A stretch of 64,000 bases of DNA, taken from positions 1,612,001 to 1,676,000 of the forward strand of contig WIUZ02000003.1 of NCBI GenBank assembly GCA_015956445.1. Direction: 5' to 3'. Position 1 is the first letter of the stretch. Each line of letters begins with the position of its first letter. This document shows, piece by piece, positions 1 to 64,000 of the stretch. The notes under the pieces were generated by a model, which did no database searches, had not been told where the DNA came from, and worked only from the letters and a program-made list of their open reading frames with translations. The position numbers and the translations under genes are program-made. This DNA is from Thelephora terrestris (lineage: Eukaryota > Basidiomycota > Agaricomycetes > Thelephorales > Thelephoraceae).

Positions 1-802
1 CACCTACTGACCCTGTACACAATAGCTCGCGGATGCCTGCCACGGCCTCTCCCATCTTCATGGGTTAAACATTCCGCACGGTTGTATTTCTCCGGTAGGC
101 GAAGTGAAACAGTTTGTTCGCCTGCACATATATTAATGCGCGGTACATCAAGAATAACATCCTAATCACCCGAGACGGTCGAGCCTGCCTCGGGGACTTT
201 GGTATTGTGGAGGGTTTCGGTAAACTGCCGCATACCAGGTTCAAGCTGGGAACTGCACGTTACATGGCCGTGGAACGGCTTGACCTTACCGGTAGCCCTG
301 CCTCGAAAGAGAGTGACGTTTACTCCCTTGCGATGACGGCCTTCACTGTGCGTTCCTCCCCTGTTGTTCAGCAGACAGAAATTTGACGAATGTTCTATAT
401 CAGGTACTGACAGGGATCACTCCGTATCCATATCTTAAGTTTGATGGCTATATTAATCTCATGCTAAGCGTTAAATCTGGTGACCGGCCCTCCCGTCCAA
501 CGAACGTGGATGGTCTTCGATCAATGCCAGATGACGTTTGGGGTATGATTACGACCTGCTGGAGTGAGGACCCAAAGCAGCGATTGGAAGTCTCCGCTGT
601 GTGTGGGGTATTTTCGGCATCGAGTCTCCTGGAGGTCCAGAAAGTCAAGACAGGTAATTTAATTCCTCAAACCTCTGATAACCCCGCCACGGCTGAACGT
701 TCCCAGACATCAGAACAGGAGGAAGACAGCGCAGCAGCAAAAAACTCCTTTCGCGAATCCCCGCTTTCGTTCGGTCTCTACTGGTTTCGGAACCAAAGAT
801 AG
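1..802 (+). CDS. Protein kinase-like gene, C-terminal part, cut by window edge
   Basis: The readable part starts in the catalytic loop (IKNNILI), followed by DFG (CLGDFG), a GTARYM activation segment end and the conserved SDVYSLAM helix. An intron at 348-403 (GTGCGT..CAG) joins SLAMTAFT to VLTGITPYPY; the C-lobe then runs through DDVWGMITTCW and ends at 802 with an acidic tail. The order matches TKL-type kinases that are expanded in agaricomycetes. The usual HGD of the catalytic loop is not readable (the sequence gives ARY before IK), so either an upstream splice is missed or the copy is degenerate. The N-lobe lies outside the window or is lost. It is followed at 900 by a second, complete kinase gene on the same strand, so the two look like tandem paralogues. 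Confidence 0.6.
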
Positions 803-899
803 AGAGGCTCGTCAACGATGTGGCTCAGGTAGTCTCCTTCGCACCCGCTCTTTCCTACGGGGAGGATAATTTAAGCTGCAGCGTCTAGAGAATCAAACC

Positions 900-2076
900 A
901 TGTCGGATAAGGAACGACAGAAGGTTCTCAACGAGCTCTGTGAAATGTGCAGGCGACACTGCGTTATACCAGACACTATGAATATTCCGGAACGTCCGAA
1001 TGATGCCACTGAAGTCAAACATATGGGGGGATTTGCTAACGTATCCAGGAGTACATATGGAGGGTACCAGGTGGCCGTCAAGGCTGTCAACGTGCGCACG
1101 CAGGACTTGGAACGCCTCCGCAGCGTGAGTGTTCTACTACTCTTGCTAACCCATCCGTATGCCTGAACGCATCATAGGAATTTTGCAAAGAGGTGGTGGC
1201 TTGGAAGCATGTCCGGCATCCGAACGTCTTGCCGCTGCTTGGAGTGACGTTCAGCGAAGACCACTTTTCCATCGTCTCCGAGTGGATGCACAATGGAAAC
1301 ATCATTGAGTTCGTTCGAAGATATCCTGACATAAATCGAACTGTACTTGTACGTGTCCTTTTTTGATCCCGGTAAGTGGCTAACTACTCCCCTCCGGTAG
1401 TTGGCAGATGTTGCGAGCGGCTTGAAGTATATGCATGACCTTCCGATCGTCCACGGAGATATCAAGGGGGTAAACAGCTCTCTTACAGTCTAATTTCTGC
1501 ACTATCTCACTGCTTTCGAAGGATAAAATCCTGATCAACAAGGACTGGCGAGCCTGTATTGCCGATTTTAGCCTTACGAGGATCACTGGAAGCCACCTCG
1601 CTCTTGGAGTAACTCCGACCACCACGGCCTCGGATGTTATGCTGATGCCGTTATCGTGTGCTCCTGGCGGGACCGAGAAGTGCTTGAGTCCTGAGTCTCT
1701 GGACCCAGATCGGTCTGGAATACCCGAAACAGAAGGGGACAGGCCCACAAGACAGTCCGATTGCTACGCCCTCGGGATGGTCATCTACGAAGTAAGTACT
1801 CGTATTGGTGGACTCGCGTTTGCTAACAGTCAAGTTGGGGTCCTTCAGGTTTTGTCTGGACTCAAGCCTTATCACGAAATCCAAGGGAAGAGTGCAGTCC
1901 TCGAGGGGGGCAGGCCAGAGAAACCGGAGGGGGCAGCGCGCCTCGGATTCAACGACGAGTTGTGGACGATCGTTGAACAGTGCTGGCGGGAAAGTCGGGA
2001 TGAACGTCCTAGGGTGGAGGAGATCCTCTCCTGTTTGAATGACGCTACGGCGTTTTGGTACATGAGAGAGCTCTAA
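900..2076 (+). CDS. TKL-type protein kinase-like protein, five exons
   Basis: Exons 900-1124, 1178-1348, 1401-1469, 1522-1791 and 1849-2076 join in phase 0 at every junction and give 320 residues. In order: a glycine loop region (MGGFANVSRSTYGG), VAVK lysine, HPNVLPLLGV, SEWMHNGNI, catalytic loop VHGDIKG with its aspartate, the metal motif as DFS instead of DFG, then SDCYALGMVIYE and the C-lobe WTIVEQCWRE. HGD in place of HRD is common in fungal TKL-like kinases. The DFS variant and the long insert after it (about residues 175-205) mean activity cannot be assumed. All four introns are 52-57 bases. No signal peptide or membrane segment is present, so it is probably intracellular. The substrate is unknown. 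Confidence 0.85.
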
Positions 2077-2235
2077 ATAAGTAACTACCCTATCTTCGCT
2101 CATGTTTTTCAAAGTGCGTATCTCTTGTTACATCCGACTATCAAATGTATACGAAGCACCGCCATACACGTTAATTGACTGCTTGCGGCACCCAGCTGGG
2201 AGTTCAGGAAGAGGAGTATGCGCAAAAAAGTCCCT

Positions 2236-2490
2236 TCATATGAGCTCAGGGTAAGGATTGCCCTGAGCGGCGTTGGCTTTGTCGGCGACCTCTCTGAAAA
2301 CTACGACTGCCTCTATGTAGGGCTTAACCTCCTTGGCGTTCATATTTTCCGTGAGCTTCTGCCGGAACGTGACGGTTCCGGCGATGACACCATCCCGATG
2401 CACACATACCTCAAGTCTAAAGCCTGCACCCACGGCAACTCGACCTGTCCAACGGTATCTTCGACTGTGGTTCACACCTGTCCAGGGCAT
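2236..2490 (-). CDS. Small hypothetical protein (weak)
   Basis: An 84-codon reading frame on the minus strand, downstream of the carboxypeptidase gene. The translation has alternating charged and hydrophobic stretches (for example KEVKPYIEAVVVF) that look more protein-like than the opposite-strand frame of similar length. I recognise no family. A good donor (GTATGTG) lies inside the frame, so the true gene may be spliced and extend upstream, or the region may be non-coding. Confidence 0.25.
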   Translation of the reverse strand: MPWTGVNHSRRYRWTGRVAVGAGFRLEVCVHRDGVIAGTVTFRQKLTENMNAKEVKPYIEAVVVFREVADKANAAQGNPYPELI

Positions 2491-2612
2491 CAGCCGAATT
2501 TCCGTCGTTGGCGCTCACGAGTTCTGGTTGGTCATTATGCGATGAATCTCATTCGGGAATTTATGTATGAGCGGCCCTATCAATAAATACGTACAGGAGA
2601 CAATACAAAGAA

Positions 2613-4559
2613 TCAATCCGTCAGGGGAACGTTCTTCACCCATCGGGTAATCATATCCTAGACGGTCGAAACGGGGTCAGCATCCTCACACATTCGAAAG
2701 CACGATAACCACGTACTAGAGCGGCCTCAGGTTGATCGTATGGGACCATGTGGCTGGAATACTGTTAGAGTATGTCAAATGATGATGAAGGCAAGTTGAC
2801 TTACCCAGCTTCGTCAACAGCCAGGAACGTAACATTTCCGGCAGTGTGTCCTCCACCACCAACAGTCCTAACAGTACCGGCGACACGCCCGCTGTGCTTG
2901 ATAATCCAGGGGGTGGGTTCGGCGTATAGGAACTCCTCATGGAAGATATTCTCGAACTTGGAAACCCAACGTTCATTACCCATGAAGTTACACATGGCAT
3001 CTAGTTCGTGATCAACACACTCCAACAAGGTAGGCAACCGTCGACCACATACCAGCAGTACCAGCATACACCAAGAGGCGGACACCTTCGTTGACAAGGC
3101 CTGTGAGCAGCAGCGCACTGTTCCTCATGCCATCAGCCTGAGCAGCGAAGGCTTGGTTGACTCCCGTGCTACAAGACTCGAAGGTAAGAGAAGGGTGGAC
3201 GCCCAATTCCTGCTTGACAGCGGGATCGTTCATCCATGACTCCACCCATTGAAGCGCCTTGTAACAGAGGGGTCCATCCTCCCTACGATCACAGGTCCGA
3301 CGAACGTCATATACGTTGAGTCCGAGTTCTGGAAGATCCAGGTCAGTACCGCGAAGATCGGATAGGATAAACTGCACAAACGTTGAAGAGGGCCAAGGAG
3401 CTGAGACCAACAGTAGAGTTGAGCAGGAATGCAAGCCCAACGTGAGTCAAATTTGTAGCAACTCTGTATGAGTCGCTGGCAAGTCGGGACCTTGGACCTC
3501 AGGGACAGACATTGTGGGCCCTGAGGATCGTCGTAGACAGCGTAAGGTCCTTCACAGGCCCAATCCGGGATGGAGGCCATTTGCTCGTAAGGATCCGTGA
3601 GTCCATTTGCGAGGATAACTGAGGCGAGGTTGATCTTTATCATTCCGGGAACAGGGGCCAATGCAAGTTCCTTGTTCTTTCTGTGGAAGATGGAGGCGGC
3701 ATTGGGAGCATACGTTCCACCGTAACTTTCAGCAGCCATATGGAAAGGTGCCTTGGAGTATTGTGGGAAACGAGCGAAGAACAACTGGAAGAAGGCATAT
3801 ACATCCTCTCCAGCTACGGCGCTACGGTCAACCGCGGAACCGTCGTCAGAGTAGGAGTATCCGACGTTGACGGGTTGATCGAGGAAGAGGATATTGCTGT
3901 GCGAGTTCCACGAGTGCTTGTTGTACTTCACGCTAGTTTCATTGGCGATTTGACAGGGGCCCAGCTCGAAGAGCAATCCCGTAGTTGACGAACAACCGGG
4001 GCCACCTGTAGGGCAATTGGTCAGAACCCTCGTGTGACCTCTGGTTCTAAACGCTACCATTTGTCCAATAGATGAAGTCGGCGGATGTTGGATGCTTTCT
4101 AGATTCAAAGAACCTAAACAAGGTTAGGTGCACGGCTGCGAGCGTTCACGTAGTTCTCTCACCAGAAGAATAGATGCTTTCCGCTTGTAATATCCAAGTA
4201 TCCAGAGTACTGCTTCACGCCTGTATCACAGAGCTTTGGTTCGGCCACACGAAGCCTATACTCGGAGAACGCGGGGTGGGTAACGAGTTCGTCTAGCCAC
4301 ATTCAGTCTCTGGGAAACCATATGGCAGGGTGTTACGAGGCGTGGACTGACAAGTTAAGCCGTTGTGGTTGATAAAATCACGTCCGTCCTGGACCCATTG
4401 CTTGACTCTATCCTCGGCCTTGTCGAAGATGGAGTCGACGCCCTCACGAATATCCTGGATATCTTGCTTGGAGACATCGAAAACTGACTGATGGTCGTAT
4501 TGTGGGACCGCAAGAGCAACAGAAACAAGGGCGAGGAGGGACAAGAACGCGACTTTCAT
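2613..4559 (-). CDS. Secreted serine carboxypeptidase, family S10
   Basis: Eight exons on the minus strand (4559-4352, 4292-4163, 4113-4058, 4005-3382, 3328-3053, 3000-2805, 2753-2717, 2657-2613) give a continuous 523-residue protein, a normal length for the family. Residues 1-17 form a signal peptide; a propeptide-like helix follows. Family motifs in order: NGLTYELVTHPAF, FIYWTNGGPGCSS (oxyanion hole), the nucleophile in ESYGG (Ser225), YAGTADAMCN with the catalytic Asp, and GHMVPYDQP with the catalytic His. The Asp codon is split by the intron at 3052-3001, so it exists only after splicing. The last exon supplies LDMITRWVKNVPLTD, the expected C-terminus. The triad looks intact. It should remove C-terminal residues from peptides in the vacuole or outside the cell. 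It is divergent from the DUF6535-type gene that begins at 4739. Confidence 0.93.
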
Positions 4560-4738
4560 GGTTGGGAGTTGGCTGTGGCTAGAGTGGCCGCTGCGGCAGA
4601 ACCCGGCCGATTTGGGGAGGCGTCGCCCCCCTAGGTACTGTCCCCTCGCAAACCGTTCCTCCTCCGCCTCTGAATTCGAGGCTGGATTCCAGCCTAGATT
4701 TGGGGACCCAGCCGGCAGTGGCAAGCAGTGCCCTGATT
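4560..4738. promoter_or_regulatory. Short divergent intergenic region
   Basis: Only 179 bases separate the carboxypeptidase start (minus strand, 4559) from the preferred DUF6535 start (plus strand, 4739), so both promoters must share it. I see no clear TATA box. The boundary depends on the start chosen for the plus-strand gene. Confidence 0.4.
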
Positions 4739-7700
4739 ATGGCTGGTCTGCAAGCGCCGGATCTTTCCTCCTTGCCACAATCATCGAGCATGGACCTGTC
4801 GCCTTCTGGGGATCGCGCGCAAACGAATCCTCGGCCGCAAGAGCCAACAGTCGTCCAGATCGATCCCAAATGGTGCGTCCACCCGACCATATGGCAGACA
4901 GACCATCGCCGACAGTATCCAGCCTCCATTCTGCCCTTAAGGAGTTCTTCGATCCACTCAGGACTAACGACTCACGGGCCGACTTCTTTGCTATCTATCG
5001 GAGGGAATCTGAAGAGTTTGACAGAGATTACGCGGGGAAGCACGACGAGGACTTGAACACGTCCCTCATCTTCGTAAGTCGTCGGGTTCCCGTACCCCAT
5101 GATGGACGCTGAATCTAGAGGTACACAGGCCGGTCTGTTCTCTGCAGTCAGCTCGGCGTTCATCATCGACGTCCAATCAAACCTCCAACCGGATCCGAAC
5201 GAGATGACCGCCGCCTACATGCGGATCCTGATTCACAACATGAACAACTCCCTTTTCCCCGACGCAGACCCAAGTTCCACCACATGGACAGGGCCTCCTC
5301 CTGAGATTGTAACCGTCCAATCACTGCTCTACTCCAGCCTCGCCACGTCACTCTTTGCCGCGTTTATCGCGATGCTCGGCAAACAATGGGTCAACCGATT
5401 TCTACGAAAAAACGGAGGTTCCGCTGCAGAGAAAAGCCGCGACAGACAGCGAAAATTAGACGGGTTCAAGAAGTGGCATTTCCAACTCGTCATCGAGAGC
5501 CTCCCAGTGATGCTTCAGTTCGCCTTGCTGTTGCTTGGCTGCGCCTTGACGCTCTATCTCTGGACAATTAGCCGAACCGTCGCCGGCACCATCCTCGCAT
5601 TCACGCTTCTCGGAATGACTTCATATATCTTCTTCACTCTCGCAGCAACGTTCCACTACAACTGCCCCTACCAGACACCTCCTTCCATTCTCATCAGAAC
5701 CCTCCTCCGGCACCTGACACAAAGCGATTCCACATTCGTTCGCTCGCTGCGACTGCTCACTTCTTCTCTCCCCCCCGCCAAAGACATCAGACGGCTTCTT
5801 GCGTATCTTCTATCTGGAGTTCGTCAGGGATTGGAGTGCTTTTGTTGCGGTCCAACTATGGAAGAAGAAGCGGAGCGTCTTGCACAAGCTATCATTGTCG
5901 TGCCACCCACTCGGATCTTCTCGGACGTCTCTGTAAACTTGGAGGTTTGCCGGGGGGATTCGTGTTGTATCTGGTGGGTGCTCGATTACACCACAGACAC
6001 CGATGTGATATTCTCCACTGCCCGGTTCGCTGCGGACACGATCTGGTACCCAGAGATTGCGGAGATCGTATCACCCCACATTCTTGCAGATCTCTTCCTT
6101 GATTGTTTCTCGAATGGGCGGGTGATTCCCGGGAAGTTGGAGCATGCGAGTGCAATAGGGATGGCGTTGACTTCGGTACTTAGCACCCGTCTCGTCATGG
6201 AACCCAAGGGTCAGGTGCTCCAGGAACTCTGTCGGCGCATTTGGGAGAATATCGAGAGGGTATCTCTGTCTGACCCAACATGCCTCCTGGTCATAAGACT
6301 TCTCGGAATTGTTGCAGGGTGGGTCGACGGTGGGTGGAGTGAATATCGCTTTAGGTGGTTGGACATCGGCCCCCACATGGTCTGTCATCTATCCGCTATC
6401 AAGAAGCTCTGGTTGAGCAGGGTGGCTCTCCAGTATTTCTGGCGGTTGAGGCTTTTGCACGGTCCCACTACTGTCTTATCCTTATATCCGTTCAGCTACT
6501 TGGACGAGGGGGGCATAATGGGTGGCGGCAATACCCCCATTATTCTACAAACAAACAATTTCCTAATCGTGGCAATCTCCCTGGGACTCCAGGTTGACAA
6601 TCATGACTTATATCCTCCCGACACCATGTGTGTACACCTCTATTCTTTGCATGTTTTTCACTCATTGAGCCACAGTGAAGCCTCACAGAAAGTGGCCGAC
6701 CTTGTCATTCAACAATTACAAGTCATCATCAGGCAGGGGAACGCTTCCGAACAGTATGAGATAATTGATCTTTTATCGGCACTGGTTCACCTCAACCCGT
6801 TTGGAGGGAGTCACGCGAGATGAAGATATGGGCTTTACGTTGATCGCCGATATCCTCAGCTCCAGTTTTTCGGATAGGTGTCGGTATCTGATGGCAAGCA
6901 AGATGCTGCAACTCCTGGGAATCTTTCTCTTTCCCGAAAAAGACAGGGGCGCTTCCTTGAGGCCCTTGAAAGTGGAACTTACGTGGATACCTCCTCTCTT
7001 GGCCTTCCTGTCTCTCAGCGAGAAGCTCTATACCACAGAACCCCCACCATATACGGGATCCATCGCCCTCCGCATTCTTTCCGCTGCACGTATACCCGCC
7101 GATCTTGGCGCGACACTCCTCCCAGTCCTCTCATCGACACTACTTTCAACCCACCCTCTACAATCACGCCATCTAGCCCTCAAGGTCTTCAATACATTCT
7201 TCTCGCGGTTGTTCTCCTTACAAATAGAGAATACCACTGTTGACAACCTCGAGGACCTTCTCCGAGCAGTCGGCGATCCATTTCTGTCCACCCACGATAC
7301 TTCTCTCTTGGATATGAAAACAAGGGAGATCGATTATGGGCCCTTCGATGCAGCAGTCGTCCTGATCGAATTTGCATCATCGGACTTGTGGCGAAACCAC
7401 CTCCATCCCTCGAACTTTGCCACTTTCGAGGAGCTCCTGTCTTCGGAAGAAGGCAAGAGGACTGCTACCGAACGCATGTTTATAGCGGCAATCAGACCTT
7501 GGCAGGAATGCCTTTGTGCGGCTTCGAAGGTCCACGCCGCCATCGGGCGCCTCGAAGAGCTTCAGTGCTCAAACGTAGCTGAGTTTATGATCATGTGGGC
7601 TTGGACCGTTGGCATCCTCAACGTCGAAGATCGCGATGGCTGGGGGTCGATTGAGCGCAGTACGCTCTCGTTCTATCAACTCCACGGAACAGGACGAGTG

Positions 7701-8003
7701 AAGGCTTTGGAACGACATATCACCGCCGTCTCAAACCACGCCGACTTATTCTTATCACTCCACGAGGGTCCTCTAAATCGACTGGCCAAGGTTCAACTGC
7801 GGGGGTCACTACGCTCGCTTGACTGGGGCGCGTACCTTCGTATCTCCCAGGTTTGTCAGTTGAGGAGGTTGTATTTCCTGTTTGGTCGCGATTCCGCGAC
7901 ACGTGAGGAGGCGGTTGAGATTGAGGGGGCAGGCAAGGAATCGGACTTGTTGTCAGCTGTAACATCTAACTCGATTGTGGATTGGGCATGCGATTATCCG
8001 TAG
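4739..8003 (+). CDS. DUF6535-type membrane protein with an apparent frameshift
   Basis: Exons 4739-4872, 4923-5073 and 5129 onward join in frame. The segment from LIFAGLFSAVSSAFIIDVQS through LLYSSLATSLFAAFIAMLGKQWVNR is typical of DUF6535 proteins, an agaricomycete family of unknown role. Hydrophobic segments near residues 96-111, 158-184, 220-242 and 246-273 predict a four-pass membrane domain; the long C-terminal part is helical and soluble. The frame ends at TGA 6821-6823 just after LNPFGGSHAR, while the expected continuation DEDMGFTLIADIL is open one base later, from 6819 to 8003. No intron of credible length bridges the two. This is therefore either a one-base insertion (recent pseudogene) or a sequencing error; the downstream frame stays open for almost 400 codons, which favours a recent event or error. 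The start at 4739 was chosen because the N-terminal segment joins in frame through the 50-base intron 4873-4922. Confidence 0.75.
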
Positions 8004-8541
8004 GGTTTTAGTCCGTGTAATATATTTCCCTGCACCCGCAAGTCGGACGCGTGGTATTGAGTGTGTCCGTTTAGTGCCAACGTTCCCTGCACACCAGCGT
8101 TGACGTATCACAGGGCCCGCCCTTCATACACACATTTCATAACCGGTTGGGCGCAAAATTTACACGGGCGGCCGCGAGCGTCCCTTGTTCCTCGTATCGT
8201 TCGCTGTCGTCACTTTACAGGGTTCAGAACAATTTCGCCCGCCGGTCACTGAGTCAAGATCGAGCTGCTTCAACGACCTCAGAGAAAAATGATAACATAC
8301 CCATCGTGAAGGTTGGGTCGCAAACGGTGAAGGTGAGATGGGCCGGCCACCTAAACCCTCGGAGTTGGTCAGTGACCGTACGGTATAACACGCAGTCCAC
8401 CTGATGGGGCGGAGAGTCTCGTTGCGTCTACAAGCAACAAAGGCCCTGCGAGGTCAGTTGCGCCACGATGTTTGGTTGGTTACAGTGCTGTGTGGTATGT
8501 ACGAAGAGTATCTACTCGGAATAAGGCCACGACTCCGATTC
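8004..8541. other. Intergenic, no gene seen
   Basis: Convergent 3' ends of the DUF6535-type gene and the F-box gene. Only short frames without protein character are present. Confidence 0.6.
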
Positions 8542-9960
8542 TTATCGTGAAAGCAGTTCTACACGGACGGTAGGTGGGGAATACAGAAAATCAAAAAGGC
8601 CCTCCTCAGTCATCGACTCCAGATCCCTCTCAAAGATCCGTCGTTCCCCCCAGTAGCAACCAAATTGAGACCATTCGTGAAGCAAAAACACCAAATTGAA
8701 GGGTCTGAGTTCGCTCATCGTGCGCAGCGTCTCAAATAACGTGTCATCAAAAAACACGCGGGCGGGTTGACCAAACCAAAGGACGATGACTACCTCGGAG
8801 AACACAGGGGATGTGATGGTTGAGAATACGCCCATGACGATGGTATGGCGGGCGGCTGGATCCTTGGGTTCAGCTGCCCAATCTCCGATTTCTAGAGATC
8901 GGAGGACCCTGAGCCGTGACAGGTTGAGTTCACGGGTCGAAATTAGGGGAGCTGGCGTTCATCTTAAGTTCGAATCTGTCGAGAAACACGCGTGGACCGT
9001 CTACTAACCTGGGGGTTCTGGCACGTAGAATCGTAGGGTCTCTAGTGTCTTGCCACACGCCGCTAATAGGATAGGCGCGGAAGCTCCAACCTGGCGCAGG
9101 GACATGTAGCGGAACCGTAGACCACCAAACACAGAAATCAGGTGCTTCCAAGTCTCGGTGGAGCGACACTGATACAGCTTTAATTTTCCTTGCAGTTTCG
9201 GTGTGGAGAATGGAACAAGCTCCGTGTTGGAAGTGGGTGCGCAGTGGGGTTGCTGGATATCGACGTCGTCCAAGTTCGGGAAAAGAGAGAGGAAATATGA
9301 TAAATGTTGGGGAACACCACACACTGGCTCGGACAACAAGATGGATCGAAGGGTCGGCGGAAATGCTTCAAAGTAGCGTTCAATGCCTGGAATAAAGCTG
9401 CGCACGTCCAACTTTTCAATCCTGAGCGTGTGAACGTTCGGGAATATTGAAAAGTAGTGCAGGTCACTAGGGGTAAACACCCCAGGTACGAACCAAGGAT
9501 GCCGCTGCTCCACGCGGATTTCTTTTACGAGAGGAAACAAATTTAACTCGTGCAGCTTGGATAGAGGCTGCAGCTCGCAACGGTCTGTGTCGAATAGTTT
9601 ATCTCTGAGGATGAGGGTGTGGTGAATGTGTAGGACCGCGACGGTGTACCACGACCGACAAGTTAATGAGCACGCCTTGAGCGAAACGAAGTCGCCGGCT
9701 AGGTGCGCAATGATCATCTCCACTATTTCGTACGGCAAGCTGCAGATTGATCCGTGCACGGTTCGCATCTCAGGAGACGCTTCGCGCCCAGTCCACATTT
9801 CGGGAGACGCTTTGCGCACGGTCCACATCTCGGGAGACGCTTCGAGCACAGCACGAATCTCGGGAGACGCTCTGTCGGTGCTGATATCGGTTGGGCATGC
9901 CTCAATCGCAGGGCGATTCGAGATGATGAGCCCTAGCACGGATGAGGCAAAGGTGAGCAC
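8542..9960 (-). CDS. F-box protein with N-terminal decapeptide repeats
   Basis: Exons 9960-9009 and 8951-8542 (intron 9008-8952, GTTAGT..CAG) give 453 residues. Residues 31-70 are four in-frame copies of a ten-residue unit beginning ASPE. The F-box follows at about residues 71-115 (SLPYEIVEMIIAHL ... SLKACSLTCRSW), then leucine-rich-like segments such as FPNLDDVDI and TLETLRFYV. F-box proteins of this kind are substrate adaptors of SCF ubiquitin ligases and are strongly expanded in agaricomycetes; the substrate is unknown. The second exon was chosen because TRELNLSRLRVLRSLEIGDW continues the leucine-rich pattern in frame. The start at 9960 is the first ATG; a start inside the repeats cannot be excluded. 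Confidence 0.82.
9751..9870 (-). repeat. 30-base tandem repeat, four copies, in frame
   Basis: Four imperfect 30-base units centred on CGGGAGACGCTT encode the ASPE decapeptides of the F-box protein. The period is a multiple of three and all copies stay in frame, so copy number could vary without breaking the gene. Confidence 0.85.
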
Positions 9961-10576
9961 CAGCTACCCATACTAGCTGAAGAACCGTACTCGATAATGG
10001 AGACGTGAGCTCCCTCAAGCGACTTTTGCCTTTGGTTTTGGTCATCGTGGTGAGCGTAAGAGGTGTACGGTATGTGGGGTGGTGATCGGATCGGACCGAA
10101 TCAGCGGGCTAACCCAGGAGATGACAGGCAATTGATTTTCCTCGGACTTTCCCGGTCGGCTGGGTAGAATACCTCACGTGATGGGCAGGAATATACAGCG
10201 CCCGCCGCCCATTCAACCGGGTGGTACACCGACGCAATCCGTTGGTGGTTTAATTCACAGCCCAATAGATTTTGAGGAACGAGGAAGGAACACGCACCCC
10301 TACCCCCAGAGTGCGACTCAATGTCAGGGTGAATTACCCCAAGTATTCAGGCTCGCCGCCTATCTCACACATCCTGCCTCACGCGCGTTTGGATAAAAAA
10401 GAACGTGTTAAATATTTTGGTACCTTTCGCGAATAAAAGAGCGCAAACGAGAAAAGGAGGGTATGATGCACAACGTCGAATAGAACAGATCCTTACAGAA
10501 CCCCTCAAAGAGCCCCTTACAAAACATAGCCTAAGAAGCGTGGGTGCCATAAGCACGACCATCGAGCGAAATGTTT
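9961..10576. other. Intergenic, no gene seen
   Basis: Lies between the F-box gene start and the 3' end of the GPI-protein gene. No convincing frame, RNA gene or repeat found. Confidence 0.55.
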
Positions 10577-11575
10577 TCACCACGTGTACATACCTAACAA
10601 CACGAGAGCCGGAGCGGCACCGACGAAGCCCCAAGACGCCTTCCAACTCGCGGCACCACTAGACTGAGAGGACGTGTTGGGGAGCCCAGTAGGATTGGAA
10701 CTGCCAGTAGAACTGGTCGTGGCCGGAGTCGGGTTGCTGTTAGGCGAAGTGGTCTTGGTGTTGATCGGGTTGGCGTTGGGAGTAGGTATAGTGGTCGAAC
10801 TGGTGCTAGAGCTGACAGGGAAGGGGTTACCGCCGCCGTTCGTAGTGGTGGTCGTGGTCGGGTTCGGGTTGTTGTTACCAAGTTGGCTGCATTGAGGGTT
10901 GCCCGCGCCATCGCGGGAGCAGACGTCTCCGGTGGCTACGCAAACGAGGCGGGGTAAGCAAACAGGGGAGAACAAGTGAAGAACAGAGATTGGCACGTAC
11001 GGCAGCAGAAATCATCACCAACACAGGGTGAATATCCAGCATCGACACAGCCGCCGTTTCCGCCTCCGCTGGTGCAGACGCTGCCGTTCGGGCAACATCC
11101 CTTCACGCCGTTGACGGTATCACAGTAGTATCTGGCAAAAACGGTATTTAGCACACTCAAATCGCGTCGACCGTTCACCCAAAGAGGGATATACTCACCC
11201 TGCGTAACAGCATCCTCCATCCGAACAGCACTCTCCGCCAACCGGGCAACACCTAATTCACCCCACAAACACACAGAGTCACGGTCAGCGAACACGAACC
11301 CCACGAGGGATTGAAGACAAAAAAAAAGAAGCTCACCCTCCATCATTGCAGAGTCCGTCTCCGACTGGGCAAGTCTGCCTCTTCACTTTCACCAATAGCC
11401 CACGAATCACTTTTGTGTCTTCAGTGGTATCACTTGTACGGCCACCGTAGGGTATGAGCGTCCCAATTGGGCCTTGCCTGGCCGCAAGGAGTCCCGACGG
11501 AGGAGCGGGGTTGGCGGCGACAAGGATCTGAGCGCCGGCGGCGAGAAGTATCAATGCGAGTTTGGACGCGTACAT
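10577..11575 (-). CDS. GPI-anchored cysteine-rich, Ser/Thr-rich surface protein
   Basis: Four exons (11575-11337, 11252-11199, 11131-11001, 10935-10577) total 783 bases and give 260 residues with all phases consistent. Residues 1-21 are a signal peptide. A dibasic KR precedes a cysteine-rich domain of granulin-like look: CPVGDGLCNDGGCCPVGGEC, then repeated CC..C spacing over about 90 residues. A long Asn/Thr/Ser/Pro linker follows, probably heavily O-glycosylated. The protein ends with small residues (SSGAASWKAS) and a hydrophobic tail, which is the pattern of a GPI-attachment signal. It should sit in the plasma membrane or cell wall. The exact family is not recognised. The cysteine pattern appears only after splicing, which supports the exon model. 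Confidence 0.85.
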
Positions 11576-11664
11576 CGGAGGCTACAGCAGAAGGAGACGA
11601 CGAGTCGAAGTTGTAAGGACCGGTGAAGGAAAAACAACACAGGGCAGTGGGCGATCCGTCGACC

Positions 11665-11672
11665 TTTAAAAA
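11665..11672 (-). promoter_or_regulatory. TATA-like element of the GPI-protein gene
   Basis: A TTTAAA core lies about 90 bases upstream of the start codon at 11575 on the minus strand, a plausible distance. It is judged by position and sequence only. Confidence 0.3.
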
Positions 11673-11679
11673 GTCCCTG

Positions 11680-13305
11680 CACCTGTCAAGACATTGGGAG
11701 GGTTTCACGCGAGGGGATCAGCAGAATCAGCGCTGGCCGCCCTAAAAAGATGCCAAGCACAACACTGATTTGCGAGGATCCTATCGCCATGGTTTTGGAA
11801 AATCGGAATGTCCGTGAATTGACTAATGAACGCGCGGTAGAGCAGTGCACCGCCGTGGGAACGCTCTTGGCATGTCCTCGTCGACACACGGTTTCCGAAA
11901 CCGCTTCGGTGGCGTCTCTGCACAACAGCCCTCAATGGGAGTGCGCAGACATGGAACCTGGAAGACGAGACTTAGAATGTCGTGAGAACGGGGAGCATGT
12001 TGATCGGACGGACGAGCTGCAAGGATAGAAATAGAACAACCAAAAGAGATTGGCTTGGCACGTCAAAATGGGAGCAATTTGCGTTGAAAATTGATCTACG
12101 CATCGAGAGGGCGCGCCGGTGCACTTGATGGCATCACATATGGGCGCTCAAGTAAGGGGTCGGATCTTCCTGGTGCCCATCCGCAAAGCTCGAGTGCCTG
12201 GTCTCGGTAAAGATCCGAGGTGTGGTGAAAGGCTGCGTAGATCCTCACCGAGCACTGGGCGCCACAGGGAATAGGGGGCATTAAAGATCCAAATACGAGG
12301 GCGGGCGATTGATGGGCGTTTACAGCACGTTGACCATTATTTTCGCCGACCCTCCCATGGATACATCTCACCGCCCTGTCTACGTAACGCCTACCTGTGC
12401 AAAGAACAAAGAGGGGAAGCTGCATCGACAAACTGGCAACGCGCTTCCAGGCTCACCCACTGTATGCGTCCAAACCCCCCAGGGATCCTTCCCACACATC
12501 AAAGGCGCTCAATGTCCCGAATACGCCCAATACCAGCGTTGAGGTTTCCGATACAGGCCCGCAAATTCATTCTGGAAAGCGCGCCTCAGACCCGGGGTGA
12601 GCGCCACGCTGGTTACGGCTTGTTGCTTCATATGTGGCGTTTTCTGGTAAAAATCCTGTTCAGCGCCGTAGTCAGAAGCCTCGCCTGTATGGCGAGGAGG
12701 CTCAGCTGACAGGCTCGTCCTACACTGTTGGCGTTGCGACAAGACTGAGAGGGGGACGTCAGGTCTAACTCAAACACCGCCACAACTGCCCGATTCGTGG
12801 AGGTATCAATTTGAGAGAGAAAAGCAATTGATCAGTTGACAGATGGCGATGGTAACAATACTCCTATAGTGACGGTCGACCTCATTATGAATATTGATCC
12901 TGACTTGTCCGCAAAACTACGGTCGCGAGCGTTGCCGTCCTCCGTTTCAGTATATCAACGCAACCGACCCAGAGTCTACTACGTACGTTCGTAAATCATT
13001 CCAGCGTATTCATATTTCTGAACACCGCGCAGGACGCTCAACGCTGACGACACCGAGGAGTACAAGGGAGCTATTGCTGTTTAGAGTTTCGAGGTCGTCT
13101 GACTCGTGATCCGAGTTGCACGTGTGCACAGCATCCGAGTCGTTAACTTATTGGTGCCTAAGTTAGCCTGTGACAACTGCCTGCTCGCCAAAGCAAAGAA
13201 CATGACTAACACAGAGACCAGGACATTAGACCCTCTTCCGTCCCATGGTCCGCACGATCAGTACAGTATTGTAAGGTAGCCAGCCCCGTACCCTTTAAAT
13301 GGGGG
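11680..13305. other. Long intergenic stretch, no gene seen
   Basis: About 1.6 kb in which frames of 60-110 codons occur on both strands but none shows a recognisable domain, signal peptide or convincing splice structure. Confidence 0.5.
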
Positions 13306-13725
13306 TTATGTAAAGATTTTTACACGAGGGGAGGCAAGCAGGCGGCGGTGGAGATAAACATACGTATCAGGAACGTCATGTGCAGTACGCGGAAGATGAG
13401 AGTGTCCGACGACGAAGGCTACGATGACAGGTGCGATGAATCTACGAGCCAGGACCTGGGCGTCAATGCTGTCAGGCAGCGGAGAAACATACCGAGGCGA
13501 CGATTCAACGATCAAAGCATCCGTCGTTACTGACAACCAACCGATAAACAACGAGCGGAAAACCGAGACGAAGTCAAGTGAGCAGACCAAACGCGAAAGA
13601 TTCGCCAAGGCCTGGAGATTGAGGTCGGGAGTGATCATTGCGAAGAGATGAGACAGAAGAAAGAAACGAACGTGAACGGCGACCAAAGAAGACGACGACG
13701 ACGACGATGTGGAACTGCTCGCCAT
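13306..13725 (-). CDS. Hypothetical ORF with serine run (weak)
   Basis: A 139-codon frame beginning with a serine run, encoded by a GAC/ACG-type microsatellite around 13690-13710, followed by two hydrophobic stretches. It lies 75 bases beyond the protease-like gene on the same strand and may simply be its 3' untranslated region. No family is recognised. Confidence 0.2.
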   Translation of the reverse strand: MASSSTSSSSSSSLVAVHVRFFLLSHLFAMITPDLNLQALANLSRLVCSLDFVSVFRSLFIGWLSVTTDALIVESSPRYVSPLPDSIDAQVLARRFIAPVIVAFVVGHSHLPRTAHDVPDTYVYLHRRLLASPRVKIFT

Positions 13726-13800
13726 CGCACAGGCTTCGAAGTTCGTCAGCTATGTACAACAACATGGAAGAAAGAGACGAACCCGCACAGGCAGCTGAAT

Positions 13801-15528
13801 TTACACCTGAACCGGCCAAGTTTCGGGGTAAAAGACGGCGTTCTTGTACTTCTTCTTAATCTCGGCGAGGAGCCACCAACCTGGAGTGCAATAGGTGACG
13901 TGGTTGCTGGTCGAACCGCCTTTGTTGTGGCCCGAGTGGAGTTGGCCGACGATGTACGCTTTGCCGTCCCTCATATGCCAAACGAGGGATCCCGAGTCTC
14001 CTTTGGCAGAGAAGACTTCGATGGCCTTGTTTCCTGAATTGTAGATGGCGAGCTCCCTGGACACGACGCCAGCTGCGTTGAAAGTGAACGATTCCAGGCC
14101 GGCGTAGCGACCCACGGTGAGATCGGTGGTGTTCCCATCCTTGCCGACCATAAGGCATCGCTCGCCTTGAATGTCGAACTCCGCAGGGACGGCGAGGTCT
14201 TCCTTCGAGGCGCAGCCGGAAATCTTCAGCTTCCTCCCCGAGGGATACTTGAACGTGGTCGCTCCACCATCCACAGAATAGAACATCGCTGTTAACTCCG
14301 GAGCAGGAAACTTGGATCCTATATGAGGGTTCAGTTCGTCAGACGAGGGGTATGCGAGAAAAATAAGTCGAAACGCACCAAGATCGACCACGTTGCCTTC
14401 AAAGGCACCCTTGACCTTCGCCTCCGCAGCCACAAAAACACCCCAGTCTGCCGTGTATCGTGTGTTGCCTTCGTCAACCTTAATCTTCGGAGCATATTCG
14501 ACGTGGCCGATGTTGCGCTGTAGCTTGATATCGGACCAATATCTGGTCGCATCGTCGTGGAGGCGCTCGAGGCTGGCGATGGCTCTGTTTTCATCTTCTA
14601 GTTTGCTTCGATTCCACTCCAGATCGTCCGCGGTCTCTGGGCCCTGGTTCTCCTGCGCTTGGAGCCTGGCGATGTCTTGGGTGTAAATGTTAGCGAAAAA
14701 GACGTGGTCAGCCACGGCCTTGGTGATCTCGTCGAGGCCGCGCTGGAACCGGCGCGTTCCGCAGACGCGGACATGATCCTTGGGTGCGCCGCCCTCGAGA
14801 GAGTAATCGACGGTGGTATCCTTGCGGAGGACGTGGCAATTACTGAGGCCGTAGACTTTGTCGCTGGGTTCACCGTCGTTTGTTTTGTTCTCGAGAAACC
14901 AAAGGGTAAGTGTGCCCTGGGAGTCGTCATCCTCCGTATCTTCGGTGGTTAGGGGAACCGCGAGAAGAGCGGTGAGGAATCGGCGGACGTAATGGGTGGC
15001 GTCGCGGTCGGAGGCATGTCGTAAGAGCGGGGGGCCAGCCAGCCACTGCGGGACTGCCTCCCTCCATTCTACAACAACGTCCTTGACATTGTTCTTTCGC
15101 AGAAGAGCGAGGATCGCCTGAGAGACATCGTGGGCGGTGTCGGGGGAGGTAGAACCTGGCTGAACTCCAATCCATACAACGACCGGACCAAGACGCCCCT
15201 TGCCTCCCTCTCCTGGCTCAGCGTGTGTGAGGAAGCGGGCCGGGTCAATGGAGGTGCACTTGATATTTCGCGCAACGATGATGTTGACAATCTGGGGACC
15301 GACAGTGTCCCAGGCCTTATTCAGCGAGGCATCGAAGGTCCCGTGGACTGATTTGACGGGGATATGAGCGAATCTGCCGGCGGGCTTGGGGAATGGTGTA
15401 GTGAGGTAGTCGGAACGGTACACGAGTTCCGGGTGGTCGTTGTCCCCGGTAATGCCGTTGTAGTAAGTGGCCCTCTCGTAAGCGTCGGGACCATGTTCAG
15501 ACGCCACGGTCGCCTCGTTGTCAAACAT
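13801..15528 (-). CDS. PA-clan (trypsin-fold) serine protease-like protein
   Basis: A 575-codon frame. A chymotrypsin-like triad can be read: His232 in SNCHVLR, Asp361 in TADWGVF and Ser512 in AKGDSGSLVW, followed by IVGQLHSGH as in the S1 fold. The roughly 200-residue N-terminal domain is not recognised. No signal peptide is present, so the protein is probably cytosolic. Similar intracellular trypsin-fold proteins of unknown role occur in agaricomycetes. A 60-base segment, 14378-14319, has a good donor (GTGCGT) and acceptor (ATATAG) and keeps the frame whether spliced or not. Removing it joins VVDLG to SKFPAPELT, which reads more naturally, so the mature protein is probably 555 residues. Whether the protein is an active protease is open. 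Confidence 0.8.
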   Translation of the reverse strand: MFDNEATVASEHGPDAYERATYYNGITGDNDHPELVYRSDYLTTPFPKPAGRFAHIPVKSVHGTFDASLNKAWDTVGPQIVNIIVARNIKCTSIDPARFLTHAEPGEGGKGRLGPVVVWIGVQPGSTSPDTAHDVSQAILALLRKNNVKDVVVEWREAVPQWLAGPPLLRHASDRDATHYVRRFLTALLAVPLTTEDTEDDDSQGTLTLWFLENKTNDGEPSDKVYGLSNCHVLRKDTTVDYSLEGGAPKDHVRVCGTRRFQRGLDEITKAVADHVFFANIYTQDIARLQAQENQGPETADDLEWNRSKLEDENRAIASLERLHDDATRYWSDIKLQRNIGHVEYAPKIKVDEGNTRYTADWGVFVAAEAKVKGAFEGNVVDLGAFRLIFLAYPSSDELNPHIGSKFPAPELTAMFYSVDGGATTFKYPSGRKLKISGCASKEDLAVPAEFDIQGERCLMVGKDGNTTDLTVGRYAGLESFTFNAAGVVSRELAIYNSGNKAIEVFSAKGDSGSLVWHMRDGKAYIVGQLHSGHNKGGSTSNHVTYCTPGWWLLAEIKKKYKNAVFYPETWPVQV

Positions 15529-16321
15529 CAGCCAGTTTTCTTCACAATGCGTGTGCTTGATGACTGGTGGATCAGAATCATCCCCATGATAGGGGGGTCT
15601 TATTTATTATTATTATTATAGCGCCGGCAAGCGGCATGGCCCACGACCGGCTTCTGTAATCCTCACGCCCTGCGAATAGATTGCTGCAACAATCCTCCTT
15701 CGACCCCTAGTTTTCCAGTTTCTCGCGAACTGATAGACCGACCCCTATTAATTACTTTTGTACCGCTGCCCAGTTGTATACCGACCACTAAAAATTTTCC
15801 ATTCAAGTAAGCACGCGCAGGATAAACCATGTTCCTGGCACTAGCAGGCAATCGTTGAACCGAATGGTCTGTTCAATTTTGCCTCCCAGATGGCACTTCA
15901 TCTAACCCTTAGTGGAGAGGCACGATGCTCACCGATTGCCTGTGGGGAAAAGGTAGGACCGGTCACCATGAATCCCATCAAGCTAGCCTGGTACCGCCAG
16001 AAATAGTTACGAGCGACAAGTCAATCTGGCCTCAAATCATGGGATTGTCACTGGGGGAAGACGCCTCCATGGTCGATGACGCAAGGAACACTTTGGATCT
16101 TTCGGACTACATCCATCCCCCTCAATACACTCGCCAAATCCGAAGTCACGTTTATCAGATAATACACAGGAATTGGTGGTGATAGAAAACTAGTGAAGAA
16201 GAGGGTGGGTGAGCGATGAATTAAACGTACAGTCACGGCGTAGCACATAGTTGTGAAGAATTAGTATCAGGACCCCTATAGAGCCCCATGGAGAGCCCTC
16301 CGTAATAACTCCCTCCTCATG
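15529..16321. other. Intergenic with an ATT microsatellite
   Basis: Contains a short (TTA)n run at about 15600-15620 just upstream of the protease-like gene start. No gene found in the remainder. Confidence 0.55.
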
Positions 16322-17808
16322 TTAATCGTTTCCTCGCTGATTCTTCCTCCCTCCACCTTCCGCAAAGCTTTTCGTTTTCCTCTCCTGCTTTCCCACCTCG
16401 AGTGAAGAATCTGTTTTCCAGTCTTGGTCGGAGGAATGCAGATCCATGACCGAGGGACTTCTGCGTCTCACAATGGCTTTGTCAAACGCCTTGATGATCT
16501 CCGTCCCGACCTCTTCACGGTCCATACCTGTCGCTACCAGTTCCGCGGCGTCGTTAAACTCCCTGCGGAGGATTGCGCGAACCGCCGCGCGTCGGAGTTG
16601 CAGGTCGAGCAAAGTGAGCTTGGGACCGCCTGGTTTCAATGCAAACGGGGTTAGGTCTTCATAGAAGAGTGTGGTGGAGGTCGTAAGGTTCGGAGCACCA
16701 ACGCTAGGCTTGATAGGAGTGAGGATAGGGACTGTTCCCGATGCGGGGGTCTTCTGTGCGGCTTTCGCCGTCTGCGTCGTCGACGTTCTGCTCGCGGATG
16801 TGGATAGGTCCCGCAGGTCAAGCCGACGACCGTCAGCGTTCTCCGCCCTCGTTGGAAAGCTCACAATTTCCCTCACTACACTTGGACCACTGTCTTTGAT
16901 GTCAACCTTAATTTTCTCGTTTTTCTTCTTTACCTCAGGAAAGACTCGAATCCCAAAGTGCATGGGGCGGAAGCTGCATCCTTGTCTGCGGTTGCGGCAA
17001 GGCTCGCACATCACGATGGTACCCTCCTTGCCTTTGCACCATATAGGGATGCAAGTCGTTTGGGGCGATTTTTTAGCGGAGCACGCGCCGCACACCTAGG
17101 GGACGATGAGCTTCACCATATCCACCTCTGGCGTATGCCACCCACCAATCCCTCTGCCTGAGGAACTACCTTCGTGTCCAGCCTATCCCCCTCTGTCATT
17201 TTCATCGAGCTCAAGTTCATTCCCATTGGACAAAAAGACCTCGTGTCTGTGTGTGGCTTGCTCACGTCCTTCGTCGATGCTTGGGGCGGTTGTGGAGTCG
17301 CACTTCCTTCAGCACTCGCAGTGTTGGCTGTCTCGGGTGTTCCTTTGGGGCTATCAACCTGGAAAGCCATATCCTCGGGCAGGCGGCGTCGTTTAACGCA
17401 AGTGTTCGCATATTCTGCAATGATCTTGAATGGCGTTAGATGAAATGCCAGGCAAAGCTCTCTGTGCCTCGTCTGCGCCCTTGCGCGGTGAGTCTTCCGT
17501 ACGCTGGAGCTCTTGAGTACGTTACTTACCAGCCAAGCCGATAGGTGCTGAGCCCATGGCTCCGCAAGCGCCGTCTCTTCTTTCAGACGCTCTTCCATGC
17601 TCTTGAGCCGCCAGATTGCCAGGACAGACTTCCACACGACGTCCTCGCATCCAGGAGAGCCTACGAGAAGACCCCGCAGGTCCACTTTTGCCCATCCGGA
17701 CTCGCGATCGGGGGTTTCCTCGTCCCTCTCCACCTCTTGGAACGCCTCAAACGGTGTGAGTCCGTTGGGGCCCTGCATGGGTGTCCACTCCAGTGAAAAG
17801 AAGTCCAT
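16322..17808 (-). CDS. Array gene A: six-cysteine motif protein of unknown family
   Basis: Exons 17808-17530, 17472-17146 and 17095-16322 join in phase 0 to 459 residues. Four modules: (1) an N-terminal module of 93 residues (LEWTPMQGPNGLTPFEAF ... WKSVLAIWRLKSMEERL ... EPWAQHLSAWL); (2) a short helix, TRHRELCLAFHLTPFKII, then a variable linker; (3) a cysteine motif, C-x2-C-x9-C-x14-C-x2-C-x6-C followed by SFRPMHFGIRVFP; (4) a C-terminal helical module (TLFYEDLTPFAL ... LDLQLRRAAVRAILRREFNDAAEL). The cysteine block could bind zinc and the Lys/Arg-rich flanks would suit a nuclear protein, but no known domain is recognised. The start at 17808 matches the position of the module start in copies B, C and E. 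Gene B is divergent from it. Confidence 0.8.
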
Positions 17809-18170
17809 AGAGAATGGGTAAACAGTTGAGGGTGACAAAGGGAGATGTGGCGGCGGAAGCTTTTCGTTCTGTCTCGCGCAATTACCGAATTGAGTTGCCT
17901 CACCTCAGCCGCATGTTAACTTTGTGTTCTCGTGCAGCCATGGCCGGTATGTCGAAGCGCTTGTATTTCGCGTGACTTATGTACGCCCAACATGGGTTCA
18001 AACCTCGTTAGATACTGTTCGTATTTGAGGTACATTCATAACAGAAGTGTATGAGAAGGGAACGCGCGGTTGATACACGACCAAAATGAGGCCGCCAAAT
18101 GGGGTAGGTGCGCGAGGCAGCAAAACCTTCCGCAGGCACGTCATCACTCTTCGCTTTAAGTTCTCTCCCA
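17809..18170. promoter_or_regulatory. Shared divergent promoter region of array genes A and B
   Basis: 362 bases separate two start codons pointing away from each other. Both genes begin with the same 93-residue module, so this is a true head-to-head pair. No specific element was identified. Confidence 0.5.
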
Positions 18171-19352
18171 ATGGACCTATCACTTGACTGGACTCCAACG
18201 AAAGGCCCGAACGGCCTGGCGCCATTTGAGGCGTTCCGATTGGTCGAGAACGATGATGAAACTCCAAGTCGCGGAAGCGGATGGTTGAAAACGGACGTGC
18301 GAGAGCTTGTCGCCCACTCTCCCGCTTCCGAAGATTTGATCTGGAAATCGGTGCTGGCAATTTGGCGGCTGAAAAGTATGGAGGGTCGCCTGAAGGAAGA
18401 GGAAAAAGAGCTCGCGGAGCCGTGGGCTGAGCACATGTCTGCTTGGCTGGTGAGTAATCTGCGTACCGTTAAACAGACACGGGATTGACTGCGTGAGGGA
18501 GTATAGACAAGGCATGAGGATCTTTGCCACGCTTTTCATCTTGAGCCGCTACAAATAATCACAGAGTGCGCGAAGGATTGCGTTGCAGCAGGACATATCC
18601 CCAACCGCATGGTTGCGCATTCCCGAGACCCGGAAATCATTCCTTTCCCGTGCGCGACCAAAAGCGATGAGAATGGTTGGGGTCCGCGATCGTCATGGCA
18701 CGAAAGAAAGGTGGAGAAGACCAATGAGGAACAGACGCCATTCCCGCCACAGGTGGACGAGGGGAACAGCACTGGACTTGCGCTAAACCGACCAGGCTCG
18801 TCAAAGAGGAAGAAGGGGCTGCGCAAGGGGCAAAGCACCAAGCGATTGGAGGGGACGTACGCCGATTCAAAACTGCAGATCTTTGCAGGAGCGGAAAGGA
18901 TGGAGGAGGAAAAAGGAGAGCTTGGGAGGATGGGGGAGAGTCTTTTAACGAGGGTGGGGAAGGTCAAAGGTCCTCTGCCTACGCGTTGGGAGAGGGAAGA
19001 AGAGAGTTTGGCAAGTGGAACGCCTCTCGCTTCCACTTCCAGTGCTCCCAACGTTGGTTCTGTGAGCACCATGGCGTCTGCAACCCTCTTCTACAGCGAC
19101 CTTGCTCGTTTCGGGGCTGGGCCATCGCCTCGAGAGATGTCTCTTCCGGACCTTGAGCTCCGATATAGAGACATTGCCAACGCTCTGCAAAGAGAGCGGG
19201 AGGACGCTGAAGAGCTTTTCACAATGGCAGTGGATCGCCGGCGGACGGCAACAAAAATCCTTGCAGCGCTGAATGAAGCCATAGTGCAACATGGGGGTCG
19301 CGCGATCCATCTCACGTGGGCGTTTGACGAAGAGACGGATGATGCGCAGTAG
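18171..19352 (+). CDS. Array gene B: paralogue lacking the six-cysteine motif
   Basis: Exons 18171-18449 and 18507-19352 give 374 residues. Exon 1 is exactly as long as in A and E (279 bases) and encodes the same module (MDLSLDWTPTKGPNGLAPFE ... AWL). Exon 2 opens with the shared helix TRHEDLCHAFHLEPLQII and ends with the shared C-terminal module (ATLFYSDLARF ... LPDLELRYRDIANALQRERED ... ALNEAIVQHGGRAI). The cysteine exon found in A, C and E is absent and replaced by a Lys/Glu-rich linker. The protein could thus be a partner or competitor of its divergent neighbour A that cannot make the metal-binding contact; that is inference. It is convergent with C. Confidence 0.75.
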
Positions 19353-19768
19353 TTACCGGTGTGGCGAGTGCAAAGGAACTCGTTTCAGGGGAGGGTTGTA
19401 TCCAGGCAGATGGTTCTTGCAGATCCTGCGCGACTCCGGTGCAGCGATAGAACCTATTGGGGCTGTGCGGAAGAGGTAGGAGGCGTGGCGCGAGTTGGAC
19501 GTGAGTGTGAGCTTGACGATCCGGGTAGGATGTACTGGAATGTAGTGTATAACAGTACGATCTTTTTTGACAGTAATTGTTATGGTGCGCGTTCATTGTT
19601 TACAGAATCCTTCCCTCTGTTTTCGAAACATAAGCCAAGTGTAATTGTCCACAGCGTCCTCGCAAAAGGTTACATAGAATGACAAAGCATGTTTACGCAT
19701 ATCGATGTTTCTCACAGGCGACAAGAGATATCCTGGGTGTTACACATGGCTAAAGACCCCTTTCTCCC
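19353..19768. other. Convergent 3' intergenic region of B and C
   Basis: 416 bases between the stop codons of B and C. No gene found. Confidence 0.6.
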
Positions 19769-21691
19769 TCACCCGTCCACCGAACCTTTCCCAGGGCTGT
19801 AGTCCGAATCGCTCGTGTCACTGTCTTCATCGCAACTTTCTCCCGACAGATTATCTGCTTTGCATACAAGCTCCCAAGGTTCGTACAATGCACTGCCCCC
19901 CTCATCCACAATTGCCTCGTTTAGCGCAGCGAGGATGTCTGCCCCAATCAGCCGACGATCCGTAGAGGTTTCCACAGCCTCTGAAACGGCGTTCCACTCC
20001 CTGAGCAACACTGCGCGAACTTCGTTCCGTAGTAGTTGGAGTTCGAAAATGGAATGGTCCTCGTCCGCCGCCGCTGCCGCAAACGGAAGGAGGTCGGCAT
20101 AGAAGATGGTTACCGAAGATGAACCGGCTGGATCAGCCCCAGCAGCCTGACTGGTAGCTGCAGCAGGAACCGCGGTTGAATCCAACGGCTCATGCAATCC
20201 TCCGGTGGCTTTCGTGTGCGACCTCGTAGATAGCAATGAACCCGTGTTTTGGAGTGGGTGCAGCATGTTGGTTGCCCTCCTTGTCCTTGTTTGGCATACA
20301 TTCCCCCTTCTTCCGATCGCCGAATCTGTTGTCCCTCTCTCCTTGCGTTTGGATTGCGCACCTTTCTTTCCTTTCTCCTTCTCAACCTGCAACAGTGTCA
20401 CCTGTGGCCACACCCCCACCCCAAAATCTTCTCCCTCGAAGGTGCATTTCTTGTTGCTGCGGTGGCAAGCTACACACTTTATCTTTGCACGGTCCTCACC
20501 CGCGTACCAGGTGGGAATACACCTCTCCCGAAGTTTCCGTCGTTCTGAACATCGTTCACACTTCTGTTGACTTCTTCAGCTTCTCTTCTACGAGATGGCG
20601 AGCTAAATACTCACCGCTCCCACCACTTGCGGAACAATTTGTGCATCCACTGCGTCTCCTTCCGCCATTGTTAAACCCCCCAGCTTGATCCCCGCAGCGA
20701 ACAACCCCCTCTCCCTCTCTATCCCAACAGTCGGATTGATTCCCGTGTGCGAAACAGTGGTTGTAGCCGTCCGTAGTCTCTTGGTGGAGGTGGATGGTCC
20801 ATCCGGTTTGCTTGGTGAGCTGGAAAGCCCTCGCTTCGCCTTTTTGCTCGTCTTCGCAGGTATGGTTCTGTTTTGCGGTGGCTCGGGCCTCGGCGTCTGC
20901 ACTACACCCGGGATCAAGATGGCTTTCTCCTTACCCTTGTGAGAGCTCTCTGCGAGCATCGTCGCATCACCTTCCGCCATCTCTACATCTTTGTCGTATT
21001 CTGTGGTTTGCGGCGTCGAAAGTCTAGAGGACATACTCTTGGCCGCTGGCGTGAGCATGTTGTCCATGTCGCTCAGCTGTGGAGGGTTCTCTAAACATGC
21101 ATTTCCCTCGTCGGAGCTTTTCGCAGCGGGGTCCGCGCCTTCGTCGACGGTTTGAACATTATCCCTACCATCTGGGACTTGAGTAGGCAAAGTCTTGGAC
21201 GACTTTGCATTCGAATGGAGGGCTCGGTATCCTCCACTTCCCCAAAGTCGGGAACCATGTGCGCCTGCAAAAGCTTCTGTTTCACAAACGCATGCGCCAG
21301 TTCGGTAATGAAATCGAATGGCATGAGGTTGAACAGGCGGCACAGATCCCTGTGCCTAGTCTACTTGCTCGTGCCGTGAGATCTTCTTGCGTTTGCCTCC
21401 AGTCATCTCACTCACCAACCAAGCAGACATGTGCTCAGCCCACGGCTTTCTCAGCTCCACTTCTACACGCAAACGAGTCGCCATCCTCCTGAGTCTCCAG
21501 ATCGCCAGCACAGATCTCCAGACGACTTCAAGTGTACAGGGAGCGTTGGAAACAAGCGCTTTGACGTTCCGCTTTGACCACCTGCTCGGGACGTGGGGAG
21601 CCTCGGCGTCCTCTTCTGCTAAAATGAATTCCTCAAACGGCGCAATCCCATTTTGGCCCTCAGTAGGGCTCCAGCTCAACGAAACGTCCAT
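19769..21691 (-). CDS. Array gene C: six-cysteine motif paralogue, middle exon irregular
   Basis: Exon 1 (21691-21416) encodes the N-terminal module; exon 2 begins at 21360 with TRHRDLCRLFNLMPFDFI; the last exon (20563-19769) carries CERC, nine residues, C, fourteen, C, two, C, six, C, and the C-terminal module (TIFYADLLPFAA ... LQLLRNEVRAVLLREWN ... ALNEAIVDEGG). The middle exon 21360-20615 is 746 bases, not a multiple of three: it starts in one frame and ends in another (GLTMAEGDAVDAQIVPQVVGA). Either a further intron is removed (candidate GTAGGG near 21174 to CCACAG near 21080, both phase 0) or there is a frameshift. A and E have no intron at this place. Divergent from D, convergent with B. 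Confidence 0.65.
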
Positions 21692-22062
21692 GCGGAATTG
21701 AGGGAGAGTTGAAAAAGACGACGGATCACGTGGCTAGAAAGACCGTTCGTCGATTCACGTGCACCTCCCCGATTTGGGCGCCGCGTTTGCGGCGCCGATG
21801 TGTTGTTTTACGAGCAGTTCTCTCCTTTTCTCACCAACCGACAGACCGTTCTCTTTTAAATATGTATATATTGTGTGTCCCTCAAGCGACGCCTACGGTC
21901 TTCGCAACTCATCGTTGATGTGTGGAAGCTGGTAAATTGATCGAGCGCGTGTGAACCTGACGCAAGGCTGAAGTCCGTGGTCCAAATTTGGTAGTGGCCA
22001 GAGATCAAATGAAATCGTCCGCCTGCAACATCATCACCCCTGGTACTCGACCCTCCTGCAAG
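21692..22062. promoter_or_regulatory. Shared divergent promoter region of array genes C and D
   Basis: 371 bases between the start of C (minus) and the best start of D (plus), nearly the same spacing as between A and B. A TTTAAATATGTATATA stretch at about 21855-21872 is the only TATA-like run. Confidence 0.4.
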
Positions 22063-22903
22063 ATGGAACAGGATTTGTCATTGGCGAACAGGAGAGTCTC
22101 CAACATCTTTTATGGATGTTCAGAGGCAGAAATACGCGGGCTGGTGGCTGGGACATCTGGATGGGAAAAAGACCTTTGGGGATCCGGCGCGGTGATCCAC
22201 TTGCGGAAGAACATGGAGGAGCGTCTATACCAGGAGGAGGGAGTTGGAGAGCCGTGGGCTCACAAGGGACTTGTAGAGCCGTGGGCTCAAAATACGTGGG
22301 CTTGGGGCGTGAGTGGAGTCGTTGCGTTATAGCAGAGACGGAATTGATCAAGTGTGAGATCAGAGCAGGTGTATTGCGAGGAACCGGGAGAATCGCTCAG
22401 CGATGAACAACAACGCGGAGGCGTCTCTACCTCTTCCCGGGTTAGCGGGAGTGACAGTGAGCCCTGGTGGTGAAGGCTCTGCGCAGCACGCAACAATCTT
22501 CCACGTTGACCTCGCCAGTTTTGCGTTGCCAACAGATCTAGTGGTATCGTTGGCGCAACTGGAGCTCCGGCGCACGGAGCTCATGGCTCTCTTGCACAAA
22601 GAAGCGGAGGACGTTGGGAAGGTTGTCAGAAGACACGCCGAACGAATGGAAACGATGGAGCTGATTATCGCAAACTTAAGCCGGGCCATCTCGCAGCGTG
22701 AGGTCGCCCTAGCCCACCACATCCGCGAAGCTGAAGATGGAACAGAAATGTTGTGGGGAGAGGGTAGTGATCAGGACGTGGGTGTGGAAGATGTTGAAAG
22801 GGATGACGGAGGATTTCAAGATGTAGTGGAGGAAGAGCTGGATCTTGACCCGCTGTTCCAGTGGGGTATCAAGGCAGTGCACGTTGGTGTCTTTGGAAGC
22901 TAG
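22063..22903 (+). pseudogene. Array gene D: degenerate paralogue without cysteine motif
   Basis: The first frame (from 22063) keeps only parts of the family N-terminal module: EIRGLVAGTSGWEKDLW, NMEERLYQEE and a duplicated EPWA stretch. The second frame (to 22903) keeps the C-terminal module: ATIFHVDLASFAL, then SLAQLELRRTELMALLHKEAEDVGKV, then an acidic tail. The linker and cysteine exon are absent and the splice that should join the two frames is not clear (candidate donor GTGAGT after WAWG). It may be a shrunken functional partner of C or a decaying copy. Confidence 0.5.
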
Positions 22904-23277
22904 CTGGGATCCATATGCTGGGGTGAATAGATATAAGCAAGAGCCTTTGCGCGGAGTTGCTACCGCGACGAGAGGCATTGACCTTGTGTGAGGGCAGAGT
23001 GGCACAGCAGCAGCGCAACTTGATGTATATCGCCGCCCAACCTTCCTCAATGGACGCGCATTCGAACGGTGCGCGAGACGTGTGTAGACTCGTTGCGAGT
23101 GTGGGCTCGTTTGTGAGACAGAGTCTCCTCGAGTTACATCCCTTCTCTCACCCTTTCAAAACGCAATGAAGAGGTAAACCAATAGAAATTCAGAAAATAT
23201 AGTTCATTTACGCGAGACAGCAGATATATAGATATGAACTTGTAATTATTGGCAAAAAAAACCTACGTTTCCTTCTC
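22904..23277. other. Convergent 3' intergenic region of D and E
   Basis: 374 bases between the stop codons of D and E. No gene found. Confidence 0.6.
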
Positions 23278-25453
23278 TCATGGTTGCGGTGGACTGTTCC
23301 CCCCCTGCGGCCCCTCAAAGTCCGGAATGCCTCCTCCCGCAGCGCTCCTAACCATTTGGTCCTTAAACGCGTCCGTTTCCAGGTTAATCATGTCAGCGAC
23401 GGTGGGCTCAAAGTCAGAGCGCGGAAAGAGAGGTCGACCACCACGTTCGACAATAGCGACGTTCAGCGAGGCGAGAAGCTGGGCTCCAATCTGGCTACGC
23501 TCGGAACCAGTGGCGAGGACCTCGGAGACATCGTTCCACTCCCTTCGCATAATTGTGCGGAGCTGCGTACGGTACAGCTGAAGGTCGAGCAGCGATTGCT
23601 CGGGATCCTGTGCCACCACTCCAAATGGAGTCAGATCAGCGTAGTAGAGGGTGGTACGGTTTGCAGCGTTGGGATCACCGGCAGAGGGACCAATGGGAGA
23701 TGGGGAATGGACCGTAGCCACTGCAGCGGTGGTCTGTGGCGTTACCATCGCCGGTCTCGTGGAGGGGGGCGCAGTAGATGGGGCTGCATTGCGCAGTGCA
23801 TAGCGGGTGGACTTAGCCTTCTTGGACCTCGTGATGGGACCGCTTGCACGTGTTGCGATGCTGGGAACGTCCACCACGCTCTCGGACTCCGTCTGCGGGG
23901 CCTCATCTTTGGGGATCAGGACTGGCCATATTTCGATTCCAAAGTGCTCGGCGCGGAAGCTGCACCCTTGCTTTCGATTCTTGCATTTCTGGCATTGGAT
24001 GTTGATTCTCTCCTGGCCGCCACACCATTGCGGCAAGCAACTCTCGCGCGAACCATCCCGAGATTCACAGCCAATGCATACCTAAGGGGGTGTGAGCAAT
24101 ACGTATATGATTGACCTAAAAGGCTACTCACCCGTTGCTTTGCCAACGGAACCATGGTCGTGTCCACCGGAGCTCCCTCATTCACTGTTATCACCCCGAG
24201 GTCCAGCCCTCCCGCAAGAAATGACCTGGCTTTTCCACCGCGCCGCTTTTTTGTAGACGTCGAGGGGCCGTCTTCCTTGCTGGGGGAGTTCGACAGCTCG
24301 CGCTTCGTCCCGATGGTGGGTTGGGTGCTGGGGACCTTCTTCTCCATGGGTCTGGGCCTCGTTTTCTTCTTTACCCCTTGTTCCTCACCGGCTCTACTCT
24401 TGCCTTTGTCAACCTTCCGCGGCACCACCAGCACGGCCTCCTCGTCCATCGGAACGTCCTCCCAGGGGCTGGGGGTTTGGGAAACGCTTGACCTCATCGG
24501 AACGTCCTCCTGGGGAGCGGGGGATTGCAGGATGTTTGTCCTCGGAACGAGTTCCTGAGGGGCGGGGGTATGGGAGAGCCTTGTTGTTATTGGAAAGACC
24601 TCTTGAGGGGCGGGAGTTTGTTGGAGGCTTGACCTCGTCAGAACGTTCATCTGGGGAGCGGAGGATTGGAGGATATTTGTCCTCGGAACCAGTTCCTGAG
24701 GGGCGGGTGTATGAGAGAGCCTTGTCGTTACCGGAAAGACTTCTTGAGGGGCGGAGATTTGTTGAACGCTTGACCTCGTCGGAACATCCATCTGGGGAGC
24801 GGCGGATTGGAAGATGTTTGTTCTGGGAACGAGTTCCTGTAGGGCGGGGGTATGGGAGAGCGTTGTCCTTATCGGAAAGACTTCTTGAGGGGCGGGGGTT
24901 TGTAGGACAGCTTGCCCTAATCGGGATGTCCTCCCGGGGAACTGGGGTATGAGAGGCGCTTCCCCTCGCAGGGGGAGCGGGTGTGCTTTCGTAGTTGGCG
25001 AATTCTGGAACCATGTGTGGAGCGATGTGTTCATTCTTGACGGCCTGTCGCGCATAGTTGAGGATGATTTCGAATGGATTGACATGGAAAGCCCTGCAAA
25101 GATCCCTGTGCCTCGACTGCACTCCCACCCTCAGCTCAGTCATGAATATGAGAGCCGATACTGAGGTTACTTACCAGCCACGCCACCATATGTTCCGCCC
25201 ACGGCCCTGCGAGTGACTCCTCTCGCTCCAACCGTTCTTCCATGCTCCGCAAGCGCCAGATTGCCAGCACGCACTTCCACATCACTTCCTCGCAGGCGGG
25301 GGAGTTCGTAATCAGCGCACGCATCTCCTTCTTGGACCAGCCAGTTCCAGGGTTGGGAGTTTCGTCGTCGTTCTCCACAATTTTGTATTCCTTGAACGGT
25401 GCGATCGCGTTGGGACCCTGGTCCGGAGTCCAGGTGGTAGAGAGGTCGCCCAT
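23278..25453 (-). pseudogene. Array gene E: six-cysteine paralogue with a one-base frameshift
   Basis: Exons 25453-25175 (279 bases, N-terminal module), 25116-24132 and 24081-23278. Exon 2 begins with SRHRDLCRAFHVNPFEIILN, passes through a 16-residue repeat region (TPAPQE units), then a Lys/Arg-rich segment, and ends in PLAKQR before a perfect GTGAGT donor. Exon 3 starts VCIGC and keeps the C-x2-C-x9-C-x14-C-x2-C-x6-C spacing and the C-terminal module (TLYYADLTPFGV ... LDLQLYRTQLRTIMRREWND). Exon 2 is 985 bases, 3n+1. The first repeat unit is 49 bases instead of 48, which places the extra base near 24900-24945. Without it the gene would be open throughout. It is therefore a very recent pseudogene, an allele, or a sequence error. 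Confidence 0.7.
24440..24958 (-). repeat. 48-base coding minisatellite with 144-base higher-order period
   Basis: About eleven units of 48 bases (16 residues, core TPAPQE..P) inside exon 2 of array gene E. Groups of three units recur as 144-base blocks (QTPAPQE.., HTPAPQE.., QSSAPQ.. types), so units were duplicated in threes. The unit nearest the exon start has one extra base. Confidence 0.8.
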
Positions 25454-25679
25454 GATGGGGAAGGGAGGCGAGCGTTGGGAACAAAGAAGATGGAGATGGC
25501 AGGGAAAGAGTTTTGTTTGTTTTTGCACTATTACCGTATTTGGACGCTTCGCGCCCTGGACGCCGCGTTGGGAACAAGTCGAAGGCTGGTATCTAGACTA
25601 GATATTACAGCTTCATGTCTGCACGCACGGTCACCTCCCTCCAATAGGCCCTATTCATGTAGGGAAGTGCACCCTTTTC

Positions 25680-26050
25680 GCTTTAACTTCCACCCTTCCC
25701 TCCATCACACCCAAGCGCTCAATGCTTTCGGTGAGCTCGCCTCCACTATGTCTCACGTTGCTCAACGATAAAGTACCGTATGTTCCACACCTTAATAATG
25801 ATGATCCTTGAGTCCACAACACCACAATTTATATTCGAGCACTTGAAATAGAGTGCTTGACTAGTTCAAAGATGTTTTGTTATTGAGGCGTGAAACATAT
25901 GGCCCAGTTTCAGTTCCATTCGTATCATCGAACATGGAACCGTTGCTCCGCTATAAATTCCCGACCCTTCCTCCTATCACACCAATGCGCTCAACCTTTT
26001 CCGCGAGCTCACTCAACTATGTCTCATGTTGCTCGGCCATGAAATACCTG
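25680..26050 (+). repeat. Two 90-base direct repeats
   Basis: A segment at about 25682-25770 (CCCTTCCCTCCATCACACC ... GTCTCACGTTGCTC) recurs with changes at about 25960-26050, roughly 278 bases away, between gene E and the next gene. No coding function is seen. Confidence 0.65.
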
Positions 26051-26102
26051 CTATAACGAATTTTACGATCAGGCTCACTTTTTTTATAAACGCAAATAAA
26101 GC

Positions 26103-27671
26103 TCACGTTCCCTCCAAGACATTGCTCACCTCAAAGACTGTCACGAGCGCACGTATCTCTCGCAACACAGTTCCGCAAATATGCCCGTGGGGCGCGATAA
26201 TGGTGAGAGATATTTGCTGCCCTTCGGCCGTCTGCTGCGCGACATATTCCCGCAAAGGTTGCCAGCTGCCTCGCTCCAGCGGAAACACGTCTTCCAAACA
26301 AAGATTTTGAAGCGATGGGAAGAGCTTCGTGTTGATGCCCCCCTCGTCTGGTTGCAGGAAACCGGTCTGCACTTCAACGTCAATAAGATGTACGTCGGTG
26401 ATGTTCGGCAACATAGACGCGAGCTGTTTGACAATGTCCATCGCCATCTCTCCCCCAAAGTATACCACCTCCTCCGTAGGAACGCAGGCCATAAGGTCTC
26501 TGCATAGCTGCACGTATTCGTCGTAGTCCATGTCCTCCGACAGATGAGCCTGGAAGGTCGCAAAAGTCCTCCTTTGCATTCTGTCCGCGCTTTGTGTAGT
26601 GTCGCTAGCTTGTAACTGGATATAATCTGACAAGCAGTGGAGTTCGATTCCAAGATCGCTGCGAAATTTCCGCTCGTGGCGAAGGTGTTGTCGTACCGCC
26701 CGACCGAGGGTATCCAGAATTTGGCGCGGTCCGGATTTAGCCGTGGTGAGGAACATGTGGTCAATAGACTGAGGACAGTGAAGCCGGCGAAGCAGGTGGT
26801 ACACCGACCGGTGACCTCCTTCAATGGAGATCTTCTTCAGCGCATGCATCGGAATGGAACCAATTGGGGAGTGTTCCTCTATGCGGACGGTCCATAGACA
26901 GCTGATAGTGACATTGCAAAGATGTGGATTGCGTCCCAACAAGCACAGCAGCTCAGGAATGGATGGGAGACTTGGAACACCGTCGTTCTCGAGCGTGAGC
27001 GCCAGAGTGGTGAGGGCCATCGTGTGGTTTGCGATAGTGGGCCAATCTGTAACGTGGGTACCCGATGCGAGGTTGAGGTAGGTGAGGCGGGGAAAGCGGG
27101 TGCGCGCCATGAATGCGGAAGCGTCCACGTAACGGAGAGCCATCGTCTGTAGACTGGAAACACGAAGTTGGTTTTCGTCTGGAGTCAACGCCTCAAGAAC
27201 CTCTGTGAGGACACCCTTCCTTTCGCTCCAGAGGTTAAGTGAACGGACGATGTCCCGTTCTGCGTGATCCCGTAGTGCCGCTAGAAGCGGACGGCAGACA
27301 GGGAAGGTAGAGCCGCCCCGAAAGCCACTGAGGGTCAGGTCCACTGGGAGCGCACCAGAGCGGTCGAAACGACTCAACCAGTGCGCAAGCTTGTGCCCCC
27401 AGAAGGTCCACAACTCGGGAGTACTGCGCGCGACGTGGTACCAACGGTGGCAAACGAATAGAAATCGATAGCAGGCGCCGTGCAGACTGTGCAGCCGGTT
27501 GTGGTCGCCTACGATGCAGAGGAAGATGTATCCGAGCAACTCGGGAGGGACTCGAATCGAGATGTTGAGGAGGGCGTTTCGCGCTCGTTTCAAGCGACCT
27601 GCATTTCCCATACCCTCCTCGATTTTCTTCTCCAATTTCCGTATATCAACCTCGTTGACCTCACGTCCCAT
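26103..27671 (-). CDS. F-box-like leucine-rich protein, copy 1
   Basis: An uninterrupted 522-codon frame. An N-terminal helix (KLEKKIEEGMGNAGRLKRARNALLN) leads into an F-box-like segment, ISIRVPPELLGYIFLCIV ... FVCHRWYHVARSTPELWTFW. Many leucine-rich segments follow (FPRLTYLNLASG, MLPNITDVHLIDVEV, FPSLQNLCLEDVF). This is the typical layout of agaricomycete F-box proteins, putative SCF adaptors. The gene at 31264-32868 is a full-length paralogue with the same N-terminal helix and the same C-terminal WQPL ... ISLT segment. The start at 27671 aligns with that copy. Confidence 0.85.
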   Translation of the reverse strand: MGREVNEVDIRKLEKKIEEGMGNAGRLKRARNALLNISIRVPPELLGYIFLCIVGDHNRLHSLHGACYRFLFVCHRWYHVARSTPELWTFWGHKLAHWLSRFDRSGALPVDLTLSGFRGGSTFPVCRPLLAALRDHAERDIVRSLNLWSERKGVLTEVLEALTPDENQLRVSSLQTMALRYVDASAFMARTRFPRLTYLNLASGTHVTDWPTIANHTMALTTLALTLENDGVPSLPSIPELLCLLGRNPHLCNVTISCLWTVRIEEHSPIGSIPMHALKKISIEGGHRSVYHLLRRLHCPQSIDHMFLTTAKSGPRQILDTLGRAVRQHLRHERKFRSDLGIELHCLSDYIQLQASDTTQSADRMQRRTFATFQAHLSEDMDYDEYVQLCRDLMACVPTEEVVYFGGEMAMDIVKQLASMLPNITDVHLIDVEVQTGFLQPDEGGINTKLFPSLQNLCLEDVFPLERGSWQPLREYVAQQTAEGQQISLTIIAPHGHICGTVLREIRALVTVFEVSNVLEGT

Positions 27672-28289
27672 GCTTATAAGTTATACTCTGTTAGTGTTCC
27701 CCTAAAATGGTGCCAGTCAAGGTCACGTGACTTACATCGAAGAGATTGCCCTGTAACTATTAGTGTTATCAGGGCGAGCGAAAGTTCCACCCGCAAGCCC
27801 ATAAGGTATTGAAGACCCTGGTGTGTCCCGATTGTAGGCGAACATCTTAGGACGTGAACGGGGGATGTCGTATGCATGAGCTCCCACTTTATAACATCAG
27901 CGGGCGTCGTGCAGCCCCTGTTTCAGAGCCATCGCAGTGTGATTCGTAAATGCCCGTGCGCTAGCTAGCTCTCCCGGCTTGGCGGAAAGGCAAGCGGAAA
28001 GAGTTCGACCCCGCAGAAATCACACCTGTCGGAGAGAGCTAGGCGTATGTGCAAATATGAAGCCGGATTTTCTTTCACGCTCAAGATACCAGCCTTTGAT
28101 CACCGACACGGCGCACATGACGCGAGGCGTCTAAATACGGTAACACTCTGCTTGTCGGCGACAGCCCTTTTACTCCAAGCTTCGTGCGCACCGTTGGTTT
28201 CAGCCCCAAATACATGTAGATTAGAGGGAACGTCAGGGCGGAGTTTTATTTTCGACACTACAAAGCACCAACAGGATGCCGCCAACTAT
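27672..28289. other. Intergenic with an inverted repeat
   Basis: No gene found. CTAGCTCTCCCGG at 27965-27977 pairs almost perfectly with CGGAGAGAGCTAG at 28030-28042, giving a 12-13 base stem around a 52-base loop; its role is unknown. Confidence 0.5.
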
Positions 28290-29656
28290 CACTGGGGGCA
28301 GGGGTTGGTTTACTGAGTCAGTAAACTGTGAGTAAATCACAAGCAAATGGAAAAAGAACCTAGTGAAATACTTGCCTGGCAAGCACAAAGCAAATTCACA
28401 ATTTACTGAGCCAATTTACCTGCAATTCACTGGGTTCAGTATGCGCTCAGTATGTTTACAGTTTACTGGGTCATGTGACCACAGTTTCCCCATTAGGTAA
28501 ACCTCGGAAAAATTCACAATTTACTGAATAAATTTACCTGCAATTTACTGAGCCACTTGCCCAATCAGTATGTTTTTAATTTGCTGAGCAGTTTGATCAC
28601 AGTTTACTGGACTCAGTAAACTGGAAAAAAACCAAACTGGTTTACTGACAACGTCCCTGATTGGTCAATTTTAAAAATAAACGAAAATTTACCTGGACGT
28701 GTCATTGTCAGTAAACTGCAAGTTTTCTTTCAGTAAATTGGAAATACACGTCAGGTAAACTGGGAAAACACGTGATGATTTTATCATGGTTTACTGGACT
28801 CAGTAAATCAGATAAAAACCTAACCAGTTTACTGACAATGTGCCTGATTGGGTAATTTGAAAAAAACTCGAAAATTTACCAGGACGTGTCTTTATCAGTA
28901 AACTGCAAGTTTTCTTTCAGTAAATCGCAAATACACGTAAAGTAAACCAGAAAACACGTGTAAACTGTAAGTAAATTCAAAGTTTACGTGTTTTCTGGTT
29001 TACTTTACGTGTATTTGCGATTTACTGAAAGAAAACTTGCAGTTTACTGATAAAGACACGTCCTGGTAAATTTTCGAGTTTTTTTTCAAATTAGCCAATC
29101 AGGTACATCGTCAGTAAACTGGTTAGGTTTTTTTCTGATTTACTGAGTCCAGTAAACCACAATCAAATCGTCACGTGTTTTCCCAGTTTACCTGACGTAT
29201 ATTTCCAATTTACTGAAAGAAAACTTGCAGTTTACTGACAATGACACGTCCAGGTAAATTTTCGGTTATTTTTCAAATTGACCAATCAGGGATGTCGTCA
29301 GTAAACCAGTTTGGTTTTTTTCCAGTTTACTGAGTCCAGTAAATTGTGATCAAACCACTCAGCAAATTGGAAACATACTGATTGGGCAAGTGGCTCAGTA
29401 AATTGTGGGTAAATTTGTCCAGTAAATTGTGAATTTTTCCGAGGTTTACCTAATGGGGAAACTGTGGTCACATGACCCAGTAAACTGTAAACATACTGAG
29501 CACATACTGAACCCAGTAAATTGCAGGTAAATTGGCTCAGTAAATTGTGAATTTGCTTTGTGCTTGCCAGGCAAGTATTTGGCTGGGTTCTTTTTCCATT
29601 TACTTGCAATTTACTCACAGTTTACTGACTCAGTAAACCAACCCCTGCCCCCAGTG
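28290..29656. mobile_element. Foldback (palindromic) non-autonomous element 1, CACTG termini
   Basis: A 1367-base near-perfect palindrome centred near 28973, with arms of about 670 bases. Termini are CACTGGGGGCA and TGCCCCCAGTG. It is flanked by TAT on both sides (28287-28289 and 29657-29659), a 3-base target duplication. The arms are filled with copies of TTTACTG/CAGTAAA. There is no coding capacity; frames inside are by-products of the repeats. CACTG ends with a 3-base duplication are those of CACTA/EnSpm (including fungal Plavaka) elements, so this is probably mobilised by such a transposase. Confidence 0.9.
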
Positions 29657-29850
29657 TATATACATTCATACTCGCCAACGCTTTCGACCGTTGCGCAGCA
29701 CACTTACAATCCCCCCTTCCCTGAGCCACTCGGCTCACCTTTTCGCACCACATTGTAAAACTTGGCTTCTTTCCCCGCGCGATTGGCCTTGCTCAAAACC
29801 TGTCCGGCCATCTTACGTGCGATGTCCTTTTGAATATGTTAGCCCACGGT

Positions 29851-30816
29851 TTACAACACTGTAGCACACACAATGCCTACCATACTAAGGCCACCGTCGA
29901 TAACATATATTCCTCTCAAGAGCTCGCGGAAGATGAAGGAATCGTTCGGCTGCTTGAGCAAGCGGAGGGCCATTCTCACTTGAACGATCTGCCCGGGGCG
30001 GATTTTGTTGGGAAGAATCTCACGACGAACGATATCCCTGTAGTGCTGTTTGTGAAATGCTCCTGAAACATATGGAAACAAATACCCAGTGGCCGTCGTT
30101 CCATCGCCGAAAAAGAAGACCTCGTTGTCCTTGGAAAAAACAAATTTGCCATGGCCGGCCTGAATTGCGGCTTCGAATGGGTCAGGGTTCTCAAGCGTAG
30201 GAATGGGCACTGCAGCTGCTCCAGGCGTTATCTGCAAGGAGGTCAACATCGCAGCGGACGGACGGAAGCAATTGGCGCCCGAAGCGAGGAATTGGGGAGG
30301 GGGGACGGCATTGTCGACACACAAGCCCATGAAGCTGCACAAGAGTTTGCTCGCCTCCACAGCTGCGTCAAAGGAGGGATCGGCAATCGCGGTAACTTTG
30401 ATCCATCGTCGGAAAAACGGAAATTTGGATCTGAGCGTGATGAGCAAAGAGACGTTGGGCAGCGCATGTTTAAACTTACTTGGCATATCCGGGGGGAGCT
30501 TCCAGGCACGAGTCAACTACCACGGCGATGACATCAAATACCGCCTCTTCTCCATTTGCCATCTGAAGCGCAACGTCCCCGTTGGGAAGCGCATTTGTTT
30601 TCATGTCGTCCGGAACTCTTTGAAAATCGCACAGAGGCTTCAGCTCATCGGAATATAATGCGTAGTAGCACCCAAGTTCTAAATCTAAACGGTTGCGACA
30701 ATTAAAACCCACAGTGCACTGTTCGTTGGTTACGTACCGGCATCACGAATGAGGTTGATGATGCTGTCTTCCCCAACCTTTTTAGATAGGGAACGCTGGG
30801 TACGAAACGGCGCCAT
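29851..30816 (-). CDS. Unknown family U, copy 1
   Basis: Exons 30816-30738, 30678-30480 and 30430-29851 give 285 residues with consistent phases. Readable blocks: SIINLIRDAELGCYYALYSD, ALPNGDVALQMANGEEAVFDVIAVVVDSC split over two stretches, FPFFRRWIKVTAIADPSF, AAMLTSLQ, and FEAAIQAGHGKFVFSKDN followed by EVFFFGDG. No signal peptide, membrane span or known domain is recognised. The gene at 33548-34465 is a paralogue. It is divergent from F-box-like copy 2, with 447 bases between the start codons. Confidence 0.75.
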
Positions 30817-31263
30817 GCTGCGAACGAACAGAGGAAACGAGGTTCACGCGAGGGGACCACAGCGCAGATATTTAGACAATTTCAACCCATGGGGCGACGG
30901 AACAAGCAACGGCAGATCCGCAAGGGGTGGGAGTTACCCCGCGGAGTGGTCCCCATTGCGGAGGCGCCGGTTGACCGCGTGCGCAAAGGATCGCGGAACG
31001 CGGCTACGGATCGGAGACCCGTGATAGGATGTTCCCAAGATGTTCCCATGCAGGAGTACCGGGGTGGGGCTGGGTTTGACTCTGGTGTAATATCCCCCGT
31101 ACGTTTCCGCGCAGACTTCGCGCAGTCTCCCTCTAACCGCACCATTGTCTTTTGCGAATGGCATCCATCCCAGACACACCTCCAGAGCCTGCCGCAGAGC
31201 AGATAAGTTCGATGTGAGCAGTTGTCCGCTTGCGGGGGACCTCCTCTCATCACATCACACAGC
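30817..31263. promoter_or_regulatory. Divergent intergenic region
   Basis: Sequence between the start codons of the family U gene (minus) and the F-box-like copy 2 (plus). No specific element recognised. Confidence 0.35.
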
Positions 31264-32868
31264 ATGGGAACCGAGATTAACCAGCATCGCATCCATCATT
31301 TGGAGTTGCAGATACGGTCTGCCGGCGGGGACACAATCGAACTCAAAAGGGCGCGCAACTCTCTGTTAAACATATCAATCCGCATTCCTCCCGAGATTCT
31401 TGGACACGTCTTCTACTGGACTGTCCTTGAGCGCCGCATACTACCCCGACTTCGAGGAGGCTCCCTCCATGTACTCTTGGTCTGCCATTATTGGCAAGAA
31501 GTCGCTTCCCAGACTCCTCGACTGTGGAGCTTTTGGGGACACCTATTGGTACACTGGTACCAGAGATTCAAGCTATCGCGCTCCGTCCCTGCTGATCTTG
31601 TACTCAATGGGTACATCGTTGGCGAGCGGTCTCCTCCCGTCCGCGAAGCCTTGCGCCTTGCGCTTCGAGAACACGCCCAAACGGATATCATCAACTCCGT
31701 GCAACTGTGGAACGAGAGAAGACCCATCCTAGAGCAAGTCCTCGCAGCGCTAACCCCTGACGAGGGAGAGGTTCGCACATCAAGCATCCGCATAATCAAC
31801 CTTCGTCTGGTCAACGCCTCCAGGTTCATGGCCCGTTTGCGCTTCCCTCAATTGACGTACCTCTGTCTCTCAACGGGAACGCAGGTTGTGGACCTGCGAC
31901 ATCTGGGGGAGCATACGGGGGCATTGTCGACCCTCGTGCTCACCTTGGAGAACCACGGCGCCTCGGCCTTACCCACCGTCTCTGAGCTGTTGCTCTTGTT
32001 TCTATATAATCCCCGACTCGAAGACGTTACCTTGCACAGGTTGCTGAGCAGGATTATCCCACCCGGTTTCCCCATCATTCGCGTGCCATTGCGCAATCTC
32101 AAAAGGCTCACCATCGACAGTGAAGCTCAATCGATCTTCCAGCTGATGAAACGCTTGGCGTATCCTGCGGACCTCGAAGCTATCTCACTTATGGTAGCTG
32201 ACTATGGACCCAGCTCCATCTGCGATACATTAGGAAAAGTGGCGTTGGATTACTTTCAGCTTCAGAGTGGACGTCGGGTAGAAGTTGGGATCGACGTTCG
32301 GACTCTCCGCAAGTCGATCTCTGTCCAGGCGGACAGTATTTTGGAAGGCGCAGACGGAAACGCGATGGGAACCTCCGCAAGGTTCATCGTGTATGTACCT
32401 CTTTTCACCGGCCGGCGCCAATACGTCCAGTTGTGCTTGGATCTCGTGGGTTGTGTACCCCCACTGGAGGTGACTGCCTTTAGAGGGGAGCTGAGCGCCC
32501 GAATCGTCCAAAGGGTCATCAAGACCATGCCCAATATACTGGATCTTCACCTCGTCCACGCGGAGCTAGAGCCTGGATTCCTGCGACACATCCCCACCAC
32601 TCCTAACGTCCGTCTTCTTCCAAGTTTGCGTCGGCTGTGTTTGGAAGAGTCGAGCACTCATGAGGGCAGTTGGCAACCCCTTGTTGAACTTTTGGCAGAG
32701 CTTTCTGCAGATGGTAATGATATATCGCTCACCATGCTAGAACCGCAAGAGCACATTTGCCGCCATGTATTACGGAACATAGAGCTGCTAGTTGCGGCTT
32801 TTGATGTGGATGGGAGCGTGGATGCGGATTGTCCATTCGATTGGTGCGGAGTGACGGAGGAAGGGTAG
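31264..32868 (+). CDS. F-box-like leucine-rich protein, copy 2
   Basis: A single frame of 534 residues from the ATG at 31264 (MGTEINQHRIHHLELQIRSA). The F-box-like segment is NISIRIPPEILGHVFYWTVL ... LLVCHYWQEVASQTPRLWSFW. Leucine-rich segments follow (FPQLTYLCLSTG, MPNILDLHLVHAELEPGFL, LPSLRRLCLEES). It is a paralogue of the gene at 26103-27671 along its length. Eleven bases after its stop begins a decayed Helitron helicase end on the opposite strand, so the copy may have been moved or rearranged with a Helitron. Confidence 0.85.
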   Translation: MGTEINQHRIHHLELQIRSAGGDTIELKRARNSLLNISIRIPPEILGHVFYWTVLERRILPRLRGGSLHVLLVCHYWQEVASQTPRLWSFWGHLLVHWYQRFKLSRSVPADLVLNGYIVGERSPPVREALRLALREHAQTDIINSVQLWNERRPILEQVLAALTPDEGEVRTSSIRIINLRLVNASRFMARLRFPQLTYLCLSTGTQVVDLRHLGEHTGALSTLVLTLENHGASALPTVSELLLLFLYNPRLEDVTLHRLLSRIIPPGFPIIRVPLRNLKRLTIDSEAQSIFQLMKRLAYPADLEAISLMVADYGPSSICDTLGKVALDYFQLQSGRRVEVGIDVRTLRKSISVQADSILEGADGNAMGTSARFIVYVPLFTGRRQYVQLCLDLVGCVPPLEVTAFRGELSARIVQRVIKTMPNILDLHLVHAELEPGFLRHIPTTPNVRLLPSLRRLCLEESSTHEGSWQPLVELLAELSADGNDISLTMLEPQEHICRHVLRNIELLVAAFDVDGSVDADCPFDWCGVTEEG

Positions 32869-32879
32869 GGAGGATAGAA

Positions 32880-33190
32880 TGTACATTGAGCCGTATCACA
32901 TGTGGAATGCGAAATCGTTTGCGATGTCCTGTGGCATCGCCCGATATGTGCGGAGCTGGTTGCGCAACCTTGGCGACCACACCGTCCCATGTTGCGCAAC
33001 CGTCTCCCATTGAGGGACAGACACCGAAACATGTTCCCCAAGTGCTCCAACTGTCTTTTGGCAATTCGTTTGAAAGGAGGTCTGGGAGCACCTTCATAAT
33101 GTTCAAGGGCGTTGCCGTCGATACCATCAGACACGGAGGATCAGTTCCCCTACGCGTTTTCATAAGCAAGCTAGAAACACTTTGAAGAAT
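32880..33190 (-). pseudogene. Helitron helicase C-terminal relic
   Basis: Translated on the minus strand, GTDPPCLMVSTATPLNIMKVL corresponds to GTEPPYVMVSRATSLNAIKVL near the end of the intact Helitron protein at 37490-44532. At the DNA level the match runs from about 32950 (ATGTTGCGCAACCGTCTCCC) to about 33165 and aligns with 37630-37800. The rest of the helicase is missing and several frames are needed, so this is a truncated dead copy. Confidence 0.75.
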
Positions 33191-33547
33191 TCTACGAATA
33201 CAAGGAAATGGTACAGAGACTGTGTGCAGCGTCTCCGCCGTGTGCTACATTTTGGGGACCCATTGGACGGCTGAGCAACCTATTAATCGTCGCAGGGAAG
33301 GAGCTCCCCTTGCGCACCCCCCGCCACAACAGGAGGGGGCAAACATGCCATAGTCAACTCTTCGTGAACGAGATGGATACTCTTCAGCAGCTGGCGTGCT
33401 CGGAAAGAACCATCCGGCTGGAGGATAAGGCGTGGCGACATAGAGATGCGTGCCACCCTTGCCTCCTTCACGGACGCCGGACGTATGTAACGCCTAAAGA
33501 TCTCCCTGTGATGATGTCAGCGTGTGAATACAGCACTATACACCACC
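33191..33547. other. Intergenic, no gene seen
   Basis: Lies between the Helitron relic and family U copy 2. Only short frames without recognisable content. Confidence 0.5.
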
Positions 33548-34465
33548 TTACCCGTTGCGCAGCACGTCATCGCCGAAAAAGAAAATCTGGTTGTCGGCGG
33601 AGAAAACGAATTGCCCATGGCCGTTGCGAATGGCGGCCTGAATAGGGACTTCGTTGTCCAAAGGCGCAATGTCCACAGGCTCAGCGGTGGGGCATCGAAT
33701 CAAGGAAGTCAACATTGAGGCCGAAGCACACACGTGGTCCAGCTGAGCAACTACCGAGAGAGTCGCCGAAACATCCCCCCCCGCAGCGGTGGCCATGAAG
33801 GTATACAGCTGGTTCCTTGCGGCCAAACATTCCGCGAACAACGGATCGTTTATGCCTTCCAGCCTCACCGATCGTCGAAAGTCAGGAATGTCATCCCTGG
33901 ATTGGCTAAGAATGGTGTACCCACGATGAAAACGAAAGTACCTTGGAAGCCCATGAGGAGCAACACAACAAGCCTCCGTGATCACGCCGATGACATCGAA
34001 CGTGGCCTCGACGCCGTCCATGCGCCTCAAAATGATATCTCCGTTTGGGAGCACCTCGTTATGAAGCGCATGCTGTACTGTGTTGAATTTGAACAGAGGG
34101 TTGAGGTCCTCAGAGAACGCCTCGTAAAGATAGCTCAAGTTGAGAGCTTGAGTGTAGGGCATTGAGAGGAAATAAGCCAGTTGTTTGCGGGGTGTGTATC
34201 CTTTACGCACAAGGTGTAGGTAGTACGGGGCAGTCGTCTGCCATAGTTGCGGAATTCTTGTGAAGCTGCACGGGAGTCTCGATGCAAAGTAGGACACTGG
34301 GAGCGCTTGGCGCAGTCGAAGGGGCGTCGGCACTGTAGGTCGAGGGGTGTCTGACGGATAATATCCAATCAATGTACCATCCGCCCGCGATGTATTCGGA
34401 ACAATATCGCAGGGGAGGCGGAACGAGTTGAGCGCCGATGGTACCCAACCCCTCTCATCTCTCAC
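33548..34465 (-). CDS. Unknown family U, copy 2
   Basis: A 305-codon frame containing a 48-base in-frame intron candidate (GTACTT..CCAG) that would join GLPR to DDIPDFRRSVRL. It shares with copy 1: ALHNEVLPNGDIILRRMDGV, VEATFDVIGVITEACC, ASMLTSLIRCP, and IQAAIRNGHGQFVFSADNQI with FFFGDD. The N-terminal 100 residues are longer than in copy 1 and may include unspliced or non-coding sequence, so the start is uncertain. A donor-like GGTAAGG at the end suggests another small exon. No function can be assigned. Confidence 0.6.
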   Translation of the reverse strand: MRDERGWVPSALNSFRLPCDIVPNTSRADGTLIGYYPSDTPRPTVPTPLRLRQALPVSYFASRLPCSFTRIPQLWQTTAPYYLHLVRKGYTPRKQLAYFLSMPYTQALNLSYLYEAFSEDLNPLFKFNTVQHALHNEVLPNGDIILRRMDGVEATFDVIGVITEACCVAPHGLPRYFRFHRGYTILSQSRDDIPDFRRSVRLEGINDPLFAECLAARNQLYTFMATAAGGDVSATLSVVAQLDHVCASASMLTSLIRCPTAEPVDIAPLDNEVPIQAAIRNGHGQFVFSADNQIFFFGDDVLRNG

Positions 34466-34539
34466 ATACGCGGACTCAAGCGGATTGGTTCCGAGATGAG
34501 GGGGGTGTCTGTGAAACAGGGTATTGCATGCGCGATGGG

Positions 34540-35580
34540 GCTGCGGAGCTCTTAGGAGGAAGTCAGAGGACGATCAATGTCCGGTTCGTCGATCAAAACG
34601 CTAAAAAGGAGTTTGAAATATGTTCGATCACACGTCAAGAGGATTGCGGCGACGGATATCGGTGGCTAAAGGTGTCCGAGGCTCCACAAAGAATTGAGGG
34701 TAGTGATAGAGAAGAGGAAGGAATCGAGGGGGGTAATCCCCAAACATCCGCGCATGCGGGCTATGTGCGCACCTGCTCGGACTCGGAGAATACCACTGCT
34801 CGCAGTCCACCACATCTCATCATACCTTTCGCCCAGGAAAGACCCAAGGCTCCGCATACACTGAACCGTTCCGCAATGATTGACGCCTTAGTGGGAGAGG
34901 ATCCAGCATATGGGGTACAGTCTTCAGTTGGCTTCGGCAATAGCACCGCTGCCGATCGAATCCTTACGTAATTCAAATTTCATTGGATATTTATCAGCCT
35001 AGAGAGCGCCCCCACCAATGAGTCCGATCCCCCAGCTGAGCAATACGCAGATCCCTTCTCACATGATTGATGCCTCTGTGGGAGATGGTCCCGTGTATGA
35101 GGCAGAGCCGCGCAGCTTCTGGGGGTGAGCTCGACAAAGATCGATGTCAAATTCGTCACTCCAGAACTTAGAAGAAAATTAGATGTTTTTTCCATCAGAC
35201 GTTGGTGCCCGGCGGCGTCCAGACCCGTGGGTTCACACAGTTTGTGACCCAAACAAGCGCAGGGGAAGGGGAAGAAATCGAGGGGAGGTAATCCCCAAAC
35301 TTCCGCGCATGGAAATCATACCCAGATCGGTTCCAAAGCGGGTAACGCCCCTGGAGATGGAACACTTGTCGAACATTCCACGCAGAAGAAACCGGAAGGT
35401 GGAGTACATGTGATCTGCGCACGCAATAGCGGGGCCCCAATGCGAGGAGGCGCTGGGAACAGGGCGGAATCAACGAATCGCAACTTAAAGGGGTGCGGAA
35501 AGGCCACTCTGGGATGGACCTCTTTTCCGGAGACTCGGCCATGTATTTCGGATTATGAAGTGTTCGTGCGCGCAAGGGCT
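34540..35580 (+). pseudogene. Decayed tandem duplication of an unknown coding sequence
   Basis: Two segments, about 34540-34971 and 35080-35580, share word-like matches in translation (INVRFVDQNAKKEFE against IDVKFVTPELRRKLD; both contain GGNPQTSAH) and in DNA (GGTAATCCCCAAAC). The second needs frame changes and has stops. They look like two decayed copies of one gene; the family is not recognised. Confidence 0.35.
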
Positions 35581-35658
35581 TTCAACTGTATTCTGCGATA
35601 ACGGATTGCTTGCTCCTTCGATTGCTCATTACGGCTGTGCCTCGTATATACCTGTAGC

Positions 35659-37174
35659 CTACAAGAACTCCTCATCCAATTCAATACTAGTGACCTCCGC
35701 ATCGTCATCCTTTTCCTCTGGCTTCGGAATCTCCGGCTCTTTGTACTCAAGTATCTCGTTGACACCAAACGTCACAGGGGGAGCTGAGGAAGGGTCAGAT
35801 GGAGGACAATCCACAGGATCTGCCAGGACAACGACTCCGAGTATGTTGGGGTAGAACGCGAATGAAATGCCCTTGGGCAAATGCCGAAGGTCTTTTATGG
35901 AGCCGGCGAGCGCGCCCTTGCGGAGCGAGAAGAGGACCATGACTGTGCTTCCCTTTGGGATATTGGAGTCATAAGAGTGTTCCCAATATTTGCCCAGCTG
36001 GAACCCATGACGTCCGTCGTATACGGGTACTACAAGGAAGTTAGCTTTGTCTGTAGTCAGTGGAGACTCGAAGTACGCACTGTCATTGTTTTTTGGAATG
36101 AGCGATCCAGCGATTGGGGCGCTCAGTACGCCCTTAGCCACAGTAGGAGTGGGTACGCCAACCCCTGGGAACCTGCTCACGGCGAAAGAGATTCCACCCT
36201 GGAAAGATGGTACGAACACGGATCGGACGCCGCACATCTGAGCTAGGACTGCCGCAAAGCGGAGCCACCCGTGAGCAAAGGGGGTAACGCAGATCTGGCG
36301 GATACCGGAGGTTGAATAGTAGGTGCTAAGTCCGGTGAGGGAGGTCAATACCCATGAGTTCGTCGCCTTTGACCACAGGTATCCTTTGTCGTTGAAAGAG
36401 AACATGGAGGGATCTGCCAATGACATGTTTACGATTCCACCGATTGGGGCCTTGATGGCGACACTGTCAGCGTGTGCTGCGCACGCAAGTAGACGTCTAT
36501 AGCAAGGGTCAAAAAAGAGCGCAAACTCAAGGTGGCCACCCACGCTGCATTCCTCTCATCATGGATTTGAAGAGCGTTCACAGTAGCAACGCCACTGAAC
36601 TGATACGCTTCATCATACTTCGAAGATGTGACGGCCAGTGCACCTTGCAGAACCTTTTTTTTTCGTCGGGAACAGGGACCTGCAACAGACGGTGAGCATG
36701 GCGGCCATCACCCATGAGTTGAGCATGCGTACGAGTATGCATTGTTGCTATTAGAGTAGATGTCAGTGGGCGATGGAGCTATCAAAGACTTCGCACTCAC
36801 TGGTGAACGTCGTCGACAGCTTCCGCCGACTCAACGACTTCTGGAACGCTCTCAGAAGGAAGGGCAACTTCGACAGAAACAACGGGGTCGGCGTGAGCCA
36901 TGGGCGTAGGATCTCTGTCAGCTGAAGTCAAATCCCGAGGCGCTGTTTGGTTGTCGGTTGAAGCTGTTTCCTCAGTACTCTGGGTGGGGTCTACCCCACC
37001 CTCGGCAGCCTGCTCACCATCCACGGCTGCGCGCAAATCGTCGGGGGTGGTGGGAGTGCTCCCACCCCCATCCGCACCTTCTACATCGTTTACACCCACA
37101 TCGTCTACGCGTCGGGAGGACTTGGAGCTGCGGGTGTTGCGAGCGGGGCTTTCACACTTGCGCTTGTTGACCAT
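35659..37174 (-). CDS. Hypothetical protein with acidic N-terminus, possibly frameshifted
   Basis: Exon 1 (37174-36801) starts MVNKRKCESPARNTRSSKSS and is a Lys/Arg-rich then Asp/Glu/Thr-rich disordered region, ending at a perfect GTGAGT donor. The last exon (36463-35659) encodes a folded-looking domain: VAIKAPIGGIVNMSLADPSM, FNDKGYLWSKATNSWVLTSL, GWLRFAAVLAQMCGVRSVF, ending in an acidic tail. A middle exon (about 36679-36544, GVATVNALQIHDERNAA) fits both neighbours only if one base is lost in the A9 run at 36655-36663. The model therefore has a homopolymer frameshift or a splice I have not found. No family recognised. It lies directly downstream of the Helitron gene, so it could be cargo, but the Helitron end was not located. 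Confidence 0.5.
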
Positions 37175-37489
37175 GCTGAGTTGGGGGAAAAGACGTCTCC
37201 CACCCCTGTTGGGCGCGCTTGGCTTTATAGGTGTGGGAAAGCCTATTTCGAATAAAAGGGGATAGCTCCTACTTTCCGCAAAATGCCGTAGATCTTCCCG
37301 CAACTCGCCGCGAGCTGATCCCACTGATACAGTAGGCCTCTGGCCAGCGCTTCCTGTGCGTAGCACGATGTGAATCTCTCCAGCGCTTAGTATGGGGACA
37401 TCGCTCCACATCTACATCGTTCCCTGCAAAGCTTCCGCACACGCATTTTCCGCGCGCGTTTTCGGTGGTATGCTCCACGCGCTGTATGT

Positions 37490-40400
37490 CTATCGCGAGG
37501 TGTTCCCAACCTTTGATCTCTTGTTGCGTGTGCCATAGGCATTGGGATTCTTGCGTCTCTTTGTTCCGCAGACTGCGGTTGCTCGATGTTCGGCCACAGT
37601 CCTCGTTGCGTCTCCAACGTCAGACCCACCCCCATGTTGCGCCATCGTCTTCCATTTGAGAGCCGTCAAACGGCGGAATTCATCCCTCAGTTGCTCTGAT
37701 CGCCTTTTGGTGATTTGCTTGAAATCAAAGTCTCGGAGAACTTTTATAGCGTTCAAGGACGTCGCCCTTGAAACCATCACATATGGAGGCTCGGTCCCCC
37801 TACAGCCCGCAAGGTCCATAATGACCCTGTCCATCGTACGTCCTTGCGCCTTGTGCACTGTCATAGCAAACCCGGGCTCTATTGGAACCTGTAGCCGTTT
37901 GATGGTACAGCGTTTATGGGACGCAGGATTTTCAAACCTAAGATCGACAACGTCGGGCAGGATAGGGAAATGGTGCGGAGCCAGTCCCGGCATAGCAACA
38001 TCATCGGAGCCCGAGATCTCCACCACGCACGACTTCAAGATGCGCAGCCCCTGATCGTTCATGTAGTATCTTATTCTCTTTAAAATGCCATGGCTGCCAT
38101 TAACCACCCCTGCAGCAACGTCGAAATTCTGGTTAACCGCCACAGGCATTCCAATTGCAAGAGGGATTCGTCGAAGTCTGTGCTTTGTCTGACCGGAGTT
38201 CTGTTCTTCCAGTCTTTGGATTAACGATTCATCCACGATAACCTTCTTCTGATGAGTGTCAACCGCATGGTACCAATGTAGGTCAGCGCCGTGTTGTTCC
38301 GCAAACGCTTGCGCACACCGCCGGTTTATTACGTCCCTGGATGCGTTGTTGGTCACGATGATAGGCGCAAACCTCCAATACGCGGGGTCGGTGGGTTGTC
38401 CCTGCAGCTTTATACTACGCGCTGTGAGCAAATCATAATCCGCGATCGTGCATACCCCATTTCTAAGCCGTCCCAAAAGTTCAACAAACTGTGCATTGTC
38501 CATGCCACTCTGACGCATTGTCTCTTCAAGTATCACAACCGTCTCAAATGACAGCCATAATAGCTTCCCCAAAGTCTTGGCTTGTGCGCGATTTGTAGCC
38601 ACAGACGCGGGTGATGTGATGTTTACGTTCGCGTAGAGTCGAGCGTCACCAATGGGGGGCAGTTGAGCAAAATCACCCGCCAATATAACATTCACGCCTC
38701 CGAAAGGTTTCGTGTTGCCTTTCGCCTCTGTCAAAGCGTAACTGATATTGTGCAGCATCTCACAGCCAATCATGGAGACCTCATCCACAAAAAGGTAATC
38801 CACACCGTCCCACATCGCCCCCAAGTCCCTGATCCCCTTCACGCTTTTTTCACGGCCGGATTCGTTCATCTGCAACAGCGCATGCAGTGTGGCACCCCCA
38901 ATATTCCTTGCTGCGACACCTGTGAAAGCTGCAAGCCGGAATCGGCGAGTCTGCTTCCGTAGGCCAAAGAAGTCCCGCAAAGCGTTTACCACTCTGGACT
39001 TTCCCGTTCCCCCGGCGCCGCCAAGATACATAAAAAGCTGCTCCGGCCTTTCCACAACAGTGTGCTTCGCCACTATATCAAACGCGCGTCGTTGCTCTTT
39101 ATTCAGCGTCCACATATCACCTACGCGGCACAGGAGGGTTTCAGGGGTGACGGAATCCTCAGCCAGGCCCACGGCAGTCATCTCGCCGACAACAGGCAGA
39201 GCGACTGACAGCTGTTCAATCATTGCGGCATCTGTTATGGACGTACTCTCCGCAACGACCGGCTCTTCGCATTGGCTTGCCTGGTGCTTCCACTCTGCTT
39301 TTCTTCGGTCATATGCATCCCTCCATAGGTCTTCGACCAGATCGTCGTTCTCTTCGGCTGTTGGCATGTCCTGTTGTTCAGACCCTGCCAACCCATCGTT
39401 TTGGATCGTAGCGAAAAACCCCGCGTTTGTCAGCTCATCGACACACTGTTGCGCATCTCGTGCACTCTCCAAGAGCTTACAGGAATACATGCGATCCATC
39501 TCGTCCAGATGATCTATAAAATCACCCATAGTAACGTCTTCTATCCCGTTGTCGCCAACGTCCTTTGTAGTACGAGAATCAACGTCCCCTCTGGATCGCT
39601 GTCGAGACCTGGTTTGCATGTGATCATTACGGCTGTCTCGGCACTCATTCAGGACATGCATATTCTCGAGAACGGCTCGATGATGACCGTCCATCGCGTC
39701 AACGAGGGTGTTGAAGGTTGTCTCCCACGAGGACCCTTCGCTTCGTAGCCCAGCAATTGTACGCCAAGGCTTGAAAAGTATGACAATTAAACGACAGTAA
39801 CGCACATACGAATCGGGCACATCTCGACGTGGCATAGCAGGTCCAATAGGTACGGGTACAACTTGTTCGCTGCGCAGGCGAATGTGTTTTGTTTCGCTTT
39901 CACTGTGTCCTGGCAAGAACTCGTATTTAGAGATTTTCCTTCGCCCACGTTTTGGAGGACCCATGTCTTGAACGTCGACATTGACAGCCTCTTCGGATCC
40001 ATCCGCGTCATGCTCAGCGGGTTCATCGTCGTCTGCCGCGTCAATTTCATCGTCTTCCGAAGTACTTGCCTTTTTGGCTCTTTGATACGCCTTTTCAGTC
40101 TTGGCCACAAAATCCCACAGGCACATTGTGTCCTGCTCTATTGGACGGAGATGATAGTCAGCGACCTGGTCCGACAACTGAGAAACATTCCCAGCTTCAT
40201 CAACACGGATACCCACCTCCTCCTCGCCGTCCTCTGCTTCTGGAGCCGCAGAATGGTCGACGTCATCCGTTGGCAGCGCAGCGAGATTCACAGGCTCCCC
40301 GTTGGCATCTCCATCTTCCTCTCCAGGTTGGGAGTCCATCGCTTCAACCGAGGGCCTACGGAAAAGTTTCTCGTGATCGTTTCGCTCAACAAAACGTTCA

Positions 40401-43400
40401 AATGACGCCCAGTACAAGTACCCAAAGTTGTGAGAGGTGAAATGATCCTCGTATCCCATCAAGTAAGATGCCACCTGTTGCGCAGACATCTCCTGATGAG
40501 ATATCAAAGCATAGGCGCATTTCTGCAACAGCCGTTTAGACTTGATGGCGAAGTCATCGTCCTCGGATACAACATCCTCACACTTCTTCACAGCCAACTG
40601 CAACGCGGCGTACGCAACGTGAGTCTTCAACTGCGACTTGGTGATGTAGTCTGTGATGTAGTATATCATTGCTTTCGCAGACTCGCCGGACCCAATGAAT
40701 TGAATATCCATATTGCATCTGACAGCCTCTAGAATTGTCATGTTGAAGTTGTTCACGAGCCCATCGAGACAGCGCAAACATATGAGGCCAGTGTCGGGAT
40801 CAATACAACTGTTTTCGCGAAAGTTTTCTTCTTTAAGGTCAAATCGACAACTTCTTGTCTCTCCGGGACGGTAGTGCTTGTAGCAAGTGAAATTATGCCG
40901 GTGGCGCTGTACACGAGCAGCCAATCGATGAACATCTTTCATCCTCAATGCAAGCCGTTCCGCAACGTCGGTGTTTCTGAGGTCAGTACCCCGCAGCGTA
41001 CACGGATCGATTTCATCCCAAGGCGTGGATTGTTGTGGCAGAGGGTCTTCGGGAACAACATTTGTTATCGTATCATCAAGGTATTTCAACAGCTGTTTCC
41101 CCCAGTTCGGGTCGCTCAGCACCTTGTCTCTGATCTCATTTGGGTTTAGCGCGCCCTCAACCCAGACCAGCATGTGGCAATGAAGACTGCCGCGACCCTG
41201 CGCCTCCACACAGCCATAATGGGCTTTTACCATACCCAGTATGCCACCGTTGTTATCCACGGTGTTCTTATCGTAGCCCAGTACAGTACCTATGAAAGCC
41301 CTCAAGTAAAGGTTAAAGAACTTTGCGCCTATGGCGGGATTTGACGAGATCAGTAGAGACTGTTCCCAATAGTTCGGAATGTCATGTTGCATCATGTTGT
41401 CGAGGTCGATCTCTGCTCCTGCCAAAAACTTTACGATTGGGTTGTGGGTGTCCGCCGGATTTATGGTGAGGTAGAAACTGGGCATACCGTGCGTTATTGT
41501 GAGCGCCCTTATCTCGTTGCGCATAGCAACACGTGAAGCCGAAGACCCGGGAACCTTGGCAGCCACGAGATTGACCTCTTTCATCAACCTCAGCACTTTA
41601 CGCTCTTCATTGGTGTGCGCAACCGCTCCTTCTCCCTTCTCGATCCTTTCTAACACCGTGCTCACAGCCGCGGATGATACGCTGGAAAATGTCCGCGCAA
41701 ACTGAGTGAATGATGCCCTTTTCACTTTCAGCGCGCTGCCCAACAACAGAGCTCGTCGCTGCAAGATATTGAACACTATGAACAGAAACGAATAGTGCGT
41801 TTGAAACCTCTTATCACCCAAGGAGAAAAAATACTTAGCTTGTTCTTTCATCGATATAGCCTTACTCCGGGTTCGATCGTCAAAACCGCCGCATCCGTAT
41901 GGGAAGAGCGTGGGGTACAATGTGGGGAACAGGTCCACGTTGTTGAACTCGTTCACAGGTGAAGGCCCATGCGCTACCTGTACAAAAGGTTTACCATTGG
42001 TCTTGGCGTGATGAACGGCAGCCGCCTGTAGCTGTCTCGCCGGTGTGTGAACATCGACATCTGCAACGACCACTGTCTCAAAATGCGTGGAGGAGGGGGT
42101 AGAGACACCCTCGGACGTGTTGTCGTACCCTGACGTCAAAGACTCCTGCGCATCATCACTCGGTACACATTCGACATGATACGGCAGGACGTCGTGAACA
42201 GGCAATGAGTTCACGTTAGCGTCGGATATCTCCACATTTTGGTATAGCGGGTTGTTATCCTTTAGCCATCGCAAGGCGTTCCTCACCTTCTCACGACGAA
42301 CAATCAGCGGCTTGGCTTTTTCTCGTAACCATTCACCCGTCAGTTGAGAGCTCCCTACAAAAATGATGCAAATGAAGGTCAGGGTTTCGCCGACTGGGGG
42401 CGGGAGCAATGTGGCAAGCTTGTCAGGCTGTTGAGGATAAATAATTGTATGCCCTTTCAATCCCCTCTGGGACGTAGGAGAAGCCACCTCCGCATTGTTC
42501 TCTTGCAATTTAACGATCCACGATTTTGCGCGCGCACGGGCAATCATGGATTCCTCCACCATGGTCAGATCGTCCAACTCACGCGGAACTGGACCAACAT
42601 ACAACTTGTTAGCGAGCGCATGTTTTGGTAAACTGTTTTTTCTCAAGCATTGCGAACAAGAGTTGCACAGATCCAAAGAGGTCGCCTCTCCAGCACCTGT
42701 GACACCTCGCTCGTCTACAAGTACGTTTTTCAGCGGACCTGCCGAGAAGGGAGTAGGGGGAGGCGGAAAGGACGCATCGTTCCAGTGGGATGAGGGCCCC
42801 TCCAACAACTTCAAGTTCACCTCTTCGAGCAATTTTCGGATACGTTCTTGGATGGGTTGCTGGCATCCGCAGCAGGCGCATACGAAAGTCGCCAATGCCT
42901 CCGACGATGTCGCAGCGCGAAACTCTCTCACCACCTTCTCCTTCATTTCCATAGGAACTAGTTTAGGCCAAGATTTCCGAATACCGTCGAGCCGGCGCAA
43001 CCTCTCCATAACGGCATCTTCAGCTTTCGCTTCTTTCACTTTACCTCGCTCAATGGTGGATATGTACCTCTTCAGTTTGCCGCGCAGTTTCTTGACAGTT
43101 TCCGCAGAGTCATAAGCAATCTCGTGCAAATCCAGAACAACCTGCAGCTGCTTCCTCGAAGCGACTTCCAAGACGTGTTGAAGCACCGCCACTTGTAGAT
43201 AAACCGCACGCTGCGCGTTTATAGTAGGGTCACCTTGCACATTAACACAGCCCGGGCGTTCTCGACCAGAATTCACGCATCTGCCCTCCGTAATGTGAGC
43301 TAAGATTTTCGCTGTATTATCCTCCTTCGAAGCCTCCTCCGAAACTTCGATGCCATGTGCATCACAAATAGCTCTGAGCGGTTTAGCAGCAGATTGACAG

Positions 43401-44532
43401 CCCAATTTTGCGAAAAGGTCTACCACCTGTAGGGCGGCGGCGTCTGACATATCAAGGAGTTTTCGCCGACGTTCCACAAGCTTGGATGAGAGAGACCTGA
43501 GCCTCTGTTTAGCTTGTGAAGTTATGCCAAGTGCCTCACACACACGAGCCAATTCCGTGACACTCAACGCGCCTTCTTGAACCCATTGTATGGCGTCGTC
43601 AATCAGGTGGATTCCCATAGAATGTGGCCATTTTTCGCAAGAGACAACTTGCGCGCATTCCGCACCTTTGTGTAACACACAATCACCATCGAATATGTGA
43701 CGGATGAATCCCGATCGCAGCGCCTCCACACTCGTCAAGGCCACTGAGAATTGGTGTTGGCATTGAATTGTGGCCCAAAACTCCACACCATTTTCATGCA
43801 AACACTTTTTTAACAAAGTCAACACGAGATTCATATTGTATTCAGGATTGTCACGGTTTTTCATATTGTATTCAGGATGGTCACGGTCTTTCGCATTGTC
43901 CTCCGATATTGAGGCGGACGGATGCGAAAGAAGCTGCGAACAATTCGGGTCAAGTATCACCTGATCATGGTGACCTGGCATAGCATGGGGGTTTCCGCGT
44001 ACGCCGCTGGTGGTCTTGAAGTGCGGGTAGGTGGGGGGGGGGATCCCCCCGCCGCTAGTGGCGCGGGTCGGCGAGAACAAACGCTGGTCTTCGCGAGAAT
44101 GCAGCAGCGAAAAGGGCATAAATGTGTCTGTGTACATTGAGCGAAGAGAAAACGTCCGTGCGCAGGCCACCTACCATCCGCCAGCCACACATGACCTTCA
44201 GGTAGAACCACAGAGACTCCTTCATAGGGTGACAGGAGTATGTTACTCGCGGCCGATACACGGCAACATCGCAACCAATCAGCCCCAAGGATGATATCTG
44301 CTTTGCGGGTTGGAGACAGAAGGAGGAGAAACTCTGAGGAAGAATAATACCCCCCCTGAGAGGGAACAGAGATAGTCAGCCGAGCCGAATGCACGCCCCC
44401 GACTTCCAGATGCGCGTGGAGGGAGTTTTCAAACAAAAAAGCAGGTGACGCCATTGAACGAGGATAGCTGGCGTCCAGCAGATAGGTGCAGGGATGCGCC
44501 TCCGCATAGCCGAGGACTTGGATAGAAGTCAT
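37490..44532 (-). CDS. Helitron Rep-helicase (RepHel), intact
   Basis: Exon 1 (44532-44175) and exon 2 (44127-37490) join across a 47-base intron (GTAGGT..ACACAG) into 6996 bases, 2331 residues, with no stop. Within the second exon (numbering from a codon at 44170): a Helitron-like N domain with LTITHGMPSFYLTINPADTH, the HUH motif LHCHMLVW (His997 and His999), the Rep tyrosines in YYITDYITK (Tyr1170/1171 and Tyr1175), a Pif1-type Walker A GGAGGTGKS (from about 1717), Walker B DEVSMI, GDFAQLPPIGD, and C-terminal VHKAQGRTMDR and MVSRATS. These are the parts needed for rolling-circle transposition. The N-terminal exon (PTRKADIILGADWLRCC ... PEGHVWLAD) and a long cysteine-bearing region (about residues 430-520) precede the Helitron core. 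All catalytic motifs look intact, so it may be autonomous. Confidence 0.9.
37490..44532 (-). mobile_element. Helitron, coding body (ends not located)
   Basis: Inferred from the RepHel gene. The element must extend beyond the gene on both sides: its 5' TC end lies to the right of 44532 and its 3' hairpin-CTRR end to the left of 37490. I could not identify either with confidence, nor the A/T insertion point. Confidence 0.7.
43831..43900 (-). repeat. 30-base tandem repeat in the Helitron gene
   Basis: TCATATTGTATTCAGGAT plus twelve bases occurs at 43831 and again at 43861, with a third decayed unit at 43891. It encodes a repeated NPEYNM decapeptide and stays in frame. Confidence 0.8.
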
Positions 44533-44638
44533 GGTGACAGTGAGCAACTGAGCAACAAACGATGGCGAAGCGCGGGGAGGACGACGACGAAGCGCAAGTA
44601 CAGCAATGGCAAAGCGCAAGCGTGGAAAGGAGGCAGCA

Positions 44639-44726
44639 CAGCCCTTGGCTGCATATGGAAATCTTTTCCCTGGGAGGCGGTGCAGCCCTTTACCACATAT
44701 GGCAATAATTTCCCTCGGAAGGAGCC
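44639..44726. repeat. Two 44-base tandem units upstream of the Helitron gene
   Basis: CAGCCCTTGGCTGCATATGG and its continuation to 44682 is repeated with changes from 44683 (CAGCCCTTTACCACATATGG). It sits in the presumed 5' region of the Helitron. Confidence 0.6.
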
Positions 44727-44905
44727 CAAAGGAGCGGCAATTTCAAAATCCCACGATTTTCGAGTCGTTCAGCCAAATCGAAAACATTAAAACAACACGA
44801 CCCCCTCCCTATCGGTCGTGGGGATCAAGACTGCTAAGATCATCTCATACGATCTTTATAATTTTCATAAGGACTACTGCTGGTGCTTGAGCAAGAGAGC
44901 GATGA

Positions 44906-45627
44906 CACTGGGGGCAGACCCCTACTTACCCGGCAGGCAAATTGAGGGTTTTTGAGAGTTTTTCAACAATTTACTCAGATTTTACCCAGTGGGTTAATTG
45001 TGAACAAATTCAAAACTTACCCACCACTTTGCCCACACTTTGATCAGTGGGTAAGTTTTGAATTTGTTCTGAACAAGCTCATCAGTTAGCCCATGAGGTA
45101 CTTCTTTGACAAACCCCAAGGGTTCTTTCACAAATTGCACCAAATGTGCCCACCACATGCTCTGAGCCACTCATCAAGAGTTCTTTCAAAACTTGCTCAC
45201 AACATACTCAGTAACATATTCACCAGGTTTTCTTTGATGTAATCACAACAAACTCTTGATATGCTCAGTTTCTTGACAAACTCTCAACAATCCCACTGTG
45301 TACATGATTGAACATGTTGTGGGCAAATTTCTGGGTAATTTGTGAAAGAACTCTGGACGAGTGGCTCAGATAATGTGGTGGACACATTTTGTGCAATTTG
45401 TGAAAGAACTCTTAGAGTTTTGTCAAAGAAGTACCTCATGGGCAAACTGATGAGTTTGCTGAGAACAATTTCAAAACTTACCCACCGATCAAAGTGTGGG
45501 CAAACTGGTGGGTAAGTTTTGAATTTATTCACAATTAACCCACTGGGTAAAATCTGAGTAAATTGTTGAAAAACTCTCAAAAAACCCTCAATTTGCCTGC
45601 CGGGTAAGTAGGGGTCTGCCCCCAGTG
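44906..45627. mobile_element. Foldback non-autonomous element 2, CACTG termini
   Basis: A 722-base element with long inverted arms. It begins CACTGGGGGCAGACCCCTAC and ends with the reverse complement; TGA flanks both sides (44903-44905 and 45628-45630). Sub-terminal motifs are CCCACTGGGTAA-type repeats. It belongs to the same subfamily as element 3 (53269-53967). Non-coding. It sits next to the left end of the inverted duplication. Confidence 0.9.
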
Positions 45628-46277
45628 TGAGGAACTCCTTTTCGTAAGCGTGTTCGTCGATTCTTGATACAAGGCTGAGAGAGAGAGGAGAGCGAACGTG
45701 TTCAAAGAGGTACTTGATAAGCTCTTCAGTGGCCTACAGCAAATACACCGATGCTGCAAGGAGAAGAGGACTTCCCGAGATATCAAAGATGGGGAATCCT
45801 CAGCTACTCTACTGGTACCTATATAGGAGAGCAGCTGGGACAGAGATAACCCTACCTAATAATAACTCAGAGTAAAGAAGGGCCGAGAGTAAGCCAGAAC
45901 AGTAAGCAGCCTGGAATATAGAATAGAAATGATGAAAGAATGACTAATGGGTCAGGGTTCGTGAGAGAATAAGAAAGGAGTCATGACGTTGTGTGGGAAA
46001 GGAATGACAAAGAATAATATCACATGTGAAGACTGACCAATGAGAAGGTGATGCGTCAGCCCATCTGATCGGGACAGCAAAAGACCGAGTGGGGCTCGAA
46101 TTGTCGAGGCGAATGTATGGGGAGTCTAGACTGGTGAAAAGATGGACCGACCCAATGGCGAATAGGGCGTGAGTGCCATCATTAGTCAGATAAAGCGTAG
46201 CGCGAACCAGCCGTTGGATCCATCAAACTCCCTTCTTTCCAAACCAACAATCCCACCAACCAACTACTCCTCCAACC

Positions 46278-48005
46278 ATGCCTATGATCTCCGATCGTGT
46301 CTTCCGTGCTGAGAATAGCACCGCTACCATCGAGTCCGCGGATCCTCGGTCCATACAGAACAAGAGTTACTTCCTGCTGAACGCCAACGTGGCGTACCCC
46401 AGCTATCGAGAGGTGCGACGTCACGTGTCGTCGATTGCTGGCAACAACTGACATCGCATTCGCAGATCTTCGTGGCCGCCAACAAGGTGGATGCTTGTCA
46501 ACTGGAGGCGATGATCACCAAGCCTCCCAGCTACCTGACTATAGATGACGAGTTGTGGTACCACAACTTGATCGACCACAAGCTGCAAGAGTCTATGCGC
46601 GGGGTAACGTTCAACACTGAGTTGCGCATGCCATATGAGACTCCTGTGGCTTCATCACTGTGGGGTCTTCTGCGGATGGGAATCTACGATCTGGGGAATG
46701 GGGAAGGAAGGTGGCCTGGAGCTACGCGTTCCCAACACTACACAGCCGCCGTTGGTCACCGTCTCTGGTTCCTTTTGAGGACGGAACAGAAAGTGGTGAG
46801 TCAATCTGTGCATCCCGCTTGTGGGATAACACTGATTGGCTTGTAGAACGAACACCTGAAGTGCGAGGTGAAGGAAGCAAAGGACAACACTCGTAGAATG
46901 TACTCAGAGGCATTGGATACCAAGAAGACACTTCTCCTGATGAACGACACGCTTCGTGTGATGTTCGAGAGTGAGATGCTGGCGATGCGGGAGGAACATA
47001 ATCAACTGGTCGAGTTGTTGAAGGAGCGAGACAACACCATACAACGGGACCTGATTGAGGTCGACCGACGGCTCAACCGTCATAGAAGGGCTCTGAATGA
47101 GCTGGACACCAAGGTCGGCACGACTTCTCCTGGTCTTTAACCGAGAGAGCTCATGCCACTTCTAGGTTGACACGTTGGATGACGCCTTGCCGTTGCTGGG
47201 TGCTCGGGTCAAGTCCATGAGTGAGCGACTATGCCACTGCCGTACTCGTTCGGTGGCAGCGGTTAGGGACGAGTCTGAGGACGAGTCAATTCTAGACAGG
47301 ATGGCTTCCCCTATAGGTTCGGGATGCCGGTTGACATATTTAACCTGTCCGCTGACGTTCCGCTAGCTTCGGGCGATTTGTATCACACCCCTAATCGTAC
47401 CGACGGTGGGGAGGAGGTTGTTCGTGAGACGTCCGAGGAGACGGCGGTCAACCCGGTTAGTAGTTCTCCGGAGTTGGAGTACGCAGGGGAGAACGAGGTG
47501 GCCGTTCCGGTTCCGCCTCCTTCAATCTCTCCGGTGCGTGGACAGCGTTCCATTCGTGCCCGTCGATGGGTCCCTTACCCTGGTGCTCATCGTCCAGCCC
47601 ATCGCATGTGTCCCAGTAATCCCAACACCATCCGCCAGGGTGGAGACATCGAGTCCACCATCCTATTCCAACGCGACGATGCTGCAGTGTCGCCTGGATC
47701 GCGGCGAGCCGATCCCCGTGGAGCCCGTCGACATGAACGGGTTAATGAACCTTACGCTCTTGTCGGTCCAGCGTGCAGCGGAGGCCGTACGCCTGGTGGC
47801 TCAACTGACCGAGAGAGTGGAGGGTTGGTCAGTCCAGAGGACTCAGGATCAGACTATGGTCGATTCAGCAAGGAACCGCCTTCGCGCCGAGGTTCAGCTG
47901 GCTGTAGCTCATCGTCTGGAGGAAGCTAGGGTCGTCGAGAGTGCCTCGGAGGGGACGGAGGAGGAGGTTGCCAGTGCTGAGGAGTACTGGCAGACCAGGT
48001 CTTGA
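46278..48005 (+). CDS. Coiled-coil protein of unknown family W, copy 1
   Basis: Six exons (46278-46412, 46466-46795, 46847-47113, 47166-47316, 47367-47533, 47598-48005) total 1458 bases, 485 residues, all phases consistent. The N-terminus begins MPMISDRVFRAENST. A conserved block follows, TIDDELWYHNLIDHKLQESM ... SSLWGLLRMGIYDLG ... RLWFLLRTEQK. Exons 3-4 form a coiled coil (NEHLKCEVKEAKDNTRRMYS, MLAMREEHNQLVELLKERD, DALPLLGARVKSM). Exon 5 is acidic and Pro-rich; the last exon is helical (LTLLSVQRAAEAVRLVAQLT) and ends WQTRS. No enzyme motif is visible, so a scaffold or structural role is possible. The same exon pattern in copy 2 and in the 55750-57491 gene is strong support for the model. 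Confidence 0.8.
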
Positions 48006-48040
48006 CGACTGGGTTGGTGCGCTTTTAGTCCTTGTCCATA

Positions 48041-48317
48041 GAGTCGGTGCGGATTCAACTCCATTGGCTATTTGTCAGCGTGCTGAATTTTATTCCCTTT
48101 TTGAACCATTTTGTACACCCAACTTGCGCCCACTTTCCTTACCTATACCCCTTTCCTATTTTATCATTTCCTTTATCACGACTCACACGTCATCAAGGAA
48201 CGCAGACAAGGACACTGATGATATTACACAAGGCGCGCAGAGAAGACACGAGACTACCAAACCGACGAAGTTGAATCCGTCCGGACTCTATGGATGAGGA
48301 CCAAGGAGTACAAACCC
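48041..48317. other. Centre of the inverted duplication
   Basis: Contains a 190-base segment (GTCAGCGTGCTGAATTTTA ... GATGATATTACA) that recurs inverted at 51010-51210. In both places it lies at the outer side of a family W unit, consistent with internal sequence of a retroelement. Non-coding. Confidence 0.55.
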
Positions 48318-48323
48318 TGGTCG

Positions 48324-50073
48324 TCAAGACCTGGTCTGCCAGTACTCCTCAGCACTGGCAACCTCCTCCTCCGTCCCCTCCGAGGCATTCTCGTCGGCTT
48401 CCTCGTCGACCATCTCGACGACCCGAGCTTCCTCCAGACGATGAGCGACGGCCAACTGAACCTCGGCGCGAAGGCGGTTCCTCGCTGAATCGACCATAGT
48501 CTGATCCAGAGTCCTCTGGACTGACCAACCCTCCACCCTCTCGGTCAGTTGAGCCACCAGGCGAACGGCCTCCGCTGCACGCTGGACCGACAAGAGCGTA
48601 AGGTCGGTTAAGTCGTTCACGTCGACGGACTCCACCGGAATCAGCTCGCCGCGATCCACGCGACACTGTAGCATCGTCGCATCGGAATAGGACGGTGGAT
48701 TCAATGTCTCCACCCTGGCGGACAACGTTGGGATTACTGGGACGCATGCGGTGCGCTGGACGAAGGGCCCCGCGATAAGGAACCCAACGACGAGCACGGA
48801 TAGAACGTTGCCCACGCACCGGCGAGATCGACGGAGGCGGAATCGGAACAGCCACTTCATTCTCCCCCGCGTACTCCAACTCGGGAGAACTGCTAACCGG
48901 ATTCACGGCCGTCTCCTCGGACGTCTCACGAACGACTTCCTCCCCGCCATCAGTATGCGCAGGTGTGCGGTACGATCCATCGGAAGCTAAGAAGGGATGT
49001 CAGTGGACAAGCCAAATATGTCAACCGACATCCCACCTATGGGAGAAGCCATCCGATCTGGTATCGACTCGTCCTCGGACTCGTCGCGAACCGCAGCTAC
49101 CGAACGAGTGCGGCAGTGACACAACCGCTCGCTCATCGATTCGACCCGAGCGCCCAACAATGGCAAAGTGTCGTCCAACGTATCGACCTAGGAGTGGCAT
49201 GAGCTCTCTTGGTAAAGACCAGGAGAAGTCGCACCAACCTTGGTGTCGAGCTCATTCAGAGCCCTTCTATGACGGTTGAGCCGTCGGTCGACCTCGATCA
49301 GGTCCCGCTGGATGGTGTCATCCCGTTCCTTCAGGGACTCGACCAACCGATTGTGTTCCTCACGCATCGCCAGCATCTCGCCCTCAAACGTGACGCGAAG
49401 CATATCGTTCATCAGGAGCAGCGTCTTCTTCGTGTCCAACGCTTCCGAGTACATCCTACGGGCATCATCCTTCGCTTCCTTCACTTCGCGTTTCAGTCGC
49501 TCATTCTACAAGCCTGTCAGTGTTATCCCACAAGCGGGATGCACAGACCGACTCACCGCTTTCTGCTCTGTCCTCAAAAGGAACCAAAGACGGTGACCAA
49601 CGGCTGCTGTATAGTGTTGCGAACGAGTCGCCCCCGGCCACCTTCCTTCGCCGTTTCCGAGATCGTAGATTCCCATCTTCAGAAGACCCCACAACGATGA
49701 CGCCACCGGAGTCTCCCATGGCATACGCAACTCGGTGTCAAACGTGACCCCGCGCATCGACTCCTGTAACTTGTGATCAATCAAGTTGTGATACCACAAC
49801 TCGTCATCTATGGTCAAGTAGTGGGGAGGCCTGGCGATCGTTGCCTCCAGTTGTCGAGCATCCACCTTGTCGGCGACCGCGAAGATCTACGATGCGATGT
49901 CAGTTGTTGCCAGCAAACGGCGACACGTGACGTCGCACCTCGCGATAACTAGGGTACGATACGTTGGCGTTCGGAAGGAAGTAACTCTTGTTCTGTACGG
50001 AGCGCGGATCCGCAGACTCGATGGTAGCGGTGCTGTTCTCAGCACGGAAGACACGATCGGAGATCATGGGCAT
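48324..50073 (-). CDS. Coiled-coil protein of unknown family W, copy 2
   Basis: Six exons (50073-49939, 49886-49557, 49505-49239, 49187-49037, 48986-48820, 48755-48324) total 1482 bases, 493 residues. The first five exons have exactly the lengths of copy 1 (135, 330, 267, 151, 167); the last is 24 bases longer and adds eight acidic residues (MVDEEADE). All splice sites are conserved. Many changes are synonymous or conservative (for example GARVKSM to GARVESM), which suggests both copies have been kept under selection, though this needs a count. It is convergent with copy 1 at a distance of about 320 bases. Confidence 0.8.
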
Positions 50074-51010
50074 AGTGGATGAGTAGTTGGTCGGTGGGAT
50101 TGTTGATTTGGGAAGAAGGGAGCTTGGATGGACCCAATGGCCGGTTCGCACTACGCTTTATTCGATCATCGACAGCGCCCGCGCCCTATTCGCCATTGGC
50201 TCGGCCAATCGTGTCACCGGTCCAGACTCCTCATACATTCGCCTTCGACATTCACGCCCCACTCGGTCCTTTGTTGTCCCGATCGGACGAAGCTGACGCG
50301 TCGTCCTCTCATTGGTTCGTCCTTGCATGTGATATTATCCTTTGTCATTCCTTTCCCACACGACGTCATGACCCCGTTCTTATTCTCTCACGAACCCTGA
50401 CCCATTAGTCATTCCTTTATCATTTCTATTCTACATCCCGGGCCGCTTACTGTTCCAGCTTACTCTCGGCCCTTCCTTGCTCCGAGTTATTATTAGATAG
50501 GGTTATCTATGTCCCGGCCACTCTCCTATATAAAGCACCAGTAGAGTAGCTGAGGACTCCCCATCTTTGATATCTCGGGAAGTCCTCTTCTCCTTGCAGC
50601 ATCGGTGTATTTGCTGTAGGCCACTGAAGAGCTTATCGAGTAACTCCTTGAACCGTTCGCTCTCCTCTCTCACTCAGTCTTGACCCTCAACCGGTGTTTG
50701 AAGCGAGCTCGGACACGACATCGAGTTCCACACTGCTCTTTGGATCAAGTCATCAGTTTGAGGCGCCATCCTCGGGCTCTTGTATCTGCCCTCAGAAGAC
50801 GATAGGGATTTACCTGATAGAGGCTCGGCACTCCTGCTGTGAATTCGGACAACCTACCGGAGAACGCTCGTCCATCGCGTTTTGGACCACGTAGACTTTG
50901 GGTGGATATAGGGAAGTCGTTCCCCCTTTGCCCCATTGTTTCTTGTTGGTTGGAGTTGCGACTCACCAACAGCACTGGTACCTGAAGGGCGAAGAGTGGC
51001 CCTGACACTA
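50074..51010 (+). mobile_element. LTR-like upstream region with TATA box (tentative)
   Basis: A compact promoter (CTCCTATATAAAGCACC at about 50523-50540) points right, away from the family W gene. About 470 bases later comes ACTGGTACCTGAAG and then AGAGTGGCCCTGACAC at 50990-51006. The latter 16-mer recurs at 58855-58870 after a similar region, and TCGGACAACCTACCGGA occurs in both. A TATA-bearing segment ending before TGGTA (a tRNA-Met-like primer site start) resembles an LTR followed by internal sequence. Alternatively it is simply a duplicated bidirectional promoter. Confidence 0.4.
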
Positions 51011-51210
51011 TTCATCTTGTGTCTTCATTGCGGGTTCGCCCGCTGTAATATCATCTGTGTCTTTGTCTGTGTTTCTTGATGACATGTGAATCGTGATAAG
51101 GGAACTGATAAGATAAGAAAGGGGTATAGGTAAGGAGAGTGAGCGAAAGTTGGGTGTAAGAAAAATGGTTCAAAAAGAGGGTAAAATTCAGCACGCTGAC
51201 AGAAATTGTG
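51010..51210. other. Inverted copy of the 48041-48290 segment
   Basis: Matches the centre of the inverted duplication in opposite orientation (ATAGGTAAGGAGAGTGAGCG, CAGCACGCTGACAG). No gene. Confidence 0.6.
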
Positions 51211-51500
51211 AGGGGTTGGATTCTTGAGCAGGTCGGTAAACCCACTGGTTCTGGATGTTGTTGACAACCCTGACTTGTGTTTTCAGATGCTTGAGTTCAA
51301 GATGGCAAACACCACTCCTGCGATTAGTTGTTCATCAACCGTTTACAAGACCGTCCCAAATGATCTACTTCAGCAATCTCGAGCTTGGCAAACTTTTCAG
51401 AATACCTACTTTGGGAACACTTTCTCATGAGAGGTCTGCATCAAGCTTGTCTGGACAAAGGCATGAGTGGGGGGTAAGCACATTTAGACAATAATACAAG

Positions 51501-51945
51501 ATGAGAGGGTTGGAAGCTGTCCAGCAAGAACTGGATGACTACCTCAAGGAACAATTGGAAACCTTCAGTAGGACTGAGGAGGTGGATGGTGTTGAGCAAA
51601 CAGTTGTTTTTGATATTCTCGCCTACTGGTAGGTACATGCAACTTTTCTCCGCCCTGTACGAAAGACCTGATGTTGGCACAGACAGTAGAAAAAAGGTTT
51701 CCATTCCTCTTCTGTTTTGTGATGGATGTCTTGCCTGCACAGGCAAGTTTAGTGCTGTGCAAACATCTGTTCTCATCTGGGAAAGAAACCTGCACCACCT
51801 GCCGAGACTGGATTCAATTGAAACTCATGGAGGCTCTGCAGGTGTTGAAGCTTTCCTCATGCAACAGCTCACTGAATTTGACCAAGCACTTATCTGCAGG
51901 ATACTATGGCAACGACGCAGTAAACAGGGGCTAGATGGGGTGCCC
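51501..51945 (+). pseudogene. hAT transposase, C-terminal dimerisation domain remnant
   Basis: After removing a likely intron (GTAGGT at 51629 to ..CAG near 51689) the translation reads LEAVQQELDDYLKEQLETF ... VFDILAYW ... RFPFLFCFVMDVLPAQASLV ... LFSSGKETCT ... LMEALQVLKLSS. This is the hAT C-terminal pattern (DxLxxQASxxxCExxFSS...ETxTxxRxxxxxxxMEALQxLK). The catalytic domain upstream is missing or unreadable, and the conserved CER reads CKH. It is a decayed element. Confidence 0.75.
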
Positions 51946-51959
51946 TGTCAACGTTGATG

Positions 51960-52930
51960 AAGGTGGACCTTGGTTGTACAATGCCCCCTAGCTCCATAGG
52001 GACGTGTAGGGAGAACTGGAAGGTAAGTAGAGAAGGGTAGAAATCAGTAGGGAAACATAGGGTACAATAGGGAAACATCAGGAACTTTGGGAGATGTAGG
52101 GGGATGTAAATAACAAGAGAGGACAAAGATAACTAAAGAGAACAGAAGGAAATCAATGAGACAGATGAGGGAACAACAAGGGAAAAATTTGGGATAACGA
52201 CAAGAGCCTCGGGATATCAGGATCTTTGAGACGACGATGGGACACTAGAGACAAGGAGGAGGACGCAGGGACACAGGTATGATGATGAGAATAATAGAGA
52301 CAATGAGGTCAACTAGAGGGAGATGACAACAATGAGTAGAGAACAATAGGGAGAGGGAAACATGGTAATTAGTCTCCTGGATTGATCTGCTGCTAGTCTA
52401 TCGAATACAGAGGCTTATATACCATTCTAAAAGGCTCTGAGAACAAAGGAAGGAAGAGGGAACCAACCAAATGATGTCAAATTAACCAAATGATGAGTCC
52501 ATGACATAGGAAGGGCAAGGGATTGAAAGGAATGACAAAGGAAAGAGATGTGGTTGAGAAATGAACCAACAGGAAGTGATCAAGCATAGGTATTGAGGGA
52601 TTGAGGGAGATGGTGTAGGGAGATGTTTCAAAGGTATAGGGAAGCCGGGAAAAGATATAGGGAGGAGTCACAAATGGTGTAATGTAGGGAGGTTGGGGGG
52701 GGGGGGTAGCGAGGGATAGAGAGCATAGAAATATTTTGGGAGGATCGCAAAGCATTGGGATGAATAGGAAACTGCAGGGAAGAGAATAGTGAGGTAAAAG
52801 GAGATATAAGGATATGTAGGGAAGTATAGGAATGCATAGGGAGAGGTAGGGAGGTGTAGAGGGTATAGAAACATTGTGAAACATTGGGAAGGTGTCATAA
52901 GGGAAGAAGATGTAGGGATTGTTGCTGCCA
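51960..52930. repeat. Purine-rich low-complexity tract
   Basis: About 1 kb dominated by degenerate GGGAA/TAGGG/GGAGA words, with a G10 run near 52694. Long minus-strand frames here (Ser/Pro/Tyr/Leu-rich) are by-products of the base composition. Confidence 0.7.
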
Positions 52931-53268
52931 AGTACTGCAGAGGATGGAGGCATGTCAGTGGATGTTTGCAAAGCATTGGGAGTCATCTAGGACACAGAAA
53001 GCTAGCCCCACACAATATTTATTAATTTTTTGTCACTCATGACTTTTCCTGGTCTGGCTTGAGTCCACGTGGCACCTCAGTTCTGTTTTTTTGAATTTGT
53101 AATAAATAAATAAATGCATTGGATTTTACATCTCCCATAAACAGAAATGACTTGATGGCTGTTTGGAGGAGAGTGAGCTGAGACAATAGCTGTTCAATGA
53201 GCCTTGATTAGAACTGAGTCAGTTCACCGCAACACTAGTCATAAATGATACACCTGCTGACCCACTGA

Positions 53269-53967
53269 CACTGGGGGCAGACCCTACTTACCCAGCAGGT
53301 GAATTGAGGGTTTTTTTGAGAGTTTTTCAACAATTTACTCAGACTTTACCTAGCGGGTTAATCATGAACAAAATCAAAACTTGCCTACCACTTTGCCCAC
53401 AATTTGATCAGTGGGTAAGTTTTGATTTTGTTTTGAACAAGCTCATCAGCTTTCCCATGAGCTACTTCTTTGACAAAGCTCCAAGGGTTCTTTCACAAAT
53501 TGCACAAAATGTGTCCATCGTATTATCTGAGCCACTCACCCAGAAAATTTCCCCAACATGTTCAATCATGTACACAGTGGGATTGTTGAGAGTTTTTCAA
53601 GAAATTGAGGATATCAAGAATTTATTGTGATTACATCAAAGAAAACCTGGTGGGTATGTTACTGAGCATGTTGTGAGCAAGTTTAGAAAGAACTCTTGAT
53701 AAGTGGCTCAGAGCATGTGGTAGGCACATTTGGTGCAATTTTTGAAAGAACCCTTGGGGTTTTTCAAAGAAGTACCTTATGGGCAAACTGATGAGCTTGT
53801 TCAGAACAAGTTCAAAACTTACCTACTGATCGAAGTGTGGGCAAAGTGGTGGGTAAGTTTTGGATTTGTTCACAATTAACCCACTGGGTAAAATCTGAGT
53901 AGATTGTTGAAAAACTCTCAAAAACCCTCAATTTGCCTGCTGGGTAAGTAGGGGTCTGCCCCCAGTG
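53269..53967. mobile_element. Foldback non-autonomous element 3, CACTG termini
   Basis: 699 bases, the same subfamily as element 2 (CACTGGGGGCAGACC terminus, CCCACTGGGTAAAATCTGAG sub-terminal block), with inverted arms. Flanks are TGA on the left and TAA on the right, so one base of the presumed duplication differs. It lies inside what looks like an intron downstream of the exon at 54017-54124. Confidence 0.87.
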
Positions 53968-54016
53968 TAATTTAAAAAGTTAGCAGGATAGGAGATTTGA
54001 GTTTGGTGCTGCTTAC

Positions 54017-54124
54017 CTCTGGAGTGAACAATGGTATGCAGTCTCCAACCCGTCCATCAGATCCCATCTCTCTCAAGAGCTCGATGTAGCACAGTGGGAG
54101 GGAAAAGTCATTTTGTCCTGCCAT
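54017..54124 (-). CDS. Orphan first exon (weak)
   Basis: 36 codons (MAGQNDFSLPLCYIELLREM ... CIPLFTPE) from an ATG to a perfect GAG|GTAAGC donor. A branch-like CTAAC follows, then element 3. The next exon was not found beyond the element, so the gene is truncated or the frame is chance. Confidence 0.3.
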
Positions 54125-54321
54125 TGCTGTGAGTGGGGGGGTACAAAAGTTTTCTTGTGTTGAAAATGATGCCCCACACGTACGGAATCTGTCTCATCCA
54201 GGTGGAGTACAGCGATTGAAGAAGTAAAAACATCTTGAAGCTGCTGGTGAGTCGTGAAGATCTTTGCTGGGCATGGTGTGCCAGAAAGTACCAGCAGGGG
54301 ATGTCAGGGTTGTGGGCCTGC

Positions 54322-54945
54322 TTACTGTTTAGGGGACGCTAGAGGGTTAGAGGACGGGTAAGGTGTGTCTGGTCGAACGTTAAAGGGAGTTCCGGGTGTG
54401 GAGACGAGGGGAGGGGGAATATCAAGAGCGAGTGGTGACTCGGTTTGATAAGGGTGGACGGCTGAGTGGTAGTCTTGACAGAACTGACTCAGTTGCTGGA
54501 TGAACGGGTCGAAGTCTTGATCGCTAAGGTGTTCGAAGCTGACGAGGTATTCTAAAACTGAATAAGGTAATTCAGTTGGGATTTCCCACCACAAGACGAT
54601 GATGGCAGGAGAGTGAGTATGGATATTGGTAGTAAGATGAATGCGAGGATTAGGAAAATAGAAGGCAGGACTTATACTGAAGTAGACGGTCGCTAGGACG
54701 CTCCCAGTAAGGTCTGAATTCCAAAGGAACTGATGATCTGCTCCTAAAAGGAAAGGGGGAGTGGTGACTCCGGAATCGAGAGCAGCGAAAGGACGATAAT
54801 AAGGGAAATGAGTTAGTAAACCGGCGGTTCGGTTTACTTGAAGACTTCTGATGAGTTTATACTCCCAGATAGATCTCCTTGCGTCGGGTATGACTGGGCG
54901 TTGGATAGGACTGGTAGAGGGGAATGGGTTAGGGGCACTGAACAT
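54322..54945 (-). CDS. Unknown 207-residue protein, probably element-derived
   Basis: An intact frame (MFSAPNPFPSTSPIQRPVIP ... SPAIIVLWWEIPTELPYSVL ... SNPLASPKQ). The middle is rich in aromatic residues and beta-like; both ends are Pro/Ser-rich. About 150 bases upstream is a TATA box (GGGTATATAAGG) followed by an AATAAA, an arrangement seen in LTRs, so this may be the first ORF of a degraded LTR element. No homologous family recognised. Confidence 0.5.
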   Translation of the reverse strand: MFSAPNPFPSTSPIQRPVIPDARRSIWEYKLIRSLQVNRTAGLLTHFPYYRPFAALDSGVTTPPFLLGADHQFLWNSDLTGSVLATVYFSISPAFYFPNPRIHLTTNIHTHSPAIIVLWWEIPTELPYSVLEYLVSFEHLSDQDFDPFIQQLSQFCQDYHSAVHPYQTESPLALDIPPPLVSTPGTPFNVRPDTPYPSSNPLASPKQ

Positions 54946-55094
54946 ACACTGGCAGGAGAATTCCTGCTTTGAACGAGTCAGAAGGGAAGTAAAGTGTGGG
55001 GAGAATTCCTTGGCTTACTTTGTTTTATTGAGAGTATGATAGAGGAGTACAGAAGAGATTGAGAATGGGGAAAAGAAAGGAGCGAACACTCTTC

Positions 55095-55102
55095 CTTATA
55101 TA
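55095..55102 (-). promoter_or_regulatory. TATA box upstream of the 207-residue ORF
   Basis: TATATAAG on the minus strand, about 150 bases before the ATG at 54945. It is followed by a pyrimidine-rich leader and AATAAA. Confidence 0.5.
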
Positions 55103-55749
55103 CCCAGTCCTCTACAGGAGTCACAATTCTACTATGAACCAAACAGGGATCAACATGGTCTGTGCGTACTTTAGGGTAGGGTAGATGAGTCAGAAAAGTG
55201 GAACTTAGAACAACCGATATCGAGTACGAAATAGGGGGAAAATAGTGAAAGAATTATTTAGGAGCCTGGTGGGGATTTCTCTTGTTTCATGGCGGCAATA
55301 GAAGTGTGATGGGGATTTCTCTGGATTTGATGGGATTGTGATTGGGGTTAAGGATTCGTTTATCCTAATCGGGGTTTACAGGGATAATGATTTATTGTCT
55401 TCTCCTTTTGGCACCTTATTGAGTCAGTCATATATAATCTAGGGGGATTATTGGTCTTTTCCTCCCATTGTCTCCTTCCCTCTCTCGCAATTACCACTAC
55501 TCCCCTCTCCTCAAACACGCTTACCACTACGTCTGCCTACGCTGCAAACAACGCTCTGCTCAATGTCAGGAACATGGTATTTTTAAACTTTTTATAACAC
55601 GCTCTTTCTTCGAACACTTCTTATCACTTCTTATGTTTTGAATGCTTCACACTCCTTATCCTTCACACCGATCATTCAAAACACACAAACGCGCATACAT
55701 TCACGGCAATACGAAACAACCTGGCTATACAAATGCTTCTACAACGTCC

Positions 55750-57491
55750 TCAAAAGTCGACTCTATCCACGGCAGGCCTGAAGGTCATCAACTGTCCGTC
55801 CCGGAGATTGTAGTGCTGGCCCCTCCTCGCTAGGACCTCCCCGAACATGGCGTCACCATCTTCGGCACTCAGCTGAACGACTAGTTCAAGCCGATAGGAA
55901 GAGATACCTTCGAGCGGACCGATCAGCCTCCCAGATGTCACCGAACTCTGGAACACCTGGTCCCACATCTCCATCACCGGGTGACTGTTCGGCAGTACTG
56001 TCGACGTAGTCGGCAAGCGACCCTCCGTCTCCCTCATCGGACCCCTGGGTAGGATCCTGTCTTGCGAGTCGAAGCTGGTGGCGAAGCTGGATCTCCGACT
56101 CGACCTGTCGGTAGGGACGGTTGACTCGATAGCGGAACTCTCGTTCCCCACCTCGACCAGAGAGGTCACCATCCGACTCAACTGGTCGAGGGTAAGGATT
56201 AGCCGACGCGGTCATACAATGAGCAGGACGGCGTCGAGAGCGTTTGCAACGTTGCCCCTTAGTCACCGGACGTACCTCGGCGACCCTCGGAGCATCTTCG
56301 GCTCGGTCAACCTCCATGACCTCATCCTCGATCTTCACCAACTGATGGATCGGCTGCAAGACGCAGCGCCCACAGTTCTCCTTGTCGGAAGCGGCCAGAG
56401 TGGAAGCCGGAGCCGGAGTCGGAACGGGAACCGAGTTCTCAATTGGAGGCGTCGCATAGGACGACGGGTTAGGAGATGGGAGTACCACCTCGTCGGCGTA
56501 CTCCAACTCGAACGGAACATCGGCGGTCCCCTGACCAACCAATTTGGGACCCTCCTTGCAGTTGCAGGTTTTGTCCTGTAAGGACTCGACCTGCGCCGTC
56601 AACACAGCCACCACGTTCTCGAGTTCTTTGGTCTAGGAAATGTCAGCTTCCATCATTCTAAGCAAATGATGAAAGCGGCATTACCTTTTCATCCCTCCTG
56701 GCCAATGCCCCCTTGATGTTGTTGTCCCTAACCTTTAACCCGGCGATCAACTCTTGATGGTTGGCGACCATTGCCTCCAACGCCTCGTTCGTCCCCTGCT
56801 GGAAGGCAGCCAAGGTCTCCTTCATTTGAAGACCCTCCGCTGACAAAAGAAGGACGTCTGCCTTCGCTTCCTTTACCTCCCGCTCCAATCGTTCAACCTA
56901 GGCAGTCTGATTAGTCGAGAGTCATACTCGAATATTCAGACAGAAAACCTACCCGGCTTTCTCCCTCTCGAATGAGCGACCACAAAAGGCTAGTGGAAGC
57001 GGTAGCGTGGCGGACGGCTCGAGGAACAGTCGCTCCGTGCTCCAACAGGTCCTGATCGTAGATGCCCCTCTGAAGGGTGTACCAGAGCTCCTTCTTGATC
57101 GGATGCTCCAACTCTCCAAACCTACCCCTCATCCGGAAGGCCACCTTCTCGGCGATTATCGTACGGACCCAGAGCTCATCGTCCCAGGTCAACCCCGTCA
57201 AATGTGGGATCGTCTCCCTGAGACGTTCGGCGTCTACTTCTGTGATGACCTCCAAGATCTAGAAGCCGTTAGCTGGACATCAACGCCCAAAAGAACGTAA
57301 CCTCTACCTAGAGGAAGGTGTTAGTGCTAGTACACAAAAGCTCTAGGTCTCCCCCATACCTGGTCATCAGTGGTATAGGGAGTCCCTGCTGCACAGGCGT
57401 AGGACTTGCGGGCAGCGGCACGACGGTCGATGCGAGAGATGGTGGAGATACCATTGGCGACTTTGTAGGTGTGGTTGTTGGGGAAGGACAT
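55750..57491 (-). CDS. Coiled-coil protein of unknown family W, diverged third member
   Basis: Exons 57491-57360, 57307-57302, 57258-56953, 56897-56685, 56632-56276 and 56181-55750 total 1446 bases, 481 residues, all phases consistent. It follows the layout of the two inverted copies: short N-terminal exon (MSFPNNHTYKVANGISTISR), a block with WDDELWVRTIIAEKVAFRM ... KELWYTLQRGIYDQD ... SLLWSLIREGE, a coiled coil (VERLEREVKEAKADVLLLS ... VVAVLTAQVESLQDKTC), a Pro/acidic linker, and a 432-base last exon of the same length as in copy 2. Exons 4 and 5 of the copies are fused here. The 6-base micro-exon is needed to restore the VE before ILEV and is the least certain part. No function can be assigned. 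Confidence 0.72.
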
Positions 57492-58917
57492 GTTTTGGTA
57501 AGATGATGGGGAAGTTGCTGGTGTTGCTGATCAAGGATGGCTCCAAGAAGACGTCCTTCTTATAGCCTAGATCGGTGATCCTTCACGTGACCTACCTCGA
57601 CGAACCTCATTGGTCCGGGTCACATCAACTTCCGCCCCTGTACCATCATCGTTGGCTTACTACATCAAGCTGACACCTCGGCCCGCGGGACGGCCTTGGA
57701 AGAACTTCGTTCCGGAACGCCTAGAACGCGCGCGCACTAAAAATAGGTCTCAAGACCCTGATGACCCCTTTATGACATCACGAACCCCTTTTACGGCCCC
57801 TTTATGACTTTACGATTACGACCAACCCTGGACCCTGATCACACACGTGGACAGTCACATCACAGTCTCCTAATCGGAGGAAGGAATCGCCGTTATTCGG
57901 AAGGAGTGCCTTAGACTCCTTTTGGTTAGCCAAGCAAATGTGGAAGTAGCCGTTAGCGTGAAACGCCGGCGAATCTGTAATCCCTCATGTCCCATGAGTC
58001 TAGGCCTGCGCTCCTCATGCTCGGACCTACGTTGAGGTTGCCACTATTCCGTGATGCTGTTACCGCCTACAGACAACAAGGGATGCTGCATGGTCTCTTA
58101 TCTCGGAGCCGCTCGAAAATTGCACGAAGCAATGAGAGGTTTCCACCTGACCCTTGGGTGTGATCCCCAGGTACGAACTTTCATGACCCCATGCCCCTTT
58201 TTCTTTTAGGACTAGTGTTATCTTTACCCCTATGTTTCATGCGGACATTCCTTATCTTTTATGCAATCCTTCACACGCTAGTAAGGCCCTTTGTCCTTTA
58301 TCTTCCCACGCGTCATATTTGTTCGCTTCCCTTACTTAGCGTTCTCACACTCCTTATCTCCCTTTGTTCTGATTTGATAAGGGTATATTAGGGTATTGAC
58401 GTCATGGCCACTCCTTTAGTATAAGTAGCAACTGTGGCTGTATCGTAGTACCTTAGTTTTGTTACCTCATGAAATCCTCTGCCCTTCTCAGCCCAGTTGC
58501 AGTTAAGGACAAGTCAGAGTTTCTTGTTTGATCCAAGACATCCCCATCTGCTCTCCCTCCCGCTCTGCGCGTCAACTGCGCCTCGTAACTATAGACTCCC
58601 AGCAGTCATATTAGAACACCTCAAGCGTCCAGTCGATCAACTGGTGGAGTCATCAATCCTGTTGTAGGGATCAACCCTTGCTTGTTAAACCGAACGAAGT
58701 GCGGTTTAGGTTGGGTTTCTCTTTAGGATTTCGACCTGACTTGTAGTGACCTCGGACAACCTACCGGAAGAATAGAGACGTGATCGTTCTCTCACAAGCT
58801 AGTTGGACTAGTGAGTACTCTGCGGAGCCGGCTCAGTGAACTGGTAGTTGTTGGGGTAGAGTGGCCCTGACACTCAACGCCGCTGCCACCCCTTTCGACT
58901 TCTCCCCGTCCTTCGAG
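57492..58917. promoter_or_regulatory. Long divergent region, LTR-like
   Basis: 1.4 kb between the family W gene (minus) and the next gene (plus). It has a TATA-like GTATAAGTA at about 58420, TCGGACAACCTACCGGA near 58754, then ACTGGTAGTTG and AGAGTGGCCCTGACAC (58855-58870). The last two match the region right of family W copy 2. This could be an LTR with the following gene as its first internal ORF, or a conserved bidirectional promoter. Confidence 0.4.
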
Positions 58918-59737
58918 ATGGACGCTCCCCTCAACGTGGAGCAGCACTTATACGACACCCCCGCCAACATTGCTCATGACAATCAGGTGGCGGTAGACTT
59001 CTTGACCGCCCACAATGCTCCTGCTGAGTTCTGGGAGCAAGCGGGGTATGAAGACCCCAACAGGACTCGAAGGTGGGCTCCTGGTGTCACTCCCCTGCAG
59101 GATGCGATGGAGCAAGAGAGGGAAGATAGGATTTTGAAGTTGGAGAAGAGGATGGATGTCATGTATGTCGTCGTTAACAGTCTTAATGAAGACTTCTCTC
59201 ACTTCGCCTTGGAACATTGGAAACCTTTCCAGGAATCTCTCCTCAGGTACTTTGGCCATAGATGCCACGGAGCGTACTGCACCGATGCAGCTCCTCACTC
59301 CCCCGTCGTCCCTCCGCCATCTCCAGGATCGAGGAGTTCCTCTTCCTCAGTCCCCTCCCTGGAGTCCTGTCCCGAGTCGTCAGTTGGTGGAGAGGACCCA
59401 GAAGAAAAGTCGCAAGAGTCCGATGACTCGTACTGGACAACGTTGTCGTCCCTCCGACAAGTCACAGCAGGTTCGGATGAAGTTGAAGGTGGAGGTAGCG
59501 GGTCTCCAGGACCGTTATGGGTTCGCATTAGTGAGCGCGGCGTTGACGGACGTGAAACAGGAGATGCATGATAGTTTGTTTCATGACGTGTTGGGGTGTA
59601 GGGAGTGCTGGCAGGATCCGGTAACTCAAGCGTACTCGTATTGTCCTCAAAGCGTACATAACCCTCACCACTTCGCTCACCGTTGTCCATTCGCTCAGGA
59701 CTGTGCTTGTGACGTGGATCCGTTTGTTCTTGTTTGA
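58918..59737 (+). CDS. Unknown protein with Cys/His-rich C-terminus, possibly gag-like
   Basis: Exon 1 (58918-59460) begins MDAPLNVEQHLYDTPANIAH, contains a coiled coil (EQEREDRILKLEKRMDVMYV) and a Ser/Pro/Glu-rich region. A 49-base segment (59461-59509, weak donor GTCACA, acceptor CTCCAG) separates it from exon 2 (59510-59737), which continues in phase: DRYGFALVSAALTDVKQEM, then CRECWQDPVTQAYSYC, HNPHHFAHRCPFAQDCAC. Total 256 residues. The coiled coil plus Cys/His cluster, its place after an LTR-like region, and the purine tract after it suggest a gag-like protein of a non-autonomous retroelement. If the intron is wrong, the two frames reflect a frameshift. Confidence 0.5.
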
Positions 59738-59840
59738 GTTTGTAGTTTCTGTTGATCTTTTTTGTACTTTTACTACTGTGAATAAGACCAATGTCTTTAA
59801 TTACTTGTGTGATCTTGGCTACTATGTCACGCGTTCGTGA

Positions 59841-59868
59841 CAGGGGAGGTACAGAGGGGGAGGGGGGA
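59841..59868 (+). other. Polypurine tract
   Basis: A 28-base run of almost pure A/G (CAGGGGAGG, ACAGAGGGGGAGGGGGGAC) 100 bases after the gag-like gene, followed by TTGTTGG. In an LTR element this is where plus-strand priming would occur, directly before a 3' LTR; a matching LTR was not found. Confidence 0.35.
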
Positions 59869-60419
59869 CATTGTTGGACCATATGGGATTGAATCAAAGA
59901 GAAAGGTGTGTTTTATTTTAAATCGCATAAGTGGGCACCAACTTGGGCCTTTTGTGATCAATCCAATAGATGACCAGTGGCACCAACAGGTGGCCCACAA
60001 CTGGTTCAGAGCAGGGCACAAGGACCACAAATAATTTCAACTATTATATTTGCACACTCAAAACCCTATGAGTGAACAAGTGGCAACCCTTGGCAACAGT
60101 GGGACAAAGGCAAAGTGATTGAGAGCACTATTGGGTGAGGGAGCAGAACATCTCAAAGAAAAGATGTAGCTACAGGACCTTTAGTAATCAAAATACAGTG
60201 TGATTAAATCATATCCAGGATTAATTCTACATGTCACTCTGAGGGATAATTGTGACCATAGGAGTTGCCAACTTTTTACAAAATTGCCAGAGAGGTGGGG
60301 TAATCAGAATGCTAAGTTGGCCAATGAAATACAAAGAAATATTGAATGATACAAGTGTGGTTGAGCTTTTTTTATGTACTACAATAATTCTACCTGATTT
60401 GTGAGCCCTGACCATTTCT

Positions 60420-63240
60420 GTCCACAAGCCAACTCCCTATGCAGCTATCAGTACTCAGCACAATAGAACCTGTGACCTTCCACTAACGGTTGAAGTGGGT
60501 GATATGGTTTGAAATCAATATTACCACATCACCAGGAAGTAAATCTAGGACTACCCCCAGCTCATACAAGCAGAGCTGACCATCTTCCCAGGTACCAAAA
60601 GGAATCACAATACATAACACATAATATAGGGAGTTGATGTGAGCACTTGTTTCCGCCCCTAAGTTTATGATGAGGTTTGTGAAAGGATACAGGAGAGGTT
60701 CCCTATCAAATGGGATATCCTGGAAAACATCAATAAGGGCTTGATAGTGAGAGGGAAGGCAGTTTTTTTTTATTTGGGACTTAAAGTTAGGGAGCCATAA
60801 AAACCAAACAAGGGAACCCTCACTTCACCCTCCCACCATTCAAATACATCAAGCAATCTATTAGACAATTATTCATAGAGACATCCATCATCCTCAAGGA
60901 TAGCCTGAGATGGGTGGGGAATTCTGTGGTGCTTTGGGCACCCTGTGTTTTGACACTTCTTCATTAGATGGATGGGTGTACTTTGGTGGGAGCATCTACC
61001 CCCTAAATAGAATGGTGTGAATTATAGAAGAAGTCCTGTTTGTTGCACACTTACACTCCCAGATTAACTGTTCCAGACACGGAAGTGTTTTGCATGGAAT
61101 CCTTGCTTTTGCACCTCCTCTGAAGAAATATTTTTCCAGGTCATTGGGTATGTAGCATGGACCACCTCTGTTATCCTCCATCTATGCTCATCAGACATAG
61201 ACTTGATAGTTGAGAACAATAGTTCCCAGCCATTCCCAGTGACTTGAATGGATTTTATATGGGCAGACTGACACTGGTGGCAAGGGGGTACTTACCCCGT
61301 AGGTACATTCTGAGTTCATTGTGAGTTTTGAAACCATTCGCCCAGTTGTTACCCACCGAGTACCCCTCAAAAGATACCCATCAATTTACCTGAATTTCAC
61401 CCACTGGGTACATGGTGGGTACTTTGTAAAAGTACTCACCTAGGAACCCAGTGGGTATTTTTTGAGCAAAACCCCTGGGTTCTTTCAGAATTTACTTTTT
61501 AATATGCCCATCAAAAATCTGAGTCACTCATTGAAAGTTCTTTCATAAAGAACCCACTGATTTTATCACAATGTCCTCACTAGATACTCAATGGGTTTTT
61601 TGAGATTTTGTGGTAAAACTGAGCCACACCGTTAGTTATTTGTGAGTTCTTTGAAAAAAACCCACCAGGTACATTGTGATCAGATCAGTGGGTTCTTTGT
61701 GAAAGAACTCAGGGCTTTCACTCAAAAATACCCACTGGGTTCCTGAGTGGGTACTTTGTAAAAGTACCCACAATGGACCCAGTGGGTAAAATTTGGGTGA
61801 ATTGATGGGTATCTTTCAAAAAGTACCCAGAGAGTACCTGGTGGGTATTGATTGGGCGAATTGTTTTAAAACCCACAATGAACTCACCATGTACCCACTG
61901 GATAAATACCCCCTTGCCCCCAGTGTGATTAGTTGGTAGCCATAGATGGATTTATGGAACTCACCCATCTTCAAAGTCACAAGGGATTTGGTAATAAACC
62001 ATATTCCCCTGCTTTCCTGATGCAGGAAACTTCTCCAACTAATGCCACTCAGGTACTCAGATCAAGGAAGAAAATGTGGTGACTAAATCCACTTACATGT
62101 TCAGTGAGGTCATTTGAAGATTGAAAGGAATTGCTATTGGTTCCTTTGCTCCTCTGGTGGTCTGTCCAATCATTATGTGACTGCTTGTTTTCAAATGTCT
62201 CTCATACAACAACAGATGACTTGAGGTTACACTGGATAAACACAGTGTCCTGATTAGAGGCATAGGTTACAGGGGTGGCAGCTTCAATTGAGACTTCTAA
62301 GATTGAGTTTACTGACCCAAGCACCAAGACTTTCCGGACAATTGGGGTGCTGTCAATCTTCCAAAACTGGGTTGACCTTTGGGGGAGAATGAGGTTCCTA
62401 CGAAATGATGGTTAATCCCAGAAAACACTGGATATGATACTGATATACCAGTGTTTGATATTGTCCAGGAACCTATCTGAGTCTGTAACCCCTGGTGAGA
62501 AAATAATCTCTGGGATGGAAAAGGTCTTGCACTTGTCAGCATCAACCCTGGTGTACATCTGGAAATCAACAAGTTCATGCAATTTCAAGATCTGTTTGAT
62601 GATTCTCTCCATTAGGGGCATCAATGATGGATCATCTGAAAACTTTGAGTAGAGTAGGGGGTAATGTTATGAATGTACATGCTTTCCACCTTATGAAAAG
62701 TTTTGGTAAGCTCATTGATACTCTCAGCTGATAAATCACAAGCTTGGCTTTCAAGCTTGAACAAATGAGTAATGGAATGAGATAGAATGTGTCTATGCTA
62801 AATATCAGCCAGCATCAGTGGGCAGAATAATAATGGAAATGACCTCCTGCAGCCAGCTGCTACATCTTCATGCCAGTTTTACAAAGCCTGACAAATTTCC
62901 TCCTTTTCCTTGCCATTTGGCCTTGTGTAAGCCCTGGAGTGCAGAGTGCTTGATCCCAAATCTTCCTGGGGGATATGTAATGTCTGAGATGAAGCCTCCA
63001 GTTGAGAAACCTCTTCACAAATACCAAACCATACCTCTGACAGTGCAGGGAAATAGTCATTTTGATGACTGTCTGCCAAAAGAGGATAATATTCTTGTCT
63101 CCATTTATGACACACCACTGTGAAGCAAGCTCCTTGAGGCTAGAACCAGGTGGAAGGCAGGTTACTGATTGTGGTGATAAAAGCCCCTGAACAATCATCT
63201 CCAGGTTATCATTGGTTATTGGTACATGCTCCAGCAAGCT
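60420..63240 (-). pseudogene. Decayed TET/JBP-like dioxygenase gene split by a foldback element
   Basis: Minus-strand translation of 60840-60420 gives WWEGEVRVPLFGFYGSLTLS, then after a frame change in the T9 run at 60763-60771, CLPSHYQALIDVFQDIPFDR, then INLGAETSAHINSLYY, IPFGTWEDGQLCLYELGVVL, DLLPGDVVILISNHITHFN and SIVLSTDSCIGSWLVDRNG. The FGFYGSLTL, GQLCLYE, LPGDVV and THFN pattern resembles the 2-oxoglutarate/Fe(II) TET/JBP family expanded in basidiomycetes with KDZ transposons. The first iron motif reads HIN rather than HxD. Upstream pieces (60996-61260 and 61930-62640, for example DNIKHWYISIISSVFW and VRKVLVLGSVNSIL) are probably the N-terminal part. Several stops and frame changes make it non-functional. 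Confidence 0.55.
61272..61925. mobile_element. Foldback non-autonomous element 4, CACTG termini
   Basis: 654 bases with inverted arms; starts CACTGGTGGCAAGGGGGTAC, ends CCCCCTTGCCCCCAGTG. TGA flanks both sides (61269-61271 and 61926-61928). The arms are filled with ACCCACTGGGTA words. It shares only the terminal dozen bases with elements 1-3, so it is a separate subfamily. It is inserted in the TET/JBP-like relic. Confidence 0.9.
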
Positions 63241-64000
63241 GTTGGATTAAGGCTCTTAGACCATCAACAAGGGTAACAGCAGAAAATGGTCACCCATTGC
63301 TTAACTCTATTGGCTGAAGGTCCACTCTTGCCCTCATCCTCATCCTCATTCTTATCCTCTGAAAATTTCTGGAGTGTCTGTGGGTTAATTATTGTTTCTG
63401 GGCCGGGTCTTTCTCCTCCCAGTTTTTGGTAGACAATTCCACTTGTTGAGAATAGGAGATCCCTGAATTTTTCTTCTTTTGACAGGAGAGTGAATCATAC
63501 AGGATCCTTGAGGGGAAGTGGGGCCTAGAGTAGACTGAGCTCTTCCTCTTTTTCTCCTATGAACAGAAGAATGGGGTGCTTGAGGGAAAGTAGGGCCTGG
63601 GGTGGGCTGAGCTCTTCTTTCCTCCCTTCTGTTAACAAGAAGCTAAATCCTATGAGATATCTGAAGGGAAGGGAGAGGAGGTAGAGGAGGGGATTCTGGG
63701 CCTGGAGTAGGTGATAGGGGAGGGGAGACTTGAGAACCTGACAGCTGCACTCCCCCGCTCTTAAGCATTGTCAGAACCAAATGAGGGTGTGAACTACTGC
63801 TCAACATACTTGTTAGAGCCAGTCCTATGGTATCTCTGAGTTACCCTGGTTTTGCAGCCTATGGCATAACTGGGCTGCATGAGAAAAATCATCAAGTGGG
63901 TGGGGTCCCAGCAGTGACTCAAGCTCTTGGAAAAGATCAACAACTGAGATGTGATCCATGAGGGCAGTGGAGAGAGGAAGCCACCCAGAGTGCCACAAGA
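63241..64000. other. AT-rich, purine/pyrimidine-biased, no gene seen
   Basis: Broken minus-strand frames rich in Pro/Ser/Leu occur and could be the N-terminal disordered part of the TET/JBP-like relic. Nothing firm can be annotated up to the window end. Confidence 0.45.

Follow-up and report, generated by a model that had tools for sequence, protein, structure and literature searches.

A cluster of five related genes occupies 9 kb of a 64,000-nucleotide window from the soil fungus Thelephora terrestris (assembly GCA_015956445.1, contig WIUZ02000003.1, positions 1,612,001-1,676,000 of the forward strand). Re-reading of the sequence agreed with the initial annotation on the layout: the genes alternate in strand (A-, B+, C-, D+, E-), the divergent pairs A/B and C/D are separated from start codon to start codon by 362 and 371 bases, and exon 1 of A, B and E is 279 bases long, that of C 276. 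Gene A (16322-17808, minus strand) has exons at 17808-17530, 17472-17146 and 17095-16322, and P0001, the public model of its copy on C16, is 96% identical to it. Gene B (18171-19352, plus; public model on C16, P0003) has exons at 18171-18449 and 18507-19352, and gene C (19769-21691, minus) at 21691-21416, about 21360-20615 and 20563-19769. Those of gene D (22063-22903, plus) lie at 22063-22308 and 22364-22903, the acceptor of the second having been picked by eye, with the joined frame open. Gene E (23278-25453, minus) comprises 25453-25175, 25116-24132 and 24081-23278, and 3.1 copies of a 141-bp tandem repeat lie inside its exon 2 (24484-24918, minus).

The genes fall into two classes, distinguished by a module that had gone unnoticed. 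Exon 3 of A, C and E opens with a six-cysteine block (16970-17095, 20438-20563 and 23956-24081, all minus), which in A reads C-x2-C-x9-C-x3-W ... C-x2-C-x6-C; there is none in B or D. Strand thus matches class, the minus-strand genes A, C and E (class 1) having the cysteine module and the plus-strand genes B and D (class 2) lacking it. Class-1 proteins run from the N-module through a variable linker and the six-cysteine module to C-terminal helices, with basic stretches visible by eye in the linkers, while class-2 proteins retain the C-terminal part. The N-module said to be shared by all five is indeed a set of related modules (70% identity between A and B), but that of D is degenerate, at 82 residues and, over 73 columns, 36% identity to A. 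Fungal Zn2Cys6 binuclear cluster proteins follow the spacing rule C-x2-C ... C ... C-x2-C-x6-C, and the family module resembles them in its six cysteines, the same order of spacings and its basic residues; its loops, however, are longer, and no family protein tested matched Zn_clus (PF00172) in Pfam. An AlphaFold model of P0001 was set aside, as its fold was not confident (pLDDT 36.6).

The description of the family as undescribed has stood up. Pfam gave no family above cut-off in the tested exons (exon 2 of C and E left out) or in the public models P0001, P0003 and P0005, the PDB sequence search found no relative, and three protein searches, two of which scored no more than about 8000 candidates, had only T. 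terrestris proteins among the matches listed. In the genome itself, a 131-residue query from gene B, made up of the N-module and the first part of exon 2, finds 52 matches, and by sequence comparison relatedness among family genes is far above chance. A to E group together in a tree of N-modules with support 85/99, below the tool's star; this tree, in which two of 10 inner branches are starred and the A-E branch is not one of them, is usable with care, and a tree of exon 3 was too weak for use.

Is the array itself the unit? The five genes are real, but the larger unit is a Helitron of about 29 kb rather than a 9-kb array. This giant Helitron (15618-44824, minus; about 29.2 kb) begins with TCCCCACGACC at 44824, next to an A, and ends in a hairpin and then CTA at about 15618, the exact 3' base being uncertain by a few bases either way. 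In the letters of the window copy, the A at 44825 adjoins TCCCC from 44824, giving a TC terminus beside A, and matches to the element on C1, C12, C16 and C25 stop at 44825-44831. The 3' end is of CTRR type in nine of the 10 ends read: CTAA in L038, L039, L040 and L043, and CTGA in L044-L048, a set of five with a common flank. The window copy reads CTAT, and the hairpin within the last 60 nt has a folding energy of -20 kcal/mol under RNA parameters. The RepHel gene (37490-44170, minus) encodes 2226 amino acids with DUF6570, Helitron_like_N (Pfam E 2.3e-34) and PIF1 helicase (E 1.4e-22) domains, and the C1 copy also has a 2226-residue open frame. That the array is carried by a Helitron, with this carrier anatomy, is well supported.

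Allelic haplotypes were rejected as the main source of the near-identical Helitron copies. The RPB1 domain occurs at only three loci in the assembly, which is therefore effectively haploid; the flanks of four left ends (window, C1, C16 and the start of C8) are AT-rich and unrelated to each other, and the left flank of the window copy is single copy, weak matches aside. The same mobility bears on the analogy first drawn with mating-type gene pairs and other recognition loci. Two-class, head-to-head paralogues with nearly equal gaps do recall a self/non-self or mating-type locus, but the array is mobile Helitron cargo found at several genomic places, which refutes that reading in the main and leaves it highly improbable. 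The accompanying observation that the array genes have no homeodomain was borne out by Pfam, which found none in exon 1 or the last exons of A to E or in the whole of P0001, P0003 and P0005; the two Homeobox_KN matches in the genome lie away from the array, on C15 and C56. Matches to pieces of a known transposon ORF, or strains with the array absent or randomly scattered, had been named at the outset as refuting signs. Much of this applies, in that the family sits in mobile carriers, but its members are whole cargo genes and not fragments of a transposase ORF.

In the window copy, exon 2 is frame-broken in both C and E. Introns were rejected as the reason for the change of frame, as the C1 copy reads open through exon 2 of both genes; the breaks could still be an assembly error. 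Gene C also carries damage in the copies on C16 and C8, and thus not every array gene is required by every Helitron copy. This decay, of C in different copies and of E in the window, fits passive capture, in which a Helitron took up a host or retrotransposon gene and carried it without benefit. Helitrons are known to capture genes, according to passages of PMC4289320, and the single-gene dN/dS values of D and E (0.74 and 0.65) have intervals that include 1. Against this, the pooled comparison of C, D and E between the window and C8 copies gives a dN/dS of 0.44 (0.26-0.74), retrotransposon copies of the gene show purifying selection too (below), the C1 copy reads through the positions that are broken in the window copy, and the family has expanded to five genes forming one group in the N-module tree, if with support below the star. 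Passive capture is on these grounds unlikely. Changes were too few for usable dN/dS in L021/L028, L030/L031 and most pairs among the window, C1 and C16 copies.

Beyond Helitrons, the family was found at 26 places, and at 19 of them the gene lies antisense (convergent) to a neighbouring Ty3/Gypsy pol, in the stretch that separates pol from the 3' LTR. Seventeen of these 19 are no more than 4 kb from pol, where about 0.14 would be expected by chance, a comparison in which the copies are not independent. The introns are at the same positions and are retained. RNase H, Integrase_H2C2 (the integrase zinc-binding domain) and gag-asp_proteas exceed the Pfam cut-off in these elements; RVT_1 (reverse transcriptase) scores 27.6 bits, just below its cut-off of 29.6, zinc knuckles are also below cut-off, and the integrase core had no Pfam match in the retrotransposon carrier. 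Protease and DUF4100 lie upstream. LTR pairs flank pol and the gene on seven contigs (group 2 elements), with the terminal letters ...AGTTCA at the one end read. L026 and L027 have common flanks, as do L021 and L022, and these pairs therefore look like duplicated segments rather than separate insertions. The family is a putative antisense accessory gene of at least two Ty3/Gypsy subfamilies in the same genome; related pol matches with no listed family gene alongside also occur, at C15:530735, C2:655015 and C56:1497425 and on C60 and C9.

At seven of the 26 places no pol is listed in the vicinity (C24, C19 twice, C21, C3, C6 and C14:2063), or at six if C24, where the pol region is present by DNA identity, is excluded. 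Some of these, namely the C19 pair and C21, could be host genes of a family resembling transcription regulators, from which both element classes would have made separate captures. In the N-module tree the C19 pair shows divergence from the remaining rows, and it lies near another cysteine-rich ORF with classical Zn2Cys6 spacing, judged by eye. It would be odd, though, for a conserved host gene to have no other-species relatives among the matches listed in the protein searches, and we think separate capture from such a host family unlikely.

Substitution rates indicate that the retrotransposon gene is under purifying selection, with dN/dS of 0.25-0.43 overall: 0.25-0.32 in group 2 (L021 against L024 and L025) and 0.31-0.43 in group 3 (L030 against L032, L033, L034 and L036). 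It also forms a diverged cassette, with dS of 0.4-1.1 inside elements that are otherwise much more alike; in the pair L021/L024, dS is 0.014 for pol and 0.40-0.66 for the gene. Mosaic boundaries are seen between element copies. The diverged block enters the LTR by at least about 260 bp in group 2, unlike in group 3, where the last 1.1 kb or so to the element end is mostly 90-100% identical, and a joint change of the protein and an LTR target is for this reason not established. This cassette structure suggests that the genes set some form of specificity. Strongly diverged genes in otherwise similar backbones are also the one faint echo of the multi-allelic character at first ascribed to the array.

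Taken together, these findings are best explained, with a probability of roughly 0.55, by a transposon accessory gene that is common to two unrelated transposon classes and probably acts as a nuclear regulator of its own carrier. In the giant Helitron such accessory genes would have been locally multiplied into an array downstream of RepHel. Class-1 proteins are predicted nuclear, presumably DNA-binding regulators of the carrier, which may relieve host silencing or may repress the element and count its copies, and the class-2 proteins B and D are possible partners or modulators. The retrotransposon genes would have kept their introns through retrotransposition because they are antisense to the genomic RNA. 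More tentatively, the genes could be a specificity cassette spanning transposon classes: regulator alleles would recombine among near-identical retrotransposons, much as phages swap immunity regions, and the carrier-specific regulator would serve in anti-silencing or in immunity against related elements. A Helitron would then have acquired the cassette, a direction of transfer that we infer, and multiplied it into pairs of class-1 and class-2 genes.

Could the protein instead act on the element's DNA? As an accessory of integration or nuclear import, it would help that DNA to reach or choose chromatin targets, like retroviral accessory proteins, rather than control expression. The basic stretches in the linkers would suit such a role, and some antisense accessory proteins of plant LTR elements are nuclear, according to passages of PMC7264820. 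Helitrons and Gypsy elements have unrelated integration chemistry, however, so that a common helper would be less natural than a regulator or anti-silencer, and the idea seems improbable.

The array and its carriers have several partial counterparts among known systems. The capA-capF genes of the HELPO1 Helitrons in Pleurotus ostreatus (passages of PMC4289320) likewise lie downstream of RepHel in a basidiomycete Helitron and have no known function, and those elements share TC/CTRR ends, AT-rich target sites and several cargo-bearing copies. HELPO1 elements, however, measure 1.5-13.7 kb, against about 28-29 kb with five paralogues in T. terrestris, and their cap genes reportedly have no copies outside Helitrons, whereas the T. 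terrestris family is also found in LTR retrotransposons. Antisense ORFs of the aORF-3R type are described in maize Grande (gene23), rice RIRE2, Silene Retand and Phaseolus PvRetro13 in the relevant parts of the review PMC7264820, which report no similarity of aORFs to other transposable elements and make no mention of introns; the T. terrestris gene differs in its introns, its Helitron counterpart and its behaviour as a diverged cassette. The brtn gene of Boty-like retrotransposons in Botrytis cinerea, for which Zhao 2011 is the source cited and which is compared by description, is also an extra antisense gene of a fungal retrotransposon, but its host is an ascomycete and the passages of PMC7264820 and PMC8365987 that deal with it mention no Helitron counterpart. 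VANC, the anti-silencing protein of the Arabidopsis VANDAL elements portrayed in parts of PMC5735166, is an accessory protein as well; some of its regions are conserved and others highly variable, the variable ones being linked to tandem repeats. The likeness is a functional analogy. VANC belongs to another carrier class and another kingdom, and anti-silencing in T. terrestris is a proposal.

Judged by title and the start of the abstract, none of the open-access PMC papers listed showed a gene family common to Helitrons and LTR retrotransposons. Passages of PMC7264820 call the source of the antisense accessory genes of LTR retrotransposons unknown, partly on the ground that nothing similar is found in other transposons. 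One such family now has clear Helitron relatives, which makes it directly testable whether Class I and Class II elements have exchanged accessory genes and bears on the source of extra transposon genes. The carrier is also large: at 28-29 kb it is about twice the upper figure of 14 kb for fungal Helitrons given in part of a 2019 review (PMC6431247). The C1 copy measures about 27.9 kb, a shortfall that about equals a 1.37-kb palindromic insert inside the window copy (28290-29657), and two F-box-like ORFs, both under the Pfam cut-off, add to the cargo (26103-27680, minus, and 31207-32868, plus).

The five-gene array (genes A to E) is not a mating-type-like host locus; its genes belong to an orphan family carried by transposons of two unrelated kinds. 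The layout described in the initial annotation is confirmed: the genes alternate in orientation (-,+,-,+,-), the starts of the divergent pairs A-B and C-D lie 362 and 371 bases apart, and exon 1 measures 279 bases in A, B and E and 276 in C. The N-terminal module ascribed to all five copies is present, but in D it is degenerate. A third module, missed by that annotation, opens exon 3 of A, C and E (class 1) and carries six shared cysteines in the pattern C-x2-C-x9-C-x3-W ... C-x2-C-x6-C; B and D (class 2) lack it. The family was rightly called undescribed. No Pfam family passes its cut-off over the pieces tested, which exclude exon 2 of C and E, a PDB sequence search returns no relative, and searches of about 5.8 billion protein sequences match only T. 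terrestris, seven different proteins in all (three at E<=1, six at E<=0.01, three at E<=10). Since the searches at E<=1 and E<=0.01 report results among about 8000 candidates scored, remote members may be overlooked. The suggested likeness to a mating-type recognition locus falls away, as the array sits on a Helitron with copies on other contigs.

The window is part of contig C23, in a genome of 60 contigs that total 40.6 Mb. The flank left of the array (9001-15500) is single copy, weak matches aside, and from about 15,600 the sequence is repeated on contig C1 at 99.6%. Partial copies carry A, B and part of C on C16 (99.5%), C-D-E inside C8 (96%) and part of A at the start of C8 (99.5%). Left ends were read in the window, on C1, on C16 and at the start of C8; the four share a common breakpoint, beyond which unrelated AT-rich flanks follow; RPB1 domains occur at three loci, the number expected if the assembly is haploid. 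On the right, matches of 99-100% from 43,900 on C1, C12, C16 and C25 all stop at 44,825-44,831. The replicase/helicase gene occupies 37490-44170 on the minus strand, a frame of 2226 aa with DUF6570, Helitron_like_N and PIF1 helicase domains, and the element, read on the minus strand, starts at 44,824 with TCCCCACGACC, directly after an A. The 3' end on that strand is a GC-rich hairpin, followed by CTAA or CTGA and then T in nine of the ten ends read, five of which (L044-L048) have one common flank and are not independent; the window copy ends in CTAT. The carrier of the array is thus a Helitron, about 29.2 kb long in the window. The C1 copy (2634191-2662047) measures 27.9 kb, and the difference matches the size of a 1.37 kb palindromic insert at 28290-29657 with 577-nt arms, 95% complementary; copies of this insert occur at 92-96% in two other genomic pieces, L020 and L034. 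According to a 2019 review, fungal Helitrons reach 14 kb and those of maize 39 kb (PMC6431247). The array lies between the replicase/helicase gene and the 3' end, a position like that reported for captured genes in Pleurotus Helitrons (PMC4289320).

The array copies are in varied states of repair. In both C and E, exon 2 changes frame in the window and is open throughout on C1; gene C is interrupted by other sequence on C16, and on C8 has one stop and a lost 3' end. Between the window and C8, dN/dS is 0.44 for C, D and E pooled (bootstrap 0.26-0.74; 700 codons) and 0.14-0.15 for C alone. For D (0.74, 0.33-2.5) and E (0.65, 0.32-1.6) taken singly, these ranges are compatible with neutrality. 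Comparison of N-modules between array paralogues yields 0.13-0.24 for four of the six pairs (dS not computable in two), at a dS of 1.4-2.5, near saturation. In the N-module tree, A to E form one group (85/99, under the tool's star, which two of the ten inner branches receive), and the nearest sequences to it are copies from group 2 of the second carrier.

This second carrier is a set of Ty3/Gypsy retrotransposons. One genome search gives 44 matches to the family. Three of these are class-1 genes of the window itself, six are short C-terminal matches of B/D type in the window and the copies of its array, and one is a further piece of a locus already counted; without them 34 remain. Eight of the 34 are Helitron copies. 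Among the other 26 places, 19 are convergent-antisense to a Gypsy-type pol (less than 4 kb away in 17, about 10.5 kb in two), where random placement predicts about 0.14; the 19 are not independent events, because the copies derive from few. Seven places (C24, C3, C21, C6, C14:2063 and the C19 pair) have no pol nearby among the matches listed; on C24 a pol region is present by DNA identity. The pol frame at L021:620-4186 has RNase H and Integrase_H2C2 over the cut-off and reverse transcriptase slightly under it. An upstream region on C58 (L049), where DUF4100 and aspartic protease pass the cut-off and a zinc knuckle falls short of it, is read as gag-protease. The terminal 879 bases of the C58 element have matches flanking pol and gene on C58, C23, C13, C14, C15, C12 and C45, with starts 10.8-11.8 kb apart (21 kb on C45). 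By sequence, these paired end matches of group-2 elements are LTRs and, since they bracket pol and gene, the family gene lies on the antisense strand, after pol and before the 3' LTR. The element end reads ...AGTTCA; beyond it, the seven copies of group 2 that were read have five different flanks (L021/L022 and L026/L027 have common ones), and the six of group 3 have six. The introns of the retrotransposon gene are GT-AG and sit at the same positions as in gene A; intron 2 of the group-3 copy L030 is also open in frame. Their survival would follow from the antisense placement, as the retrotransposon's own RNA does not contain them as introns. Gypsy pol copies related at 68-75% identity, at C15:530735, C2:655015, C56:1497425, C60:3336 and C9:83127, have no family match beside them among the matches listed, and other accessory genes may lie there.

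Within both groups the gene is far more diverged than the element around it. In 300-base steps through pol, L021 and L024 (group 2) agree at 98-100%, with 17 changes over 1185 codons, while the N-module has 58 changes in 90 codons (dN/dS 0.25) and exon 3 has 114 in 228 (0.32). The diverged block, L021 ~4580-7480, takes in the gene together with its surroundings and reaches ~260 bp or more into the LTR; past ~7480 identity is back at 95-100%. For L030 and L032 (group 3), identity is 91-99.7% on the pol side and 57-80% in the gene block (~L030:3720-6180). Over the final ~1.1 kb it is for the most part 90-100%, and individual 60-base steps drop to 82 and 62%. The group-3 gene gives dN/dS 0.31-0.43 at dS 0.6-1.1, in a comparison spanning intron 2 with up to two in-hit stops. 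Could the protein simply evolve fast? Noncoding sequence inside the block is likewise diverged, which argues for recombination between element lineages over fast protein change alone. Cassettes could be exchanged between lineages, for instance by template switching. Group 2 would fit a joint exchange of regulator and LTR target; group 3 shows none.

Antisense additional genes are described in the plant LTR elements Grande, RIRE2, Retand and PvRetro13 (PMC7264820) and, as brtn, in Botrytis Boty (PMC7264820, PMC8365987). The plant genes are described in that review as of unknown origin and without likeness to other transposable elements (PMC7264820), and the Pleurotus captured genes are reported without copies outside Helitrons (PMC4289320). 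The A-E family differs from the former in having relatives in another element class and from the latter in having copies outside Helitrons, and is an exception to both statements as worded there. Among the open-access papers listed by literature searches, no report of a gene family common to a Helitron and an LTR retrotransposon was found.

The anatomy of both carriers is firm; the function of the family proteins is offered as a hypothesis. The protein is under purifying selection in both transposon classes. Because two unrelated classes keep the same family, an aid to a single integration chemistry is less likely, and a role of use to both carriers is favoured. Such a role might lie in controlling the carrier's expression or in countering silencing by the host. 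A linker with SPSK and a basic stretch is visible by eye in C, E and the retrotransposon genes, and absent from A; together with the cysteine block and helical end it would fit a putative nuclear DNA-binding regulator. The predicted fold of P0001, the public model of the gene A copy on C16, is of low confidence (pLDDT 36.6). The best functional parallel is offered by the VANC proteins of Arabidopsis transposons, as presented in PMC5735166, beside which may be set the 141-bp tandem repeats in exon 2 of gene E.

A diverged tail-to-tail pair on C19 (L035:4044-9039), class 2 (+) and class 1 (-), has no adjoining pol among the matches listed and may be the nearest to a non-transposon or older locus. 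An ORF close by (L035:424-1041, -) shows by eye the classical Zn2Cys6 spacing C-x2-C-x6-C-x10-C-x2-C-x6-C, but matches Pfam Zn_clus only at E 1.6.

The Helitron also carries F-box-like ORFs at 26103-27680 (-) and 31207-32868 (+), both under the Pfam cut-off. To its left, 5078-6823 (+) encodes a DUF6535 protein (E 7e-38). At C12:453366-457895 a Helitron 3' end (78%) and 5' end (93%) lie about 4.5 kb apart with no array match among the matches listed, probably a short non-autonomous relative. The 3' terminal ~95 bases recur at 86-87% at C4:57397, C59:66668, C58:504766, C34:2466823, C12:716806 and C1:4480488, again without an array match among those listed; since the places read (L044-L048) have a common flank, these places are copies of a larger repeat. 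Directly past the Helitron 5' end, a short element at 44905-45628 has 49-nt perfect terminal inverted repeats, and its end has about 20 genomic matches at 95-99%.
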